Positions 1 through 64,000 of a DNA stretch of 64,000 nucleotides are shown here, piece after piece. Position 1 is the stretch's first letter, and the number at the start of each line of letters is the position of its first letter. The notes below the pieces were generated by a model. The model searched no databases and was not told where the DNA came from. It saw only the letters and a list, made by a program, of their open reading frames with translations. A program made the translations under genes and the position numbers. The DNA comes from Streptomyces liliiviolaceus (lineage in GTDB: Bacteria > Actinomycetota > Actinomycetes > Streptomycetales > Streptomycetaceae). Where the stretch lies: assembly GCF_018070025.1 (NCBI RefSeq), contig NZ_JAGPYQ010000002.1, forward strand, positions 434,001 to 498,000, in the 5' to 3' direction.

Positions 1-583
1 CACCCTGCTGCGCGTGCTCGCCGGGCTCGACAGTGCCATCGAGGGCACCGTGCTCGTACCGCGCCGCAAGGCAGTCGCCTACCAGGCGCCCCCGCTGACG
101 CCGTGGAGGAAGGTGTGGCGCACGGTACTGCTCGGGCTCGGACGGCCCGGCGGATTCCGACGCGCAGCCGCCGGACAGACACGGACCGAGGTGGGTCTCC
201 TGAGCCATGCCGGTCCCCGGCCCGGGTCGCCCTCCGGCTCCGGCGCCGAGGTCCAACGCGAGCCGCTGGAGAGCGCGTTGGCGGCCGACCCCGATCTCCT
301 GCTGCTCGACGAGCCGTTCGGCGCCCTGGACGCGCCCGCCCGGGCAGGGGCACAGCGGCTCGTCGGTGAGCTGTGGCAGCGGCACGGCTGTGCCGTACTC
401 CTGGCCACGTCCGACGTGGAGGAGGCCGCGCTGCTCGCCGACCGTGTCCTGGTGATGGACGCGGGCGCCATCGCGTACGAGATCGCGGTCGAGCTGGACC
501 GGCCGCGCGACCGCACCGACGCGCGGTTCGCCGAACTGCGCGCCGGACTGCTGGAGCGCCTGGGCACCGAACCGGCCGCCTGA
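1..583 (+). CDS. ABC transporter ATP-binding protein (SsuB/TauB-like), 5' truncated by the window edge
   Basis: The reading frame is already open at base 2 (TLLRVLAGLD, the residues that follow a Walker A lysine), so the N-terminus lies outside the window. A Q-loop region (AYQAPPLTPWRKV) and a good Walker B with D-loop (LLLLDEPFGALDAPARA) mark it as a nucleotide-binding subunit of the nitrate/sulfonate/taurine importer type, which works at the inner face of the membrane. The ABC signature is abnormal: where LSGGxxQR is expected the protein reads PSGSGAEVQRE. This suggests a very diverged or decaying subunit. The monooxygenase 50 nt downstream fits a sulfonate-type use locus, but the permease and binding protein are not visible. 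Confidence 0.8.
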   Translation, partial: TLLRVLAGLDSAIEGTVLVPRRKAVAYQAPPLTPWRKVWRTVLLGLGRPGGFRRAAAGQTRTEVGLLSHAGPRPGSPSGSGAEVQREPLESALAADPDLLLLDEPFGALDAPARAGAQRLVGELWQRHGCAVLLATSDVEEAALLADRVLVMDAGAIAYEIAVELDRPRDRTDARFAELRAGLLERLGTEPAA

Positions 584-632
584 AGAGGGCCCGCCCGGGA
601 AGATCCGCGCCGCCCGCACAGTTGGTAGAAGC

Positions 633-1766
633 GTGAACAACACCGGAGCGCAGGTACGGGACCAGGCACTGGACCAGGTACGGGAAGTCGACGTCGTCGT
701 CGTGGGCGCCGGCCAGGCCGGTCTGTCCAGCGCCTACCACCTGCGGCGCACCGGCTTCGAGCCGGAGCGGGACTTCGTGGTCCTGGACCACGCGCCGCGG
801 CCGGGCGGCGCCTGGCAGTTCCGGTGGCCGTCCCTGACCTACGGCAAGGTGCACGGCATGCACGCACTACCCGGCATGGAACTGACGGACGCGGACCCGG
901 ACCGGCCGTCCTCCGAGGTCGTGGGCGAGTACTTCGACGCCTATGAGCACGCCTTCGACCTGCGCGTACGACGGCCGGTCGACGTCAAGGCCGTACGCGA
1001 GGGCGACGCGGGCCGACTGCTCGTCGAGACGTCGGACGGTACGTGGTCCACGCGGGCGCTGATCAACGCGACCGGCACCTGGGACCGGCCGTTCTGGCCG
1101 CGCTATCCAGGCCAGGAGACCTTCCGGGGCCGACAGCTGCACACCGCCCAGTACGCCGGGCCGCAGGACTTCGCCGGGCAGCGCGTCGTCGTGGTGGGCG
1201 GGGGCGCGTCCGGTACGCAGCATCTGCTGGAGATCGCCCCGTACGCGGCAGCGACCACCTGGGTGACACGGCGGCCACCGGTGTTCAGGGAGGGGCCGTT
1301 CAGCGAGGACGTGGGCCGGGAGGCGGTCGCCATGGTGGAGGAGCGGGTCCGTCAGGGGCTGCCCCCGAAGAGTGTCGTGTCGGTGACCGGACTGCCGCTC
1401 AACGACGCGATCCGGCAGGGCCTCGCGGACGGGGTCCTGGACCGGCTGCCGATGTTCGACCGGATCACTCCGGACGGCGTGGAGTGGGACGACGGTCGGC
1501 GCGTGAGCGCGGACGTCGTCCTGTGGGCGACCGGTTTCCGCGCGGCGGTCGACCATCTGGCCCCGCTGCGGCTGCGCGAGCCCGGCGGAGGCATCCGCAT
1601 CGAAGGGACCCGGGCGGCCGTCGATCCACGGATCCATCTGGTCGGGTACGGGCCCTCGGCGAGCACCATCGGCGCCAACCGTGCCGGGCGGGCGGCGGTC
1701 CGGGACATCAGACGACTGCTGGCGGACGCCCCCGCCGGCCCCGTCGTGGCGGAAGCCACCGGCTGA
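633..1766 (+). CDS. flavin-containing monooxygenase / NAD(P)-dependent FAD oxidoreductase
   Basis: A 377-residue cytosolic flavoprotein starting at GTG 633, 50 nt after the ABC ATPase, so probably in the same operon. Two Rossmann dinucleotide motifs are clear: GAGQAG near residue 26 for FAD, and GGGASG near residue 190 for NAD(P)H. A late ATG motif (LWATGFRAA) is typical of FMO and Baeyer-Villiger-like enzymes. The family adds oxygen to nitrogen, sulfur or carbonyl substrates. No substrate can be read from the sequence, and the sulfonate-type transporter next door is only a hint. The ribosome-binding site (GGTAGAAG) is weak. Confidence 0.85.
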   Translation: MNNTGAQVRDQALDQVREVDVVVVGAGQAGLSSAYHLRRTGFEPERDFVVLDHAPRPGGAWQFRWPSLTYGKVHGMHALPGMELTDADPDRPSSEVVGEYFDAYEHAFDLRVRRPVDVKAVREGDAGRLLVETSDGTWSTRALINATGTWDRPFWPRYPGQETFRGRQLHTAQYAGPQDFAGQRVVVVGGGASGTQHLLEIAPYAAATTWVTRRPPVFREGPFSEDVGREAVAMVEERVRQGLPPKSVVSVTGLPLNDAIRQGLADGVLDRLPMFDRITPDGVEWDDGRRVSADVVLWATGFRAAVDHLAPLRLREPGGGIRIEGTRAAVDPRIHLVGYGPSASTIGANRAGRAAVRDIRRLLADAPAGPVVAEATG

Positions 1767-1931
1767 CCGGCCGCAGGATGCACGTGGGCAGGATGCGTAC
1801 ACGGGTCGGCCGTGCACATGGGTCGGCTCCGTCCGTGCGACGACGTGAGCGGTCCCTCGACGACTTCCCGCGCCCCCGGAGGGGCGCGGCGGGCCCCGTG
1901 AGCACCTACCACGCCGTGTTCGCGGCCCGGC

Positions 1932-2777
1932 TCAGCCCGACGACGCCGAGGCGCCCTTGTGAGCGCGGTTGAACTCGGCGACGTTCCGCTTGTGCTCCTC
2001 GTAGTCGGCCGTGAAGCGCGTGTCGCCCGGCTTGACCGTGACGAAGTACAGCCAGTCGCCCTGGGTCGGCGCCACCGCGGCACGCATGGCCTCCTCACCG
2101 GGATTCGCGATCGGCGTCGGCGGCAGCCCCATCCGCGCGTACGTGTTGTACGGGCTTTCCAGCTGCGTGTCGTTCTCGCTGGTCCGCAGGGTGCTGCGGT
2201 TGAGCGCGTAGTTGATGGTGGAGTCCATCTGCAGCGGCATGCCCCGGTCGAGCCGGTTGTAGATCACCCGGGCCACCCTGCCCATGTCCGCCTTGGTGGC
2301 GGCCTCCGCCTGCACGATGCTCGCGACGGTGACGGTCTGGTAGACGTTCATCGCGTTGCGCTCGGCCCCGGCCGTGACCGTGCCCCCGCCGAACTTCTTG
2401 TTCGCCGTGTCGACCATGTACGAGAGCAGGGAGACAGGGGTCGACTTCTTGTCGATGGGATAGGTCGCGGGGAAGAGATAGCCCTCGGGGTTGCCGCTCG
2501 CGTCGTTCGGCAGCTTGAGACGGGCCTTCTCCAGCGACTTCTTGCTGGAGCCCGCGGGCAGGGCGAGGGCCTTGTCCATGGCCGCGTAGACCTGGCCGGT
2601 GCGCCAGCCCTCCGGGATCACCAGGGCCTGGGGCTCCTTCTTGTCGTCCGTGCTCAGCAGCGGCACCGCCACGGCGGTGACCGCCACGACGGCGCCGGTC
2701 GCGATGAGGGCGGTCCGGCCCCGGCGCGTCAGTCGGATCGTTCTCCGTGGCGGAGTGGGCGGAGTGTAGTTCTGCAT
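1932..2777 (-). CDS. mltG: endolytic transglycosylase MltG-like (YceG) protein, short form
   Basis: 281 residues. A short basic N-terminus (RRTIRLTRRGR) precedes one membrane segment at about residues 22-41, then an extracytoplasmic YceG domain. Family hallmarks are present: GYLFPATY, ASIVQAEA with the conserved catalytic-type Glu, YNRLDRGMPLQMDSTINYAL, SPYNTYARMGLPPTPIANPG and a C-terminal YFV segment. MltG enzymes cut nascent peptidoglycan strands in the membrane and help set glycan length. At 281 residues this lacks the long N-terminal extension of many actinobacterial MltG proteins, so it may be an accessory paralogue. A hairpin overlaps its start. Confidence 0.85.
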   Translation of the reverse strand: MQNYTPPTPPRRTIRLTRRGRTALIATGAVVAVTAVAVPLLSTDDKKEPQALVIPEGWRTGQVYAAMDKALALPAGSSKKSLEKARLKLPNDASGNPEGYLFPATYPIDKKSTPVSLLSYMVDTANKKFGGGTVTAGAERNAMNVYQTVTVASIVQAEAATKADMGRVARVIYNRLDRGMPLQMDSTINYALNRSTLRTSENDTQLESPYNTYARMGLPPTPIANPGEEAMRAAVAPTQGDWLYFVTVKPGDTRFTADYEEHKRNVAEFNRAHKGASASSG

Positions 2778-2797
2778 GCGGGCACGTTAACCCGCAT
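2776..2797. terminator. inverted repeat between the ABC exporter and mltG
   Basis: Seven-base arms ATGCGGG and CCCGCAT flank CACGTTAA. It lies 24 nt beyond the stop of the minus-strand ABC exporter and overlaps the mltG start codon. It could be a weak terminator for the exporter, an operator for mltG, or a hairpin that hides the mltG start in read-through mRNA. The sequence does not decide between these. Confidence 0.4.
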
Positions 2798-2820
2798 ATC
2801 GTCCTAAACTCGACATATCT

Positions 2821-4620
2821 TCATCTTGTTGGCTCCAGTTGGGCGTCCCTTCGGACCAGTGCGGCGTAACGGCCGTCCCGCTCCAACAGCTCCTCGTGCG
2901 TGCCCCGTTCCGCGGTGCGCCCGCGGTCGAGGACCACGATCTGGTCGGCGCCCCTAATGGTGGACAGCCGGTGCGCGATGGTGATGGTCGTCCGATTGGC
3001 CGACAGCGCGTCGATGGCCTCCTGGACGGCTCGCTCGGTACGGGTGTCCAGGGCGCTGGTCGCCTCGTCGAGGATCAGGACCGGCGGGTCCCGGAGGATG
3101 GTCCGGGCGATGGCCAGGCGCTGCTTCTCACCGCCGGAGAACCGGTGTCCGCGCTCCCCCACCACCGTGTCGTACCCGTCGGGCAGGGACGCGATGTGGT
3201 CGTCGATCTGCGCGGCCTTCGCGGCGGCGCGCAGTTCCTCGTCCGTGGCGTCCGGCTTGGCGAACCGCAGGTTGTCGGCGACCGTCGCATGGAAGAGGTA
3301 CGTCTCCTGGGAGACGACGCCGATCCCCCGCGCGAGGGTGTCGAAGTCGAGGTCGCGCACGTCCACCCCGTCGAGGGTGACACGGCCGCCCGTGACGTCG
3401 TACAGACGCGGGACGAGGTGGGAGAGCGTGGACTTTCCGGCGCCGGTCTGGCCGACGACGGCGAGACTGCTGCCGGCGGGCACGGTGACGTCGATGCCGT
3501 CGAGGATCGGGCCGCTCTTGTCGTCGTACCGGAACTCGACACCCTCGAAGCGCACTTCGCCCTTGACCTGGTCGAGGTGGACCGGCCGCTCGGGCTCGGT
3601 GATGTCGACGGGCAGGTCGAGGTACTCGAAGATGCGCTGGAACAGGGCGAGCGAGGCCTGGATCTGGACGCCGGTGGACAGCAGGCTGACGGCCGGGCGG
3701 AACAGTCCCTGCTGGAGCGAGACGAACGCCACCAGGGTGCCGATGGAGACCGCGGGGCCGCCGAGCTGGAGGGCCATTCCCGCGGCCCAGTAGATGACGG
3801 CCGGCATGGCGGACATGACGATGCCGATGACGGCCATCCGCCAGCGCCCCGCCATGTTCGACCGGACCTCCAGGTCGACGAGGCTCTCGGACTCCTCCGC
3901 GAAGGAGCGGGTGAGGGAGTCGGAGCGGCCCATCGTGCGGCCGAGCACGATGCCGCTCACGGAGAGCGACTCGGTGACCGTGGCGGCCATGACCGCCATC
4001 TGCTTCTGGCGCTGGGTGGTGATCTTCTTGCGTTCGTCGCCGACGCGGCGGCTGATCCACACGAACACCGGCAGCAGGAGCAGCGAGACGACGGTCAGCC
4101 GCCAGTCGAGGGCGACCATCGCGACGATCGTGGCGACGACGCTGGTGAGGTTGGAGACCAGGGAGGTGGCGGTCGAGGTGACCGTCGCCTGCATCCCGCC
4201 GATGTCGTTCGCGATGCGCGACTGGACCTCGCCGGTACGCGTCCTCGTGAAGAAGGCGAGGGACATGCGCTGCAGCCGGTCGTAGACGGCCGTGCGCAGG
4301 TCGTGCATGACGCGCTGGCCGACCGTGGTGGAGATCAGGGTCTGCAGGACACCGAAGACACCGCCGAGCAGGGCGCTGAGGATCATGCCCAGCGCGAGCA
4401 GGCTCAGCAGGCCGGTGCGTCCCTGCGGGATCGCGGTGTCCAGGATCTCCTTGAGCAGGAACGGCGTGGCGACCGAGACCAGGGACGCGGCGCCGACCAG
4501 CAGGCCGACGACGGCCAGCCGGCCGCGGTAGGGACGGAAGAGGGCGAGAATGCGGCGCACCTGCCGGGGCTGTTCTGCCTCGACGGGGGGCGGCGTCCAG
4601 TTGATGTCGTCGCGGGGCAA
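2821..4620 (-). CDS. ABC exporter, fused membrane and ATPase domains
   Basis: A half-transporter of about 599 residues: six-helix membrane domain in roughly the first 320 residues, then an ATPase domain with Walker A (GQTGAGKST), signature (FSGGEKQRLAIAR), Walker B (LILDEATSALD) and a switch His (TIAHRLSTI). All ATPase motifs are intact, so a homodimeric drug or lipid exporter is likely. I prefer the TTG at 4618-4620 (LPRDDINW) because AGGAG lies four bases upstream. An in-frame ATG at 4660-4662 has no ribosome site and sits directly against the palindromic operator, so it would need a leaderless transcript. Divergent from the MarR gene, which probably represses it. Confidence 0.9.
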   Translation of the reverse strand: MPRDDINWTPPPVEAEQPRQVRRILALFRPYRGRLAVVGLLVGAASLVSVATPFLLKEILDTAIPQGRTGLLSLLALGMILSALLGGVFGVLQTLISTTVGQRVMHDLRTAVYDRLQRMSLAFFTRTRTGEVQSRIANDIGGMQATVTSTATSLVSNLTSVVATIVAMVALDWRLTVVSLLLLPVFVWISRRVGDERKKITTQRQKQMAVMAATVTESLSVSGIVLGRTMGRSDSLTRSFAEESESLVDLEVRSNMAGRWRMAVIGIVMSAMPAVIYWAAGMALQLGGPAVSIGTLVAFVSLQQGLFRPAVSLLSTGVQIQASLALFQRIFEYLDLPVDITEPERPVHLDQVKGEVRFEGVEFRYDDKSGPILDGIDVTVPAGSSLAVVGQTGAGKSTLSHLVPRLYDVTGGRVTLDGVDVRDLDFDTLARGIGVVSQETYLFHATVADNLRFAKPDATDEELRAAAKAAQIDDHIASLPDGYDTVVGERGHRFSGGEKQRLAIARTILRDPPVLILDEATSALDTRTERAVQEAIDALSANRTTITIAHRLSTIRGADQIVVLDRGRTAERGTHEELLERDGRYAALVRRDAQLEPTR

Positions 4621-4665
4621 TGGGCTCCTACGGATGTGAGAGGAAGAGGATTGACGGAGCATAGC

Positions 4666-4690
4666 TCATTGTTACCTATACTCACAATGA
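4666..4690. promoter_or_regulatory. palindromic operator for the MarR regulator
   Basis: Arms TCATTGT and ACAATGA are perfect inverted repeats around an 11-nt centre. The site fills the 54-nt gap between the divergent exporter and MarR genes. A -35-like TTGACG (4651) and a -10-like TATACT (4677) lie in or next to it. MarR proteins usually bind such a site in the shared promoter and release it when ligand binds. Binding here is inferred from position and symmetry. Confidence 0.65.
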
Positions 4691-4715
4691 ACTAGATCCT
4701 GATATTGTTCCCGGC

Positions 4716-5201
4716 ATGGACACCCCCGACGCCGACGGCCTGCTCGCCGAGCAGCTGCTGCGGCTGACCCGCCGTGTGCACCGCATCCAGAAGCGCCATC
4801 TCCAGACGCGCGGGCTCGGCATCACCCCGGCCCAGTCCCGGTTGCTGCGCACCCTCGCCCACTACGACTCCCCGCCGCGCATGGCCGATCTGGCGGAGCG
4901 GCTCGAAGTGGTGCCGCGGGCGGTGACCACCCTGGTCGACGGTCTGGAGGCGAGCGGCAAGGTACGACGGGTACCGGACCCCACCAACCGCCGCGTCATC
5001 CGCATCGAACTGACGGAGGACGGCGGGCGGGTGCTGCGGGAGCTGCACGGCGCACGCCGGGCGGCCGCGGAGGACATCCTGGCGCCCCTCACGGACGAAC
5101 AGCGCGCGGTGCTGGGCGGGCTGCTGGACACGCTGGTCGACGGCGCTTCCGCCCCCGATGACGGGGTCGATGCCGGCCGGGGTGCGGGACGCGCCTGCTG
5201 A
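4716..5201 (+). CDS. MarR-family transcriptional regulator
   Basis: 161 residues with a winged-helix MarR core. The helix-turn-helix is in RMADLAERLEVVPRAVTTLVDGLEASGKVRRV, followed by the wing (DPTNRRVIRIELTEDG). Typical length for a dimeric repressor. It is divergent from an ABC exporter and separated from it by a palindrome, the usual layout for a drug-responsive repressor controlling both genes. No Shine-Dalgarno is obvious; the TATACT element lies only about 35 nt before the ATG, so the leader is short. Confidence 0.9.
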   Translation: MDTPDADGLLAEQLLRLTRRVHRIQKRHLQTRGLGITPAQSRLLRTLAHYDSPPRMADLAERLEVVPRAVTTLVDGLEASGKVRRVPDPTNRRVIRIELTEDGGRVLRELHGARRAAAEDILAPLTDEQRAVLGGLLDTLVDGASAPDDGVDAGRGAGRAC

Positions 5202-5214
5202 CGGCCTACGGATG

Positions 5215-5256
5215 GCCTGCTGACTGCCTGCTGACTGCCTGCTGACTGCCTGCTGC
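5215..5256. repeat. 11-bp tandem repeat after the MarR gene
   Basis: The unit GCCTGCTGACT is repeated three times without error, followed by a partial fourth copy. It begins 14 nt after the MarR stop and is non-coding. Such slippage-prone repeats often vary in copy number between strains. No function is evident. Confidence 0.85.
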
Positions 5257-5357
5257 GGAAAGTCCAACCCCTGGCAACTTCCGTCCCTTGTTCCCCGGTC
5301 GGCCCCCTAGGAGGGTGACAGCGCGGCGAACCCGCGCTCCCCCACCAAGGAGGTCCG

Positions 5358-6848
5358 ATGCACGACGATCACGCGACACCGGAATCCGGAGCCGAACCCG
5401 ACGAGCATCCTGAGGGCCGCTCCCGGCGCTCGGTACTGCGCACGGCGGGCGTCACCGGAACGGGACTGGGCCTGGGGCTGGGCCTCGGTTCGTTCGCGGG
5501 TGGCGGCGGCACGGCACACGCCGCCGGAGCCGCGGCGCCGGCAGAGAACGCCGCGGACGGCGAACCGGCCGCTCCCGCCGCGCAGGGCAGAACCATGATC
5601 GGCGTGCCGTTCGAGGGGCGCGGGACCGTGCGGGTCGGGATCATCGGGCTCGGCAACCGCGGCGGCGGCATGATCGACCTGTTCCTGGCCCTCGACGGCG
5701 TCCGTGTCGTCGCACTGTGCGATCCGGTCAAGGACAAGACCGCGAGAGCCGCGGCCAAGGTGGTGGCCGCGGGACAGCCCGCCCCGGCGACGTACACGAA
5801 GGGCGAGCACGACTTCGTCGAGCTCTGCGCGCGCGGGGACCTCGACTTCGTGTACGTGGCGACGCCCTGGGACCTGCATTTCGAGATGGCGCGCACGGCG
5901 ATGCTCAGCGGCAAGCACGTCGGTGTGGAGTGTCCGGTCGCGATGCGGCTCGACCAGCTCTGGGAACTGGTCGACCTCTCCGAACGGACCCGCAGACACT
6001 GCATGCAGTTGGAGAACTGCTGCTACGGCCGCAACGAGATGCGGGTCCTGCGCATGGCGCACGCGGGGAAGTTCGGGCGGCTGCTGCACGGCGCCGGGGC
6101 CTACAACCACGATCTGCGCGGCCTGATGTTCGACCCGGACTACTACGAAGGTCCCTGGCGGCGGCTGTGGCACACCCGGCTGCGCGGCGACCTCTATCCG
6201 AACCACGGCTTCGGCCCGGTCGCCAACTACATGGACGTCAACCGCGGTGACCGCGTCACCCACATCTCCAGCTTCGGCACCCCCTCGCTGGGCCTCGCCG
6301 AGTACCGCGCGGAGCACATGCCGCCGGGCGACCCGAGCTGGAAGGAGACGTACATCGAGAGCGACCGGACCATCAGCCTCGTACAGACCGCCAAGGGGCG
6401 GGTGATCCGGCTCGAACACGATGTGTCGACGCCCCATCCCTACTCGCGGATCAACAGCCTCGGCGGTACGAAGGGTGTGTTCGAGGACTACCCGGAGCGG
6501 ATCTATATAGAGCCGGACCACACGGACGACGCCTGGGGCGACTTCTCGGCGTACGCGGAGTGGGACCACTGGCTGTGGAAGGAGCACTCCGACCCGCCCG
6601 GCGGGCACGGCGGGATGGACTACATCATGCTGTTCCGGCTGATGCAGTCCATCCGGCTCGGGCTGGTACCGGACTTCGACGTCTACGACGCCGCCACCTG
6701 GACCGCTCCGGTGCCGCTGAGCCACGCCTCGATCAAGGCGAACGGGGCACCGCAGGCGATCCCGGACTTCACCCGCGGGTTGTGGAAGAAGGAGCGGCCG
6801 GGCATGGACTCGCCGAAGCCGCAGGACGACCTTCGACAGAACGGGTGA
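5358..6848 (+). CDS. Tat-exported Gfo/Idh/MocA-family protein, GH109 (alpha-N-acetylgalactosaminidase)-like
   Basis: 496 residues, preceded by a strong AAGGAGG site five bases before the ATG. The N-terminus has a twin-arginine signal ([10 protein letters not shown], then a Gly/Leu-rich core), so the protein is exported folded with its cofactor. The nucleotide-binding fold starts near residue 93 ([12 protein letters not shown]). The C-terminal half carries GH109-type features: [38 protein letters not shown], and [12 protein letters not shown] at the end. GH109 enzymes hydrolyse alpha-N-acetylgalactosamine by an NAD-dependent oxidation-elimination route. Its 3' end overlaps an oppositely oriented PNGase gene, so a shared role in glycoprotein breakdown is plausible but inferred. 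Confidence 0.82.
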
Positions 6849-8520
6849 GGTCCGTACCGCCGGTGAGTACGCCCTGCACGGTCGTCAGGCGCCGGTCGTA
6901 GCACCCGTCCGACCCGTACAGCCGGTACCGCTCGCTCGTCGTGGCCACGGCGTGCCGCTGGTCGCGCGGCACGTTCGCGGTGTACGTCGCGTCGCCCGTG
7001 TAGCCGTCGTCGAGCCGGGACCACGCGGTGCGCCGGCCGCCGCGGGTCTCCACGACGGACGCCCGGTCCCCCAGGGAGAGAACGGTCCGCAGCCGGTCGC
7101 CCGCACCGAGCGTCGTGGTGCCGTCCATGGTGTACGTGCGGTCCGTACGGGTCGTCACGGCGGGCCCGCGCCCGTCCACGGTGACCTTCTCGTCGTCGGT
7201 CCAGGTCCCGTCGAGCGCGTCCGTGTTCTCGCCGTCGGTCCAGCGGTGCACGGAGGTACCGGCCAGCTCACGATCGATCGTGGTCGCGACACGGCCGTGC
7301 GAGGTGTCGACGTACCCGGCCACGGTCAGCCGGTGCCCGGCGTCGGTGTCGAGCCGGTGCTCGGAACCCGGCGTGTACGTGGAGGAGTTCGTGAGGGCGA
7401 CGGCCTTGTGGGCGGTGAGCCTCCCGGTGACGTGCTTGCTCTTGGCGTCCTGCCAGACGAGGACGTTCACCGGGGTGCTCCAGCCGCTCTGCCCCTCGGG
7501 AACGCCCACCACGGAGACGTCGATCCGGTGCGGACGGCCGTCGTTGAGCAGCCCCGCGAACGGCGTCAGGTCGTACTCGACGGGCTTGATGTCGAAGGCG
7601 CGCGGGCCCGGGATCACGTACCAGAGGAAGGGGTTGGACCAGCCGCCGGTCCAGACGGTGGGGAACGGCGCGGCGATGCCCGCCAGTTGGCCGTCGACCG
7701 CTATCTGCACCTCGCGGTAGGGGCCGTCGTCCGCCTTGCAGGAGTACGGAGCGGCGTCGGGCACGGTCAGGTACCAGTACTCCTCGCAGCCGCCGCCCGA
7801 CCCCGTGGCGTACACCTCGGCGACGATGCGTTCGCTGTTGCGGGGTGTGGTGAGGGTGCCGTCCTGGAGGGTGAGGACGCGGTCGGGGGTAGCGGTGGCC
7901 TTGGCCGCGGCCGACTTCTCGAAGGGAGGGGCGGGGTAGAAGGTCAGGGTCACCTTGACGTCGATGATCCCGGTGTAGGTGTCGTCGACGACGTTCCCGA
8001 TCAGCATCTCGACGTCGTGTGCGCCGCGGAACGTGTCGCTGTAGCGCGTGACGTCCTTCTCCACCGACCACTCGATGCCGTCGGGCGAGGGCTGCGGAGT
8101 GGACGTACGGAAGACCTCGACACCGCCGATGTGCAGATACCCGAGCCGGTCGTACTGCCGCCCCTTGACCTTGCCGTCGAGGCGCAGCACGACCTTGCTC
8201 CAGCGGTCACCGCAGCCGCGCGGTGGCGCGTACGTGCCCGTGTACGGCGTGAAGTCGCGGAACTGCGCCTCGGCGACCGTCACTTCGCAGGACGCGCCCG
8301 CGGGCCTGGTGACGGGCGGGGCGGCGGTCAGCGGGTCGTGCCAGTCGGTGCCGAACTCGGCGGGCGGGTCGGCGAGCGGGGTGGCGAGCGGGCTGGCCGT
8401 CGGGGATTGCGTCGGCGGGGCTTGTGCCGGCCGGGCGGCCTGGGCCGGGCCCGCTCCGAGGAGGGTGCTCGCCACGAGGGTCGCTCCGGCGAGCATGGAC
8501 ATGATGATCCGTCTTCTCAT
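6769..8520 (-). CDS. secreted peptide-N-glycosidase A-like amidase (PNGase A domain)
   Basis: 583 residues from an ATG at 8520. A Sec signal ([21 protein letters not shown], cleavage after AQA) is followed by a Pro/Thr-rich linker to about residue 60. The rest resembles the PNGase A family: [62 protein letters not shown] and a late [16 protein letters not shown]. The family removes N-glycans from glycoproteins by cutting the glycosyl-asparagine amide. The last ~26 codons are antisense to the end of the GH109-like gene, so the two transcripts overlap. An in-frame extension upstream of 8520 crosses the next gene in the wrong frame and was discarded. Confidence 0.85.
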
Positions 8521-8567
8521 GAGCGGTGTTCTACGGGGACTCGGCCCGGCCCGCAATGCCCGGTGGG

Positions 8568-8594
8568 ACCGGCACCGGTGGGGCTGGTGCCGGT
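8568..8594 (-). terminator. hairpin after the L,D-transpeptidase gene
   Basis: Perfect 9-bp arms (ACCGGCACC and GGTGCCGGT) enclose a 9-nt loop, in the 86-nt gap between the L,D-transpeptidase stop and the PNGase start. It is correctly placed to end the transpeptidase mRNA. There is no T-run, as usual in Streptomyces. Confidence 0.6.
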
Positions 8595-8606
8595 GGTGAG
8601 GGGCCG

Positions 8607-9353
8607 TCAGGCCTTGAGGTCCGCCTTGTCGCCCATCACCACGACCGGGTGCCGGTCCGGGTCGAGGGTGCGCAGCAGATACTGCATGCCCGATTTGGAC
8701 AGGCTCACGCAGGCCGACGTACCGCTGCCGTGGTCCATGTGCAGCCAGATGCTGCCGCCCTTGGACTGGCCCTGGGGGCGGGTCGGGTCGTTCGGCGAGG
8801 TGCCCTTGACGCGGTTGTAGTCGATGGCGATGACGTAGTCGAAGTCGTTCCAGTGCGACTTGGCCCAGTAGTGCGGGGCCTGGAAACCCGAGGACTGCGT
8901 GTACGGGAGCTTGGCGCCGGGGTCGTCGAGGACACCGCCCGAGTCGCTGAGCGTGAACACTCCGACGGGGCTGCGCTTGTCGCCCTCGTTGTGGTCGGTC
9001 GTCCAGCCCTTCTTGCCGTTGTGCCCTTCCCAGCTGCGGGTCTTGTCCCAGGTGGAACCGGACTTGGTGTAGAGGACGATGGTGGACTTCGCCGAGTCCT
9101 TGCCCTGTCCGTAGACCGCGACGACCTGCCGGGAGTTCGCGGGGATCTGCTTCTGCAGCTTGTCCCCCACATCGGGGATGCGCTTGAGGTCGACCGTGCG
9201 CGCCTGCCGGGACCCGTCCCCCGCCTGCCCGTTGCTCTTCTTCCCGCCGCCGTCGTCCGAACCGCCGCAGGCCGCCAATGGCATGATCACGGCGCCCAGA
9301 ACCGCCGCCACGGCCGTCGTGCGCATCCCTCCGCTTATGTGCATACCGTCCAT
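8607..9353 (-). CDS. L,D-transpeptidase (YkuD-family) lipoprotein
   Basis: 248 residues. The N-terminus has a lipoprotein signal with lipobox LAAC near residue 29, followed by a Gly/Ser/Lys-rich linker, so it is anchored outside the membrane. The catalytic domain shows the YkuD pattern: [36 protein letters not shown] and [14 protein letters not shown], with His and Cys of the active site. Such enzymes make 3-3 peptidoglycan cross-links or attach proteins to the wall. ATG candidates lie at 9353, 9344 and 9326; none has a well-placed ribosome site. Divergent from the ABC pair. Confidence 0.85.
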
Positions 9354-9532
9354 CGTCGCACCACGACGCGGACGACCGTGCCCGCCCCCGCGACCTACCG
9401 GTCATATGCGGGCGGTTTGGGCCGAATCTTTGCCCCACGACGGAAAAGCGTTTGCCTGCGACCACGCTGCGACGCGAACCTTGCACGGTTTGTTGCCTCC
9501 GCACCTCCGTACTACGAGCCCTTTGGGACGTC

Positions 9533-11332
9533 ATGCAGATTCAAGACCTTCCGTATCCCGACCCGGGTGTGCCGGACGCACGCTCGGGGCCCCGATTCCT
9601 GGTATGGCTCGGCCGGAATCAGCTCGGCGGACAGATGAAGGCCCTGGTCTGGGGGCTGCTGCACTTCCTGTCCGTGTCCGCACTGCCCTTCTGCGTCGGC
9701 TTCGCCGTCCAGTCCGTCGTGGACCGCTCCGGCGCGCGACTGGCCCTCGCGGGCGGGCTGCTCGCCCTGTGCGGTTTCGGTATCGCGCTGGGCGACACCA
9801 TGCTGCACCGGGCCGCGGTCACCAACTGGATCACCGCGGCCGCCCGCGTGCAGCAGCTGCTGGCCCGCAGGACCGCTCTGCTGGGCTCCGCGCTGACCCG
9901 CCGCGTCGCGGCCGGTGAGATCGTGGCGGTCTCCACGGGCGACGTCGAGAAGATCGGCTGGTTCGTGGAAGCCGTGTCCCGGTTCACCGCGGCCGCGGTG
10001 ACCGTCGTGCTCGTCTGTGTCGCCCTCGTCGTCTACCAGCCGGCACTCGGCGGTGTCGTCGCCGTGGGCCTGCCCGTCCTGGCGCTGTCGGTGCTGCCGC
10101 TGCTGCCCCGGGCCACCCGCCGCGCCGACTTCCAGCGCGAGAGGGCGGGACGCGCCACCGAGCTGGCCTCGGACACCGTCGCGGGCCTGCGCGTGCTGCG
10201 CGGGATCGGCGGCGAGGAACTGTTCCTCGACCGCTACCGCCGCGCCTCGCAGGAGGTCCGGCACGCCGCCGTGCGCAGCGCCCGCATGTGGGCGCTGATC
10301 CACGCGATCCAGGTCTTCCTCCCCGGTCTGCTGCTGATCGTCGTCGTCTGGCACGGCGTGAACCTGGCCCGCGAGGGCCGGATCACCGTCGGCGAGATGG
10401 TCACCGTCTACAGCGCGGTCATGATCCTCACCTATCCGCTGCGGCACTTCACCGAGATCGCGATGGCGTACTCCTTCTCCCGACCGTCCGCCAGGCGCGC
10501 GGCGCGGGTACTGTCCCTCGAACGGGCCACGGACGGCGAGGGATCGCGCGAGGCCGTCGTGCCGACCGGGGATCTGTACGACCCCGCGACCGGTCTACTC
10601 GCGCCCGAGGGACGGCTCACCGCCGTGGTGTGCGGCGACCCGGACGCCGCGGGCGAACTGGCCGAACGGCTCGGCGGCCATACGGCGGAGTCCTCGGAAC
10701 TGCCGTCCGCGCTGGTCGGAGGCGTGCCGCTCGACGAACTGCCCCTCCGCTCCGCCCGCAACGCCGTCCTCGTCCAGGACAAGGATCCGGTCCTGCTCTC
10801 CGGCACGCTGCGCGAACTGCTCGACGTGCCCTCGTCGGGAGACGTCAGTCCCGAGGAGGCGCTGACCGCGGCCCAGTGCGGCGACGTCCTGGACGCGCTC
10901 GCCCAGGGCTCGCTGGACGCCGACGACCCGATGGACGCCCGGATCACCGAACGCGGCCGGTCCCTGTCCGGCGGCCAGCGCCAGCGCCTCGCACTGGCCC
11001 GGTCGCTGGTCACGGCCCCGGGCGTACTGGTCCTGGACGAACCGACGTCCGCGGTCGACTCGCACACCGAGGCGCGGATCGCCGACGGGATCCGCGCCCT
11101 GCGGCAGGGACGCACGACGGTGGTCCTCACCTCGTCGCCGCTGCTGCTGGACCGGGCGGACCGGGTCGTGCTTGTCCACGAGGGCGAGGTGGCGGCGGTC
11201 GGCGTGCACCGCGAACTGCTGCACAGCGACGCGCGATACCGCGCCGTGGTGACCCGTGAGACCGACGACGAGGTCGCCGAACAGGAACTGAACCGGCTGC
11301 AGGAACTGGAAGAGATCGAGGAGACGGCATGA
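9533..11332 (+). CDS. ABC exporter half-transporter, Walker A-deficient partner
   Basis: 599 residues from ATG 9533. Six predicted membrane helices cover roughly residues 30-320, including [17 protein letters not shown]. The C-terminal ATPase domain has an intact signature ([15 protein letters not shown]) and Walker B ([13 protein letters not shown]), but no Walker A: the place of GxxGxGKST is taken by [12 protein letters not shown]. This partner cannot bind ATP canonically and must work with the next gene, which has the opposite defect. Stop and next start overlap as ATGA, so the two are translationally coupled. The substrate is unknown. Confidence 0.88.
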
Positions 11333-13119
11333 TCGGCGTGGCGCCACCGGCCTACGATCCGGCGGCCCCGACGACCGCAGAGACCCTGCCCGTCGGCGCC
11401 ACCGCGACCGTACGCGCCTACGTGGCCGAACTGTTCCGGCGGCATCGCCGGACCTTCCTGGTGCTCGTCACCGTCAACACGGTCGCCGTCGTCTCCTCGA
11501 TGGTGGGCCCCTATCTGCTGGGCTCCCTGGTCCAGCACGTCTCCGAGGGCACGACCGCCGCGCGCGAACTGCACCTGGAGCGCACCGCCGCCCTGTTCGC
11601 CCTCGCCCTGGTCGTCCAGGCCGTGTTCGTGCACCAGGTGCAACTGCGCGGGGCCATGCTCGGCGAGCGGATGCTGGCCGACCTGCGCGAGGACTTCCTC
11701 GTACGGGCCGTGGGGCTGCCGCCCGGCGTCCTGGAGCGGGCCGGTACGGGCGATCTGCTCTCCCGGATCACCACGGACATCGACCGGCTGGCCAACGCCA
11801 TGCGCGAGGCCGTGCCCCAGCTGGCCATCGCCGTGGTGTGGGTGGTGCTGCTGCTGGGCGGGCTGGTCGTGACCGCGCCGCCGCTCGCGCCCGCCGTACT
11901 GGTCGCCGTCCCGATCCTGCTGATCGGCTGCCGCTGGTACTTCAAGCGCGCCGCGTCCGGCTACCGCTCCGAGGCCGCCGGTTACGCGGCCGTGGCCGCC
12001 GTGCTCGCCGAGACCGTGGACGCCGGCCGCACCGTCGAGGCGCACCGCCTCGGCGAGCGCCGCATCGATCTGTCGGACCGGCGGGTCAGGGAGTGGACCG
12101 CCTGGGAGCGGTACACCCTCTGGCTGCGGTCGGTGCTCTTCCCGGTCGTCAACGTCACCCACACCACGGTCCTCGGCTCGGTCCTCATGATCGGCGGATA
12201 CTTCGTCCTCCAGGGCTGGATCGACGTGGGCCAGCTGACGACGGGCGCCCTGATCGCGCAGATGCTCGTCGACCCGGTGGGCCTGATCCTGCGCTGGTAC
12301 GACGAGCTGCAGGTGGCCCATGTGTCGCTGGCACGGCTGGTGGGCGTCCGCGAGATCGAGCCGGACGCGGGTGACGGTGCGCTGGCCCCCGACGGGCGTG
12401 ACGTGCACGCCGACGAGGTGCACTTCGGCTACCGGGCGGGTGTCGACGTGCTGCGCAAGGTCTCCCTGGAGGTCGCGCCCGGCACCCGGCTGGCCCTGGT
12501 CGGTCCGTCCGGCGCGGGCAAGTCCACCCTGGGCAGGCTGCTCGCCGGGATCTACGCGCCCCGCACGGGCCAGGTCACCCTGGGCGGCGCCGAACTGTCC
12601 CGGATGTCCGCGGAACGGGTCCGCTCCCACGTGGCCCTGGTCAACCAGGAGCACCACGTGTTCGTGGGCGCCCTGCGCGACAACCTGCTCCTCGCCCGCA
12701 CGGGCGCCGACGACGCCGAGCTGTGGGCCGCCCTCGGCGCGGTCGACGCCGGCGGGTGGGCGCGGGCGCTGGACGACGGTCTCGACACCGAGGTCGGCTC
12801 GGGCGGTGTCGCGCTCACACCCGCCCAGGCCCAGCAGATCGCGCTCGCCCGCCTGGTGCTCGCGGACCCGCACACACTGGTCCTCGACGAGGCCACCTCG
12901 CTCCTCGACCCGCGGGCGGCCAGGCACCTGGAGCGCTCCCTGGCCCGGGTCCTCGACGGCCGCACCGTGGTCGCCATCGCCCACCGGCTGCACACGGCCC
13001 ACGACGCGGACGTCATCGCCGTCGTCGAGAACGGCCGCATCAGCGAACTCGGCAGCCACGACCAGCTGGTCGCCGCGAACGGCGCGTACGCGGCGCTGTG
13101 GCGGTCCTGGCACGGGTGA
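11329..13119 (+). CDS. ABC exporter half-transporter, signature-deficient partner
   Basis: 596 residues, overlapping the previous gene by 4 nt. Membrane domain in about residues 40-330. The ATPase domain has a perfect Walker A (GPSGAGKST) and Walker B ([11 protein letters not shown]) with switch His (AIAHRLHTA), but the ABC signature is [13 protein letters not shown] instead of LSGGQ. With the upstream partner it would form one complete ATP site (this Walker A plus the partner's LSGGQ) and one dead site. This is the known asymmetric heterodimer design of some bacterial exporters, here in an extreme form. Confidence 0.9.
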
Positions 13120-13457
13120 ACGGGGACGTGGGCGGGCCGGCCTGGGGACGCTCCGCCCGCAGGGCTCGGGCGCCGCGGGAGGTCCGCTCGTGACCGGGCC
13201 GGTCCGTCGTGGCGCCACGCCCGGCGGCCGGCCCTCCGCCGCGCCCGCCTGGGCGGGCCGACGCGCCCGGCCGGGCTCCGTGACGTTGCGCGGTGTCGCA
13301 GGTGGGTGGAAGTGTGGAGGTCGGCACCGGCTCGGGGAGCGCCCGGGAACCGCCCGGTTCCACGTGTTCCGTACGGGCGAGGCCTGGGCCGAGCGGTCCG
13401 CGTACCCGCCGCCGAACGCGGTGACAGCAGGCCGGCCCGCACCACCTGGAGGTACCC
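13120..13457. other. 338-bp gene-free gap after the ABC exporter pair
   Basis: Extremely GC-rich sequence with no convincing gene. GCCCGC/GCGGGC arms around CTGG at 13243-13258 can form a small hairpin, a plausible terminator for the exporter operon. The promoter of the DUF5709 gene should lie in the last ~100 bases, and GGAGG sits just before its GTG start. Nothing else is recognisable. Confidence 0.5.
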
Positions 13458-13928
13458 GTGGACAGCGCCGACGGTTGGGGAGACGATGTCTACCAGCCCG
13501 ACGGATCCGAGGTTCAGGACGACGCCGGACTGCTCGACGCCGAGGACACCCTCGAAACCGACGGTGTGAGCGACCCTCTGGATCGCGGCTGGTCGCCTCC
13601 GGAACGCCCCTGGGCGGTGGAACGCAAAGACGTGACAGCGGCCGAGCGCCATCGCGGCGAAACCCTCGACGAACGTCTCGCCGAAGAACTCCCGGACATC
13701 GCGGCACCCGACGGCGACGGCATCGGAGACTGCTCCGACTCGGACGGCGAACCCCTGGACAACGAAGTGGGCACCCTCCGCTCCGGACGTCTCGTGGCCC
13801 CCGGAGAAGGAGCGCACGAGGACGGGGAGAGCGGGCTGATCGCCACCGACGTGGGCATCGACGGAGCCGCTGCCTCGGCGGAGGAGGCCGCCATGCACAT
13901 CGTCGACGAGGACTCCCTGTCCGGCTGA
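13458..13928 (+). CDS. DUF5709-type acidic conserved protein
   Basis: 156 residues, GTG start with GGAGG seven bases upstream. Very acidic and hydrophilic, no signal or membrane segment. The N-terminal block ([39 protein letters not shown]) matches the DUF5709 pattern known from actinomycetes; the second half (HIVDEDSL) is loosely repetitive and probably disordered. No biochemical role is established for the family. It lies 55 nt before the alternative L31 gene on the same strand and may be co-transcribed. Confidence 0.75.
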
Positions 13929-13983
13929 CCGCGTCTCCCCCGCTGCCCTGTCCGCGCACCCCTCCCCCACGCAAGGAGCAGTC

Positions 13984-14265
13984 ATGCAGCAGGACAAGCA
14001 CCCCGACTACCACTCCGTCGTCTTCCGTGACCGGGCCGCCGGGTACGCCTTCCTGACCCGGTCCACCGCCGCCAGCGACCAGACGATCGAGTGGGACGAC
14101 GGCCGGACGTACCCCGTCGTGGATGTGGAGATCTCCTCGGAGAGCCACCCCTTCTACACGGGGACGGCCAGGACCGTGGACACCGAGGGACGGGTCGCCC
14201 GCTTCGAGAAGCGGTACGGCGGCGGAGGCCAGGACAAGGCGTCGGGCGAGGGCGAGGCGTCCTGA
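13984..14265 (+). CDS. rpmE2: 50S ribosomal protein L31 type B (zinc-independent paralogue)
   Basis: 93 residues with the L31 type B pattern: [53 protein letters not shown] and RFEKRYG. The CxxC zinc motif of normal L31 is absent: this is the 'C-minus' form that replaces zinc-binding L31 under zinc starvation. In other Streptomyces such genes are repressed by Zur. I looked for a Zur-like AT-rich palindrome in the 55 nt upstream and saw none, so control may act before the DUF5709 gene or be different. A purine-rich AAGGAG site lies five bases before the ATG. Confidence 0.93.
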
Positions 14266-14366
14266 CCCGGCCGGAACGGGTGCCTCCCGGCAGTGGGTGA
14301 CGGCCGTCCCCTGTCCGCCGGTCGCGCCACCCGTCCCGGTGGCGCGGCCACTCGGACGTGGCGCCG

Positions 14367-15161
14367 TCAGATGAAGTTGAGTGCCGCCGCGGCGCCCACT
14401 CCGCCCAGCAGCATGAATGCCGGCATCAGCACCTTCAGCTCCACCCAGCTGCCTGCCCGGAACCGCATCGCCTTGGGCGGCCCGATCGGGTACCAGCGCT
14501 TGCGGCCGACCGGGATCGGCCACAGGATCGGGCAGCCCGACACCGTCAGCGCGTCCCCGATGTCGTGCACCAGCGCACCGAGGATGATCGGCAGCCCGAG
14601 CCACAGGTACTCCTGGCCCGGCGCGGTGAAGAGCCAGTCGGCTCCGTTGCCCGGCTTGTCCAGCACTCCCGCGATGATCCACGCACTCGTCGCGGCCAGC
14701 AGCCAGACCAGGACGTCGGCGCTGGAACCACGCGTCGCCCGCCAGAGCAGCCCTTCGATGGCGAGCACCATGTGCACGAACAGAAGTCCCAGAACCGCCC
14801 AGCGGCCTCCCGTGATCGCGGCGACCGAGGCTCCGGCGCCGATCAGCACGGCCCACAGCCAGGTGTGCGTCAGTGTCCGGTGCCCACCCGAACGCCGCGG
14901 GTCGCCGGGCTTCCGCGTCCCCTTGTAGACGGCGTACGAGAGCTTGTCGACGATCTCGCACAGGCCCCGTGACACCGGTCCGAAGGCCCGCGAGATGGTG
15001 GCGGCCTTGTGGTCCAGATCCGGGGCGAGGGCGGCGCCCGCGCAGATCAGCGCCCCGGTCAGGAGCACCGGCCACGGCATCGTGTGGCCGGAGGCCGCCG
15101 CCGCCGCTCCGACGCCCAGCCAGGCCGCCGCCCCGGACAGTGAGTGTGCTGGTCCCATCAT
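14367..15161 (-). CDS. membrane-bound metal-dependent hydrolase family protein (DUF457/YdjM-like)
   Basis: 264 residues from ATG 15161 (MMGPAHSLSGAAAWL); another ATG lies six codons upstream. Several hydrophobic segments make this a polytopic membrane protein. The early GPAHSLSG, APDLDHKAAT, RRSGGHRTLTHT and ALVHDIGDALT blocks carry the His/Asp residues expected for the metal site of this family. The role in Streptomyces is unknown; the E. coli relative YdjM is SOS-regulated. Divergent from the DUF3516 helicase with about 145 nt between them. Confidence 0.8.
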   Translation of the reverse strand: MMGPAHSLSGAAAWLGVGAAAAASGHTMPWPVLLTGALICAGAALAPDLDHKAATISRAFGPVSRGLCEIVDKLSYAVYKGTRKPGDPRRSGGHRTLTHTWLWAVLIGAGASVAAITGGRWAVLGLLFVHMVLAIEGLLWRATRGSSADVLVWLLAATSAWIIAGVLDKPGNGADWLFTAPGQEYLWLGLPIILGALVHDIGDALTVSGCPILWPIPVGRKRWYPIGPPKAMRFRAGSWVELKVLMPAFMLLGGVGAAAALNFI

Positions 15162-15306
15162 GGCCGTGCCCCGCCCCATTCCTCTTGTACTGACTGCCAG
15201 TTGTCCTGGTGAGCTGACACCTGGTCGGCGACACAGCGTAGCGTTCGTGATCTTCGGCCTCGCATCCGATTCCCTCATCGGGTGGGATGACAGGCAAGAT
15301 GGGTGT

Positions 15307-17820
15307 GTGACCCTTATCGATCAGCTGCCGCAGACCGCAGATCCCGACGCCCTCTACGAAGCCTTCGAGTCGTGGGCCGGGGAACGCGGTCTCACGCTCT
15401 ATCCCCACCAGGAGGAGGCGCTGATCGAGGTGGTCTCGGGTGCGAACGTGATCGTGTCGACCCCCACCGGGTCCGGCAAGAGCATGATCGCCGCGGGTGC
15501 GCACTTCGCGGCTCTCGCCCGGGACGAGGTCACCTTCTACACCGCGCCGATCAAGGCGCTCGTCTCGGAGAAGTTCTTCGAGCTGTGCAAGATGTTCGGC
15601 ACCGAGAACGTCGGCATGCTGACCGGCGACGCGTCCGTGAACGCGGACGCCCCGGTCATCTGCTGCACCGCCGAGGTCCTTGCCTCGATCGCGCTGCGCG
15701 ACGGCAAACAGGCCGACGTCGGCCAGGTCGTGATGGACGAGTTCCACTTCTACGCCGAGGGCGACCGCGGCTGGGCCTGGCAGATCCCGATCCTCGAACT
15801 GCCGCAGGCCCAGTTCATCCTGATGTCGGCGACGCTCGGCGACGTCTCCATGTTCGAGGAGGACCTGACCCGGCGGACCGGCCGTCCCACTTCGGTGGTC
15901 CGCTCGGCGACCCGCCCCGTCCCTCTCTCCTACGAGTACAAGCTGACTCCGCTCACCGAGACGCTCACCGAACTCCTGGAGACGAGGCAGGCGCCCGTCT
16001 ACATCGTGCACTTCACCCAGGCGCAGGCCGTGGAGCGGGCGCAGGCTCTGATGAGCATCAACATGTGCACGCGCGAGGAGAAGGACCAGATCGCCGCGCT
16101 GATCGGCAACTTCCGCTTCACCACCAAGTTCGGCCGCAACCTCTCCCGCTACGTACGGCACGGCATCGGTGTGCATCACGCCGGCATGCTGCCCAAGTAC
16201 CGCCGCCTGGTCGAGAAGCTGGCGCAGGCCGGACTGCTGAAGGTCATCTGCGGCACGGACACCCTCGGTGTCGGCGTCAACGTGCCCATCCGCACCGTGC
16301 TGTTCACCGCTCTGGCGAAGTACGACGGCACGCGTGTGCGGACCCTGCGCGCGCGGGAGTTCCACCAGATCGCCGGCCGGGCGGGCCGGGCCGGCTTCGA
16401 CACGGCGGGCTTCGTCGTGGCGCAGGCCCCCGAGCACGTCGTGGAGAACGAGAAGGCCCTTGCCAAGGCCGGCGACGACCCGAAGAAGCGTCGCAAGGTG
16501 GTGCGCAAGAAGGCCCCGGAAGGCTTTGTGGGCTGGACGGAGGGCACGTTCGAGAAGCTGATCTCGTCCGATCCTGAGCCGCTGACCTCGCGTTTCCGAG
16601 TCACTCACACGATGCTTCTTTCTGTGATCGCGCGGCCCGGCAACGCCTTCGCCGCGATGCGTCATCTGCTGGAGGACAACCACGAGCCGCGCAAGCAGCA
16701 ACTGCGGCACATCAGGCGGGCGATCGCCATCTACCGCTCCCTCCTCGACGGCGGAGTCGTGGAGAAACTCGACACACCGGACGCGGAAGGGCGCATCGTG
16801 CGCCTCACCGTCGACCTGCAGCAGAACTTCGCTCTCAACCAGCCGCTGTCGACCTTCGCTCTCGCCGCGTTCGACCTCCTGGACCAGGAATCTCCCTCCT
16901 ACGCCCTGGACATGGTGTCCGTCGTGGAGTCCACGCTGGACGACCCGCGGCAGATCCTCGCCGCCCAGCAGAACAAGGCCCGCGGTGAGGCCGTGGGGGC
17001 GATGAAGGCGGACGGCGTCGAGTACGAGGAGCGCATGGAGCGGCTCCAGGACGTGTCGTACCCCAAGCCGCTGGAAGAGCTGCTCTTCCATGCGTACGAC
17101 ACCTACCGCAAGAGCCACCCGTGGGTGGGTGACCATCCGCTCTCCCCGAAGTCCGTCATCCGGGACATGTACGAACGGGCCATGACCTTCACCGAGTTCG
17201 TGTCCCACTACGAACTCGCCCGCACCGAGGGCATCGTGCTCCGCTACCTGGCGAGCGCCTACAAGGCCCTTGACCACACCGTCCCGGACGACCTGAAGTC
17301 GGAGGACCTGGAAGACCTGATCGCCTGGCTCGGCGAGATGGTGCGTCAGGTCGACTCCAGCCTCCTCGACGAGTGGGAACAGCTCGCCAACCCCGAGGTG
17401 ATGACGGCCGAGGAGGCCCAGGAGAAGGCCGACCAGGTCAAGCCGGTCACGGCCAACGGGCGTGCCTTCCGGGTCCTCGTCCGCAACGCCATGTTCCGGC
17501 GTGTCGAACTCGCCGCCCTCGACAACGTCGCCGAACTCGGAGAGCTCGACTCCGAGGCGGGCTGGGACGCCGATGCCTGGGGCGAGGCCATGGACGACTA
17601 CTGGGACGAGTACGACGACCTCGGCACCGGCCCCGACGCCCGAGGTCCCAAGCTCCTGCTCATCGACGAGCAGCCGGAGAACGGTCTGTGGCGGGTCCGG
17701 CAGACGTTCGCCGACCCGAACGGCGACCACGACTGGGGTATCAGCGCGGAGATCGACCTCGTGGCCTCCGATGCCGAGGGACGTGCCATCGTCAAGGTCA
17801 CCGCCGTCGGCCAGCTGTGA
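15307..17820 (+). CDS. DEAD/DEAH-box RNA helicase with DUF3516 (Ski2-like)
   Basis: 837 residues from GTG 15307. The two RecA-like domains carry Walker A (TPTGSGKS), a DEFH box (VVMDEFHFYAEG), the SAT motif (LMSATLGD) and motif VI-like QIAGRAGRAG. The second half is the DUF3516 region typical of actinobacterial Ski2-like helicases, ending in a long acidic tail. A basic patch (DDPKKRRKVVRKKAPEGF) sits between the parts. Probably an ATP-dependent RNA helicase in RNA processing or ribosome work; the exact role is unknown. Followed after 19 nt by tesB on the same strand. Confidence 0.9.
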   Translation: MTLIDQLPQTADPDALYEAFESWAGERGLTLYPHQEEALIEVVSGANVIVSTPTGSGKSMIAAGAHFAALARDEVTFYTAPIKALVSEKFFELCKMFGTENVGMLTGDASVNADAPVICCTAEVLASIALRDGKQADVGQVVMDEFHFYAEGDRGWAWQIPILELPQAQFILMSATLGDVSMFEEDLTRRTGRPTSVVRSATRPVPLSYEYKLTPLTETLTELLETRQAPVYIVHFTQAQAVERAQALMSINMCTREEKDQIAALIGNFRFTTKFGRNLSRYVRHGIGVHHAGMLPKYRRLVEKLAQAGLLKVICGTDTLGVGVNVPIRTVLFTALAKYDGTRVRTLRAREFHQIAGRAGRAGFDTAGFVVAQAPEHVVENEKALAKAGDDPKKRRKVVRKKAPEGFVGWTEGTFEKLISSDPEPLTSRFRVTHTMLLSVIARPGNAFAAMRHLLEDNHEPRKQQLRHIRRAIAIYRSLLDGGVVEKLDTPDAEGRIVRLTVDLQQNFALNQPLSTFALAAFDLLDQESPSYALDMVSVVESTLDDPRQILAAQQNKARGEAVGAMKADGVEYEERMERLQDVSYPKPLEELLFHAYDTYRKSHPWVGDHPLSPKSVIRDMYERAMTFTEFVSHYELARTEGIVLRYLASAYKALDHTVPDDLKSEDLEDLIAWLGEMVRQVDSSLLDEWEQLANPEVMTAEEAQEKADQVKPVTANGRAFRVLVRNAMFRRVELAALDNVAELGELDSEAGWDADAWGEAMDDYWDEYDDLGTGPDARGPKLLLIDEQPENGLWRVRQTFADPNGDHDWGISAEIDLVASDAEGRAIVKVTAVGQL

Positions 17821-17839
17821 GCACAGGAGAACGCGACAC

Positions 17840-18712
17840 ATGACGAACCCAGCGGAACGGCTCGTCGATCTGCTCGACCTGGAGCAGATCGAGGTCAACA
17901 TCTTCCGTGGCCCCAGCCCGCAGGAATCCCTGCAGCGGGTCTTCGGCGGACAGGTCGCGGGCCAGGCCCTCGTCGCCGCCGGCCGCACCACGGACCCGGA
18001 ACGGCCCGTGCACTCCCTGCACGCGTACTTCCTGCGTCCGGGCCGGCCGGGCGTGCCCATCGTGTACCAGGTCGAACGGGTGCGGGACGGGCGGTCGTTC
18101 ACCACGCGCCGCGTCACCGCCGTGCAGCAGGGCCGCACGATCTTCAATCTGACCGCCTCCTTTCACAAGCCTGAGGAAGGGAGCTTCGAGCACCAGCTGC
18201 CGCCGACCCGTGAGGTCCCGGACCCCGAGTCGCTCCCGAGCGTCACTCAGGAGATCAAGGAACATCTGGGCGCGCTCCCCGAGACGCTGGAGCGCATGGC
18301 CCGGCGCCAGCCCTTCGACATCCGCTACGCGGACCGGCTGCGCTGGACACCGGAGGAGATCGAGAACGCCGAGCCGCGCAGCGCCGTATGGATGCGCGCC
18401 GTCGGACCCCTGGGCGACGACCCGCTGGTCCACACCTGCGCGCTCACCTATGCGAGCGACATGACCCTCCTGGACGCCGTCCGTATCCCGGTGGAACCCC
18501 TGTGGGGCCGGCGCGGTTTCGACATGGCCTCCCTGGACCACGCCATGTGGTTCCACCGGCCGTTCCGCGCCGACGAGTGGTTCCTGTACGACCAGGAGTC
18601 GCCGATCGCGACGGGTGGCCGAGGGCTGGCCCGGGGGCGTATCTACGACCAGGAGGGACGCCTGCTCGTCTCCGTCGTCCAGGAAGGGCTGTTCCGCAAG
18701 CTGGAGGACTGA
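17840..18712 (+). CDS. tesB: acyl-CoA thioesterase II
   Basis: 290 residues with the double-hotdog TesB fold: RVFGGQVAGQAL, SLHAYFLRPGRP and RRVTAVQQG in the first half; SLDHAMWFHRPFRADEWFLYDQESPIATGGRGLARGR and VSVVQEGLFR in the second. The Asp, Ser/Thr and Gln of the TesB catalytic site fit SLDHAMW, YDQESP and VVQEGL. It hydrolyses acyl-CoA to fatty acid and CoA in the cytosol. GGAG precedes the ATG, and the 19-nt gap suggests co-transcription with the helicase. Convergent with the next gene, with 16 nt between the stops. Confidence 0.93.
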   Translation: MTNPAERLVDLLDLEQIEVNIFRGPSPQESLQRVFGGQVAGQALVAAGRTTDPERPVHSLHAYFLRPGRPGVPIVYQVERVRDGRSFTTRRVTAVQQGRTIFNLTASFHKPEEGSFEHQLPPTREVPDPESLPSVTQEIKEHLGALPETLERMARRQPFDIRYADRLRWTPEEIENAEPRSAVWMRAVGPLGDDPLVHTCALTYASDMTLLDAVRIPVEPLWGRRGFDMASLDHAMWFHRPFRADEWFLYDQESPIATGGRGLARGRIYDQEGRLLVSVVQEGLFRKLED

Positions 18713-18728
18713 GCGGGCACCGGCCGGG

Positions 18729-20012
18729 TCAGAGGTTTCTGCGCCGCAGCCAGCCGAGGAGGCGCCCTGGGCGTCCCGGTTCTTCGATCGCGGGCCGCGC
18801 TTCGGCCGGGTGTCGCTCGTCAGCCGGCCGTCGTCCTACGGCGGGGTGTGGCGCTGCCGCCGGATGCCGTCCCTCGACCTGATGACGTCCGACCGGATGC
18901 CGTCCGGCTGGATGCTGCCGTACGTCGGCCGTGCGCCGCTGCTCTCCCGGACGTCGCTGCCCGGCCGCTCGTCGCACTGCGGCCGGGTGCCGCAGCTTGG
19001 CGGCCTCTCGCAGGTCGACGGGCTGCCGGTGGTCGACCGGCGTGTGGTGGTCCCCGAAAGGCGTCGACCGAGGCGTCGGCAGGTCGTGCCCCACCTCCGC
19101 AGGCCCGGTCTCCGGCGTCGGCCGCGGGGCGGCCCGGTGGTCGCGTGCCTCCTCCAGCCCGTTCGCCAGATCGGCCCGGAGCCAGCCGATCTCGTCCGGA
19201 TCCGTCGCTGTCATGATCCGGGCCGTGATGTGGGCGGCGGGCGAGTCGGGCGCTCCGTGGGTGGTCTGTTCGGGCCGGTACCGGTCCATGTAGGCGCGCT
19301 CGTAGGGGTCGGGGACGATCTCTGCGACCTGGACGGGGTCGAGCAGCGACGCCACGACCGCGGCACGCGCCCATGGATCCTCGTTCTGCCGAAGCAGGAA
19401 CCCTAGGTGCCGGCCTCGCCAGTTCCGGGCCCGCAGGTCCAGCCCCGTCTCCAGTTGGCCGCGCAGGCTCTCGGGCACACGCCCGCTCAGCAGCGACGCA
19501 TGCTTCTTGTCGTCGGCGAACTGCCGCAACTCCTCGGCCAGGTACAGCCAGACCACGGCGCGGTAGCGGTTCAGGTAGAACTTGACGGGAACGACGAGGC
19601 CCAGGCGGGCGAAGCGCGTGAACCGGGCGGTCGTGACACCCATGAGAGCCGCGCCCTCCGAGGTGCCGACCGCTTTGACACGTTCCCGCAGAGTCTCGGG
19701 GAAGCCTTCCTCGGCCCGCACCCTGTCGACCTCGGCGCGGGTGACGCGATGGCCTCCGCCGCCTTCGTCGGGCACGGTGCGGATGCGCCCGAGCCGTACG
19801 GCGAGGTCGAACTCGCCCCGCTTGAGCCCCAGCTCCCGCGAGGCGCGACTCTGCGCGAGTGTCGAGGCCTGTGCCGAGGTCACGCCGACGGGCCCGTTCG
19901 GACCGGACATGACGGACTCTGTGACGATTGACTCGACAGACTGCGTGACGGTTGGCGTGACGGACTGCGTGACGGTTGGCGTGAACGACTCGGTAATGGT
20001 GTTGCCGGACAT
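18729..20012 (-). CDS. DUF6397-like DNA-binding-type protein with repetitive tail
   Basis: 427 residues from ATG 20012, with GGGGGAG seven bases upstream. After a Thr/Ser/Val-rich repeated start, residues ~60-260 hold two excisionase-like helix-turn-helix stretches (SRASRELGLKRGEFDLAVRLGRIRTV and ALMGVTTARFTRFARLGLVVPVKF), then YRAVVWLYLAEELRQFA. The last ~150 residues are low-complexity, with many HP, RRP and GRHP repeats. The arrangement fits the Streptomyces DUF6397 family, whose function is not known to me; DNA binding is inferred from the HTH-like segments. An in-frame extension to 20270 lacks coding character. Confidence 0.7.
   Translation of the reverse strand: MSGNTITESFTPTVTQSVTPTVTQSVESIVTESVMSGPNGPVGVTSAQASTLAQSRASRELGLKRGEFDLAVRLGRIRTVPDEGGGGHRVTRAEVDRVRAEEGFPETLRERVKAVGTSEGAALMGVTTARFTRFARLGLVVPVKFYLNRYRAVVWLYLAEELRQFADDKKHASLLSGRVPESLRGQLETGLDLRARNWRGRHLGFLLRQNEDPWARAAVVASLLDPVQVAEIVPDPYERAYMDRYRPEQTTHGAPDSPAAHITARIMTATDPDEIGWLRADLANGLEEARDHRAAPRPTPETGPAEVGHDLPTPRSTPFGDHHTPVDHRQPVDLREAAKLRHPAAVRRAAGQRRPGEQRRTADVRQHPAGRHPVGRHQVEGRHPAAAPHPAVGRRPADERHPAEARPAIEEPGRPGRLLGWLRRRNL
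18800..19060. repeat. degenerate short repeats coding the DUF6397-like tail
   Basis: The 3' part of the gene is built from imperfect units of about 15-18 bp related to GACCGGATGCCGTCCG and CCGGCCGTCGTC on the + strand. They encode alternating HP/GRHP/RRPA steps on the minus strand. Boundaries are approximate. The pattern suggests expansion by slippage while keeping frame. Confidence 0.5.
19939..19986. repeat. 24-bp direct repeat in the 5' end of the DUF6397-like gene
   Basis: Two copies of a 24-bp unit (start GACTGCGTGACGG) follow each other and differ only in the last two bases. They are in frame and encode two TPTVTQSV steps; related VTESV steps lie next to them. Copy-number change would alter protein length without breaking frame. 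Confidence 0.85.
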
Positions 20013-20137
20013 GGTGGTTCTCCCCCGTGCAGCGATGTGCGCTTTGCGTGCGCTTGCTTCGAGAAAAACCGTAGCCGGTTCGCCGCACCTCGCGCCGAGC
20101 CTGTGGATAACTTCGACCGCGACGACGTCTGTGCAGG

Positions 20138-20551
20138 TCAGATGTCTATGGTGGGCGAGTGTTCCGGATGTCGGGCATCGACGTGAAGATGCTCGCCGAC
20201 GCGATTGACGAGCAGAGTCATCTCGTACGCGACCTGGCCGATGTCGGCTTCGGCCGCACTGAGCACGCACAGGCAGCTGCCGGTGCCGGCTGCCGTGACG
20301 AAGAGCACCGCGTCATCGAATTCGATCATGGTCTGCCGGACCCGGCCCGCGCCGAAGTGCCTGCCCGAGCCCTTGGCCAGGCTGTGCAGGCCGGATGAGA
20401 CGGCGGCGAGGTGTTCGGCGTCCTCCCGCCGCAGACCTGTGCTCGCCCCGGTCACCAGCCCGTCGTTGGACAGCACGAGTGCGTGGCGTATGTGCTCGAC
20501 ACGCTGGGTCAGGTCGTCGAGCAGCCAGTCAAGTCCCCGGTTCTCCGCCAT
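20138..20551 (-). CDS. roadblock/LC7-domain protein, conservon-associated paralogue
   Basis: 137 residues from ATG 20551 with GGGGAG upstream. A single roadblock domain spans nearly the whole protein: LDWLLDDLTQRVEHIRHALVLSNDG, GASTGLRREDAEHLAAVSSG, LAKGSGRHFGAGRVRQTMIEFD and a hydrophobic VLFVTAAGTGSCLCVL. Roadblock proteins act as co-regulators of small Ras-like GTPases. It is closely similar to the CvnB-type protein at 21987-22424 and lies just outside that conservon, so it looks like a duplicated copy that may serve the same GTPase. Divergent from the F420/FMN oxidase-like gene. Confidence 0.88.
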   Translation of the reverse strand: MAENRGLDWLLDDLTQRVEHIRHALVLSNDGLVTGASTGLRREDAEHLAAVSSGLHSLAKGSGRHFGAGRVRQTMIEFDDAVLFVTAAGTGSCLCVLSAAEADIGQVAYEMTLLVNRVGEHLHVDARHPEHSPTIDI

Positions 20552-20646
20552 GATCCGTCTCCCCGTGATGTGTGACTCCCCCTGGCCGGAGGATCCGATC
20601 GACCAGCCTTCACCACCGTCGCCGTCCGGGCAAGGAGGATAGGGGC

Positions 20647-21075
20647 ATGGCACACAAGATGACCGATGAGGAATGGCGGGCGTTCGTCTCGCACGGAACC
20701 CGCACCGGCAAGTTGTCGACCGTCCGGGCCGACGGACGGCCGCATGTGGCACCGATCTGGTTCGTGCTCGACGGCGACGACCTGGTCTTCAACACGGGGA
20801 AGGACACCGTCAAGGGGCGGAATCTGGCTCGGGACGGCCGGGTGGCCCTGTGCGTGGACGACGACCGGCCGCCGTTCGCCTACGTCGTCGTACAGGGGCA
20901 GGCCCGGATCTCGGAGGACCTCGACGACGTCCGGCTCTGGGCGGGACGGATCGGAGGCCGGTACATGGGCGAGGAGCGCGCCGAGGAGTTCGCGGCCCGG
21001 AACGGCGTACCCGGTGAACTCGTCGTACGCGTGAGGATCGAGAAGGTTCTCGCGGAGGGGTCGGTCTCGGACTGA
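20647..21075 (+). CDS. PPOX-class (pyridoxamine 5'-phosphate oxidase-fold) F420/FMN-dependent enzyme
   Basis: 142 residues from ATG 20647 with a strong AAGGAGG site seven bases upstream. The split-barrel flavin fold is shown by SHGTRTGKLSTVRADGRPHVAPIWFVLDGDDLVFNTGKDTVKGRNLARDGRVALCVDDDRPPFAYVVVQG. Small proteins of this type in actinomycetes bind F420 or FMN and reduce diverse substrates. The substrate is unknown. No clear operon partner; the gene sits between two parts of the conservon region on the opposite strand. Confidence 0.85.
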   Translation: MAHKMTDEEWRAFVSHGTRTGKLSTVRADGRPHVAPIWFVLDGDDLVFNTGKDTVKGRNLARDGRVALCVDDDRPPFAYVVVQGQARISEDLDDVRLWAGRIGGRYMGEERAEEFAARNGVPGELVVRVRIEKVLAEGSVSD

Positions 21076-21113
21076 CCTCCGGGACTGGGTGAGTCCTCCG
21101 ACCGGGCCGACCG

Positions 21114-21199
21114 GATCCGTCAGCCGACCGATCCATCAGCTGGGCGGATCCGTCAGCCGGGCGGGTCCTCCAGTCGACCCGGTCGGTCAGCCGACCGAG
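21114..21199. repeat. degenerate ~17-bp tandem repeat, about five units
   Basis: Units like GATCCGTCAGCCGACC follow each other with mismatches (GATCCATCAGCTGGGCG, GATCCGTCAGCCGGGCG, GGTCCTCCAGTCGACCCG, GTCGGTCAGCCGACCGAG). The array fills the gap between the convergent PPOX and GTPase genes, and its last unit forms the GTPase stop codon. The GTPase C-terminus may therefore have been shaped by repeat growth. Confidence 0.6.
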
Positions 21200-21792
21200 T
21201 CGAGGAGCCGGGCGGTGTGCATCCGCCCGGCGTACTCGACGAGACGTACCAGCACTTCCTTTCCCGAGTCGCGGTCACGGGCGTCGCAGAGCACCACGGG
21301 GGTTCCCCGGTCGAGGTCGAGGGCCCGTGACACTTCGTGGGCGCCGTACGTGCGTGCGTCGGTGAAGCAGTTGACCGCCACCACGAAGGGGATGTGCCGG
21401 TGTTCGAAGTAGTCCACCGCCGGGAAGCAGTCCTCAAGCCGGCGGGTGTCCGCCAGGACGACGGCGCCCAGGGCTCCTTGCGCCAGTTCGTCCCACAGGA
21501 ACCAGAATCTGTCCTGGCCTGGCGTTCCGAACAGGTGGAGCGACAGCCCGGACCTGATGGTGATGCGCCCGAAGTCCATGGCGACGGTCGTCGTCACCTT
21601 CCGGTCCACGCCGCCGGTGTCGTCCACCGACCGGCCAGCCTCACTGAGCAGTTCCTCGGTGCGCAGCGGTCTGATCTCGCTGACCGCGCCCACCAGGGTG
21701 GTCTTGCCGACGCCGAAGCCGCCGGCGACGAGGATCTTCAGTGCCAGGGCGGCCGTCTCACCGCTGGTGGCATCGGAGTGTTCAGGGGCCAT
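21187..21792 (-). CDS. cvnD: conservon GTPase (CvnD-like, MglA/Ras-type)
   Basis: 201 residues. Nucleotide-binding motifs are present: P-loop GGFGVGKTT near residue 24, a TTTVAMDFG switch-I segment, and LFGTPGQDRF as the G3/switch-II region. The NKxD base-recognition motif is replaced by VNCFTDA, as in other CvnD proteins. It acts as a small GTP switch at the membrane together with kinase and roadblock partners. On the minus strand it is last in conservon 1; the DUF742 partner normally before it is only a relic here. Confidence 0.92.
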   Translation of the reverse strand: MAPEHSDATSGETAALALKILVAGGFGVGKTTLVGAVSEIRPLRTEELLSEAGRSVDDTGGVDRKVTTTVAMDFGRITIRSGLSLHLFGTPGQDRFWFLWDELAQGALGAVVLADTRRLEDCFPAVDYFEHRHIPFVVAVNCFTDARTYGAHEVSRALDLDRGTPVVLCDARDRDSGKEVLVRLVEYAGRMHTARLLDSVG

Positions 21793-21830
21793 CGCTCACT
21801 TCTCTCGGTTTCGCGGGGATCGGTCGACGT

Positions 21831-21970
21831 CTACAGAGCCCTCAGTCCGTCGACGACCTCGCGCAGGATGCGCTCGTCGGGCAGGTGTGCGGGCGGACGA
21901 GCGGTCCGGCCTCGCTGTCGTACCACTGGCTGCCCGGTTGCTCGGGGACGGCTGCCCGTTCCTCGGTCAT
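21831..21970 (-). pseudogene. cvnC: relic of the conservon DUF742 gene (cvnC), internally deleted and frameshifted
   Basis: In the exact slot of cvnC, an ATG at 21968-21970 opens a frame reading MTEERAAVPEQPG then SQWYDSEAGPLVRP, the standard DUF742 N-terminus, and hits a stop at 21842. In the next frame the sequence reads LPDERILREVVDGLRAL and stops at 21831-21833: this is the standard DUF742 C-terminus. The central ~60-80 codons (winged-helix core) are missing and the ends are out of frame. The intact DUF742 gene at 51984 has 128 codons and ends in ELLSAVLDGLRTKFGA. A deletion not divisible by three is the simplest explanation. Confidence 0.75.
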
Positions 21971-21986
21971 GGCCTCCGGCCCCCGC

Positions 21987-22424
21987 TCACCCGGCCGCGG
22001 GCGGACGGGAGCCTTCGCGGGGAGCCGAGTGGAGATGCTCGCCCACCCGTCTGACCAGGCGTGCCATCTCGTAGGCGATCAGGCCGATGTCGGCCGTCAC
22101 GCCGCTCAGGACGGCGAGGCAGGACCCGTCTCCGGCGGCCACCACGAACAGGAAGCCGTCGTCCATCTCCACCATCGTCTGGCGTACTCCGCCCGCGCCG
22201 AAGTGACGGCCCGCGCCTTTGGCCAGGCTGTGGAAACCGGAGGAGACCGCAGCGAGATGCTCCGCGTCCTCGCGTCCGAGACCGGTGGAGGCGCCCACCG
22301 CGAGCCCGTCGTCGGAGAGCACGACTGCATGCCTCACCTCGGCGATCCGCAGCACCAGGTCGTCCAGCAGCCAGTCGAGTTCGCCGGACCGTTCCGCGGT
22401 CCCCGTATCCGGATCCTGGATCAT
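21987..22424 (-). CDS. cvnB: conservon roadblock protein (CvnB-like)
   Basis: 145 residues from ATG 22424, whose ATGA overlaps the kinase stop, so translation is coupled. One roadblock/LC7 domain: ELDWLLDDLVLRIAEVRHAVVLSDDG, GASTGLGREDAEHLAAVSSGFHSLAKGAGRHFGAGGVRQTMVEMDDG, then LFVVAAGDGSCLAVL. It probably serves as regulator or scaffold for the CvnD GTPase beneath the membrane kinase. Nearly a duplicate of the protein at 20138-20551. An upstream in-frame GTG (22511) lies inside the kinase and is less likely. Confidence 0.92.
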   Translation of the reverse strand: MIQDPDTGTAERSGELDWLLDDLVLRIAEVRHAVVLSDDGLAVGASTGLGREDAEHLAAVSSGFHSLAKGAGRHFGAGGVRQTMVEMDDGFLFVVAAGDGSCLAVLSGVTADIGLIAYEMARLVRRVGEHLHSAPREGSRPPAAG

Positions 22425-25093
22425 GCGAGGTCTCCTTCGCTGCTGTCTCTGCCCCCTGCGGGGCCGGACGTGGTGCGGAGACCGGGGGAACGGCCGCCGC
22501 CGCGGGCCCACCCGGCGCGGTAGGCCGTCATCCGGTCCCGTACCGCTTCGGGGGTGCGCTCGGCGTCGTCCCGGTGACGTGCCGGGTTCGCGGGCTCTTC
22601 GGCGCGTCCTTCACGCAGTTGCGGGGCGAGGCTGGCCTGACGTACGCGCCGCGGGAGTCCGTCGGGCACGTCGGACGGCGCGTCGTCGTCGGAGGAACGG
22701 TGCAGGCGCAGAGTGATCACCTCGGGCGGGGGTCCGGCGTGCGAGCCGTCCGCCGACGCCTCCGCCGGGGCGGCTACGGGCGAGACGAGTGCGGGTCGTT
22801 CGATGTGGGCCTCCACCGACTCCTGTCGGATGTGGGCTTCCACTGACTCCTGTCGTGGGGCGGGGCCCACGGATTTCCGCCGAGACAGGGGGCCGGGCAC
22901 GCGCGCGTACTCGCGTCCGGCGGTCCGTCCGGGGGCTCGATCGACGGGCTGTTCCGCCGGCCGTCCGGCAGTTCGTCCGGGAGGCCGTCCCACAGGCTCC
23001 TCGGCCCTCACGCGACGCGTACCGGAACGTTCCTCCGTGCTCGTGTGCAACAGCGCGACGGGCAGGAGGATCACCGCGGTGGTACCTCCGTAGGGCGAGG
23101 TCCGCAGGTGCACCTTGATGCCCTGGCGGGCGGCGAGCCTGCTCACCACGAAGAGGCCGAGCCGGTCGCTGTCGAACAGGTCGAGTGCCTGGGACTGCCC
23201 GATGCGGCGATTGGTCTCGGCGAGGGTCTCCTTGCCCATGCCCAGCCCCCGGTCCTCGACCTCCAAGGCGTATCCGTTGCCGACCGGTTCGCCGGTGACC
23301 CGCACTCCGGTGTGGGGCGGGGAGAACTGGGCGGCGTTCTCGACGATCTCGGCCAGCAGATGCGTGAGGTCGGCGATCGCCGCTCCGACGACCAGGGTCT
23401 CCGAAAGCTGTCGTACCTCCACGCGCGCGTAGTCCTCGATTTCGGAGACGGCTGCGCGCACCACGTTCGTCAGGGGGACCGGCATGCGCCACGCCCGGCC
23501 GGGGGCCGCTCCCGAGAGGATGATCAGGCTCTCCGCGTGGCGTCGCATCCGTGTGGTGAGGTGGTCGAGCCGGAAGAGGTCGCTCAGTTCTTTCGGGTCC
23601 TCGGAGCGCCGCTCCATGCTGTCCAGCAGCCTGAGTTGGCGGTGGACGAGAACCTGGCTGCGGCGGGCGAGATTGACGAAGACGCCGGAGATGCCGCCGG
23701 CCAGTTCCGCGCGTTCGACGGCCGCGTGCAGGGCTGCGCGGTGCACGGTGGTCAGTGCTTCCGCGACCTGCCCCGCCTCGTCCTCGGCGGGCCGCCCCGG
23801 CGGGGCCTCTGCACGGACGTCGATCTCCTCTCCGGCCCGCAGTCTCCGCATGGCGTTCGGCAGTTTGCGCCGGGCGATCTCCAGGGCGCTGTTGCGCAGG
23901 GTCACCAGTTCGACGACGAGGCCGCGTCCGATGCGTACGGAGATGATCAATGAGGCGGCCATGGCCGCGAGCCCCAGGAGGACCGCGGCGCCCGCGGGCG
24001 AGAGCAGACCGCGGCGGAGGGGGTCGGCCCGGTCCGCGACGTCGCGGCCGGCGTCCGCCTCGATGGACCGCATGTCGTCCTGCACGCGCGCGTGGGCGGC
24101 GTTCCAGGTCTCCCCGGGCAGGGCTTGGAGGGCCGTCGCGCCGGGCGGGGCGGTGAGCACCCCGTCCTCGACGGCCGTCATGTCGGCGTACGCGGCACCC
24201 TCCGTGAGGGCCTGCCAGGCGGCTCGTTCGGGTTCGCGGAGATCGACGGCAGCGGAGTCGGTGAGCAGCCTGCGCGTGTCGACGGCGCCGGTGAACAGTC
24301 GCAGCCGCTGTCCGTCGAGGGTCCCTTCGAGGCGGGCACCGGCGAGTACCGCGTCCTCCTGCGCCAGGGCCTCCCCCGCGCGGGAGAACTCAAGCAGTAC
24401 GCGCGCGTCGGAGCCGATTTCCGCGTCCTGGATGCCGGTGAGCGCTCCGCCCACCCCGAAGGCCGTGGCGATGGTCCCGGTGTACCGCCTGTATGTCTCG
24501 TACCAGCCGGTCGTGCGGTCGAGTAGGGCGGTCCGCGGGGAGTGGAGTTGTTCGGCGCCTGTCACGAAGGTTTCGAGGCGTACGGCCACCGCGGCGGGCA
24601 GTTCCTCGCTGTCGGCGACGGTGCTGCCCTGTCCGAGGCGGAGTTCCGACACGGTCCGGTCGGTGCGCGCCGCCAGCTTCTTGAGGGCGCGCTCCCGGTC
24701 GGCCGAGGGGCGCGTGGCGTAGCGGACGGCTGCCGCGCGCTCGTCCTGGAGCGCGATGACGGTCGCTGCTACCGGGGCGCGCACTTCGGAGTCCACGCGC
24801 TGCAACTGCCGCAGCCGTGCGACGTCCTGGGCCGTGGTGACGGTGGCGTGTGCCCAGAGGGCCAGCAGGGAGACAACCGGGACCATGAGCAGGCAGACGA
24901 CCTTCGCTCGCACGGTACGGGGCCGCGGATTCCAGCTCCTCGCGCGCGTGGGCGCGCCCCTCGGTTCCGTGTCGTCGGTTTCCTCCCGGCCGGAGTCTTC
25001 GTCGGCCGGCGGTCCGGCATGCGCGCGACGGCCCCGTACCTCGGCCGTCGACGGCTGCGCACCGTCTGTCGGGGTCCTTCGGGATGTACGCAT
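22421..25093 (-). CDS. cvnA: conservon membrane sensor kinase-like protein (CvnA type, nitrate-sensing-like ectodomain)
   Basis: 890 residues. A charged N-terminus precedes membrane segment 1 (about residues 62-82), an extracytoplasmic helical region resembling the nitrate/nitrite sensing (NIT) domain, segment 2 (about 352-374), a HAMP-like linker and a GHKL ATPase domain: LLAEIVENAAQFSPPHTG (N box), VEDRGLGMG (G1), SDRLGLFVVSRLAARQG (G2). A candidate phospho-acceptor His lies in FRLDHLTTRMRRHAESL. The ~190-residue tail is disordered, Pro/Arg-rich and contains a repeated RQESVEAHI. It should pass an outside signal to the roadblock-GTPase pair encoded downstream. Confidence 0.9.
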   Translation of the reverse strand: MRTSRRTPTDGAQPSTAEVRGRRAHAGPPADEDSGREETDDTEPRGAPTRARSWNPRPRTVRAKVVCLLMVPVVSLLALWAHATVTTAQDVARLRQLQRVDSEVRAPVAATVIALQDERAAAVRYATRPSADRERALKKLAARTDRTVSELRLGQGSTVADSEELPAAVAVRLETFVTGAEQLHSPRTALLDRTTGWYETYRRYTGTIATAFGVGGALTGIQDAEIGSDARVLLEFSRAGEALAQEDAVLAGARLEGTLDGQRLRLFTGAVDTRRLLTDSAAVDLREPERAAWQALTEGAAYADMTAVEDGVLTAPPGATALQALPGETWNAAHARVQDDMRSIEADAGRDVADRADPLRRGLLSPAGAAVLLGLAAMAASLIISVRIGRGLVVELVTLRNSALEIARRKLPNAMRRLRAGEEIDVRAEAPPGRPAEDEAGQVAEALTTVHRAALHAAVERAELAGGISGVFVNLARRSQVLVHRQLRLLDSMERRSEDPKELSDLFRLDHLTTRMRRHAESLIILSGAAPGRAWRMPVPLTNVVRAAVSEIEDYARVEVRQLSETLVVGAAIADLTHLLAEIVENAAQFSPPHTGVRVTGEPVGNGYALEVEDRGLGMGKETLAETNRRIGQSQALDLFDSDRLGLFVVSRLAARQGIKVHLRTSPYGGTTAVILLPVALLHTSTEERSGTRRVRAEEPVGRPPGRTAGRPAEQPVDRAPGRTAGREYARVPGPLSRRKSVGPAPRQESVEAHIRQESVEAHIERPALVSPVAAPAEASADGSHAGPPPEVITLRLHRSSDDDAPSDVPDGLPRRVRQASLAPQLREGRAEEPANPARHRDDAERTPEAVRDRMTAYRAGWARGGGRSPGLRTTSGPAGGRDSSEGDLA

Positions 25094-25163
25094 GGCCTTC
25101 TCGCTCGAAGTGGTTCGGTGGGCGCGCCTTGTCGGGTCGTCGGTCCGGGTTCCTTACCAGGAG

Positions 25164-25964
25164 CTAGGGGACGGCACTCGCAGGTGGCGCCGAGGAGCGG
25201 TCGCTTTCGACGGGCCGCTGGGCCGACGCGGAGGCCTCGCGCTCGCCCACTGTCGGGGAGAGCGCGACGAACGCCGACGTCAGGAAGAGATAGGACCCGA
25301 GACCGACGGCGAGGGGGAAGACGAACTGCATCGCCGTAGCCCCGGGCAGTGCCTCCCCTGAGGGGGTGACATGGACGTGGACCGCCGCCATCCCGGTGTA
25401 GTGCATGCTGCTGGCCGCCCCGCCCATGACGAGCGAGGCGACGGCGACCGCGATCGGCGAGCTGATGTTGAGCGCAGCCCACAGTGCGACGGTCGCCGCG
25501 ACCACGGCGATGCCCACGGAGACTCCGACGAGCAGCGGGTCGTACCGCACCTCGCCGTGCAGCCGCAGCGCGGCCATGCCCAGGTAGTGCATGCTCGCCA
25601 CACCCAGCCCGGTGGTCAGGCCGCCGAGGACGAGCGAGCGCCCGCGGTCCAGGCCGTAGCCCACGGCGAAGACTCCCGCACCGACGACGGTGATCGCGAC
25701 CAGCAGGCTGAGCACGGTGAGCGGCACGTTGTAGCGGATGTCGGTGCCGTCGACGCCATAGCCGAGCATCGCCACGAAGTGCATGGTCCAGATGCCCGTG
25801 CCGATCGCGGAGGCCGCGGTGAGCAGCCAGTTGCGACGCGACCGGCCATGGGCGCCGAGCGCGCGGACCGTGCAGCGCAGCCCGAGGGCGGCGCCGATGC
25901 ACGCCATGGCGTACGACAGCACGGAGGTCAGCCAGCCGAAGGCGGCGTGGTCCAGGTGTCCCAT
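25164..25964 (-). CDS. MHYT-domain integral membrane sensor
   Basis: 266 residues with about seven membrane helices. Three MH-containing motifs (TMHFVAMLGYG, SMHYLGMAAL, SMHYTGMAAV) define the MHYT domain, proposed to hold a copper-like metal and sense O2, CO or NO. There is no attached output domain (no GGDEF, EAL or kinase), only a ~40-residue charged tail. Its stop is 70 nt upstream of the conservon kinase on the same strand, so it may feed into or be co-transcribed with the conservon. That link is inferred from position. Confidence 0.9.
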   Translation of the reverse strand: MGHLDHAAFGWLTSVLSYAMACIGAALGLRCTVRALGAHGRSRRNWLLTAASAIGTGIWTMHFVAMLGYGVDGTDIRYNVPLTVLSLLVAITVVGAGVFAVGYGLDRGRSLVLGGLTTGLGVASMHYLGMAALRLHGEVRYDPLLVGVSVGIAVVAATVALWAALNISSPIAVAVASLVMGGAASSMHYTGMAAVHVHVTPSGEALPGATAMQFVFPLAVGLGSYLFLTSAFVALSPTVGEREASASAQRPVESDRSSAPPASAVP

Positions 25965-26143
25965 GGCTCCGGGACGCTAGTCCGGCCCGGAGCGCGCAGA
26001 GGGAGCGCGTTTCGGAAGCTGTTGGAATATGGCGCAGAGGTGCGGGGGAACGATCGCGTCATGCTCGAACGTGTGCGCAGCCTCGTGTTTCGTGTCGCCG
26101 TTCGATCGTGTCGCTCGTCGTGCGATGCGAGACCATGCGGTGC

Positions 26144-26743
26144 ATGAGCGACGACCACACGCATGTCCAGGAGTTCTTCTCGGCCCGCGCGGCCGGCTGG
26201 GACGACCGGTTCCCCGACGACGGCCCGGCGTACGCGGCGGCCGTCTCCGAACTGGGACTGAGAAAGGGCGACCGCGTGCTCGACGCGGGTTGCGGCACGG
26301 GACGGGCTCTGCCGGCCCTCAGGGACGCCGTGGGGCCCTCAGGGGCGGTCCTCGGCGCGGACCTGACGCCGGCGATGCTGGAGGCGGCGGTACGGGCAGG
26401 CCGTGACCGGGCAGGGCAGTTGCTCCTCGCCGACGTGTCACGCCTGCCGCTGCGTACGGAGTCGCTCCATGCCGTCTTCGCGGCCGGGCTCATCGCGCAT
26501 CTTCCGAACCCCACCGAGAATCTGCGGGAACTGGCGCGGGTCGTACGGCCCGGCGGGGTCCTGGCGCTCTTCCACCCGATCGGCCGGGCCGCGCTCGCCG
26601 CGCGCCAGGGACGGCGGATCACCCCGGACGATCTGCGGGCGGAGGCCAACCTCGGCCCGCTCCTGTCCGCCTCCGGCTGGCACATGACGTCGTACGTCGA
26701 CGAGGACGCCCGTTTCCTCGCTCTGGCCGTGCGCCGCCCCTGA
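26144..26743 (+). CDS. class I SAM-dependent methyltransferase
   Basis: 199 residues from ATG 26144. SAM-binding motif I is VLDAGCGTGRAL near residue 46; later motifs are GADLTPAMLEAA, LLLADVSRLPLRTESL and ELARVVRPGGVLALF. This is the common Methyltransf_11 fold. The substrate cannot be told from sequence. The gene stands alone between the MHYT gene (divergent) and small hypothetical genes. An in-frame upstream ATG at 26108 has weaker coding character. Confidence 0.85.
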   Translation: MSDDHTHVQEFFSARAAGWDDRFPDDGPAYAAAVSELGLRKGDRVLDAGCGTGRALPALRDAVGPSGAVLGADLTPAMLEAAVRAGRDRAGQLLLADVSRLPLRTESLHAVFAAGLIAHLPNPTENLRELARVVRPGGVLALFHPIGRAALAARQGRRITPDDLRAEANLGPLLSASGWHMTSYVDEDARFLALAVRRP

Positions 26744-26979
26744 GACGCCGCCCAGGACCGCCCTGTTCGCCTAATCGGCCGGAGACGGGCAGGAGCGGGC
26801 CGGGTCGGCGTGGTTGCGACGGCTGCGACGGCTGCGATCCATGATCGGCTCGCTCGACGAGGGCGTTCGGTAAGGGTTCACGACACCGCCCCCTTCTGGT
26901 GTCGAACTTTCAACTCTACGTTGAGCAGAGACAGATGGGCGATGACCGAAGAAGCAGTACGCGGGGGAAGGCGGCCCGA

Positions 26980-27297
26980 ATGTCCGGCACGATGGCTCGA
27001 TTCCGGAAGCTCTTTTCACGTCCACGGTCGGCTGAGTCCGGGGACCCCGCGCCATCGGCCGAGTCTCGTCCGAAGAAGCAGACCCACAACCTGTTCGAGG
27101 CCGCGGCGGCCTATGTGGCGGCAGGTGTCGAGGACGACCAGGACGGGGTCGACGAGGCCGCGGCCTGGGTGTCGCCGGAAGCTCTTTCGTTCGGTGTGAA
27201 CGAGCTGGCGTGCCGGGCCGTCATCGCGCTCGCGCGAGAACGCGACGAGTCGCCCACCGCGGTGGCCCGAACACTCCTCGGTCTGCCGGTCGCCTGA
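26980..27297 (+). CDS. conserved hypothetical protein
   Basis: About 105 residues from ATG 26980, with GGGGGAAGG about ten bases upstream; in-frame ATGs at 26899 and 26935 would add residues of poor character. No signal or membrane segment. The first 35 residues are basic (MARFRKLFSRPR); the rest is a probable helical domain (HNLFEAAAAYVAAGVEDD, LACRAVIALARERDESPTAVARTLL). I do not recognise the family. Codon use is normal for the host, which supports a real gene. Confidence 0.65.
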   Translation: MSGTMARFRKLFSRPRSAESGDPAPSAESRPKKQTHNLFEAAAAYVAAGVEDDQDGVDEAAAWVSPEALSFGVNELACRAVIALARERDESPTAVARTLLGLPVA

Positions 27298-27447
27298 CGG
27301 CGGCGTAAGCGGAATCAGCGCGACCGCAGGCGGTCGCTTCGACCGCGTTCTGGAGCATGAGGCCAGGTCCCCGCGTGTTCCGGCCCCGTGACAACGGCCC
27401 CGGCGCGCATTAGGGTGCGCCGACGGATGTTGCGAGGGGAGGCTGGG

Positions 27448-28326
27448 ATGACCGAAACGGACGATGAGGCCGTCGCCGTCGGGGACGACGACGCACTGTA
27501 TGTGCTGACGGCGGTGCTCTTGACGCCGGCGCAGTTCCCCAGCGTGCTGGGCGACGACTACCCGGAAGCCTGCACCGCGCTCGGTCTCGCTCCTCTCGCC
27601 GACGGATACGGCCTGGTGCTGGGGCAGGACGGCGACGGCGCGCGATGGACCGTCGTGATCGACGACGTCTCGCTGGTGGCCGTCGCCATCGCTTCCTGGG
27701 ACTGCGGCATGGAGTACGACCTGTCGCCGGACGAACGCTCGATGGTGGCCGCGCTGCCCGGGTGGCCGCTGGCCGTGGCGGTCGCGGCGCCCGGTGTGCC
27801 CGCCCCGCACGATCCCGCACCCGACATCGCGGAGCAGGCGCCACTGTGTCCGCCGGACGCGTCGGCCTGGGGTGCGGCCCAGCGGCGCCTCGGCGCGGAC
27901 GAGATCGCGGCGCAGTGGGCCGCCTGGCGTGAGCAGATCGACGAGACCGAATTCGCCGCTTCGACGGACGAGAAGCCCGTTCCCGGTGGCGGCACCGCCC
28001 GGACCGGCGCGGACCGTGAGGACGAGAACCGCGGTGACGGGGACGGCGGGCGGGCTCCGCTCACCGGCGTCCAGCGCGTTCTCTCCGAAGCACACTCCTA
28101 TGTGGACACTCCTCCGCCGCTCGGCCGTGTGCGCTCGTCCTTCGCCCCGGGGGACGCGCGGACGCTGCGCGCCGACGGTCCCGGCTGGTCGTTGGTGGCA
28201 CGGACCGACGACATCGCCTTCGTCCTGCTGGACGAGAAACCGGGCGAGATCCTTCCGGTCGGCCGCGGGCCCGAACTGCCCGGCCTTCTGGAGGCCTTGG
28301 ACAAGATGGCCGTACGCCCGAACTGA
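27448..28326 (+). CDS. conserved hypothetical protein, acidic, cytosolic
   Basis: 292 residues from ATG 27448, with GAGGGGAGG about seven bases upstream. No signal or membrane segment. Two globular parts are visible: residues 1-170 (LTPAQFPSVLGDDYPEACTALGL, RWTVVIDDVSLVAVAIASWD) and a C-terminal part (GWSLVARTDDIAFVLLDE), joined by a Gly/Asp/Glu-rich linker. I do not recognise a family; host-like codon use and a strong ribosome site support it. Followed by two strong hairpins. Confidence 0.75.
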   Translation: MTETDDEAVAVGDDDALYVLTAVLLTPAQFPSVLGDDYPEACTALGLAPLADGYGLVLGQDGDGARWTVVIDDVSLVAVAIASWDCGMEYDLSPDERSMVAALPGWPLAVAVAAPGVPAPHDPAPDIAEQAPLCPPDASAWGAAQRRLGADEIAAQWAAWREQIDETEFAASTDEKPVPGGGTARTGADREDENRGDGDGGRAPLTGVQRVLSEAHSYVDTPPPLGRVRSSFAPGDARTLRADGPGWSLVARTDDIAFVLLDEKPGEILPVGRGPELPGLLEALDKMAVRPN

Positions 28327-28361
28327 ACCGGCAGGCCACAGCAGTAAGCCGACAGGACGGG

Positions 28362-28403
28362 CGCCGCTCGTGGTCCCGCACATCGGCGGGCCCACGAGCG
28401 GCG
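28362..28403. terminator. hairpin 1 between convergent genes
   Basis: Perfect 12-bp arms (CGCCGCTCGTGG and CCACGAGCGGCG) with an 18-nt loop, 36 nt after the stop of the 292-residue gene. Probably terminates that transcript and, being symmetric, could also act on the convergent small gene. Confidence 0.75.
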
Positions 28404-28407
28404 GTGA

Positions 28408-28440
28408 GGTCGGCTCCTGTGCTCCGCAAAGGAGCCGACC
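28408..28440. terminator. hairpin 2 between convergent genes
   Basis: Perfect 10-bp arms (GGTCGGCTCC and GGAGCCGACC) with a 13-nt loop, five bases after hairpin 1. The two together look like a tandem bidirectional terminator in the 176-nt convergent gap. Confidence 0.7.
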
Positions 28441-28502
28441 AAGAGGAAGTGTCCGAAAAGGAAGTGCCTGAAGAGGAACTGATCGAGCGGGTGGTGTCTG
28501 TC

Positions 28503-28685
28503 TCAGCGGCCGAGTTCCTTGCGGCCGACACGGCGCAGCCTGCGCCGCTGTGAGGGGTCCAGCGTCAGATACGCCGCCGCGGGAACCCCCAGGACGATCA
28601 GCAGGGCCGCCCACCAGGGCAGCCAGAAGAGCAGGATGATGCCGACCGCGACACCGCCTGCGGCTATCTTCGCGTTCCTTGACAT
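28503..28685 (-). CDS. small two-helix-like membrane protein
   Basis: 60 residues from ATG 28685, chosen because AAGGAGG lies seven bases upstream; an in-frame ATG at 28709 has no such site. Hydrophobic core KIAAGGVAVGIILLFWLPWWAALLIVLGVPAAAYLTL is followed by a basic tail (RRRLRRVGRKELGR) that should face the cytosol. Small proteins like this are common in actinomycetes, but I cannot assign a function. Confidence 0.75.
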   Translation of the reverse strand: MSRNAKIAAGGVAVGIILLFWLPWWAALLIVLGVPAAAYLTLDPSQRRRLRRVGRKELGR

Positions 28686-28890
28686 GTGCGTAGCCTCCTT
28701 CGCGGCCACTGCCGCTCTCTGTTCTGAGAACGGACTCGCGCTCCCGGCGGTTCCGGACCGCGACCCTGATACGACCCTGAGGTGCGCCCCCTACTAGGCC
28801 CTGAGGAGTTCTGCGACCTCACGGTACTGCGCTCAGCAGAAAGGTCACGTACGCGGCACGGGATGGGCCCGACAGCACCCCTGGCGAGAA

Positions 28891-28904
28891 GTGATTGGCA
28901 TCAC
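28891..28904. promoter_or_regulatory. GTGAT-N4-ATCAC palindrome upstream of the SNF2 gene
   Basis: A perfect 5-bp-arm palindrome lies about 70-80 nt before the SNF2 helicase start in an otherwise irregular non-coding region. The half-site resembles CRP/FNR-family boxes (GTGA-N6-TCAC), also used by actinobacterial Crp-like proteins. The regulator and function are not proven. Confidence 0.35.
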
Positions 28905-28972
28905 AGGTCGGACACTTGGTTTATTCCGTCCCGCGCTGTACCCTCGGCGACCTCCACCCCCGGTAGTCAAAA

Positions 28973-31924
28973 TTGAGGAACACGCTCATCCCTGTGCAGA
29001 GGATTCCTGCCCCCACTCCCTCCGAGATCTCCGAACTGGCGCGCTGCTGCGCTGTCTTCGTCCCCGCCGATCCGGCCCGCACGGGCAGCGTCGCCTTCTG
29101 GCTGCCCGACGGCGAGGAACCTCCGGTCATCGGTTCCGCCGGTTACGGATTCGGCACCGGTCACGGATCCGACTCCGGTTCCGATCACGACTCCGGTTCA
29201 GGCTTCGGGCACGGCTCCCTGGAGGAGCTGTCCGTCGTCCTTCCCTGCGAGGGCGGGGTCGAGTTGGTGAGGGTGTCGGCCGTCGTCCTGCCGGTGCGGA
29301 CGGCTCTCCCGGTCCTCACGCGCGCGCGTGCCGCCGCACGTGCCCACGGTTCGACCGCTTTCTGGGGTGCCGCCGCCGTACTGGCGCTGCAGTTCGCCGC
29401 GCGCGGACTGCTGCTGCCCGGTCTGAGCTCCGGTGACCACGACGCGTGGCGCGCGGGCCCCCTGGGCTCGCGGGACCTGGAGCGGATCCGTGAGCTGGCC
29501 GCCGCGATGCCACCGCACGCCCACGCGGTGCCCGTCGACACGACCGAACCGCTGCGACTGCCCGATCCGGAGTGGCTGCTGCGGGCCTTCCTGGACGCCG
29601 TCGCCGACACCCTCCCCCGCTCCCCCGCGGCGGCACTCGCCGCGGGCGGCCCGGCCTTCGCCGCCGCCGAGCCGCAGCAGGTGCCCGAGCATCGCGCGTG
29701 GGCGGCCGATGTCGCGGCTGGCCACGACGCCGGCGTACGGATCTCCCTGCGCGTCGAGGTGCCGGGGCTCGCGTCGGCCGTGTCGGACGAGAACCGGTTG
29801 CCGTTCCGTGCGGTGCTGCAACTGCACAGTGTCAGCGACCCGGCCCTGCTGGCGGACGCGGCCGAGGTGTGGAGCGGGTCGGCTCCGGCCTTCGGCCCGC
29901 GCGCGCGGATGGACGCCCTGCTCGCGCTGCGCCGCGCGGCCCGGGCCTGGGCACCGCTCACGCCGCTGCTGTCGGCGACCGTGCCCGACGCGGTCGAACT
30001 CGCCGACGAGGAGGTCACCGAACTCCTGGGTGAGGGGGCGCGATCGCTCTCGGCCGCCGGTGTGGAGGTGCACTGGCCCAGGGAACTGGCGCACAAGCTG
30101 ACGGCCCGCGCGGTCATCGGCCCACCGGACGACGAGCAGGCCGGCGGCGGCCCGGCCTCGGACACGCCCTCCTTCCTGTCGGCCGACGCTCTTCTGACGT
30201 TCTCCTGGTGGTTCGCACTGGGCGACCAGCAGCTGACGCGCCAGGAACTGGACCAGCTCGCCGAGGCGAACCGCCCGATGGTGCGGCTGCGCGACCAGTG
30301 GGTCCTCGTCGATCCGCAGGAGGTGCGTCGCGCCCGTACCCAGCAGGACCGCAAGCTGACGCCCGTCGACGCGCTGAGCGCCGTTCTCACGGGCTCCACG
30401 GAGGTCGACGGGCGCCGGGTCGACGTACGGCCCACGGGGTGGCTGGCGACGCTGCGGGACCATTTGTCGGATCCGGAGGGGCAGGAGCCGGTCGGACAGC
30501 CGCCCGCGCTGGCCGCGACGCTGCGCGACTACCAGCTCCGCGGGCTCAACTGGCTGGCCCGGATGACGTCCTTGGGGCTGGGCGGCTGTCTCGCGGACGA
30601 CATGGGCCTCGGCAAGACGATCACCCTCATCGCGCTGCATCTGCACCGGCAGACCGACGAGTCCGCGGCGGGTCCCACCCTCGTCGTCTGTCCGACGTCC
30701 CTGATGGGCAACTGGCAGCGCGAGATCGAGAGGTTCGCTCCCGGCACCCCCGTCCGCCGCTTCCACGGGGCCCGGCGGAGCCTGGAGGACCTGGCCGACG
30801 GCGAGTTCGTCCTCACGACCTACGGCACCATGCGCCTCGACACGGCGCGCCTGGCGGACGCTTCCTGGGGCATGGTCGTCGCGGACGAGGCACAGCACGT
30901 GAAGAACCCGTACTCGGACACGGCCCGGCAGTTGCGGAAGATCGACGCACGCGCGCGTGTGGCGCTCACCGGCACGCCGGTGGAGAACAACCTCTCCGAG
31001 CTGTGGGCGATCCTCGACTGGACGACACCGGGTCTGCTGGGCCGGCTCGGCACGTTCCGCAACCAGTACGCGAAGGCCGTCGAGGGCGGGCAGGATCCGG
31101 GGGCGGCGGACCGGCTCGCCCGGCTCGTGCGGCCGTTCCTCCTGCGCCGCCGCAAGTCCGATCCCGGCATCGCACCGGAGCTGCCGCCGAAGACGGAGAC
31201 CGACCGCGCGGTATCCCTCTCCAAGGAACAGGCGGGCCTGTACGAGGCCGTGGTCCGCGAGACCCTCGCGGAGATCGCGGGCGCCGACAGCATGGCGCGG
31301 CGCGGACTGATCGTGAAGCTGCTCACGGGGCTGAAGCAGATCTGCAATCACCCGGCGCAGTACCTCAAGGAGGACAGGCCGAAGATCGCCGGGCGCTCCG
31401 GAAAACTGGAGCTGCTGGACGAACTGCTCGACACCATCCTCTCCGAGGGGGCATGCGTTCTGGTCTTCACGCAGTACGTGCGCATGGCCCGGCTCATCGA
31501 GCGCCATCTCAACGCGCGCGGTGTGCACTCGCAGTTCCTGCACGGAGGTACGCCCGTCCCCGAACGCGAGGCCATGGTCGAGCGTTTCCAGGAGGGCGAA
31601 GTACCCGTCTTCCTGTTGTCGTTGAAGGCCGCGGGCACGGGCCTGAACCTGACGCGGGCCGAGCATGTCGTGCACTACGACCGCTGGTGGAACCCTGCCG
31701 TCGAGGCCCAGGCCACCGACCGCGCGTACCGCATCGGCCAGACGCGGCCGGTGCAGGTGCACCGGTTGATCGCCGAGGGGACGATCGAGGACCGCATCGC
31801 GGACATGCTGCTGCGCAAGCGGGAGTTGGCGGACGCGGTGCTCGGATCCGGGGAGTCGGCCCTCACCGAACTCACCGACGCGCAACTGGCCGACCTGGTG
31901 GAACTGCGAGGAGGCGCCCGATGA
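28973..31924 (+). CDS. SNF2-family DNA/RNA helicase (DEAD/DEAH-like ATPase)
   Basis: Up to 983 residues. The TTG at 28973 has no ribosome site; a GTG at 28994 lies 14 nt after GAGGA and may be the true start. The first half is an SNF2-associated region with a Gly/Ser/His/Asp-repeat near residues 57-83. The ATPase core has LADDMGLGKTIT (motif I), VADEAQHVKN (motif II), ALTGTPVENNLSELW (motif III), SLKAAGTGLNLT and a final QATDRAYRIGQTRPVQVH (motif VI). Such proteins remodel nucleoprotein complexes using ATP. Its stop overlaps the SWIM-protein start as ATGA. Confidence 0.92.
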   Translation: MRNTLIPVQRIPAPTPSEISELARCCAVFVPADPARTGSVAFWLPDGEEPPVIGSAGYGFGTGHGSDSGSDHDSGSGFGHGSLEELSVVLPCEGGVELVRVSAVVLPVRTALPVLTRARAAARAHGSTAFWGAAAVLALQFAARGLLLPGLSSGDHDAWRAGPLGSRDLERIRELAAAMPPHAHAVPVDTTEPLRLPDPEWLLRAFLDAVADTLPRSPAAALAAGGPAFAAAEPQQVPEHRAWAADVAAGHDAGVRISLRVEVPGLASAVSDENRLPFRAVLQLHSVSDPALLADAAEVWSGSAPAFGPRARMDALLALRRAARAWAPLTPLLSATVPDAVELADEEVTELLGEGARSLSAAGVEVHWPRELAHKLTARAVIGPPDDEQAGGGPASDTPSFLSADALLTFSWWFALGDQQLTRQELDQLAEANRPMVRLRDQWVLVDPQEVRRARTQQDRKLTPVDALSAVLTGSTEVDGRRVDVRPTGWLATLRDHLSDPEGQEPVGQPPALAATLRDYQLRGLNWLARMTSLGLGGCLADDMGLGKTITLIALHLHRQTDESAAGPTLVVCPTSLMGNWQREIERFAPGTPVRRFHGARRSLEDLADGEFVLTTYGTMRLDTARLADASWGMVVADEAQHVKNPYSDTARQLRKIDARARVALTGTPVENNLSELWAILDWTTPGLLGRLGTFRNQYAKAVEGGQDPGAADRLARLVRPFLLRRRKSDPGIAPELPPKTETDRAVSLSKEQAGLYEAVVRETLAEIAGADSMARRGLIVKLLTGLKQICNHPAQYLKEDRPKIAGRSGKLELLDELLDTILSEGACVLVFTQYVRMARLIERHLNARGVHSQFLHGGTPVPEREAMVERFQEGEVPVFLLSLKAAGTGLNLTRAEHVVHYDRWWNPAVEAQATDRAYRIGQTRPVQVHRLIAEGTIEDRIADMLLRKRELADAVLGSGESALTELTDAQLADLVELRGGAR

Positions 31925-33189
31925 GCGATCCGTACGAGAACACTCCGGAGCGCGTTTTCGCCGCCCTGCCGCCCGCCCAGGGCCGGGGCTTCGCCCAGAG
32001 CTGGTGGGGGCAGGCCTGGCTCAAGGCGCTGGAGGACTCCACCCTGGACCTGAAGCAGCTGAAGACGGGCCGCCGGCTCGCGCGCGCGGGAGCCGTGGGC
32101 GCCGTGTCGGTACGCCCCGGGCGCGTCACCGCCGTGGTCAACGACCGCGACCACACGGCTCATCGCGCGGACGTCCTGCTCCCGGAACTGTCCGAGGAGC
32201 AGTGGGACCGGTTCCTGGGCATGGCGGTCGAACGGGCGGGGCACATCGCGGCACTGCTCGACCGCGAGATGCCGCCCCATCTGGTCGAGGACGCGGCGTC
32301 CGCCGGTGTCGAACTCCTGCCGGGCCTGGGTGATCTGGAGGCGGAGTGCGGCTGCGACGCGTGGGACCACTGCGGTCACACCGCCGCGCTCTGCTACCAG
32401 GTGGCGCGCCTGCTCGACCAGGACCCTTTCGTGCTGCTCCTCCTGCGCGGGCGCGGCGAGCGCGAACTCCTCGACGCGTTGCAGCTGCGCAGCGTCTCCC
32501 AGGCCGAGACCGTCGTGGTGCGGCAGGAGACGCACGCAGGCGTGGACGCCGCCGAGGCGTACGCGGCCGGGGAGATCCTGCCGCCGCTGCCCGAGGCGCC
32601 CGAGGTGCCCGCGGAACCGGGCCTGCCGCCGTCGCTGGACACGGAGACCGAGCCCGCGCCCGGTGTCGATCCGTCCGCCCTGGAGTTCCTGGCGGCGCGG
32701 GCCGCCGGCGAGGCGCACCGGCTGCTTGTCGACGCGCTCAGGGCGGGCCACGAACAGCGCGTCGCCGAGGCCGAACTGACGGCCGCGCAGGATGCCGTGC
32801 GGCTGGCCTCGGGCGGTCCCGAGGTCCCGGTGGCCGCCCGGCTCGCCGAGGGCTCGGGGCGCGACCGCGAAGGCCTGGCGCTCGCGGTCCGCTCCTGGGA
32901 GTACGGGGGTGCGGCCGCTCTCGACGTACTGGAGACGGACCGGCCGGCGGAGGCGGAAACGCTCGCACGCGCGCGTGCCGCTCTGGAGTCGGCCTGGGAG
33001 GAGGGCGAGCGGCCCGTCCTGCGCGCGTCCCGGAGTCGCTGGACCGTAGTCGGCGGACAGAGCCAGCTCCGGCTGGGGCCGGACGGACGCTGGTGGCCGT
33101 TCCGCAAGGAACGGGGCCGCTGGGCTCCCGTCGGCCCGGCCTCCCAGGACCCGGCGACGGCCCTGGCCCTGGCCGACGGGCTGGAGTGA
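31921..33189 (+). CDS. SWIM zinc-finger protein, partner of the SNF2 helicase
   Basis: 422 residues, overlapping the helicase stop by 4 nt. A SWIM-type zinc finger near residue 142 (CGCDAWDHCGH) has the CxC...CxH ligand set used for DNA or protein binding. The N-terminus (SWWGQAWLKALED, GRRLARAGAVGAVSVRPGRVTAVV) matches the usual SWIM partner of bacterial SNF2 helicases. The rest is Ala/Glu-rich and helical with a C-terminal basic block. SNF2 plus SWIM operons are common in Streptomyces; a DNA-repair or remodelling role is inferred. Confidence 0.9.
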   Translation: MSDPYENTPERVFAALPPAQGRGFAQSWWGQAWLKALEDSTLDLKQLKTGRRLARAGAVGAVSVRPGRVTAVVNDRDHTAHRADVLLPELSEEQWDRFLGMAVERAGHIAALLDREMPPHLVEDAASAGVELLPGLGDLEAECGCDAWDHCGHTAALCYQVARLLDQDPFVLLLLRGRGERELLDALQLRSVSQAETVVVRQETHAGVDAAEAYAAGEILPPLPEAPEVPAEPGLPPSLDTETEPAPGVDPSALEFLAARAAGEAHRLLVDALRAGHEQRVAEAELTAAQDAVRLASGGPEVPVAARLAEGSGRDREGLALAVRSWEYGGAAALDVLETDRPAEAETLARARAALESAWEEGERPVLRASRSRWTVVGGQSQLRLGPDGRWWPFRKERGRWAPVGPASQDPATALALADGLE

Positions 33190-33223
33190 CACCTGGCCGA
33201 AGACCGGGACCAACACCGGTCGC

Positions 33224-33277
33224 GGGGCAGGCGGGGCAGGCGGGGCAGGCGGGGCAGGCGGGGCAGGCGGGGCAGGC
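33224..33277. repeat. six perfect copies of a 9-bp G-rich repeat
   Basis: The unit GGGGCAGGC occurs six times in a row, starting 35 nt after the SWIM gene stop. Runs of four Gs spaced by five bases make it a potential G-quadruplex on the + strand, also in the mRNA. It could affect 3' end formation or be a slippage-prone variable repeat. Confidence 0.95.
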
Positions 33278-33312
33278 GGGGCCAGGATCGCGGGACAGCC
33301 GAGGCGTCGCCC

Positions 33313-33351
33313 GCGTTCACCGGATGAACGCTGGACGCCCGGCGTTCATCC
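33313..33351. promoter_or_regulatory. cluster of GCGTTCA/TGAACGC half-sites
   Basis: Three copies of a 7-bp half-site alternate in orientation: GCGTTCA (33313), TGAACGC (33325), GCGTTCA (33342). The last two form 10-bp arms GGATGAACGC and GCGTTCATCC. They lie 75-110 nt before the phytase-like gene, a good position for a dimeric or oligomeric regulator. A hairpin role is also possible. Confidence 0.45.
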
Positions 33352-33423
33352 AGCGGTCGTACGGCGTTCGACGCGAGGGCGAAATCTGGCGACAGTCATC
33401 GAACTTGTGCACCAGGAGGCCCC

Positions 33424-34764
33424 ATGTCCCCGTACGCCGCAGGCCGGCGCCGTGTCCACCGTTCCGTCGCCACGGGAGTGCCGCTCGCCGTGCTGGCCGC
33501 TCTCGTGGTGGCGGGTCCCGCGGTCGGCGCGCCCTCGCGGGACGCACGGGTCACTGGATCCGCGACGCTCGGCGATCTCCCTCTGGGCACGTTCAGCAAC
33601 GGGCTGCTGCCGGGCACGGTGGCCGACGACCGGGGTGTGGACCTCGGCGGCATCGGGAGCGACATCTACCCCGCGGGCCGCAAAGGAGAGTTCTGGACCG
33701 TCACCGACCGTGGTCCCAACGGCCAGATCAAGGTGGACGGCGTCAAGCGCCGTACGTTTCCCGTGCCCGGCTTCGACCCTGCGATCGTGAAGATCCGGGT
33801 GTCCGGCACGTCGGTGAAGGTGCTGGACGCCATTCCGATAACCACCGGTTCGGGCAAGCCCGTCACCGGCCTTCCCAACCAGCGGGCACGCGACGAGGCC
33901 CCGTACTCCTACGACGCGAAGACGCCGCTCTCGTACGACCCGAACGGGCTGGACACCGAAGGGATCGTGCGCTCCGCGGACGGCAGTTTCTGGATCGTCG
34001 ACGAGTACGGGCCCTCGTTGGTCCACGTCTCCGCGCGCGGGAAGGTGCTCACCCGGTACGTCCCGAAGGGGCTGAACCTGACCGGCGCCGGTTATCCGGT
34101 GGTCGAGGCGCTGCCCGCGGTCCTGCTGCACCGGAAGATCAACCGCGGCTTCGAAGGGCTCGCCCAGCTCCCGGGCGGCGACCTGGTGCTGGCCGTGCAG
34201 AGCCCGCTGTCCCTGCCGGACACCGACGCGGGCGAGGAGTCCTTGACCGCGCGTCTGCTGCGCTTCTCGCCGAAGAAGCGGGCCGTCACCGCCGAGTACG
34301 CGTACCGGTTCGACCCGGTGGGCACGGTCGACCCGGGCGAGGACGACACCTCCGAGCTGAAGATCTCGTCCGTGGTGGCCGTGGGCCGCGACGAGCTGCT
34401 GGTCGAGGAGCGCACCGACAAGGCCGCCCGGTTGCAGGTCGTGAAGCTGAGCCGCGGTGCGGACATCCTCGGGGACAGGTGGGACGACAGTACGACGTCG
34501 CCGTCCCTTGAGCAGTTGGAGGACCCCGCCGCGTCCGGTGTCCCCGTGCTGCGCAAGCGTCTTGTCGTCGACCTCGGAAAGGTGAAGGGGGTGCCCGGGA
34601 AGATCGAGGGCGTCGCGCGCGTGGACCGTGACACGCTCGCGCTGATCAACGACAACGACTTCGGGATGACGGACGGGGCGGAGGCGTTCGACGCCCAGGG
34701 GCGCCTGGTGGACAGCGAGATCGAGACCACCGTGACGTACGTCCGCCTGCCGCACGGGATCTGA
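33424..34764 (+). CDS. secreted esterase-like/phytase-like beta-propeller protein
   Basis: 446 residues. The N-terminus RRRVHRSVATGVPLAVLAALVVAGPAVGA is a Sec signal with likely cleavage after VGA, so the protein is exported. The mature part fits the 'esterase-like activity of phytase' family: SDIYPAGRKGEFWTVTDRGPNG, PNGLDTEGIVRSADGSFWIVDEYGPSL, NRGFEGLAQLPGG, GKIEGVARVDRDTLALINDNDFG. The family is tied to phosphate-ester hydrolysis, but the true substrate is unknown. A cluster of repeated half-sites lies in its promoter region; no obvious operon partner. Confidence 0.85.
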   Translation: MSPYAAGRRRVHRSVATGVPLAVLAALVVAGPAVGAPSRDARVTGSATLGDLPLGTFSNGLLPGTVADDRGVDLGGIGSDIYPAGRKGEFWTVTDRGPNGQIKVDGVKRRTFPVPGFDPAIVKIRVSGTSVKVLDAIPITTGSGKPVTGLPNQRARDEAPYSYDAKTPLSYDPNGLDTEGIVRSADGSFWIVDEYGPSLVHVSARGKVLTRYVPKGLNLTGAGYPVVEALPAVLLHRKINRGFEGLAQLPGGDLVLAVQSPLSLPDTDAGEESLTARLLRFSPKKRAVTAEYAYRFDPVGTVDPGEDDTSELKISSVVAVGRDELLVEERTDKAARLQVVKLSRGADILGDRWDDSTTSPSLEQLEDPAASGVPVLRKRLVVDLGKVKGVPGKIEGVARVDRDTLALINDNDFGMTDGAEAFDAQGRLVDSEIETTVTYVRLPHGI

Positions 34765-34837
34765 ACGGACGGCTCCGCTCGGCGTTTTCGTCCTCCACGC
34801 GCGCGTGAAGCGCTCCGGTCACATGCGCGTGAAGCGC

Positions 34838-34862
34838 TGCGGCCACTCATGGCGTGGCCGCA
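34838..34862. terminator. hairpin between the phytase-like and septum-formation-like genes
   Basis: Perfect 9-bp arms (TGCGGCCAC and GTGGCCGCA) with a 7-nt loop, in the 117-nt gap between convergent genes. A nearby short palindrome CCACGCGCGCGTGG (34867) and two GCGCGTGAAGCGCT-like copies (34801 and 34825) also occupy the gap. Confidence 0.7.
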
Positions 34863-34881
34863 CCTGCCACGCGCGCGTGGT

Positions 34882-35724
34882 TCACCTCAACGGCTTGGTG
34901 AGCTTGCGGTTCCCGTCGGCCCCGTCGGCGGCGAGACTGCATGCGACGTTGTCGATGCCGATCTTGAATCCCGCCGGGTCGGGGTACTGCACCAGCGTGC
35001 CGCGGACGGTGTCGGCGGGCTGCTTGGCCGCCTTGCTGTCCAAGGGTTCCCGGCACAGGCCCGATGCCGCCTTCTTGAGGGCGGCATCGGTCGTGTACGC
35101 GCCTTCCAGTTCGGTCACCGTCACGACCTCGGCGTCGTGCTTCCGGTCGCACGGACGCTTCACCGCCTGGCCCGGCCGGCTGCCGTCGACGTCGAAGCAG
35201 TCGCCGGTCCGCAGCATGTAGTAGGGCACTTCGTCGCTCGCGAGGGACGGGAGGAGCGACTCCACACCGCTGGGCAGTTCGGACGGCACACCGGAGGGCA
35301 GGGAGGACGGCAGTTCGCTCGGGATCCGCGACGGAATGCTCAGTGAGGGCGACGGCAACCGGCCCTTGGTGGAACTGCTCTCCGTAGGCGGCTTCTTGTC
35401 CGACGAGCCGTCACCACTGGTGACCACCAGGGCGATCGCGGACACCGCGCCGATGCCCAGGATCACGGCCAGCAGGATCAGGAGCGTCCTGCGGCGTCCG
35501 GCGGGGCCACCTGGCGGCCCGGGTGGCGGCGATGACGGGGGAGGCGGTTGCCAGCCGCCCCCTCCCCCGCCGCTCCACGGCGGATCGCCGCCTCCGGGCG
35601 GTGGCCCGTAACCGTCAGGAGGAGGGCGGAAGCCTCCGGGCGGAGGGCCGTACCCGCCACCACCGTAGGGCGGCGTGTTGTCCGGCGGCCGAGGAGGCTC
35701 GGGCGGTAAGGGCGGCGTGGCCAT
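34882..35724 (-). CDS. Pro/Gly-rich membrane-anchored protein, septum-formation-like domain
   Basis: 280 residues. Residues 1-75 are a Pro/Gly/Tyr-rich cytoplasmic tail (repeats of YGPPPGG), then one membrane helix (TLLILLAVILGIGAVSAIALVV), then a Pro/Ser linker of repeated LPSGVPSELPS steps. The extracytoplasmic domain (VPYYMLRTGDCFDVDG, PCDRKHDAEVVTVTEL, several Cys) resembles the septum-formation/DUF-type domains of actinomycete membrane proteins. A single-pass sensor or cell-envelope role is plausible but unproved. Convergent with the phytase-like gene. Confidence 0.75.
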   Translation of the reverse strand: MATPPLPPEPPRPPDNTPPYGGGGYGPPPGGFRPPPDGYGPPPGGGDPPWSGGGGGGWQPPPPSSPPPGPPGGPAGRRRTLLILLAVILGIGAVSAIALVVTSGDGSSDKKPPTESSSTKGRLPSPSLSIPSRIPSELPSSLPSGVPSELPSGVESLLPSLASDEVPYYMLRTGDCFDVDGSRPGQAVKRPCDRKHDAEVVTVTELEGAYTTDAALKKAASGLCREPLDSKAAKQPADTVRGTLVQYPDPAGFKIGIDNVACSLAADGADGNRKLTKPLR

Positions 35725-35881
35725 ACCATCAAGAGTCGCCTCGAACCGGTCACGAAGCGACCCCTGCGCGGAACTTCATGCGGAACCCGCTCCGTGACCT
35801 GTCACGGGCTCATGCCGTGGAGCGCATGGTTCCGGACACTTCCGCGCAGGGGCAGAGGTCGTTCGTCGGCCGCTTACGCGA

Positions 35882-37237
<1,356 letters not shown>

Positions 37238-38683
37238 ATGTCAGCAGCCGAGGGTCCGCTCGTCGTCGGCGTGGACACGTCCACCCAATCCACCAAGGCA
37301 CTCGTCGTGGACGTGGCCACCGGCGAAGTGGTGGCCAGCGGTCAGGCGCCGCACACCGTGTCCTCCGGAGCGGGCCGCGAGAGCGATCCGCTCCAGTGGT
37401 GGGACGCGCTGCGCGAGGCGCTGCACCAGTGCGGGGACGCGGCACGCGAGGCGGCGGCGGTGTCCGTCGCCGGTCAGCAGCACGGGCTCGTCACCCTCGA
37501 CGCGCAGGGCGCCCCGGTGCGCCCCGCCCTCCTGTGGAACGACGTGCGGTCGGCGCCGCAGGCCGGCCGCCTCGTGGAGGAGCTGGGCGGGCCCAAGGCG
37601 TGGGCCGAGCGCACCGGCAGCGTCCCGGGTCCGTCCATCACCGTCACCAAATGGGCGTGGCTCGCCGAGCACGAGCCCGAGTCCGTCCGCGCCACCGCGT
37701 CGGTGCGGCTGCCCCACGACTACCTCACCGGGCTCCTCACCGGGCTGGGCACGACCGACCGTGGCGACGCCTCGGGTACGGGCTGGTGGGCGTCCGGGAC
37801 GGAGGCGTACGACGAGGAGGTCCTCGGCCACGTGGGGCTCGACCCCGCCCTGCTGCCCCGGGTGGTCCGGCCCGGCGAGGTCGTCGGAACCGTCCGCGAC
37901 TCCGATGACCTGCCCTTCGCCAAGGGCACGCTGGTCGCCCCCGGCACCGGTGACAACGCCGCTGCCGCGCTGGGCCTCGGCCTGCGCCCGGGCACCGCTG
38001 TGCTCAGCCTCGGCACGTCCGGCACGGTGTACGCGGTGTCGACGAGGCGGCCCGCCGACCCCACCGGCACCGTGGCGGGTTTCGCCGACGCGCGGGGCGA
38101 CTGGCTGCCGCTGGCCTGCACCCTCAACTGCACGCTCGCGGTGGACCGAGTCGCGGCCCTCCTAGGTATAGACCGCGAGGCCGTCGAGCCGGGTACGAGC
38201 GTGACGCTGCTCCCCTACCTGGACGGCGAGCGCACTCCGGCCCTGCCGCACGCCTCGGGCCTGCTGCACGGGCTGCGGCACGACACCACGAGGGGCCAGC
38301 TGCTCCAGGCCGCGTACGACGGGGCGGTCCACTCGCTGCTCGGCGCGCTCGACCTGGTGCTCGACGAGGACGCGGACCGTTCGGCGCCGCTCCTGCTCAT
38401 CGGCGGGGGCGCCCGCGGCAAGGCCTGGCAGGAGACCGTACGACGGCTTTCGGGACGTGCCGTGCAGGTGCCCGAGGCCAAGGAGCTGGTCGCGCTCGGC
38501 GCGGCCGCGCAGGCCGCGGGAGTGTTGACCGGCGAGGATCCGGCGGCGGTGGCCCGGCGATGGAACACGGCGCGCGGGCCGATCCTCGACGCCGGGGAAC
38601 GGGACGAGGCGGCGCTCGCGCGGATCGCCGGGGTAATCTCCGACGCGGCCCCGCTGCTGGAGCGGGAGGCCGATCAGCGCTGA
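37238..38683 (+). CDS. xylB: xylulokinase (FGGY family)
   Basis: 481 residues from ATG 37238, with GGGAGAG six to ten bases upstream. FGGY sugar-kinase motifs: VGVDTSTQSTKALVVD (phosphate loop 1), SVAGQQHGLV, LLWNDVRS, GTGDNAAAALGLGL, SLGTSGTVYAV and LLLIGGGARGKAWQ (adenosine loop). It phosphorylates D-xylulose with ATP for the pentose phosphate pathway. Divergent from xylA and followed after about 100 nt by the ROK regulator. An in-frame extension to 37103 lies in the promoter region and is unlikely. Confidence 0.96.
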   Translation: MSAAEGPLVVGVDTSTQSTKALVVDVATGEVVASGQAPHTVSSGAGRESDPLQWWDALREALHQCGDAAREAAAVSVAGQQHGLVTLDAQGAPVRPALLWNDVRSAPQAGRLVEELGGPKAWAERTGSVPGPSITVTKWAWLAEHEPESVRATASVRLPHDYLTGLLTGLGTTDRGDASGTGWWASGTEAYDEEVLGHVGLDPALLPRVVRPGEVVGTVRDSDDLPFAKGTLVAPGTGDNAAAALGLGLRPGTAVLSLGTSGTVYAVSTRRPADPTGTVAGFADARGDWLPLACTLNCTLAVDRVAALLGIDREAVEPGTSVTLLPYLDGERTPALPHASGLLHGLRHDTTRGQLLQAAYDGAVHSLLGALDLVLDEDADRSAPLLLIGGGARGKAWQETVRRLSGRAVQVPEAKELVALGAAAQAAGVLTGEDPAAVARRWNTARGPILDAGERDEAALARIAGVISDAAPLLEREADQR

Positions 38684-38790
38684 CGGCTTCGCCTCCGGGG
38701 AGCGCGGCCGGTCGCCGCCGGCTCCCCGGGGCGCCAGCACGGACAGGACAGCCCTCAGGGGACCGGCCGGACGAGGACCGACTCAGGCAG

Positions 38791-39999
38791 ATGACCGCAC
38801 CGCTCCACGAGGCCCACCCCAGCAGTCCCGGCCGGCGACTGCCCGATACCCAACAGGGCATGCGCCGCCGCAACCTCGCACGGGTGCTGCACACCGTGAA
38901 CGCCGAGGGGCCGCTCTCGCGTGCCGCCGTCGCCTCGCGGATCGGGCTGACGCGGGCGGCCGTGTCGACCCTCGTGGACGAGCTGATCCGCTCCGGGCTC
39001 CTCGACGAACTGGGCCCCGAGCGGCCGGGGCGGGTGGGGCGGCCCGGTTCGGCGCTGGCCCTGAGCGGACGCGGTCCGGCGGGGATCGGTGCGGAGATCG
39101 GCGTCGACCATCTCGCCGTGTGCGCGGTCGATCTGCGGGGCAAGGTGCGCGCGCGGGTGGTGCGGCACGGCACCAACCGCGGTCGCGCTCCCGAGCCCGT
39201 ACTGGGTGAACTGACGGCGCTGGTACGCCAGATCGTCGCCGAGGCGGGCCGGGAGGGGCTGTGGCCCGCGGGTCTCGCCGTCGCCGTACCCGGTCTGGTG
39301 GCGCGTGACGCCCGGACCGTGGTGCGCGCCCCGAACCTCGGCTGGCTCGACACGGACCTCGCTCCCCTGCTGCCGGACGTACTGCCACTGACCGTCGACA
39401 ACGAGGCGAACTTCGGCGGGCTCGCCGAACTCTGGCTCAACGAGGAGGCACCGCGCGACTTTCTGCATGTCTCCGCGGAGATCGGCATCGGTGGAGCCGT
39501 GGTCGTGGACGGGCGGCTGCTGCGCGGGACGCGTGGTTTCGCGGGCGAGTTGGGGCATGTGCCGGTACGCCCCGAGGGACCCGCGTGCGCCTGCGGCGGG
39601 CGCGGCTGTCTTGAGCAGTACGCCGGCGAGGAGGCCGTGCTGCGCGCGGCCGGCCTGGAACCGGACGGGGACCGGGTCGGGCTGCTGGCCGAGCACGCCG
39701 CGGGAGGCGACAAGAACGTACGGCGTGCCTTGCGCGACGCCGGTACCGCGCTGGGCATCGCGCTGACGGGCGCGGTCAATCTGCTGGACCCGGAGGCCGT
39801 CGTGCTGGGCGGGGCGCTGTCCGGTCTCGCGCCATGGCTGCTGCCTTCGCTGGAGCGGGAGCTGGCCCGCAGGACGGCGGGTCCCGCCTGCGCGGTGTCG
39901 GTCTCCCGGCTCGGCCCGGAAGGTCCGCTGCTGGGCGCCGCGCACTCCGTCGTGCGGGCCGTGCTCGACGATCCGGCGGCGGTGGGCGGCGGGGCGTAG
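38791..39999 (+). CDS. ROK-family transcriptional regulator (probable xylose repressor)
   Basis: 402 residues from ATG 38791. N-terminal winged helix (RRNLARVLHTVNAEGPLSRAAVASRIGLTRAAVSTLVDELIRSGLL) is followed by a ROK sugar-kinase-like domain with VDNEANFGGLAEL, EIGIGGAVVVDGRLLRG, GELGHVPV and the zinc motif CACGGRGCLEQY. ROK repressors bind sugars and leave the operator on induction. Its place after xylA/xylB makes xylose or xylulose the likely inducer, with sites in the 189-nt divergent region. Confidence 0.92.
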   Translation: MTAPLHEAHPSSPGRRLPDTQQGMRRRNLARVLHTVNAEGPLSRAAVASRIGLTRAAVSTLVDELIRSGLLDELGPERPGRVGRPGSALALSGRGPAGIGAEIGVDHLAVCAVDLRGKVRARVVRHGTNRGRAPEPVLGELTALVRQIVAEAGREGLWPAGLAVAVPGLVARDARTVVRAPNLGWLDTDLAPLLPDVLPLTVDNEANFGGLAELWLNEEAPRDFLHVSAEIGIGGAVVVDGRLLRGTRGFAGELGHVPVRPEGPACACGGRGCLEQYAGEEAVLRAAGLEPDGDRVGLLAEHAAGGDKNVRRALRDAGTALGIALTGAVNLLDPEAVVLGGALSGLAPWLLPSLERELARRTAGPACAVSVSRLGPEGPLLGAAHSVVRAVLDDPAAVGGGA

Positions 40000-40450
40000 G
40001 GCCCGACGCCTGGGCAGGTCGCGGGGGCGGAGACGGGTCGCGGGGACGGGTCGCGGGGGCGGCAATCACCCTTTCGGGTGGCCGAGTTGTCCACAGTCAC
40101 GGTGCTGTCCACGGACCCGGGCAGGCCTCTCCTCCCCAACCGGCAAGACCCGTACCGTGTTTCACGTGAGGACGGCGCGACCACGAGTTCGTGCACGAAA
40201 CCGGCGCGGCGCTGACTCGTTGAGCCCTGTCCCCACGGTCTGCACCACATCCGACGCCCGAACCGCATCTGACGCGTGAACCGCAACCACCTTCTGAACC
40301 ACATCCACCTTCTGAAGCGCCTCCGACGCCTGAACCGCATCCACCGTCTGTTCCAACCGTCGTCGTCCCGAGGCTCGTGCGTGTCCCGCCCCGCCGAGCA
40401 CGTCGTCTCTCCGACTCGTATCTCCGACTCGTCTCTCCGAGAGGAAACCC
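40000..40450. other. 451-bp gene-free gap with two repeat blocks
   Basis: No convincing gene. Bases 40017-40060 hold three GGTCGCGGGG-type G-rich repeats just after the ROK gene. A degenerate 18-bp tandem array fills 40234-40358. The amidase promoter should lie between the array and 40450; GAGAGGA precedes its GTG. Open frames here follow the repeat period rather than host codon use. Confidence 0.55.
40234..40358. repeat. degenerate 18-bp tandem repeat, about seven units
   Basis: Units share TGAACCGCATCC after a six-base part that is either GACGCC-like or ACCTTC-like. Seven units can be lined up with 2-5 mismatches each. Because 18 is a multiple of three, all frames stay open: the minus strand would read a six-residue repeat (DAVQAS, EALQKV, DVVQKV, DAVRAS). 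No start or ribosome site supports translation. Confidence 0.75.
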
Positions 40451-41062
40451 GTGGACCGAGCCAAGTACCTGCCAGCCGCCCTGCCCAGCCGGCGGCGTCT
40501 GCTCCAGAGCGCGGCCCTCGCCACGTTCTCCACCGCGCTGCTCCCCACCCCTCGGGCGGGCGCGGCGCCGCGAGGCCTCGACTACCCGCAGTCCGAGTGG
40601 TCGCCGGCCAGCACGTCCAACTACACGGTGGCCAACCGCCCGACGAGCCACCCCGTCGACTTCGTCGTCATCCACGTCACACAGGAGACGTACGCGAACA
40701 CGCTCGCCATCTTCCAGAACCCGAAGAAACAGGTGTCCGCGCACTACGTCGTCAGGTCCGCCGACGGCCACATCGCCCAGATGGTGCGCGAGCGCGACAT
40801 CGCCTGGCACGCGGGGAACTGGGACTACAACACCCGCAGTATCGGCATCGAGCACGAGGGCTGGGTGGACAAGCCGGAGTACTTCACCAACGCCCTGTAC
40901 GAGGAGTCGGCGAAACTCACCGCGGCGATCTGCACCAAGTACGCGATCCCCAAGGACCGCTCACACATCCTCGCCCACTACGAAGTACCGGGCAGCGACC
41001 ACACCGACCCGGGCCCGAACTGGGACTGGACCCGCTACATCAGACTCGTCAACTTCGCCTGA
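40451..41062 (+). CDS. Tat-exported N-acetylmuramoyl-L-alanine amidase (Amidase_2)
   Basis: 203 residues from GTG 40451 after GAGAGGA. A twin-arginine signal (PSRRRLLQSAALATFSTALL, cleavage near AGAAP) is followed by a single Amidase_2 domain: VDFVVIHVTQETY (zinc His), SAHYVVRSADGHIAQMVRERDIAWHAGN, SIGIEHEGWV and HILAHYEVPGSDHTDPGPNWDW (second zinc His). It cuts the lactyl-amide bond between MurNAc and L-Ala in peptidoglycan outside the cell. No cell-wall binding repeat is attached. Confidence 0.92.
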   Translation: MDRAKYLPAALPSRRRLLQSAALATFSTALLPTPRAGAAPRGLDYPQSEWSPASTSNYTVANRPTSHPVDFVVIHVTQETYANTLAIFQNPKKQVSAHYVVRSADGHIAQMVRERDIAWHAGNWDYNTRSIGIEHEGWVDKPEYFTNALYEESAKLTAAICTKYAIPKDRSHILAHYEVPGSDHTDPGPNWDWTRYIRLVNFA

Positions 41063-41181
41063 CCGAGCGAGGCCGAGGAGTCACGGATGCTTGTCCGCGT
41101 CCGCCGCCCGAGTGACGATGTCCCAAGCCGCATCACGTCCAGGTCGAGCACCTCCAGTGCCCGGCCCGTCCAGCGCCCAGC

Positions 41182-42498
41182 ATGTCCAGTCCCCTCATGT
41201 CCAGTCCCATCGCTTTGCGGGAGGCCGGGTTGACCGATCCATGGGTGGCCCTCAATCCGGGCGCCGACCCCGTCGAGCGGGTTCGCGTGCTGCGCCGCGC
41301 CCACGAGACGTTCACCGAGGCGGGTACGGTCTCGCGACCGGTGCGGTCCGTGGTCGCCGACTCGTGGCGGCGTTCGGCGCGGGCCGGGGTAGGACCGGAC
41401 GGCTCCGCTTGTGTGGAACTCACCGACGGAGACCTCGGGTCGTATCGGGCGGAGCACCCGTTGGCCCCGGTGATGCCCCTGTTCCGTGAACTCATGGGCA
41501 CGTTCGCTTCGGACGGCGAGCACCTCCTCGCGGTCTGCGACGCGCAGGGCAGACTCCTGTGGGTGGAGGGCCATCCCGTCACCCGGCAGAAGGCGGACGG
41601 TATGAACTTCGTGCCGGGCGCGCGGTGGGCGGAGTCCGCCATGGGCACGAACGCCCCGGGTACGGCGGTCGCGCTCGACCGGCCGGTGCAGGTCTTCGCG
41701 GCGGAGCACTTCATCCGGCGCGTCCAGCCGTGGACGTGCGCGGCGGCTCCGGTGCACGATCCGCGCACGGGACGGCTGCTCGGTGCCGTCGACATCACCG
41801 GCGGGGACGGTCTGGCGCATCCGCACAGCCTGGGGTTCGTGCAGGCCGTGGCGCGCGCCGCCGAGTCCCAGCTCGCACTGCTCACCCCGATACCGGCCGC
41901 CACCGACGCCCTGCAGCTGACCGCTCTGGGGCGGGACGAGGCCCTCCTCGTGGCGGACGGCCGCAAACTGCGCCTGAGTCGCCGGCACAGCGAGCTCCTG
42001 GTGCTGCTGTCCCGCCATCCGGACGGCCTGACGGGCGACGAACTGCTGTGCTCGCTGTACGAGGACGAGTCGGTGACACCGGTGACGCTGCGCGCGGAGC
42101 TGGCCCGTCTGCGACGGCTGCTCGGGTCCGGGGTCCTCGGTTCACGGCCCTACCGGCTCGCGGTTCCGGTCGAGTCCGATGTCTCGGTCGTGGAGCGCAG
42201 ACTCGCTGCCGGTGCGATCACGGCGGCTGTGACGGCGTACGCCGGGCCGTTGCTGCCCGGTTCCCAGGCCCCGGCGGTGGTGCGGCTGCGCCGACGGCTC
42301 GCGGACGGGCTGCGCGCCGCCCTCGTCGCCGGCGGCGACCCCGACCTGCTGGCGTGCTGGGCCCAGGCGTCGTGGGGTGAGGACGACCTCGATGCGTGGC
42401 GGGCGCTGGCCGCCGTGCGCCCGACGGCTCCGATACAAGCGCGGCTGGCGGAACTGGAGGCGGAGCAGTCCGCGTACCCGTGGCCGGTGCGGCACTGA
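41182..42498 (+). CDS. GAF-domain transcriptional regulator (AcoR-like N-terminus)
   Basis: 438 residues from ATG 41182; an in-frame ATG at 41197 is possible. The N-terminal GAF region ([89 protein letters not shown]) matches AcoR-type ligand sensors. No sigma-54 AAA domain follows; instead the C-terminus has a winged-helix-like block ([49 protein letters not shown]). It lies 124 nt before the aldehyde dehydrogenase gene and probably controls it. Confidence 0.87.
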
Positions 42499-42622
42499 CG
42501 GTACGGCGGGCACGCCCAGGTCCACCGCGCAATGTACGCAACGTATCTGCAACCTCCCCATCCCTACGCTCGCCGCGAGAGCCGTCCAACGGCGGGCGGC
42601 CCTTCCTCGGGAGGCAGAGCAC

Positions 42623-44146
<1,524 letters not shown>

Positions 44147-44157
44147 ACGCCGAAAAG

Positions 44158-44193
44158 GGGCGCCTGAACAGGCACTTCACCTGTCAGGCGCCC
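44158..44193 (+). terminator. terminator hairpin after the aldehyde dehydrogenase
   Basis: A 14-bp stem with one bulged A: GGGCGCCTGA(A)CAGG pairs with CCTGTCAGGCGCCC around a 7-nt loop. It starts 12 nt after the stop codon. No T-run follows. Strong candidate for transcript end. Confidence 0.85.
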
Positions 44194-44216
44194 TTGAGGG
44201 CCCGTGCTCGCGGTTG

Positions 44217-44334
44217 AGCTCGTGGTAGCGCGGAGGTCGAAGAACCGCAGGCCGTCGATCCGCCCGGAGATGTCGATGTAGAGGTTGCCGTCCAGAGTCC
44301 ATGGATTGCGCTGCCCGGGCAGATGCCGATTGAG
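44217..44334 (-). pseudogene. coding-like fragment without start, 3' of aldehyde dehydrogenase
   Basis: On the minus strand one frame reads NRHLPGQRNPWTLDGN followed by LYIDISGRIDGLRFFDLRATT. From CTG GAC onward about 20 successive codons end in G or C, the signature of real host coding sequence, yet no start codon or ribosome site precedes it within reach. It looks like the C-terminal remnant of a lost gene. The family is not recognised. Confidence 0.35.
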
Positions 44335-44416
44335 TGAGGGGCGCCGCCCGGGTGGATCTGCCCCGGGCCGCGCCCCCTCCCCGCCCCCGAACCGGGTGGC
44401 GGGACCCGCTCGACGG

Positions 44417-44914
44417 TCAGGTCAACGGATTGCTGCACCCCGACGACCAGCTATGAGAGCTGATCTCGTTGTTCGCGTTGATCCTGCTGGTTCCCCTGAC
44501 GAGGGTGTTGTCCCTCAGGTCGTCCACGTACAGCTCACCGCGGCGCAGACAGCCGGTGTGGCCGCCGGCGTCCTTGTTCTCCCAGAACTGCACGTTGTTG
44601 ACGCCGCCGGAGTAGGTGCCGGTGTTCAGCAGCGAGGTCGCCTTGTCGTTGGACGGGCTGCGGAAGGGTCCGACGGTGTCGTTCCAGTTGTCGTCGTTGC
44701 CCTGAGCCGCGCCGATCTGCTCGTTGCAGTCCACCGCGTCGTACGCCCGCACGTAACCGTCGCCACCCTGTGGGTTGTTGGTGTACAGCCGGTAGAGCCT
44801 GTCGCAGTTCGGCCCGGCGACGCCGTCCGGCGCGGCCTGTGCGGGGCCGGCGAGGAGGGTGCCCGCCGCCGCGGTCACACTTGCCGCCACCAGCGCGGCA
44901 CGGATCTTGTGCAT
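44417..44914 (-). CDS. secreted peptidase inhibitor family I36-like protein
   Basis: 165 residues. Sec signal MHKIRAALVAASVTAAAGTLLAG with cleavage after AQA. The mature protein has four Cys and a beta/gamma-crystallin-like pattern (NKDAGGHTGCLRRGELYVDDL, INANNEISSHSWSSGC) seen in I36 Streptomyces metalloproteinase inhibitor relatives. GGAGAC precedes the ATG. It would act outside the cell, perhaps on secreted proteases; the target is unknown. Downstream of a secreted lipoprotein gene on the same strand. Confidence 0.8.
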   Translation of the reverse strand: MHKIRAALVAASVTAAAGTLLAGPAQAAPDGVAGPNCDRLYRLYTNNPQGGDGYVRAYDAVDCNEQIGAAQGNDDNWNDTVGPFRSPSNDKATSLLNTGTYSGGVNNVQFWENKDAGGHTGCLRRGELYVDDLRDNTLVRGTSRINANNEISSHSWSSGCSNPLT

Positions 44915-45085
44915 CGTGTCTCCTTCGGTTCTCGGTGGTCGGCCACGTACGGATCGACGTGGCCGAAGTCATCAGGCATCGGCCGTCCTGGTTGCGGACG
45001 TCGGCCCGGTCAGGGCATGGGCCGTCGCGGTCGCCCGTGCCGGAGGGCGCGGCCCACCATCGGCAGCGGCGCGCCCGTGCAGGTA

Positions 45086-46027
45086 TCAGCGGGCGCCCGC
45101 CCCAGCCTCCAGGCGGTCCGCCCGGCGCAAGGCGGTCAGCTTCATCCGGCGGTCGTCGGCGATCTCCTCGGCATACCGCTCGCGCACCGGAGCTCCGTAC
45201 TCCCCGTCCAGCCGGACCAGCGTGCTGTGCAGGGTGATGCCCCGGGCGCATTCGGCCTCCGCGACGGCGATGCCGACTGCCACGGCATGAGCACGCTCGT
45301 CGCTCAGCCCTTCGCTGCGCTTCTGCGCGTCGGCACGGGCGGCCTCCGGGTCTGCGTAGACGCGACCCGTCTCGGATCGCATGCAGCGGGACCACGCCTT
45401 GAGAGCGGCCGTAAAACGCGGGTCCCGCATGAGCCGCGGCATGTACACCGCGCTGAGATTCGTGGCGATCTTGTCGGCGTGGAAGAACGCCCGTGCGTCG
45501 CCGTAGAGTTCGTCCCGCGCGGTGCGCGTGCAGCCGCCGTTCGGGCTGCGGACGGTTCCTCCGGCCGGCAGTCGTACGGACAGCATCGGTGTGTCCGACG
45601 GGCCCTGGAGGGCGGTCGCGAATCGTTCTCGCTCGGCCGACGACAGCGCCTTGCCCGGTGAGACGGCCTGTCCCCGTTCCCTCTCCTCGAAGAACGCCCG
45701 CCGCAGTCGTTCGCCGTATCCGTGCTTGCGCGCCCATGCGACGTCGTCCCAGACGAGGCGGTAGGAGAAGGCGCGGTCCGTGTCGGCGTCCACACGCGGC
45801 ACCACCCGGTAGTCGAGCCCCTGGCGCCGCATGCACTGCTGGATCAGACGTTCCTCGGCGTGCTCGACCTTGCCCTGCTCGGCCCGCGTCAGCTCCCGTA
45901 CCTCGTTCGTGGACCGCGGTGACGTCCCCGGTTCCTGCCCACGGGAGTCGGCCGCGCAGCCCGTCAGTGCGGCGGCGGTGGCCGCCGCGACGATCGTGAC
46001 GGTGGCGGCGATGCTTCGGCGTCGCAC
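45086..46027 (-). CDS. hypothetical lipoprotein
   Basis: 313 residues from GTG 46027, with GAGGGG seven bases upstream; an extension to 46150 has poor character. Signal with lipobox (VRRRSIAATVTIVAAATAAALTGC) puts it on the outer face of the membrane. The mature part is Arg/Glu/Ala-rich and helical, with several Cys (IQQCMRRQGLDY, NGGCTRTARDELYGDA, RCMRSETGRVYADPEA, AEAECARG). I do not recognise a family. It sits between the I36-like gene and the ArsR-type regulator on the same strand. Confidence 0.7.
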   Translation of the reverse strand: MRRRSIAATVTIVAAATAAALTGCAADSRGQEPGTSPRSTNEVRELTRAEQGKVEHAEERLIQQCMRRQGLDYRVVPRVDADTDRAFSYRLVWDDVAWARKHGYGERLRRAFFEERERGQAVSPGKALSSAERERFATALQGPSDTPMLSVRLPAGGTVRSPNGGCTRTARDELYGDARAFFHADKIATNLSAVYMPRLMRDPRFTAALKAWSRCMRSETGRVYADPEAARADAQKRSEGLSDERAHAVAVGIAVAEAECARGITLHSTLVRLDGEYGAPVRERYAEEIADDRRMKLTALRRADRLEAGAGAR

Positions 46028-46109
46028 GATGTGTCCCCTCCCGGTCCCCGTTCGAGATCCCCACCATCGCGTCGGGCACCGGGCAGCCGCCACACGTTGA
46101 AACCGTGCT

Positions 46110-47138
46110 CTAAACGGAGGGGGGACGTCGCTCCGATGCACCCGGCGCACTGTCGAGGAGAATCAGCCCGGCGGGCGAGATGGTGTGCAGCACACGCGTG
46201 CTCCGCCGTACGCTCAGCAGCAGGCCGGCCCGTCGCAGCACCGTGGCGTGATAGCTCGCCGCCGCTCCGGAGATGCCGAACCGGTCCGCGAGTTCGCCGG
46301 TCGTGCGGCCGGCCACGACATCCTCAAGGATCGCGGCCCGCGTACGGCCGATGAGTGCGGCCAGTTCCGCGCTGCGCGCCCTGTCGCCCGTCGCCTTGGG
46401 CGCAGGTCTGCCGAGCGTGTGCTGGATCGGGTAGACGACGACCGGGGTCGCGTCAGGGGCGGCCAGTGTGACCGGCCGCCGGTGGCAGAAGAAGCTCGGC
46501 TGCAACAGCAGCCCGCGTCCCTCCAGCCGCAGTTCGCGCTCCACGGGGTAGTCGGCCTCCAGCACGGGTGGCTCCCAGCGCAGCACGGGGCGAAACCCCG
46601 CGAGAAGCCCGTCGGTACCACCTTCCAGCACCGCTCTGCCGCGTACGACGTGGTCGGCGTCCACCTGCGCCTGGATGTGGGGCCAGTAAGGCGCAAGCGC
46701 CAGTCGGTGGTAGGCCTGCAGCGCCGCGCCGAGCTGGCGCAGGGTCTCGGTGTCCCCCTCGGCCAGGCCATGGGCATGGGTGTACGCGGGCCGTCGAACC
46801 GGCCTGCGGCGCGAGGCGGCGAGTCGGGTCATGTCTCGGCGCAGGTCGGTCCGCGGGGTGCTGAGCACCGTGTCGATCGCGCTGGCCAGGTCGTAGTGTC
46901 CGCCGAGATCGGGGGTGAGGAAGTCGGGCGAGTAGCCCTGCGGTGGCAGCAGCGCGGCGAGCAGCCGGCTCGCCTCGGGCAGCCGTGGTCGCACGGATCG
47001 CCGCCAGGACCCGAAGAGCAGGGGTGCCTCTTGTGTGATCAGGATCTGGAAGCTGTTGGTGATCTCCCACAGCGGATCGGCAGCGGCGGCGACGCGGACG
47101 CGCGCGACGTCCTCGGTGGTGAAGTGCACACGTAACAT
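46110..47138 (-). CDS. ArsR-type winged-helix regulator with DUF5937-like N-terminus (TTA codon)
   Basis: 342 residues from ATG 47138. The C-terminus holds a winged helix (RAAILEDVVAGRTTGELADRFGISGAAASYHATVLRRAGLLLSVRRSTRVLH), typical of ArsR-like regulators. The large N-terminal region (VHFTTEDVARVRVAAAADPLWEITNSFQILI) is the DUF5937-type part found with it in many Streptomyces proteins; its ligand is unknown. The second codon is TTA (47133-47135), a rare leucine codon read by the bldA tRNA, so expression may be limited to late growth or development. Confidence 0.85.
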   Translation of the reverse strand: MLRVHFTTEDVARVRVAAAADPLWEITNSFQILITQEAPLLFGSWRRSVRPRLPEASRLLAALLPPQGYSPDFLTPDLGGHYDLASAIDTVLSTPRTDLRRDMTRLAASRRRPVRRPAYTHAHGLAEGDTETLRQLGAALQAYHRLALAPYWPHIQAQVDADHVVRGRAVLEGGTDGLLAGFRPVLRWEPPVLEADYPVERELRLEGRGLLLQPSFFCHRRPVTLAAPDATPVVVYPIQHTLGRPAPKATGDRARSAELAALIGRTRAAILEDVVAGRTTGELADRFGISGAAASYHATVLRRAGLLLSVRRSTRVLHTISPAGLILLDSAPGASERRPPSV

Positions 47139-47772
47139 TGGTTCTCCGATGGTGGTCGATCATCGGTCGGAGTGACAGCCAGGTGTCCGTGCACGACGGG
47201 CGGAACGGGTTTCCTGCCGCCCCGTTGTCCCCGCCCGCCGTCTCCTGCTGACTGCCGCCTCAGCGTGCCCGCGTCAGCACCGAGGTGCATCCCGCGCGGG
47301 AGGGAAGTCGCAGTGCTCTCCCGGGAGTGACGCGTTCTCCGAGCGGAGCGCCCGCCACAGCCGCGCCTGTCGCCATCGACATGTGACCCGCGCCAGGAGG
47401 ACCGGACAAGGGCCTGTCACGAGCTACGAAGGCGCTTCGGTCGGCTTCCGGATGCCGGGAGGGCGACAGCCTCCGTCGGCGTGGGTGTCCGCCCCGGAGG
47501 CTCTCCCCGACGGTCGCCTCGACCTGCGTCCGCCGGGCCCGGTCGGGGGCGGCCCCCTCACGGACGGCAAGGAAAATCCCCCGCCCGCGGGAGGCTCACT
47601 CCCACGAGCGAGGAGGAAGCATCCCCCGGGCGAGGGAGCTCCGGGGAACGCACCTGGGCGGAGCCGGCCCAGGTCCGCCGGCGCGTCACAGGCCTGGTCG
47701 ACCAGGCCTGTGACGCGCTGGTCGGCCTGGCCGTCGGCAGCAAGTCCGTGCGCGGATCCCGATCCGGCGGGG
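47139..47772. other. 634-bp gene-free gap with GC-rich hairpins
   Basis: It holds the promoter side of the ArsR-type gene (at 47139+) and the 3' side of the SDR gene. Nothing in it has convincing start, ribosome site and codon use together. Visible structures are a perfect 38-bp palindrome at 47681, and a GC-rich stretch at 47575-47650 with GGGAG/CTCCC and CCCGCGGG repeats. It may be the footprint of a lost gene or element. Confidence 0.55.
47681..47718. terminator. perfect 38-bp palindrome
   Basis: Two 19-nt arms (left arm starts GCGCGTCACAGGCC, right arm is its exact reverse complement) meet with no spacer at 47699/47700; G-U and further pairs would lengthen the RNA stem. It lies about 55 nt after the SDR stop, so it may terminate that gene. 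A loop-free perfect palindrome of this size is also typical of protein-bound sites or cruciforms. Confidence 0.6.
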
Positions 47773-48606
47773 TCAGGCGGTGGCGTCCGTCTCCGCGGCG
47801 GTGTCCTTCTGGCCCTCCACCTGCTTGAGGCGTTGGCGCAGTGCCCCAGTGACCGCCTGGTAGGAGTCGCTGCCGAGTACGACCCTGAGGGGCGCGGGCT
47901 GCTGCGCCGCGCTGGCGATGACGCGGGCGGCGATCCGTACCGGGTCACCGATGACCGGGACGGCGGTCTTCTTGAACTGGCGTACGAACGCGGCCGGCGT
48001 CCCGTCGTAGGCTGCCAGTGGCTCGCCGATACGGAGGCTGCCGCGCGAGAACGCGGTGCGGGCACCGCCCGGCTCGACGAGGGTGACACCGATCCCGAAC
48101 GGGGCGACCTCCTGGGCGAGGGCCTCCATGAACCCTTCGATCCCCCACTTTCCCGCGTGGTAGAGCGAGGCCCCGGCGTGCGCCGCCAGCCCGGCCACCG
48201 AGGAGATCTGGATCAGCCGACCGCCGCCCTGTGCGCGCAGGTGCGGCAGCGCGGCCCGGGCGGTCTGGATCGAGCCGAGCAGATTGGTGGTGATCTGGTG
48301 GACGACCTCGTCGTCGGTGAGTTCCTCGGCAGCGCCGAAGAGGCCGTAGCCGGCGTTGCCGACCACCACGTCGATACGGCCGAGATCGGTGAAAGCGGCG
48401 TCGACGACCTCCCGTACCTTCGGCAGGTCGGTGACGTCGAGGTGACCGAGCCAGAAGCGGTCCCCGTACTCGGCCCGCAGATCGTCGGCCGAGCCCTCCC
48501 GCCGGACGGTGCCGGCGACGCGGTCGCCGCGGGCGAGCAACTGCTGGGCCAGCTCTCGTCCGAAACCGCTGTTGACTCCGGTGATGAACCATGTCTGTGT
48601 CGTCAT
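47773..48606 (-). CDS. SDR-family NAD(P)-dependent oxidoreductase
   Basis: 277 residues from ATG 48606. Classical short-chain dehydrogenase motifs: TGVNSGFG (cofactor Gly motif), GNAGYG, ISSVAGLAAHAGASLYHAGKWG with catalytic Ser and YxxxK, and LVEPGGARTAF. It oxidises or reduces a carbonyl/alcohol with NAD(P); the substrate is unknown. Divergent from an XRE/MmyB-type regulator 101 nt away, which probably controls it. Confidence 0.93.
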   Translation of the reverse strand: MTTQTWFITGVNSGFGRELAQQLLARGDRVAGTVRREGSADDLRAEYGDRFWLGHLDVTDLPKVREVVDAAFTDLGRIDVVVGNAGYGLFGAAEELTDDEVVHQITTNLLGSIQTARAALPHLRAQGGGRLIQISSVAGLAAHAGASLYHAGKWGIEGFMEALAQEVAPFGIGVTLVEPGGARTAFSRGSLRIGEPLAAYDGTPAAFVRQFKKTAVPVIGDPVRIAARVIASAAQQPAPLRVVLGSDSYQAVTGALRQRLKQVEGQKDTAAETDATA

Positions 48607-48707
48607 GCCGCCGATGCTCACGGGTGCCACCCGACCCTTCCAGGTGGTGGCGTTCCTGGTAGTGGGAGGGACACCCTGCGACGCGCGGGAGAGCCTACGC
48701 TTGCCCG

Positions 48708-49523
48708 GTGGACAACGCTCTCGGGGATTTCCTGCGCGCACGGCGCGAACTGGTCACTCCCGCCGAGGCCGGCCTGGCACCCGGACACGGGACGCGCCGC
48801 GTACCCGGGCTGCGGCGCGAGGAGGTGGCCACGCTCGCCGGCATCAGCGTCGAGTACTACCTGCGCCTGGAACAGGGCCGCGACCGCAACCCCTCGGCCC
48901 AGGTGATCGACGCGCTGGCCGCCGTGCTCCAGCTCGACGCGGAGAGCACGGCGTACTTGATGTCGCTCGCGGCCGCGAAACCGCGCCGTGGCCGCGGCCG
49001 GCCCGTCGAGCACGTGCCGCCCGGCCTCGACTCGCTGCTGCGAACGCTCAACGTGCCCGCCCTCGTTTTCAACAAGTACAGCGACGTACTGGCCGCGAAC
49101 CGGCTGGCCCGGGCTCTGTCACCGGACCTGGCACCGGGGGTGAACCGGCTGCGCGTACTGTTCACCGACCGGGCGGCACGCGAGTACCACGCCGACTGGG
49201 AGTGGTACACGGCCGTCGCCGTGGCTCATCTGCGGGCCCAGGCCGGCACCGACACAGGTGACGAGCGGCTGCACGCCCTGATCGGGGAGCTGTCGGTCAA
49301 GAGCGACCGCTTCCGTCATCTGTGGGGACGCCATGACGTGCGCTCGGCGAAGGGCGTCACTTTCCGAGTACGGCACCCGCGGGTCGGCCCCCTGGAACTC
49401 CTGGTCGAAAAGTTCCAGGTCGTCGGCGCCACCGAGCTGGAGACGATGCTCCTGCACGCCGAGCCCGGCACGTCCTCGGCCGACGCCCTGGCTCTGCTCG
49501 CATCACTCGACACCACCGCCTGA
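48708..49523 (+). CDS. XRE-family regulator with MmyB-like ligand domain
   Basis: 271 residues from GTG 48708. The helix-turn-helix is VPGLRREEVATLAGISVEYYLRLEQGRDRNPSAQVIDALAAVL. The larger C-terminal domain (VPALVFNKYSDVLAANRLARALSP, LRVLFTDRAAREYHADWEWYTAVAVAHLRAQAG, GVTFRVRHPRVGPLELLVEKFQV) is the MmyB/MLTR ligand-binding fold that binds fatty-acid-like molecules in known members. Divergent from an SDR gene, the usual arrangement for this regulator class. Confidence 0.92.
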   Translation: MDNALGDFLRARRELVTPAEAGLAPGHGTRRVPGLRREEVATLAGISVEYYLRLEQGRDRNPSAQVIDALAAVLQLDAESTAYLMSLAAAKPRRGRGRPVEHVPPGLDSLLRTLNVPALVFNKYSDVLAANRLARALSPDLAPGVNRLRVLFTDRAAREYHADWEWYTAVAVAHLRAQAGTDTGDERLHALIGELSVKSDRFRHLWGRHDVRSAKGVTFRVRHPRVGPLELLVEKFQVVGATELETMLLHAEPGTSSADALALLASLDTTA

Positions 49524-49961
49524 CCAGGGACCGGCGCCCGTGGTTCAGCAGGCCGGTCGGAGCGCCCGCCTTGCTCAGGAGCGACTGCTTGTAAGCGACT
49601 GCTCGCAGTCGACGGCTCCTGCGGTCGGTGGGCATCTTCTGTGCCGCTGTGAAAGTTTGTTGAAGGCTGGCGAGCCGTGTCGTGTTCAAGCGGCAGAAGA
49701 GGCACCCGAGTTGGCGGAAACTGCATGCAACATGACCTGTTTCAGCAGATGTTGATGTCATTTCAGGGCGTAGCGGGCGCTCAGGAGAGGTGGCGCGCGG
49801 TGATAGCATCGCGGCGTCTGCGGCCTTGATCAACTTTGTGGTGATCTGAGGCCAGCCTGCTCTTCGTAGTAGCGCTCATGCAGTTCCCAAGGTGTGCGCT
49901 GCGGATCTTTCTGAGGCGCGTTCCGGCGATGTCTGCATGTCGCGCCCCGGGAAAGGTATCG
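49524..49961. other. 438-bp gap upstream of conservon 2
   Basis: Lower GC than its surroundings. Direct copies of GCGACTGCT (49581, 49595) lead into an inverted CGACTGC/GCAGTCG at 49596-49611. Bases ~49730-49870 are relatively AT-rich (TTGATGTCATTTCAG, TTGATCAACTTTGTGG) and should hold the conservon promoter(s). GGAAAGG precedes the kinase ATG at 49962. No gene is supported. Confidence 0.55.
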
Positions 49962-51149
49962 ATGAATCGAGACGTGCTCATATGGTGCCTCGGTGCTGTG
50001 GCGGTGATAGCCGCCGCCGCAGTCCTAGCACTCGTCGTCCGCAACAGAGCTCTGGGAGCAAGAAAACGACAGTTCGAGCGTGAGTCGGCGCACCGGCTGG
50101 CCGAGGCCCAGAGCAGGCTCTCGACCGCTCTGAGCGACTTGCAGAAGTTCCGTGCCGAGCAGGACGGCGCGCTGCGGGACGCCGAACGGACGGCGGAGGA
50201 GAGCACCAAGGCGGTCCTCAAGGGCGCGGTGCGCTTCCTGCAGAGCCTCGCGGCCGAGCAGACCACGCTCCTGGACGGCATCCAGCGCAAGCACGGCGGA
50301 CACGCGGTGCTGTCCGACCTGCTGGACGTCAACCACGCCACCGCCCAGATGGCCCGCAAGGCCCAGGGCATCGCGGTCATGTGCGGCGCGCCGCTCAGCC
50401 GCCGCAGCCAGCCCGCCAGTGTCTACGACGTGGTGCGCAACGCCCAGGGGCAGATCCGTAACTTCAACCGCGTCGAGATCATGCAGCAGAGCGGGATGGC
50501 GCTGAAGGCGTCCGCGGTCTCGCCGGTCGCCCTCGCCGTCGCCGAGCTGCTCGACAACGCCGCCAGCTTCTCGCAGCACGACGCACCCATCGAGGTCACG
50601 TTCCAGCGCGTGCAGAAGAACCTGTGCATCGTGATCGACGACGCCGGTGTCGGTATGAACGACGAGGACCGGCAGAAGGCGACCGTGCTGCTGTCCGGCG
50701 CCACCGCCCCCCGCCTGTCCCAGCTCGGTGCCCAGCCGAAGTTCGGTCTCCCTGTCGTCGGCCTGATCGCGAGCCAGTACGGGTTCAAGGTGGACGTCAC
50801 CGGAGTCTCCCGGTACGGCGGCGTCCGGGCCGTCGTCCTGCTGCCTGAGGAGCTGTGGACCATGGAAGAGACCCCGCAGGCCCCCGCTCAGGAAGCCCCC
50901 GTACGCCGGATCCGGCGCATCCCGACGAGGGAGGACGAACCCGAGAGCCGCACGGTGCACGGTCTGCCGAAGCGGGGCGAGCGTCAGTCCCCCACGGCGA
51001 GCGTGACCGATGGCGGGAGTTCCACCGGCGGGGCCACCCGCCCGTTCAAGAAGGCCCGGGGTGCCGGTGGCCTGGCCGCCATCCAGCGGGGCACCATGTC
51101 GGGCCGTGCCGCCGAGACCCCGTCGTCCGAAGGGACCGAGGACGCATGA
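49962..51149 (+). CDS. cvnA: conservon membrane kinase-like protein (CvnA type, short form)
   Basis: 395 residues from ATG 49962 with GGAAAGG upstream. One N-terminal membrane helix (DVLIWCLGAVAVIAAAAVLALVV), a coiled-coil region to about residue 100, then a GHKL ATPase: LAVAELLDNAASFSQHDAPIEV (N box), IDDAGVGMND (G1), FGLPVVGLIASQYG (G2), and a basic tail. A possible phospho-acceptor His lies in DVNHATAQMARKAQ. There is no large sensor domain, unlike the 890-residue kinase at 22421-25093. First gene of a seven-gene coupled operon; this layout with P450s matches the rar/cvn9-type conservon. Confidence 0.92.
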   Translation: MNRDVLIWCLGAVAVIAAAAVLALVVRNRALGARKRQFERESAHRLAEAQSRLSTALSDLQKFRAEQDGALRDAERTAEESTKAVLKGAVRFLQSLAAEQTTLLDGIQRKHGGHAVLSDLLDVNHATAQMARKAQGIAVMCGAPLSRRSQPASVYDVVRNAQGQIRNFNRVEIMQQSGMALKASAVSPVALAVAELLDNAASFSQHDAPIEVTFQRVQKNLCIVIDDAGVGMNDEDRQKATVLLSGATAPRLSQLGAQPKFGLPVVGLIASQYGFKVDVTGVSRYGGVRAVVLLPEELWTMEETPQAPAQEAPVRRIRRIPTREDEPESRTVHGLPKRGERQSPTASVTDGGSSTGGATRPFKKARGAGGLAAIQRGTMSGRAAETPSSEGTEDA

Positions 51150-51991
51150 CCACAGACATGTCGTGGATGGTCAAGGACATCGTGGACAACGTCCCCGGTG
51201 CCCGGCACGCCGTCGTGCTGTCCGCGGACGGCCTGCCCCGCGGGGCCACGGACGCTCTCACCGACAAGGACGTGAAGACGATCTCGGCCGCCATGTCCGG
51301 GATGCAGTCGCTGAGCCGGGCCACCGCGCACTTCGTCGGTGCGGCGCAGGAACAGCAGTGGAACCAGACGGTCATCGAGTTCTCGCACGGCTGGGTGTTC
51401 CTCATCGGGGCGGGCCAGGGCGCCTATCTGGCCGCCGCCGCGGAGCCCGACGTCGACCTCCAGCAGCTGTCGTTCCGGATGAACCGGCTGGTCGCCAGGC
51501 TGGGCAACAACCTGACGTCACCGCCGCGGGCCGGTCTCGACGACCCCTCCCGGACGAGCGACGCCGCGCGGCTCCCGCACGCCGGGGCCGGCGGTTCGAA
51601 CTTCGTGCTCAAGGAGCTCGACCAGGTCGTCGCCGAGGTGGCCGGCGCCCGGCACGCGCTGCTGCTCGGCGCCGACGGGCTGCCGCGCGGGGCGACCTCG
51701 GCGATCGGCAAGGATCTCGCGGACACGATGTCCGCGGCCATGACCGGCATTCACGCCTACAGCCGTGCGGCGGCGGATTTCGCGGGCGGTTCCCCGGACG
51801 CCGAATGGCAGCAGACGGTCATCGAGTACCAGCACGGCTGGATCTTCCTCATCGCGGCCGGGGACGACGGCTTCCTGGCCGCCGCCGCCGAACACGACTG
51901 TGACATCGAGAAGTTCACGACGCGGCTGTGCGACGCCGTGCCCGGGATCCTGGCGCCTGAGAGCAGGGGAGAGAGGGCCGACCATGTCTGA
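51146..51991 (+). CDS. cvnB: double-roadblock conservon protein (CvnB fused tandem)
   Basis: 281 residues, overlapping the kinase stop by 4 nt (ATGA). Two complete roadblock/LC7 domains follow each other: residues ~4-115 (DIVDNVPGARHAVVLSADGLPRGATDAL, WNQTVIEFSHGWVFLIGAG) and ~150-265 (DQVVAEVAGARHALLLGADGLPRGATSAI, WQQTVIEYQHGWIFLIAAG), joined by a ~35-residue Pro/Ala/Gly linker. Usual CvnB proteins have one domain of ~140 residues, like the two at 20138 and 21987. The fusion can form an internal roadblock dimer, giving a fixed platform for the CvnD GTPase. Confidence 0.92.
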   Translation: MTTDMSWMVKDIVDNVPGARHAVVLSADGLPRGATDALTDKDVKTISAAMSGMQSLSRATAHFVGAAQEQQWNQTVIEFSHGWVFLIGAGQGAYLAAAAEPDVDLQQLSFRMNRLVARLGNNLTSPPRAGLDDPSRTSDAARLPHAGAGGSNFVLKELDQVVAEVAGARHALLLGADGLPRGATSAIGKDLADTMSAAMTGIHAYSRAAADFAGGSPDAEWQQTVIEYQHGWIFLIAAGDDGFLAAAAEHDCDIEKFTTRLCDAVPGILAPESRGERADHV

Positions 51992-52370
51992 CGGATCGGA
52001 CGAGGAGCTGGAGCTCACCTCCCCATTAGTCCCTCTCTTCGTGATCACGAACGGGCGTGGGCTCCCCTCGGACCACGAGTACGAGCACACCGCGTTGGTG
52101 ACCGCGCACGACAGCGGCTCGTCCGCGGCCGCGCGTGCCCTGTCCCCCGAGGCACGCAAGGTCATGAATCTGGTCGCCGACGGATTCCTGTCGGTGGCGG
52201 AGGTCTCGGGCCACACCCACCTGCCCCTGGGCATCGTGCGGATCCTGCTGGCGCAGCTGGAGGAGGACGGCCTCATTCTCGTACGCAAGCCCATTCCCCG
52301 GGTCGAACGCGCCGAACGCGAACTCCTCAGCGCCGTGCTGGATGGCCTCAGAACCAAATTCGGAGCGTAA
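51984..52370 (+). CDS. cvnC: conservon DUF742 protein (CvnC), contains a TTA codon
   Basis: 128 residues from ATG 51984, overlapping the roadblock stop by 8 nt. DUF742 features: SPLVPLFVITNGRG at the start, a winged-helix-like core (SVAEVSGHTHLPLGIVRILLAQLEEDGLILVRK) and ELLSAVLDGLRTKFGA at the end. It links kinase/roadblock and GTPase parts of the conservon. Codon 15 is TTA (52026-52028), so translation should need the bldA tRNA; as the coupled genes follow, the whole operon output could depend on it. Confidence 0.92.
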   Translation: MSDGSDEELELTSPLVPLFVITNGRGLPSDHEYEHTALVTAHDSGSSAAARALSPEARKVMNLVADGFLSVAEVSGHTHLPLGIVRILLAQLEEDGLILVRKPIPRVERAERELLSAVLDGLRTKFGA

Positions 52371-52373
52371 GCC

Positions 52374-52934
52374 GTGTATCTGAATCCAGAGACTTCCAAC
52401 TCGGTCAAGATCCTCGTCGTGGGTCATTTCGGGGTCGGGAAGACCACCCTGATCAACAGCATCTCCGAGATCGAACCGCTGCAGACCGAGGAGGAGATCA
52501 CCGAGGCCAGCGAGGGCTTCGACGATCTGTCGGGGACACCGAACAAGACGACCACCACCGTGGCCATGGACTTCGGCCGTCTCACCCTCAGCGACACCCT
52601 CGTGCTCTACCTCTTCGGAACCCCCGGGCAGGAACGCTTCAAGGAGATGTGGGAAGCACTGTCACGGGGCGCGCTGGGCGCCCTCGTCCTGGTCGACCCC
52701 ACTCGACTGCACGACAGCTTCCCCATCCTGGACCTGGTCGAGCGCTTCGGCCTGACGTACACCATCGGCGTCAACCACTTCGAGGGCACCACCGAGTACC
52801 CGCTCGACGAAGTCCGCGAGGCGCTCAACCTCGCCGAGGACACCCCGATCGTGCACTGCGACGTGCGTGACCGCACGTCCTCGGCGCAGTCCCTCATCAC
52901 CCTCGTGCAGCACCTCATGTCCATACTCGGCTAG
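52374..52934 (+). CDS. cvnD: conservon GTPase (CvnD)
   Basis: 186 residues from GTG 52374, four bases after the DUF742 stop. P-loop VVGHFGVGKTTL near residue 15, NKTTTTVAMDFG switch I, LFGTPGQERF switch II. The usual NKxD is VNHFE, as in other CvnD proteins. It is a Ras/MglA-like switch recruited by the roadblock platform. Here it is followed by two cytochrome P450 genes, so the signal may be tied to an oxidised small molecule. Confidence 0.93.
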   Translation: MYLNPETSNSVKILVVGHFGVGKTTLINSISEIEPLQTEEEITEASEGFDDLSGTPNKTTTTVAMDFGRLTLSDTLVLYLFGTPGQERFKEMWEALSRGALGALVLVDPTRLHDSFPILDLVERFGLTYTIGVNHFEGTTEYPLDEVREALNLAEDTPIVHCDVRDRTSSAQSLITLVQHLMSILG

Positions 52935-52942
52935 GAGCCGGC

Positions 52943-54316
52943 ATGCAACACCAGATCAACTCCCACCCGACACCGCCGCCCGGGTGCCCCGCGCACGGCA
53001 ACACCCAGCTGTTCGGCCCGGAGTTCGGCTCCGACCCCGAGCGCCACTACGAGAACCTGCGCTCGCTCGGCCCCAGCGCCCCCGTCGACATCGCCCCCGA
53101 CGTCGAGGTCGAACTGGTCACCAGCTACGACGCGGCCCTGTACATCCTGCAGAACCCCGCCTCCTTCGTCCGCGACTCACGCCGCTGGAACGCGCTGAAC
53201 GAGGGCCGGGTCCCCGCGGACAGCCCCGCCCTGCCCATGATGGGCTACCGGCCCAACGCCCTCTTCAGCGACGGTGCCGCCCATGCCCGGCTCCGCCAGG
53301 CCGTCACCGACAGCCTCGCCAGCATCGACGAGCTCCAGCTCGTGCGGCAGACCCAGCAGTCCGCCGACTACCTGATCAGCCAGTTCTCCTCGGACGTGCG
53401 CGGCCAGGCGGATCTGATGGCCGACTACGCCCAGCCGCTGCCGCTGCTCGTCTTCAGCGACCTGTTCGGCTGCCCGCCCGAGATCGGCGACCGCGTCATC
53501 GCGGGCATCAGCGGCATCTTCGAGGGGACCCCCGGCGCCGACCAGGTCCTGGGCGGCGCGCTCGGCGAACTGATCGCCCTCAAGCACCGCCGGCCCGGCA
53601 ACGACGTGACGACGCGGCTCATGCAGCACGCCGCGGGCCTCAGCGACGAGGAGGTGCTGCACCAGCTCGTGACCCTGCTCTCCGGCGGCACCGCGCCTCT
53701 GGCCGCGGCCATCGGCACGAGCAGCGCGCTGTACCTCGGAGAGGACTGGCCGGCCGGCCTCCCGGTCGAGGACGCGGTCGTCCAGACCCTGTGGAACTAC
53801 GCGCCGATCGCCAACTACGCGGCCCACTACCCGACCCACGACGTCGACCTGGGCGGCCGGGTGCTGCGCGCCAACGACCCGGTGGTCATCTCCTTCGCCG
53901 CGGCCAACACCGACCCGAAGCTGACCGAGCACCGCGAGCAGCTCAGCGGCAAGGCCCACCTCGCCTTCGGCGCCGGACCGCACGCGTGCCCCGCCAAGGA
54001 CCCGGCGTTCATGATCGCCGTCACCGCCGTCGAGTCGCTCCTCAACCGGCTGCCCGACGTCGAGACGCGCGTCCGCTTCCAGGATCTCGCCTGGGTGCCC
54101 GCGCCCTGGAGCCGGTCCCTGGTCAGCGTCCCGATCCGGTTCACCCCGCGCAGCGTGACCCAGACCGCCGCGGAGTCCTCCCGGCCCCAGGACGCCTCGC
54201 CGTCGCACGCGGCGCAGTACCCCACCGCCTCGTACCAGCAGTCGGCGGCGCCCTCCGCATCCAAGGCCAAGTCCGGCCTTTTCAGTCGGTTCCTGGCATG
54301 GACCAGGGGCGAGTGA
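52943..54316 (+). CDS. cytochrome P450, CYP157-like, without the ExxR motif
   Basis: 457 residues from ATG 52943, eight nt after the GTPase stop with GGAG upstream. Heme-binding loop is intact (LAFGAGPHACPAKDP). The K-helix, however, reads VEDAVVQTLWNYAP where P450s have ExxR: Glu and Arg are replaced by Gln and Trp. The I-helix (LLSGGTAPLAAAIG) also lacks the usual AGxET/T. This agrees with the CYP157 family, known for lacking ExxR and for sitting in conservons. The C-terminal ~60 residues are Ala/Ser/Gln-rich and extra. Catalysis cannot be assumed; a structural or heme-sensing role is possible. Confidence 0.9.
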   Translation: MQHQINSHPTPPPGCPAHGNTQLFGPEFGSDPERHYENLRSLGPSAPVDIAPDVEVELVTSYDAALYILQNPASFVRDSRRWNALNEGRVPADSPALPMMGYRPNALFSDGAAHARLRQAVTDSLASIDELQLVRQTQQSADYLISQFSSDVRGQADLMADYAQPLPLLVFSDLFGCPPEIGDRVIAGISGIFEGTPGADQVLGGALGELIALKHRRPGNDVTTRLMQHAAGLSDEEVLHQLVTLLSGGTAPLAAAIGTSSALYLGEDWPAGLPVEDAVVQTLWNYAPIANYAAHYPTHDVDLGGRVLRANDPVVISFAAANTDPKLTEHREQLSGKAHLAFGAGPHACPAKDPAFMIAVTAVESLLNRLPDVETRVRFQDLAWVPAPWSRSLVSVPIRFTPRSVTQTAAESSRPQDASPSHAAQYPTASYQQSAAPSASKAKSGLFSRFLAWTRGE

Positions 54317-54409
54317 CGTAAGTAACCCTATGAGGACACAGTGTTATTGGATGCTTCAATAACCTCACGGGTACGTATGGCGGCTGTTGCTCAGAAAGGA
54401 GCCGCCACC

Positions 54410-55666
54410 GTGGGCAGCCTCACGACGTCGTCGTCCGACCGCCGCGCCACCGTCTCCCTCTTCTCCCGTCTGCGGACGGCGGAAGGACAGGCTGATCCCT
54501 TCCCCCTCTACACGGAACTACGGTCCAAGGGCGGAGTCCGCCCCGCACCCTGGGGCGGCTTCCTCGTCACCAGCTTCGACGCCTGCGACCGCGTACTGCG
54601 CAGCGCCGAGTGGCTGGAGCCGGACAAGGGCTGGCGCGACCGGCAGGGCCCCCGCACCCGCTGGAGTGCTCCGTCATCGCGCGAGATAGGCAGCACGATG
54701 CCCGCTCTCAACCCACCGGAGCACACCAGGGTGCGCAGGGCGGCGGGCGGATTCGACCGGACGGCCATCCAACAGATGAGCCGCACTGTCCTCCGGCTCA
54801 CCGACGGTCTCCTCGACACCCTGGCCGAACGCCTCAGGGACGGCGAGGAGCACGCGGACTTCGCCGCCCTGGTCAGCGAGGAACTGCCGATCGCCACCAT
54901 CGGCGCCTGGCTCGCCCTGCCGTCGGCCGACTGGCCACGGCTGCGCGAACTGACCCATGAACAGGTCTTCACCCAGGAACTGCTGCCCTCCGGCAGCCAG
55001 TTGGCCCGGTCCGACGTCGCGATGGCCGAACTGCGCTCCTACTTCATGGAGCTCATACGCGACCGGCGCCGGCACCCCGGCGACGACCCCGTCTCGCGCT
55101 GGATCACCACCTGGGACGCCATGGAGTCCGACCCCGACAAGGCCGACGAGGCGGTCTACTTCCTCGTCCTGTTCGTCCTGCTGGCCGCTCTGGAGACCAC
55201 CTCGACCCTGTTGTCCACCATGACGCTCCACCTCGTCGAGGACCCCGCACGCTGGGACCTGCTGACCGCCCGCCCCGACCTGGTACCCGCCTTCGTGGAG
55301 GAGACACTGCGCTACGACCCGCCGGCTCACGTGATCAGCCGGGTCGCCGCACGGGACGGCCTGCTGGACGGCGTCGAGGTCCGGGCCGACGACATGGTCC
55401 ACCTCATGGTGGGCGCCGCCCACCGCGACCCGGCGAAGCACCCCGATCCCGACCGGTTCGACCCGCACCGCAAGGCCTTCCACAACCTCGCCTTCAGCGG
55501 AGGCATCCACTACTGCCTCGGCGCCCCGCTGGCCCGACTCGAAGCCCACACCCTCCTGCGCCAACTGGTCGGACGCCTGCCCCGCCTCACCCTGGCCCGA
55601 CGCCCGCTCAGGGCACCCAGAGTGGCCTTCAGGCGTCTGCTGAACCTGGACGTCGCCCTCGCATGA
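54410..55666 (+). CDS. cytochrome P450 (canonical), second of the pair
   Basis: 418 residues from GTG 54410, chosen because AAAGGAG lies about eight bases upstream; in-frame ATGs at 54341 and 54377 are less likely. ExxR is present (VEETLRYDPPAHVISRVA) and the heme loop is normal (LAFSGGIHYCLGAPLARLEA). The I-helix reads FVLLAALETTSTLL. A soluble bacterial P450 needing ferredoxin and reductase. It follows the ExxR-less P450 and overlaps the enoyl-CoA hydratase start as ATGA. The substrate is unknown. Confidence 0.9.
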   Translation: MGSLTTSSSDRRATVSLFSRLRTAEGQADPFPLYTELRSKGGVRPAPWGGFLVTSFDACDRVLRSAEWLEPDKGWRDRQGPRTRWSAPSSREIGSTMPALNPPEHTRVRRAAGGFDRTAIQQMSRTVLRLTDGLLDTLAERLRDGEEHADFAALVSEELPIATIGAWLALPSADWPRLRELTHEQVFTQELLPSGSQLARSDVAMAELRSYFMELIRDRRRHPGDDPVSRWITTWDAMESDPDKADEAVYFLVLFVLLAALETTSTLLSTMTLHLVEDPARWDLLTARPDLVPAFVEETLRYDPPAHVISRVAARDGLLDGVEVRADDMVHLMVGAAHRDPAKHPDPDRFDPHRKAFHNLAFSGGIHYCLGAPLARLEAHTLLRQLVGRLPRLTLARRPLRAPRVAFRRLLNLDVALA

Positions 55667-56421
55667 ACCACATACTCCCGCCCCCCGCCGTCCGCCCCTC
55701 CGCCATCGACACCGAGCAGGACGGTCCCGTCCTGCGCGTCCGCCTCAATCCCGACGGGCAGGACGACGTCCTGAGCGCCGCCGCGATCGACGACCTCATC
55801 GCCCTGCTGGACTCTCTGCACGGACGGCCCGACGTCCGTGTCCTGGTCCTGTCCTCCCTCGGACCGGACTTCTGCACCGGAGCGGACCGCGGCGAGTACC
55901 TGGACGCGGTCACCGCCGACCCGTCCGGCGCCGCCCTGCGACGGGCCGTGGACAAGGCCCACCGCCTCTGTCACGCCCTGGAGAACACCCACGCCGTCAC
56001 CATCGCCCGGCTCCACGGCAAGGTCGTCGGCGCCGGACTCGCCCTGGCCGCGTTCTGCGATCTGCGGGCGGGCTCGGACACCTGCCGATTCCGCATGCCC
56101 GAAGTCGCACTGGGCCTCCCACCCGCCTGGGGAGGCGCCCTGGGCCGGCTGATATCCGAGGTCGGCGTCGCACCGATCCGCGAACTGGCGCTCACCTGCG
56201 AGGTCTTCGACGCGTCCACCGCCCACCGGATCGGCCTGCTCCACAAAGTGGTTCCCCACGACCAACTGGACCGCACCGTCGACGCGTGGACGAGACCGCT
56301 CGCCCGACGCTCGCCCGAGACCCTCGTCCTGACCAAGCGCATGCTCGCCGGCTACGCACGGACCGGCACGGCCAACGTCTCCCTCCTCGACTCCCACCTT
56401 CTGTCCAGCACACTCAAGTAG
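55663..56421 (+). CDS. enoyl-CoA hydratase/isomerase family protein
   Basis: 252 residues, overlapping the P450 stop by 4 nt. Crotonase fold: VLRVRLNPDGQDDVLSAAAIDDLI, VLVLSSLGPDFCTGADRGEYL (oxyanion loop), ARLHGKVVGAGLALAAFCDLRAGSDTCRFRMPEVALGLPP. The catalytic Glu pair of hydratases is not obvious (PEVALG gives one Glu), so the exact reaction is open. Coupling to the P450 suggests a joint small-molecule pathway attached to the conservon. The operon ends at the hairpin after it. Confidence 0.85.
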   Translation: MNHILPPPAVRPSAIDTEQDGPVLRVRLNPDGQDDVLSAAAIDDLIALLDSLHGRPDVRVLVLSSLGPDFCTGADRGEYLDAVTADPSGAALRRAVDKAHRLCHALENTHAVTIARLHGKVVGAGLALAAFCDLRAGSDTCRFRMPEVALGLPPAWGGALGRLISEVGVAPIRELALTCEVFDASTAHRIGLLHKVVPHDQLDRTVDAWTRPLARRSPETLVLTKRMLAGYARTGTANVSLLDSHLLSSTLK

Positions 56422-56429
56422 CCCTGACA

Positions 56430-56465
56430 CGGCGCGGACGCACTGCGGTCGGTGCGTCCGCGCCG
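56430..56465 (+). terminator. strong hairpin ending the conservon 2 operon
   Basis: Perfect 14-bp arms (CGGCGCGGACGCAC and GTGCGTCCGCGCCG) with an 8-nt loop, nine bases after the enoyl-CoA hydratase stop. One of the strongest hairpins in the window. It marks the end of the seven-gene conservon transcript. Confidence 0.85.
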
Positions 56466-56531
56466 CCGGGCGCGTACTGCCGGAGAGCAACGATCAGCCC
56501 CATTGCCGAAGATCCGTGAAGGGACGGGTAC

Positions 56532-57812
56532 ATGGACGATCGCGCGCAGCCCGCGGATACCGGGCCGTCGCATGCCGAACTGCGTGTCGGGGTGGTGGGC
56601 GTCGGTCAGCGGGCGCCGCTGGCCACATTGGCGAACCGGCCGGGGGTCGCCCGGGTGGTGTCCTGCGCCGACCCCGACTCCCGTGGCCGCGAGGACGCCA
56701 GGCGTCTGTTCGGGGCGGACGTCGCGGTGCACGAACGGTACGAGGACATGCTCGGCGACGGGCTGGACGCGGTGTTCGTCCTCACCCCCGACCATCTGCA
56801 CACCGGGCCCGCGCTGTTCTTCCTCGACGCCGGGACCGCGGTGTTCGTGGAGAAACCCCTCGCGATCACCGTCGAGGACTGCGACGCCCTGCTCTCCGCC
56901 GCCTTCCGCTCCCGCACCCGGCTGTACGTCGGCCACAACCTGCGCCATCTGCCGATGCTGCGCCGGATGCGGGAGCTGATCGACAAGGGGGAGATCGGCA
57001 CCGTGCGTTCCATCTGGTGCCGCCACTTCGTCGGTCACGGCGGGGACTTCTACTTCAAGGACTGGCATGCCGAACGGGCGCACACCAACGGGCTGTTGCT
57101 GCAGAAGGGCGCGCACGACCTCGATGTGATCCACTGGCTGGCCGGCGGCTACACCCGGGACGTCGTCGCCCATGGCACGCTCGCCGTCTACGGCGACAAT
57201 CCGCGCCGCCCCGCGGGGACTCCCGTACCCGGCGGTGAGCGGATGCCCGACTGGTACGACCCCGACGTCTGGCCGCCGTCGGCCCTGCGCGATCTCAACC
57301 CGGTCGTCGACGTCGAAGACCTCAGCATGATGCTCGGCCGCCTGGACAACGGCGTGCTCACCAGCTACCAGCAGTGCCACTTCACCCCCGACTACTGGCG
57401 CAACTACACCGTCATCGGCGACGAGGGCCGTCTGGAGAACTTCGGCGACGGTATCGACGGCGACCCCGCCACCATCAAGGTCTGGAACCGGCGCCGGTCC
57501 GGCTACCGCCAGGACGCCGACCTCAGCGTCGCCGTCCCGGCGCAGGAGGACGGCCTGCACGGCGGCGCGGACCGGGCGCTGGTCGACGAGTTCCTGCGCT
57601 TCGCCGCCACGGGAGGCCCCACCGAGACCTCCCCGGTGGCCGCCCGCGAGGCGGTGGCCTGCGCGGCTGCGGCGACGACCTCCCTGCGGACGAACGGCAC
57701 TCCGGTCGCCGTGGCCGCACCGGACCCGGCGCTGGTCGACTACTTCGACCGCCACCAGACCACCGTCCGGCCTGAGCGGGACCCGCGGACGGACGCCGGT
57801 CCTGCCTCCTGA
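56532..57812 (+). CDS. Gfo/Idh/MocA-family oxidoreductase
   Basis: 426 residues from ATG 56532. N-terminal Rossmann fold (LRVGVVGVGQRAPL), VLTPDHLHTGPALFFLDAGTAVFVEKPLAI with the conserved EKP Lys, and KGAHDLDVIHWLAGG as the catalytic HD pair region. No export signal, unlike the Tat homologue at 5358. It uses NAD(P) to oxidise or reduce a sugar or inositol-like substrate that I cannot name. GAAGGGA is seven to ten bases upstream. Convergent with the minus-strand cluster. Confidence 0.9.
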   Translation: MDDRAQPADTGPSHAELRVGVVGVGQRAPLATLANRPGVARVVSCADPDSRGREDARRLFGADVAVHERYEDMLGDGLDAVFVLTPDHLHTGPALFFLDAGTAVFVEKPLAITVEDCDALLSAAFRSRTRLYVGHNLRHLPMLRRMRELIDKGEIGTVRSIWCRHFVGHGGDFYFKDWHAERAHTNGLLLQKGAHDLDVIHWLAGGYTRDVVAHGTLAVYGDNPRRPAGTPVPGGERMPDWYDPDVWPPSALRDLNPVVDVEDLSMMLGRLDNGVLTSYQQCHFTPDYWRNYTVIGDEGRLENFGDGIDGDPATIKVWNRRRSGYRQDADLSVAVPAQEDGLHGGADRALVDEFLRFAATGGPTETSPVAAREAVACAAAATTSLRTNGTPVAVAAPDPALVDYFDRHQTTVRPERDPRTDAGPAS

Positions 57813-57831
57813 CCTCGGCGTACGCGTCTAT

Positions 57832-57859
57832 TGCTCTTCTGCTCTTCTGCTCTTCTGCC
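57832..57859. repeat. 8-bp tandem repeat between convergent genes
   Basis: TGCTCTTC is repeated three times exactly, then TG, in the 50-nt gap between the convergent Gfo/Idh/MocA gene and the natural-product cluster. Non-coding, slippage-prone. Confidence 0.9.
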
Positions 57860-57862
57860 GGG

Positions 57863-58963
57863 CTACTCGGCGTTCGGGGTCGCGGTCGTGGGTGAGTGGC
57901 TCCGGCCGCCGGTGACCGCCGTGGCCAGCGCGAAGACCAGGTCCAGTGCACCGGGACGACCGTCGGCCCCCTCTTGCGGGGGCAGGTGGAGGCCGCCCGC
58001 GTGGGTGCCGAGCGTCCGGTGCAGTGCGACGAAGGCGCCGGCCTCGGCGAGCACGCCCGCCGGGTCCCGGCGGTTGCGGTGCCAGGGGTCGCAGGCCCAG
58101 ACGACGTCGGCCTCGGTGGAGGCGACCTTCTGCACCAGTTCCGGCAGGACATCGGTGACGCGGTCCGCCCCGAACCGGGTGAGGAAGGTGAGCCGTCCCG
58201 CGGAGCGCTCGGGGTCGAGCCGGTCGATCAGGGCGAGGACAGCGTCGTGGGTGGTCTCGGCCTCCACCACCACACCGACGGGGTTGCTGATCCGCGCCAC
58301 GGCACCGGCCGACACGTGGTCGGCCCCGGCCGAGGAGTGGTGCAGCCAGACCATGTGGCCGACGGGGTCCCACCGGTCGCCGCCGGGGACGTCGGCCGGG
58401 GGCGGGGCGGAGTCGCCCGCGAGAGCGGTACGGCTGACGGCGGGCCGCGGCAGCACCGCCGGCCTGCCTCCGCAGGCGTGCAGGAAGCTCAGCGCGGAGC
58501 CGATCCCACCGGTCAGCGGCTCGTAACGGGCGCGCTCCGGGGAGTTCGCGACGAACGCCCGGTTCAGTTCGTGCGCCCACGACACCTCCGGGCGGACCTC
58601 GCTGCCGAACGCCCGCACCAGGTTGAGGGTCATGGCCGACGCCCGGTGGACGTCCGGGAGCCGGGCGGGCCCGGTGCGGCCCTCGGCCGGTGGTGCGTGG
58701 ATCTCGGCGACGGGCACGACCGGGACGCCGAGCGCGTACGACAGGACGACCGTTCCCTGTGCCAGCACGGTCAGTTGCCGGGCGATGTGCTCGGCGCGGG
58801 GCACCGCTCCCGGCGGGGTGCCGCTGCCCGCGTGGAGCAGGAAGGCCTCGCCCCGGGCGGCGGCGGCCAGCTTCCCGCACAGTTCCTCGGCCTCTCCCGG
58901 CCATATCAGGGGCGGGTGTGCGGCGTCGGGCTCGGTCCCGGTCCCTGTCTCGGTGTGGTTCAC
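57863..58963 (-). CDS. class II DAHP synthase-like protein with lost active-site residues
   Basis: 366 residues from GTG 58963, overlapping the previous gene by 4 nt. The fold is clear: NLVRAF, ISNPVGVVVEAETTHDAVLALIDRLDP then GRLTFLTRFGAD, LPELVQKVASTEADVVWACDPWHRN and LGTHAGGLHLPP follow the class II DAHP synthase order. But the key residues are changed. The metal Cys loop (AGDCAE) is AGSGTP, GERTR is LHHSSAG, GVKLGP is GVVVEA, the metal Glu (HLELTGE) is HLPPQEG, and CDPRLN is absent. Only the metal His (CDPWH) and an Arg remain. Normal DAHP synthesis is unlikely; it may do a new reaction or serve as scaffold. Confidence 0.8.
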   Translation of the reverse strand: MNHTETGTGTEPDAAHPPLIWPGEAEELCGKLAAAARGEAFLLHAGSGTPPGAVPRAEHIARQLTVLAQGTVVLSYALGVPVVPVAEIHAPPAEGRTGPARLPDVHRASAMTLNLVRAFGSEVRPEVSWAHELNRAFVANSPERARYEPLTGGIGSALSFLHACGGRPAVLPRPAVSRTALAGDSAPPPADVPGGDRWDPVGHMVWLHHSSAGADHVSAGAVARISNPVGVVVEAETTHDAVLALIDRLDPERSAGRLTFLTRFGADRVTDVLPELVQKVASTEADVVWACDPWHRNRRDPAGVLAEAGAFVALHRTLGTHAGGLHLPPQEGADGRPGALDLVFALATAVTGGRSHSPTTATPNAE

Positions 58964-60084
58964 AGCAGCGAGAGCTTGCCCCCGCTCAGCCACGAGTCCA
59001 GCGGCTCCCGCATGGTGGGCTCCGACGGAGGGTGGAAGGCCAGGGCTCGACTGGCGGCCAGCAGGTCCACTCCGTGGCCGTCGCGCACGAAGGACATGCC
59101 GCCCATCAGCTCCAGGACCCGGTCGGTGGCCTCCGCGATCGCCCGCTGGGCGGTGTACCGGATCAGCAGGATCCGGCCCATGAGCGCTTCCTCCGGTGAG
59201 CCGTCGTCCAGCTCGCGGGCGACGGCCTCGACGGCGGCCGACACCGTCTCCAGCGGGCCGAAGGCCGTCACCCGGTCGCCCGCCTGTCCTCGTCCGTCCG
59301 CGAAGAGCCGCTCCACCTGGCCGGTGGCGATGCCCACGTACGCGGCGGTGATCAGGATCAGGAAGCGTGCCATGAGCGAGTTCAGCCGGCCGGCCGCCTG
59401 CTCCGGGTCGCCCAGCGGGACGATCATGTGGTCCGGGACGAACACGTCGTCCAGCACCACGGCGTCGGTCTGCGCGGCCCGCAGAGCGTGGTTTCCCCAG
59501 AAGGGCTCCCGGCGCAGTCCGGGCGTCTCGGCGGGCACCATCACGATCAGCAGGTCGCCCGCGTACGGTGAATCCGGCGGCCCGGGTGCCAGCAGGGTCA
59601 ACAGGCCCATCGATCCGACCAGGGAACAGGGCCGCTTGGAGCCGGTGAGCCGCAGACCGCCGCCGTTCGCCGCGGCGACCCTGATGCCGGGTGCGAAGAG
59701 CTGTTTGCCGGAAGCGCCTTCTGCTCCACAGGAGGAGACGAGCAGCCGTCGGCCGACGATCTGCGAGAGCACGTCGGCCGCGCCGTCGCCCAGCACGTGG
59801 GCCAGCCACGCCACCTTGTAGTGGTGCATGGTCGACGCCACGGCCAGTGAGGGGGCCCGGCTGCCCACCGCCCGCTGCAGACGTGCCCCTTCCAGGCAGC
59901 TCAGGCCGCCGCCACCCCGGGCGACGGGGATGAGGACGTTGCCACCGCCGGCTTCGCGGAACTCCTCGATGACGTGGGTGTCGGGGTCCTCCACGGCCGC
60001 CGTGCCGAGTTCGGCCAGCCGGTCGTCGAATCCGGGCAGCGCCTTGTCGAGGACGGCCCGTTCGGTGGTGAGTATGTTCAGCAT
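58960..60084 (-). CDS. acyl-CoA dehydrogenase-fold flavoprotein (possible flavin-dependent monooxygenase)
   Basis: 374 residues from ATG 60084. N-terminal helical domain, a central beta part (SSCGAEGASGKQLFAPGIRVAA, VVLDDVFVPDHMIVP) and a C-terminal helical part (RAIAEATDRVLELMGGMSFVRDGHGVDLLAASRALAF) fit the acyl-CoA dehydrogenase superfamily. The usual catalytic Glu is not evident. Some relatives (e.g. VlmH type) are two-component N-hydroxylases that take reduced flavin from a partner; the flavin reductase two genes upstream makes this attractive but unproved. 4-nt overlap with the DAHP-synthase-like gene. Confidence 0.8.
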   Translation of the reverse strand: MLNILTTERAVLDKALPGFDDRLAELGTAAVEDPDTHVIEEFREAGGGNVLIPVARGGGGLSCLEGARLQRAVGSRAPSLAVASTMHHYKVAWLAHVLGDGAADVLSQIVGRRLLVSSCGAEGASGKQLFAPGIRVAAANGGGLRLTGSKRPCSLVGSMGLLTLLAPGPPDSPYAGDLLIVMVPAETPGLRREPFWGNHALRAAQTDAVVLDDVFVPDHMIVPLGDPEQAAGRLNSLMARFLILITAAYVGIATGQVERLFADGRGQAGDRVTAFGPLETVSAAVEAVARELDDGSPEEALMGRILLIRYTAQRAIAEATDRVLELMGGMSFVRDGHGVDLLAASRALAFHPPSEPTMREPLDSWLSGGKLSLL

Positions 60085-60099
60085 GGGTGACTCTCCTCG

Positions 60100-60645
60100 T
60101 CACAGTGCGTACGAGAACCGGACGCGGTCCTCCCCCGGGCCGTCCCAGTCCTTCCAGACGGGCAGGCTCTCCGTGCCCGTCACCTTCGCCGTGCCCGTCA
60201 CGTTCTCCGTGTCCGGCGGGCCCGCCGACGGCAGGGGAATCGCCTCGAACCCCGTCGCGAGATGGAAGCGCTGGGACCGGGTGTTGCCGGGTGACACGAC
60301 AGCGGTGACGGTCCGGCACCCCTGTCCGCCGGCCAGCTCGAAGAACCGTCTGTAGAGCACCCTGCCGAGGCCGGACCTGCGGTGGCCGGGGGCGACCGCG
60401 ATGAAGTGGGTGTGCGCCTCCCCCGGTTCGGAGGGCGAGACGATGCCGACCAGGAACCCGGCGAGCACCCCCTGGTCGGTCACGGCCGCCAGGCTCGTCG
60501 CGTGGAAGTGGCGCAGGAACAGCCGGGGCAGCATGTGGGCCGCCGGGCGGCCCCACCACTCGTCCACCTGGGCGATCAGCGAGGGATAGTCCGACTCCTG
60601 GAGTGCGCGGATGCGCGGGAGTGCACGGATGCGCGGTGCGGTCAT
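60100..60645 (-). CDS. GNAT-family N-acetyltransferase
   Basis: 181 residues from ATG 60645. The GNAT core has TSLAAVTDQGVLAGFLVG, THFIAVAPGHRRSGLGRVLYRRFFE (acetyl-CoA loop RRSGLGR) and VTAVVSPGNTRSQRFHLATGFEAI. The first residues contain a short repeat (PRIRAL twice). The substrate is probably an amine intermediate of the cluster, but this is inferred. It lies 15 nt before the acyl-CoA dehydrogenase-like gene and 49 nt after the flavin reductase. Confidence 0.88.
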   Translation of the reverse strand: MTAPRIRALPRIRALQESDYPSLIAQVDEWWGRPAAHMLPRLFLRHFHATSLAAVTDQGVLAGFLVGIVSPSEPGEAHTHFIAVAPGHRRSGLGRVLYRRFFELAGGQGCRTVTAVVSPGNTRSQRFHLATGFEAIPLPSAGPPDTENVTGTAKVTGTESLPVWKDWDGPGEDRVRFSYAL

Positions 60646-60694
60646 CTTCGGGTCCTGCTCCTTTCCCGGATCACTTCTCGGGTCACTGACCGGA

Positions 60695-61246
60695 TCACTG
60701 TTCCTCGGCTCGGGGCGGTCGGGCGGCGGGACGGGCCGGAGCGGGACTCAACTCACCGTCCACGAAGAGCAGTTGAGGTACCTTCTCGCGGGCGCCGCAC
60801 TCCTGCACCAGGCCGACCACCAGCATGTGGTCGCCGAGTTCGATGAACCGCACGGCCCGGCAGTCGAAGTGGCCGACGGCCCCGGCGATGCGTACACCGC
60901 CGGTCACCGGCTCGTCCTCGGTACGCACCTCGGCGAAGCTCTCCGCGCCCAGCGGGCGGTTCCGGTTGGCGAACCACCGGGCCAGCTCGGCCTGTTCGGC
61001 GGCGAGGACGTTGACGACGAAGCCGCCGGTCCGCTCCACCAGCCCTCTGATCCTGGCGTCGTGCCGCACGCTGAAGGACACCAGCGGGGGTTCGAGCGAC
61101 AGGGTCGTGAAGGAGTTGACCGTCATCCCGTGCACGTGGGGACCGAGCCCGCTGGTCACCACGGTCACCCCGGTGGGAAGGCAGCGGGCCGTGGTGCGCA
61201 GGAGCGAGGCGGTCACCGGCTCCGCGGCCGTGGCGTGGATGGTCAA
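60695..61246 (-). CDS. flavin reductase (FMN/FAD, HpaC/VlmR-like)
   Basis: 183 residues from ATG 61246, overlapping the KAS III-like stop as ATGA. Flavin-reductase-like fold: LPTGVTVVTSGLGPHVHGMTVNSFTTLSLEPPLVSFSV, GGFVVNVLAAEQAELARWFA and VGHFDCRAVRFIELGDHMLVVGLV. It makes free reduced flavin from NAD(P)H. Likely partners in the same operon are the luciferase-like monooxygenase and the acyl-CoA dehydrogenase-fold protein. Pro/Ala-rich tail. Confidence 0.92.
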   Translation of the reverse strand: MTIHATAAEPVTASLLRTTARCLPTGVTVVTSGLGPHVHGMTVNSFTTLSLEPPLVSFSVRHDARIRGLVERTGGFVVNVLAAEQAELARWFANRNRPLGAESFAEVRTEDEPVTGGVRIAGAVGHFDCRAVRFIELGDHMLVVGLVQECGAREKVPQLLFVDGELSPAPARPAARPPRAEEQ

Positions 61247-62205
61247 CGGATCTCTCCCTCCGCCGGGAGCACGTCGGCGCCGAGCAGCACCGCGGCCAGA
61301 TGGGACATGCCGGCGCCGAGCAGGACGTACTCCTCCGGGGTGCCCGGGCCGGTGGCGGGTTCCGGTGCGCCGAGCCGATCGGCGAGATGGATCAGCGGGT
61401 CGCTGCCCTGACAGTGGGCGATGCGACCCACGCTGTCCATCGCGATCCGCCGGCTGTCGAACCCGACGTCGGCGAGGTACATCTCCATCACGTTGCGCGC
61501 GAAGTTGCTGGGCAGGACGAGCGAGACGTCCGGCCGGACGCGGTGCCGGTCCGACAGGCCGGTGAACAGCTCCCGGTAGGCGGTCAGGCGGGCGGTCAGC
61601 CGCTGGTGCGGCGGCGCGTCCCGGCGCTCCTCGGCCGCGCCGTGGTGGGCCATGGCCAGGATCGGCAGGCCCGGTTCGCCGGCGGAGACCAGGGCGGCGG
61701 CCGCCCCGTCGCTGGCGATGGCCGCGCCACCGGCCACCAGGCGCTCCCCGCCGGTCGACAAGTCGGCCAGGTCACCGCTGATGACCATGACGTGCCGTGC
61801 GGTGCCGTCCCGGACCAGTGAGGCCGCGTTGCCCAGCGCGAACATCGCCGTGGCACAGTCCATCAGGCCGAGCGTGGCGACGGTGGCACCGGTCATGCCG
61901 GTCTCCTGGAGCAGGTCGGCGACCTCGCGGTGGGCGCGGCGATCGGGCGGGAGAGAGTCCGTGGCGAGCAGGACCGTGTCCACGGCCTTGCCCGGGACGC
62001 CCGCTCCGGCCAGGCACTTCTGCGCGGCCGCGGCCATCAGCTCCACCAGCGGGGCCTGCGACCAGCGGTAGACGGAGAACCCGGCCGCCGGGGAGGTCAG
62101 TTCGGCCGCCACGTCCGGTGCGGCACCCAGTTCCGGGAGTTCGGTCACGGGAGCCTCGTACTCGCCCAGTTCGTAGGCGGCGGCGCACAGCCGCGGCGTG
62201 ATCAC
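61243..62205 (-). CDS. KAS III-like (FabH-fold) acyl-transferase or ketosynthase
   Basis: 320 residues from GTG 62205, overlapping the condensation gene stop (GTGA). A thiolase fold with nucleophile Cys in GLMDCATAMFALGNAASLV and the second half VSLVLPSNFARNVMEMYLADVGFDSRRIAMDSVGRIAHCQGSDPLIHLADRLG. FabH has His-Gln-Ala-Asn and GNTS motifs; here they are SNFAR and AHCQGSDP, so the Cys-His-Asn triad is changed, with a His in the last motif. Such variants include O- or N-acyltransferases (CerJ-like), so acyl transfer is as likely as C-C bond formation. Confidence 0.85.
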   Translation of the reverse strand: MITPRLCAAAYELGEYEAPVTELPELGAAPDVAAELTSPAAGFSVYRWSQAPLVELMAAAAQKCLAGAGVPGKAVDTVLLATDSLPPDRRAHREVADLLQETGMTGATVATLGLMDCATAMFALGNAASLVRDGTARHVMVISGDLADLSTGGERLVAGGAAIASDGAAAALVSAGEPGLPILAMAHHGAAEERRDAPPHQRLTARLTAYRELFTGLSDRHRVRPDVSLVLPSNFARNVMEMYLADVGFDSRRIAMDSVGRIAHCQGSDPLIHLADRLGAPEPATGPGTPEEYVLLGAGMSHLAAVLLGADVLPAEGEIR

Positions 62206-63593
62206 TGTCCGGCCTCTCGCGACGCGTGCCCTGACCCGGAACCTGACGCGGGCCCCGCCGTACCGGACGCCTGCGCGGCCAGCGCCGTGAACCGTTCGGC
62301 CAGGTGGTCCACCGTGCTTCTGTCGTACAGCCCGGTGTCGTACTCGATCCAGCCGGAGGCGCCTTCGGGGGCGGGATGGACCGCGAGTGTCAGGCCGTAG
62401 CGGGCCACGCCCTTGTCCACGTCCGACGTGGACACGACGGCACCCTGCACCCTGCGAGGACCCTCGGCCGGGCTGTCGAACACGAACGCCACGTCGAACA
62501 GCGGGTGCAGGCCGGGGAGTCGGCGTTCGGTGGCGATCAGCTCCGCCGGGTACGCCGCATGCCGCAGCCCCCGTTTCGACGCCGTGTGGGCCGCCCTGAT
62601 CCGCGCCCCCCAGGTGCCGTCGCCGGGGTCGCGCAGCCGCAGCGGCAGTACGTTGAGCAGGTAGCCGACGGTCTGCTGTGCGTCCGGCCGGTCCCGGTTG
62701 GCGGTGAAGGTGCCGAGCAGCACGTCCGGCCGGCCACTGAACTCGGCGAGCGTGGCCCACGCGACGGCCGCCCAGCCGGCGTAGGCGGTGGCGGCCGAGC
62801 CCCTGGCCGCTTCGGCGATGCCCTGGGCCACGGCGGCGGGCAGGGTGAACTCCACGCGTCCACCCGTGCCGGGGGCGGCCTGCCCCCGGGGGCGGTCGGT
62901 GGCGAGCGGAGGCGGGGCGTCCGCCAGTTCGTCCGCCCAGAAGCGGGCCGCCGCCCGGCCCTGTGGTCCGGCCGTCGACTCGGCCTGCTCCAGGGCGAAA
63001 CGGCCGAAGGGGCGCGTCGCGGGAGCGGGCACGGCGGGGTCGCGGGCGAGTTCGTCGAGCAGCAGCTCGAAGGACCAGGCGTCAAACACCAGGTTGTGTA
63101 CGACGACGAGCAGCCAGGCCTCCTCGCCGGAGGCTCCCTCGGCCAGGGCCACCCGCAGGAGCGGCCCTTCGGCCAGGTCGAACGGCTCGTGCGCCAACTC
63201 GCGGGCCAGGGCGTGCGCCTGCTCCGGGCCGCCGGGGCAACGGGTGCGGACCAGCCGGGGAGGCAGGTCCTCGTGCACCACCGGCCGCACGGCCCCGAGG
63301 TGTTCCTCGAACGTGGTGCGCAGCGCCTCGTGGGCGCGGACGAAGCCCTGGACGCGTTCGGCCAGCAGGTCGAGGTCGACCGGGGCTCCGGTCAAGCGCA
63401 CGGCCTGGCAGACCACGTCCACGGGCCGCCCGGCGGCGGTGTGATGGGCGCGCCACAGCCGCTCCTGGCCCGGGGTCGGCCGCGCCTGGGTGCGCGGGGC
63501 CTGTTCGCGTAACCGGGCTCGGAGCCGGTCCAGTTGGTCGGGGGTGAGCGCGGCGAGCCGTGCGGCCAGCTCCGCGGGGACACCGGCGGTCAT
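62202..63593 (-). CDS. free-standing NRPS condensation-domain protein with altered HHxxxDG, contains a TTA codon
   Basis: 463 residues from ATG 63593. Condensation fold: TPGQERLWRAHH, FVRAHEALRTTFEE, LLRVALAEG, then the motif region VVHNLVFDAWSFELLLDEL, GTFTANRDRPDAQQTVGYLLNVLPLRLR and LFDVAFVFDSP. In place of HHxxxDG stands HNLVFDA, so the second (catalytic) His is Asn and the Gly is Ala. No adenylation or carrier domain is attached. It may catalyse non-standard acyl transfer or only bind. Codon 28 is TTA (63510-63512), suggesting bldA control. Confidence 0.88.
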   Translation of the reverse strand: MTAGVPAELAARLAALTPDQLDRLRARLREQAPRTQARPTPGQERLWRAHHTAAGRPVDVVCQAVRLTGAPVDLDLLAERVQGFVRAHEALRTTFEEHLGAVRPVVHEDLPPRLVRTRCPGGPEQAHALARELAHEPFDLAEGPLLRVALAEGASGEEAWLLVVVHNLVFDAWSFELLLDELARDPAVPAPATRPFGRFALEQAESTAGPQGRAAARFWADELADAPPPLATDRPRGQAAPGTGGRVEFTLPAAVAQGIAEAARGSAATAYAGWAAVAWATLAEFSGRPDVLLGTFTANRDRPDAQQTVGYLLNVLPLRLRDPGDGTWGARIRAAHTASKRGLRHAAYPAELIATERRLPGLHPLFDVAFVFDSPAEGPRRVQGAVVSTSDVDKGVARYGLTLAVHPAPEGASGWIEYDTGLYDRSTVDHLAERFTALAAQASGTAGPASGSGSGHASREAGQ

Positions 63594-64000
63594 GCGTAGC
63601 GCCTCCGTAGTTCGTTGAGGTGACTCAGGCTCTCGACGACGAGTTGTTCGTCCACGCCGAAGTCGATGAGGCAGGCGATCTCCTTGACGCCCATGCCTTT
63701 GAAGCGGTCGACCACCGCGGTGCAGGAGTCGGGGGTGCCCAGCAGCGCGCCCTTCTCGAAGTACTTGTCGAAGGCGAACCCGATGAGCTGGTCCTGGTCG
63801 GCCTCGGACATGTCCCGTACCCCTGCTCCCGGCGCGAGGTTCTTCTTCTGCGAGTCGATGACGGTCAGGAAGGAGCGCAGATAGTCCGTGAACGGCGGCC
63901 GGACGGTCTCACGCACCTCCTCCAGGTCGGTGCCGATGAAGGTGTGCAGCATCAGCGTGACGGTGACGTCGTCCGGATCGTGCCCGTAGTCCTGGAGGGT
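63590..64000 (-). CDS. luciferase-like flavin-dependent monooxygenase (MupA/Atu3671 type), C-terminal part
   Basis: The minus-strand frame is open to the window edge; about 136 C-terminal residues are seen (TLQDYGHDPDDVTVTLMLHTFIG, FAFDKYFEKGALLGTPDSCTAVVDRFKGMGVKEIACLIDFGVD). This matches the end of MupA-type luciferase-like monooxygenases common in NRPS clusters, which use reduced FMN. Its stop overlaps the condensation-protein start as ATGA. The N-terminus and further cluster genes lie to the right. Confidence 0.88.
   Translation of the reverse strand, partial: TLQDYGHDPDDVTVTLMLHTFIGTDLEEVRETVRPPFTDYLRSFLTVIDSQKKNLAPGAGVRDMSEADQDQLIGFAFDKYFEKGALLGTPDSCTAVVDRFKGMGVKEIACLIDFGVDEQLVVESLSHLNELRRRYA

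Follow-up and report, generated by a model that had tools for sequence, protein, structure and literature searches.

A conserved hybrid NRPS-PKS gene cluster of Streptomyces with a nine-gene cassette that looks reused among different clusters

The last seven genes of the DNA stretch analyzed here (the window: 64,000 nt of the Streptomyces liliiviolaceus genome, G000:C2:434001-498000, within a 2.5 Mb contig) raise the question of whether they form a biosynthetic unit of their own, whether proteins with altered active sites may still function in it, and what it would make.

Gene content and conservation of the window genes

An earlier note on this DNA had described seven minus-strand genes at 57863-64000, most of them overlapping by 4 nt, and this description is borne out: all seven are encoded on the minus strand and belong to the families named, and four of the six junctions are overlaps of 4 nt; at the other two, the genes are 49 and 15 nt apart. 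The operon is cut by the end of the window and continues on the same strand to the right, beyond it. The genes, with their place in the core or the accessory part of the cluster (see below), are the following.

56532..57812, plus strand: Gfo/Idh/MocA oxidoreductase, divergent neighbour of the seven-gene operon
57863..58963, minus strand: class II DAHP-synthase-like (DAHPS-like) protein; accessory; PF01474, 176 bits
58960..60084, minus strand: acyl-CoA-dehydrogenase-fold flavoprotein (dehydrogenase-like protein); accessory; PF02770 below cut-off
60100..60645, minus strand: GNAT acetyltransferase; accessory; PF00583
60695..61246, minus strand: flavin reductase (FRED); accessory; PF01613, 126.2 bits
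61243..62205, minus strand: KAS III-like acyltransferase, Cys117-His264-Asp269; core gene 9 of 9
62202..63593, minus strand: stand-alone condensation (C) domain; core gene 8 of 9; PF00668, 173.7 bits
63590..64000, minus strand: luciferase-like monooxygenase (LLM), cut by the window edge; core gene 7 of 9
up to window position 64621 (L009 3591-4622): full LLM, 343 aa

S. dioscori and S. tauricus have the window genes in unchanged order and at 82-99% identity; their loci are the two recovered from a species-genome collection by a scan with six exact peptide patterns of the KAS III-like protein, which detects close relatives only. For the six complete window genes and the Gfo/Idh/MocA gene, 20 of 21 comparisons gave dN/dS values of 0.14-0.70 (no homolog was available for the 21st), with 0.34-0.47 for the DAHPS-like gene. 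As judged from these sequences, the genes are not decaying, since their order is kept at such identity in two further species and the ratios stay in this range.

The Gfo/Idh/MocA gene is the probable edge of the cluster. Its homologs adjoin the cluster in S. dioscori (94% identity) and S. tauricus (92%), while no match is present within the G1049 region read. The P450 and enoyl-CoA hydratase genes further left (52943-56421) were considered as cluster members and rejected, no homolog being found in the S. dioscori or S. tauricus locus (L011, L012).

The nine-gene core and its differing flanks

To the right of the window, the same strand encodes a polyketide synthase (PKS), an A-PCP protein, an MDR dehydrogenase, an FrhB-type protein, a class III aminotransferase (AT3), an EPSPS-like protein, a second KAS III and a class II aldolase; the adenylation and carrier functions that had been sought in this direction are provided by the A-PCP protein. 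Beyond the aldolase, the plus strand of L010 encodes a DUF885 protein, an AMP ligase, an acyl carrier protein (ACP), an ectoine-synthase-like cupin, an acyl-CoA dehydrogenase and a transglutaminase-like protein, followed by a PLP-dependent PALP protein, ATP-grasp proteins, a B12-binding protein with a methylaspartate mutase epsilon chain, and an MFS-like transporter. For five genes of this right arm (ACP, transglutaminase, B12-binding, second ATP-grasp and MFS), the assignment is by similarity to genes of G071, the ACP and MFS genes being named by eye.

The gene order EPSPS-AT3-FrhB-MDR-A/PCP-PKS-LLM-C-KASIII, on one strand, is complete in all ten regions that were read across the core, namely those of G000 (the window genome), G1049, G071, G038, G050, G339, G640, G047, G016 and G054; the region of G149 stops at a contig edge within the MDR gene. 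The relatives read comprise eight of the nine other FrhB-bearing genomes of the genus (G366 was left out), as well as G640 and G1049. Core genes 7-9 (LLM, C and KAS III) lie inside the window and the six others to its right. The most conserved core protein is LLM, with 87-100% identity in the relatives read. Together, the seven window genes make up the downstream half of a longer hybrid NRPS-PKS cluster of Streptomyces, which is real and conserved and extends from about 56.5 kb of the window to about 14.2 kb of L010. The proposal of a natural-product operon whose genes co-occur in other genomes is supported, but these genes do not form a unit by themselves: three belong to the nine-gene core, and the other four (FRED, GNAT, dehydrogenase-like and DAHPS-like) constitute an accessory arm present only in some relatives.

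The regions differ outside the core. Both arms are present in G000 and G1049; the right arm also occurs in G071, where KAS III-1 is missing from it and a flavin reductase is present. In G038, G050, G339, G640, G047 and G016, the core is accompanied by an MFS-like transporter, an extra KAS III-2 paralogue (41-45% identity to KAS III-2) and a long A-domain protein, which is A-PCP-C in G038 according to Pfam and related to the G038 protein in the other five. A small carrier protein is among the gene picks in five of these six regions (not in G047), and an FMN-dependent dehydrogenase resembling the checked one of G038 in four of the six. The G054 arm encodes NRPS proteins, two FMN_bind_2 proteins, two dehydrogenase-like flavoproteins, a carbamoyltransferase and an M17 peptidase. 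In the tree of the concatenated core, G071 groups with G000 and G1049, and G047 with G640, G339, G038 and G050; G016 has an arm of the latter type, yet falls outside that group. Since the flanking arms differ between regions, the nine-gene cassette looks reused among otherwise different clusters. Its product is probably an amino-acid-derived building block for natural products. This cassette, mostly outside the window, is the most interesting part of the locus: one block kept across differing arms suggests one valuable building block in several products, so that solving one of them would inform all.

The FrhB-type protein was used to follow the spread of the cassette. Of 392 genomes of the genus, ten (the own genome included) encode it at no less than 74% identity, and there is one additional match at 31%. 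Among 394 genomes drawn from the class, matches above 70% are limited to the own genome and one other of the genus, ten others showing 26-42% over parts of the protein. In a protein database, relatives at 65-76% come from Peterkaempfera, Streptacidiphilus, Dactylosporangium and Actinoplanes. FrhB and KAS III homologs apparently occur in the same genomes in the last three genera, which suggests that the cassette extends beyond Streptomyces. The database matches of KAS III also include proteins of S. noursei, S. rimosus, S. argenteolus and S. malaysiensis. A plasmid collection yielded two weak FrhB matches (28%) and, at E 1e-40, no match of the C domain.

No description of this gene set was found in a search of open-access full-text literature, in agreement with the earlier claim that no such cluster had been described, though a description in a subscription paper is possible. 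Among the candidates considered, the solanimycin cluster shows no luciferase, F420 or shikimate term and the stravidin region no EPSP, carboxyvinyltransferase or F420 term, in both cases within the accessible excerpts of the sources, and neither matches this cluster; nothing related was found for gabaculine in open-access full text.

Active-site residues of the window proteins

It had been stated that three of the seven proteins lack expected catalytic residues. Such deviations are indeed observed, in four proteins rather than three: the C domain and the KAS III-like, dehydrogenase-like and DAHPS-like proteins. Several enzymes are thus altered, but the description of the operon as mostly altered enzymes was overstated, as KAS III has a known acyltransferase triad.

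In the alignment of the KAS III-like protein with 35 of its 45 matches (ten were left out), Cys117, His264 and Asp269 are kept in all 36 rows. Cys and His occupy the columns of the FabH Cys and Asn, with Asn replaced by His, while the position of the FabH His is taken by Ser in 35 rows and by Asn in one. The Cys-His-Asn triad of FabH is therefore absent, and its condensing role is disfavoured by the active-site residues. Instead, the protein has the Cys-His-Asp triad of acyltransferases of the CerJ/ChlB3/AfcL type, with His and Asp five residues apart, the same spacing as between His296 and Asp301 of ChlB3 (17% identity to the window protein). This His-x4-Asp pattern recurs in the upstream KAS III-1 (3/3 sequences). 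According to the accessible excerpts of PMC9573744, mutants of CerJ demonstrate that the triad is needed, and His296-Asp301 are part of the triad in ChlB3; AfcL, in the excerpts of PMC12186527, couples a lysine derivative to an acyl-peptide. Given this triad, the KAS III-like protein is probably not dead. The predicted structure (pLDDT 90.6) does not discriminate between the possible relatives, as the fold-comparison Z scores are tied (ChlB3 32.2, DpsC 32.1, FabH 31.8, CerJ 31.3). The neighbouring C domain carries HNLVFDA where HHxxxDG is expected of an active condensation domain, the form HNxxxDA being found in all ten sequences, and may be inactive.

LLM belongs to TIGR04020 (MupA/Atu3671; 463.8 bits, cut-off 244.45), and its nearest solved relative is PuwE (6ket, 353 bits). 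The PuwE oxygenase domain of puwainaphycin biosynthesis, to which alpha-(2-)hydroxylation of the acyl chain has been assigned by prediction (PMC4219810, as excerpted), is a member of the same NCBIfam subfamily and, like LLM, is encoded directly after a PKS module. Unlike in PuwE, LLM is a separate protein, the cassette PKS lacks an aminotransferase domain, and its ketoreductase would yield a beta-hydroxyl. By analogy, the family and the PuwE relative point to hydroxylation by LLM next to the thioester.

The dehydrogenase-like protein has no catalytic Glu at either of two positions that we take to be those of the acyl-CoA dehydrogenase base, nor do its three aligned relatives, so that it does not qualify as an acyl-CoA dehydrogenase. 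The right-arm ACAD2 has Glu at the second of these positions (3/3). The window protein resembles monooxygenases of the DszC/XiaF type in the lack of this Glu and in weak sequence similarity, its weak matches including DszC and XiaF but also true dehydrogenases. Outside the clade of the window a relative was seen only in G054 (62%), and the gene is not a core one, as it was not found in seven of the ten regions.

These two flavoproteins are relevant to an alternative suggested earlier, that both LLM and the dehydrogenase-like protein are N-oxygenases acting on an acylated amine. Two flavin-dependent proteins of the oxygenase type and one flavin reductase in a single operon are a fair reading of the genes and, together with the DszC/XiaF likeness and the lost Glu, would fit N-oxidation; nevertheless, the assigned activity of PuwE is on carbon, the dehydrogenase-like gene was not found in most regions, and we regard N-oxidation as improbable, hydroxylation of the alpha carbon being the likelier reaction.

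The DAHPS-like protein has class II DAHP synthase as its best sequence match, which covers residues 93-327; segments of the synthase are missing in the window protein, and its score of 189 bits is below the cut-off of 614.7. Of the 120 matches listed for this protein, 32 were aligned. At nine metal and PEP positions, in the numbering of class II enzymes, the query and all eight close homologs lack the equivalents of C87, E411, R126, E283, R284 and K306, which correspond to two metal ligands and four PEP contacts, whereas those of H369 and R337 are kept in all eight. The column of D441, the fourth metal ligand, falls where the alignment has many gaps; it contains Glu in the query and Asp, Glu and Ala in five, two and one of the eight homologs, respectively. 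With these metal and PEP residues lost, a canonical DAHP synthase role is very unlikely. The gene is present in two of the ten regions and in S. dioscori and S. tauricus, and was seen only in the clade of the window. It could be supposed that the DAHPS-like and EPSPS-like proteins raise chorismate supply for an aromatic product, both being derived from shikimate-pathway enzymes and the former retaining the active-site His and Arg and, in most homologs, Asp; but, given the six lost residues and the rarity of the gene, we consider this highly improbable.

Core proteins outside the window and the proposed chemistry

At the positions that we take to line the A-domain pocket, all 11 clusters are identical, with Asp at position 235, and one substrate is therefore expected throughout the clusters. 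The code was taken by alignment, the A4 motif pattern being matched in 0/11; the stretch AYGSTECSCALLRV is likewise identical in 11/11. We know of no namable match to this code. The PKS (1618 aa) has the architecture KS-AT-KR-ACP. The KS motifs TACS and KxNxGH, HAFH of the AT domain and the Ser/Tyr/Asn pattern of the KR domain are present in all ten sequences, and EAHGTGT in nine, being unmatched in G016. HAFH is characteristic of malonyl-type AT domains, and the PKS is of the malonyl type, with an apparently active KR. The FrhB-type protein carries 4Fe-4S motifs, and one of its homologs (P0171) also bears an MDR-type domain, which supports a joint redox step of FrhB and MDR.

The EPSPS-like protein matches AroA over its full length and retains GDKS, RPM, SAQ, SRDH[TS]ER, DEVP, KETDR and DHR in 12 of 12 sequences, while GNSGT of the PEP loop is replaced, with GSSAAAR in 12/12. 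Lacking the canonical loop, it also scores below the aroA equivalog cut-off (TIGR01356, 243.6 vs 287.25 bits), and the genome holds two other AroA proteins above it. Among 396 genomes of the phylum, only one other protein reaches E 1e-60 or better, an AroA-like one of 43% identity in a housekeeping-like setting, beside TyrA-like and Cmk-like genes (neighbours named by eye). In contrast to EPSP synthase genes, the gene of the EPSPS-like protein has AT3, FrhB and MDR as neighbours within a secondary-metabolite operon; it is always the first core gene, and overlaps the aminotransferase gene by 4 nt in the window genome and, with script-picked starts, in five of nine relatives.

The changed PEP loop is a site known for glyphosate-insensitive variants, and the EPSPS-like protein might be a self-resistance copy of AroA, protecting the producer from a product or intermediate that inhibits EPSP synthase, with the amino acid coming from elsewhere. 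The retention of most catalytic motifs, the two additional AroA proteins and the near-absence of similar proteins in the phylum would agree with protection, while the low equivalog score, the overlap with the aminotransferase gene and the occurrence in clusters with differing arms, and so probably with differing final products, speak against it. We consider self-resistance rather unlikely, and favour a biosynthetic role of the EPSPS-like protein, given its constant position at the start of the core.

The substrates, order of steps and product of the cluster are what we infer from the genes, and to the following scheme of cassette chemistry we give about an even chance. The EPSPS-like protein, the FrhB-type Fe-S flavoprotein, MDR and the class III aminotransferase would produce one particular non-standard amino acid from a precursor that is shikimate-like or otherwise hydroxylated; this amino acid would be loaded by the A-PCP protein, extended with one malonyl unit by the PKS and then ketoreduced. 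LLM would hydroxylate the carbon alpha to the thioester, using FMNH2 from the flavin reductase where the gene is present (homologs at 67% in G071 and 58% in G054); in the six of ten regions read across the core where this reductase was not found, LLM must use another one. Transfer of the acyl group to an amine, a hydroxyl or another carrier would then be the task of KAS III with its Cys-His-Asp triad, of the altered lone C domain, or of both.

A more specific version, which we put forward tentatively and do not consider probable, is that of a plug-in cassette, in which the EPSPS-derived enzyme with its rebuilt PEP site, FrhB/MDR and the aminotransferase would make an undescribed shikimate-like amino acid, loaded, extended and alpha-hydroxylated by several Streptomyces assembly lines as a shared pharmacophore, the former DAHP synthase of the window clade having a new, non-aldolase role. 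Both repurposed shikimate-pathway enzymes, the EPSPS with a changed PEP loop and the DAHPS without much of its active site, offer new roles that can be tested.

The arms may decorate this unit or link it with a second building block. In the left arm, GNAT, the dehydrogenase-fold flavoprotein, acting as an oxygenase, and the DAHPS-like protein could be involved; in the right arm, the AMP ligase, ACP, cupin, acyl-CoA dehydrogenase, transglutaminase-like, PALP and ATP-grasp proteins and the methylaspartate mutase could act likewise. GNAT homologs are also found in G016 (60%), G047 (51%), and G054 and G149 (36-37%).

Conservon-like genes left of the cluster

To the left of the cluster, the following genes are found in the window:

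50139-56421: conservon-like set comprised of histidine-kinase-like, Roadblock/LC7, DUF742 and small GTPase-like genes, followed by two P450 genes and an enoyl-CoA hydratase gene

The loci of S. dioscori and S. tauricus have no homolog of either the P450s or the enoyl-CoA hydratase. A set that looks similar, as judged by eye from its translations, is located further left:

20138-24913, minus strand: kinase, roadblock and GTPase-like genes

Other class II DAHPS-like proteins

The database homolog P0059 from Streptomyces sp. NPDC053542 (337 aa, 46% identical to the DAHPS-like protein of the window) retains the metal-binding Glu, while the metal-binding Cys is likewise lost; perhaps it stands for a second lineage in which DAHP synthases have been altered.

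The source genome has a third class II DAHPS-like gene on contig C1 (G000:C1:5200149-5201273, loci L071 and L072), matched in two parts that lie within a single 521-aa frame. The C-domain gene of the window has short DNA matches in the same region (C1, 5.22-5.37 Mb), which is perhaps another secondary-metabolite cluster.

Long homologs of the FrhB-type flavoprotein

Three FrhB homologs, P0171, P0175 and P0231, are of extended length (701-762 aa). P0171 also contains the MDR-type domain PF08240, and P0231 a creatininase domain, which hints at partners for the FrhB-type flavoprotein, in whose nine-gene cassette an MDR dehydrogenase is encoded beside it.
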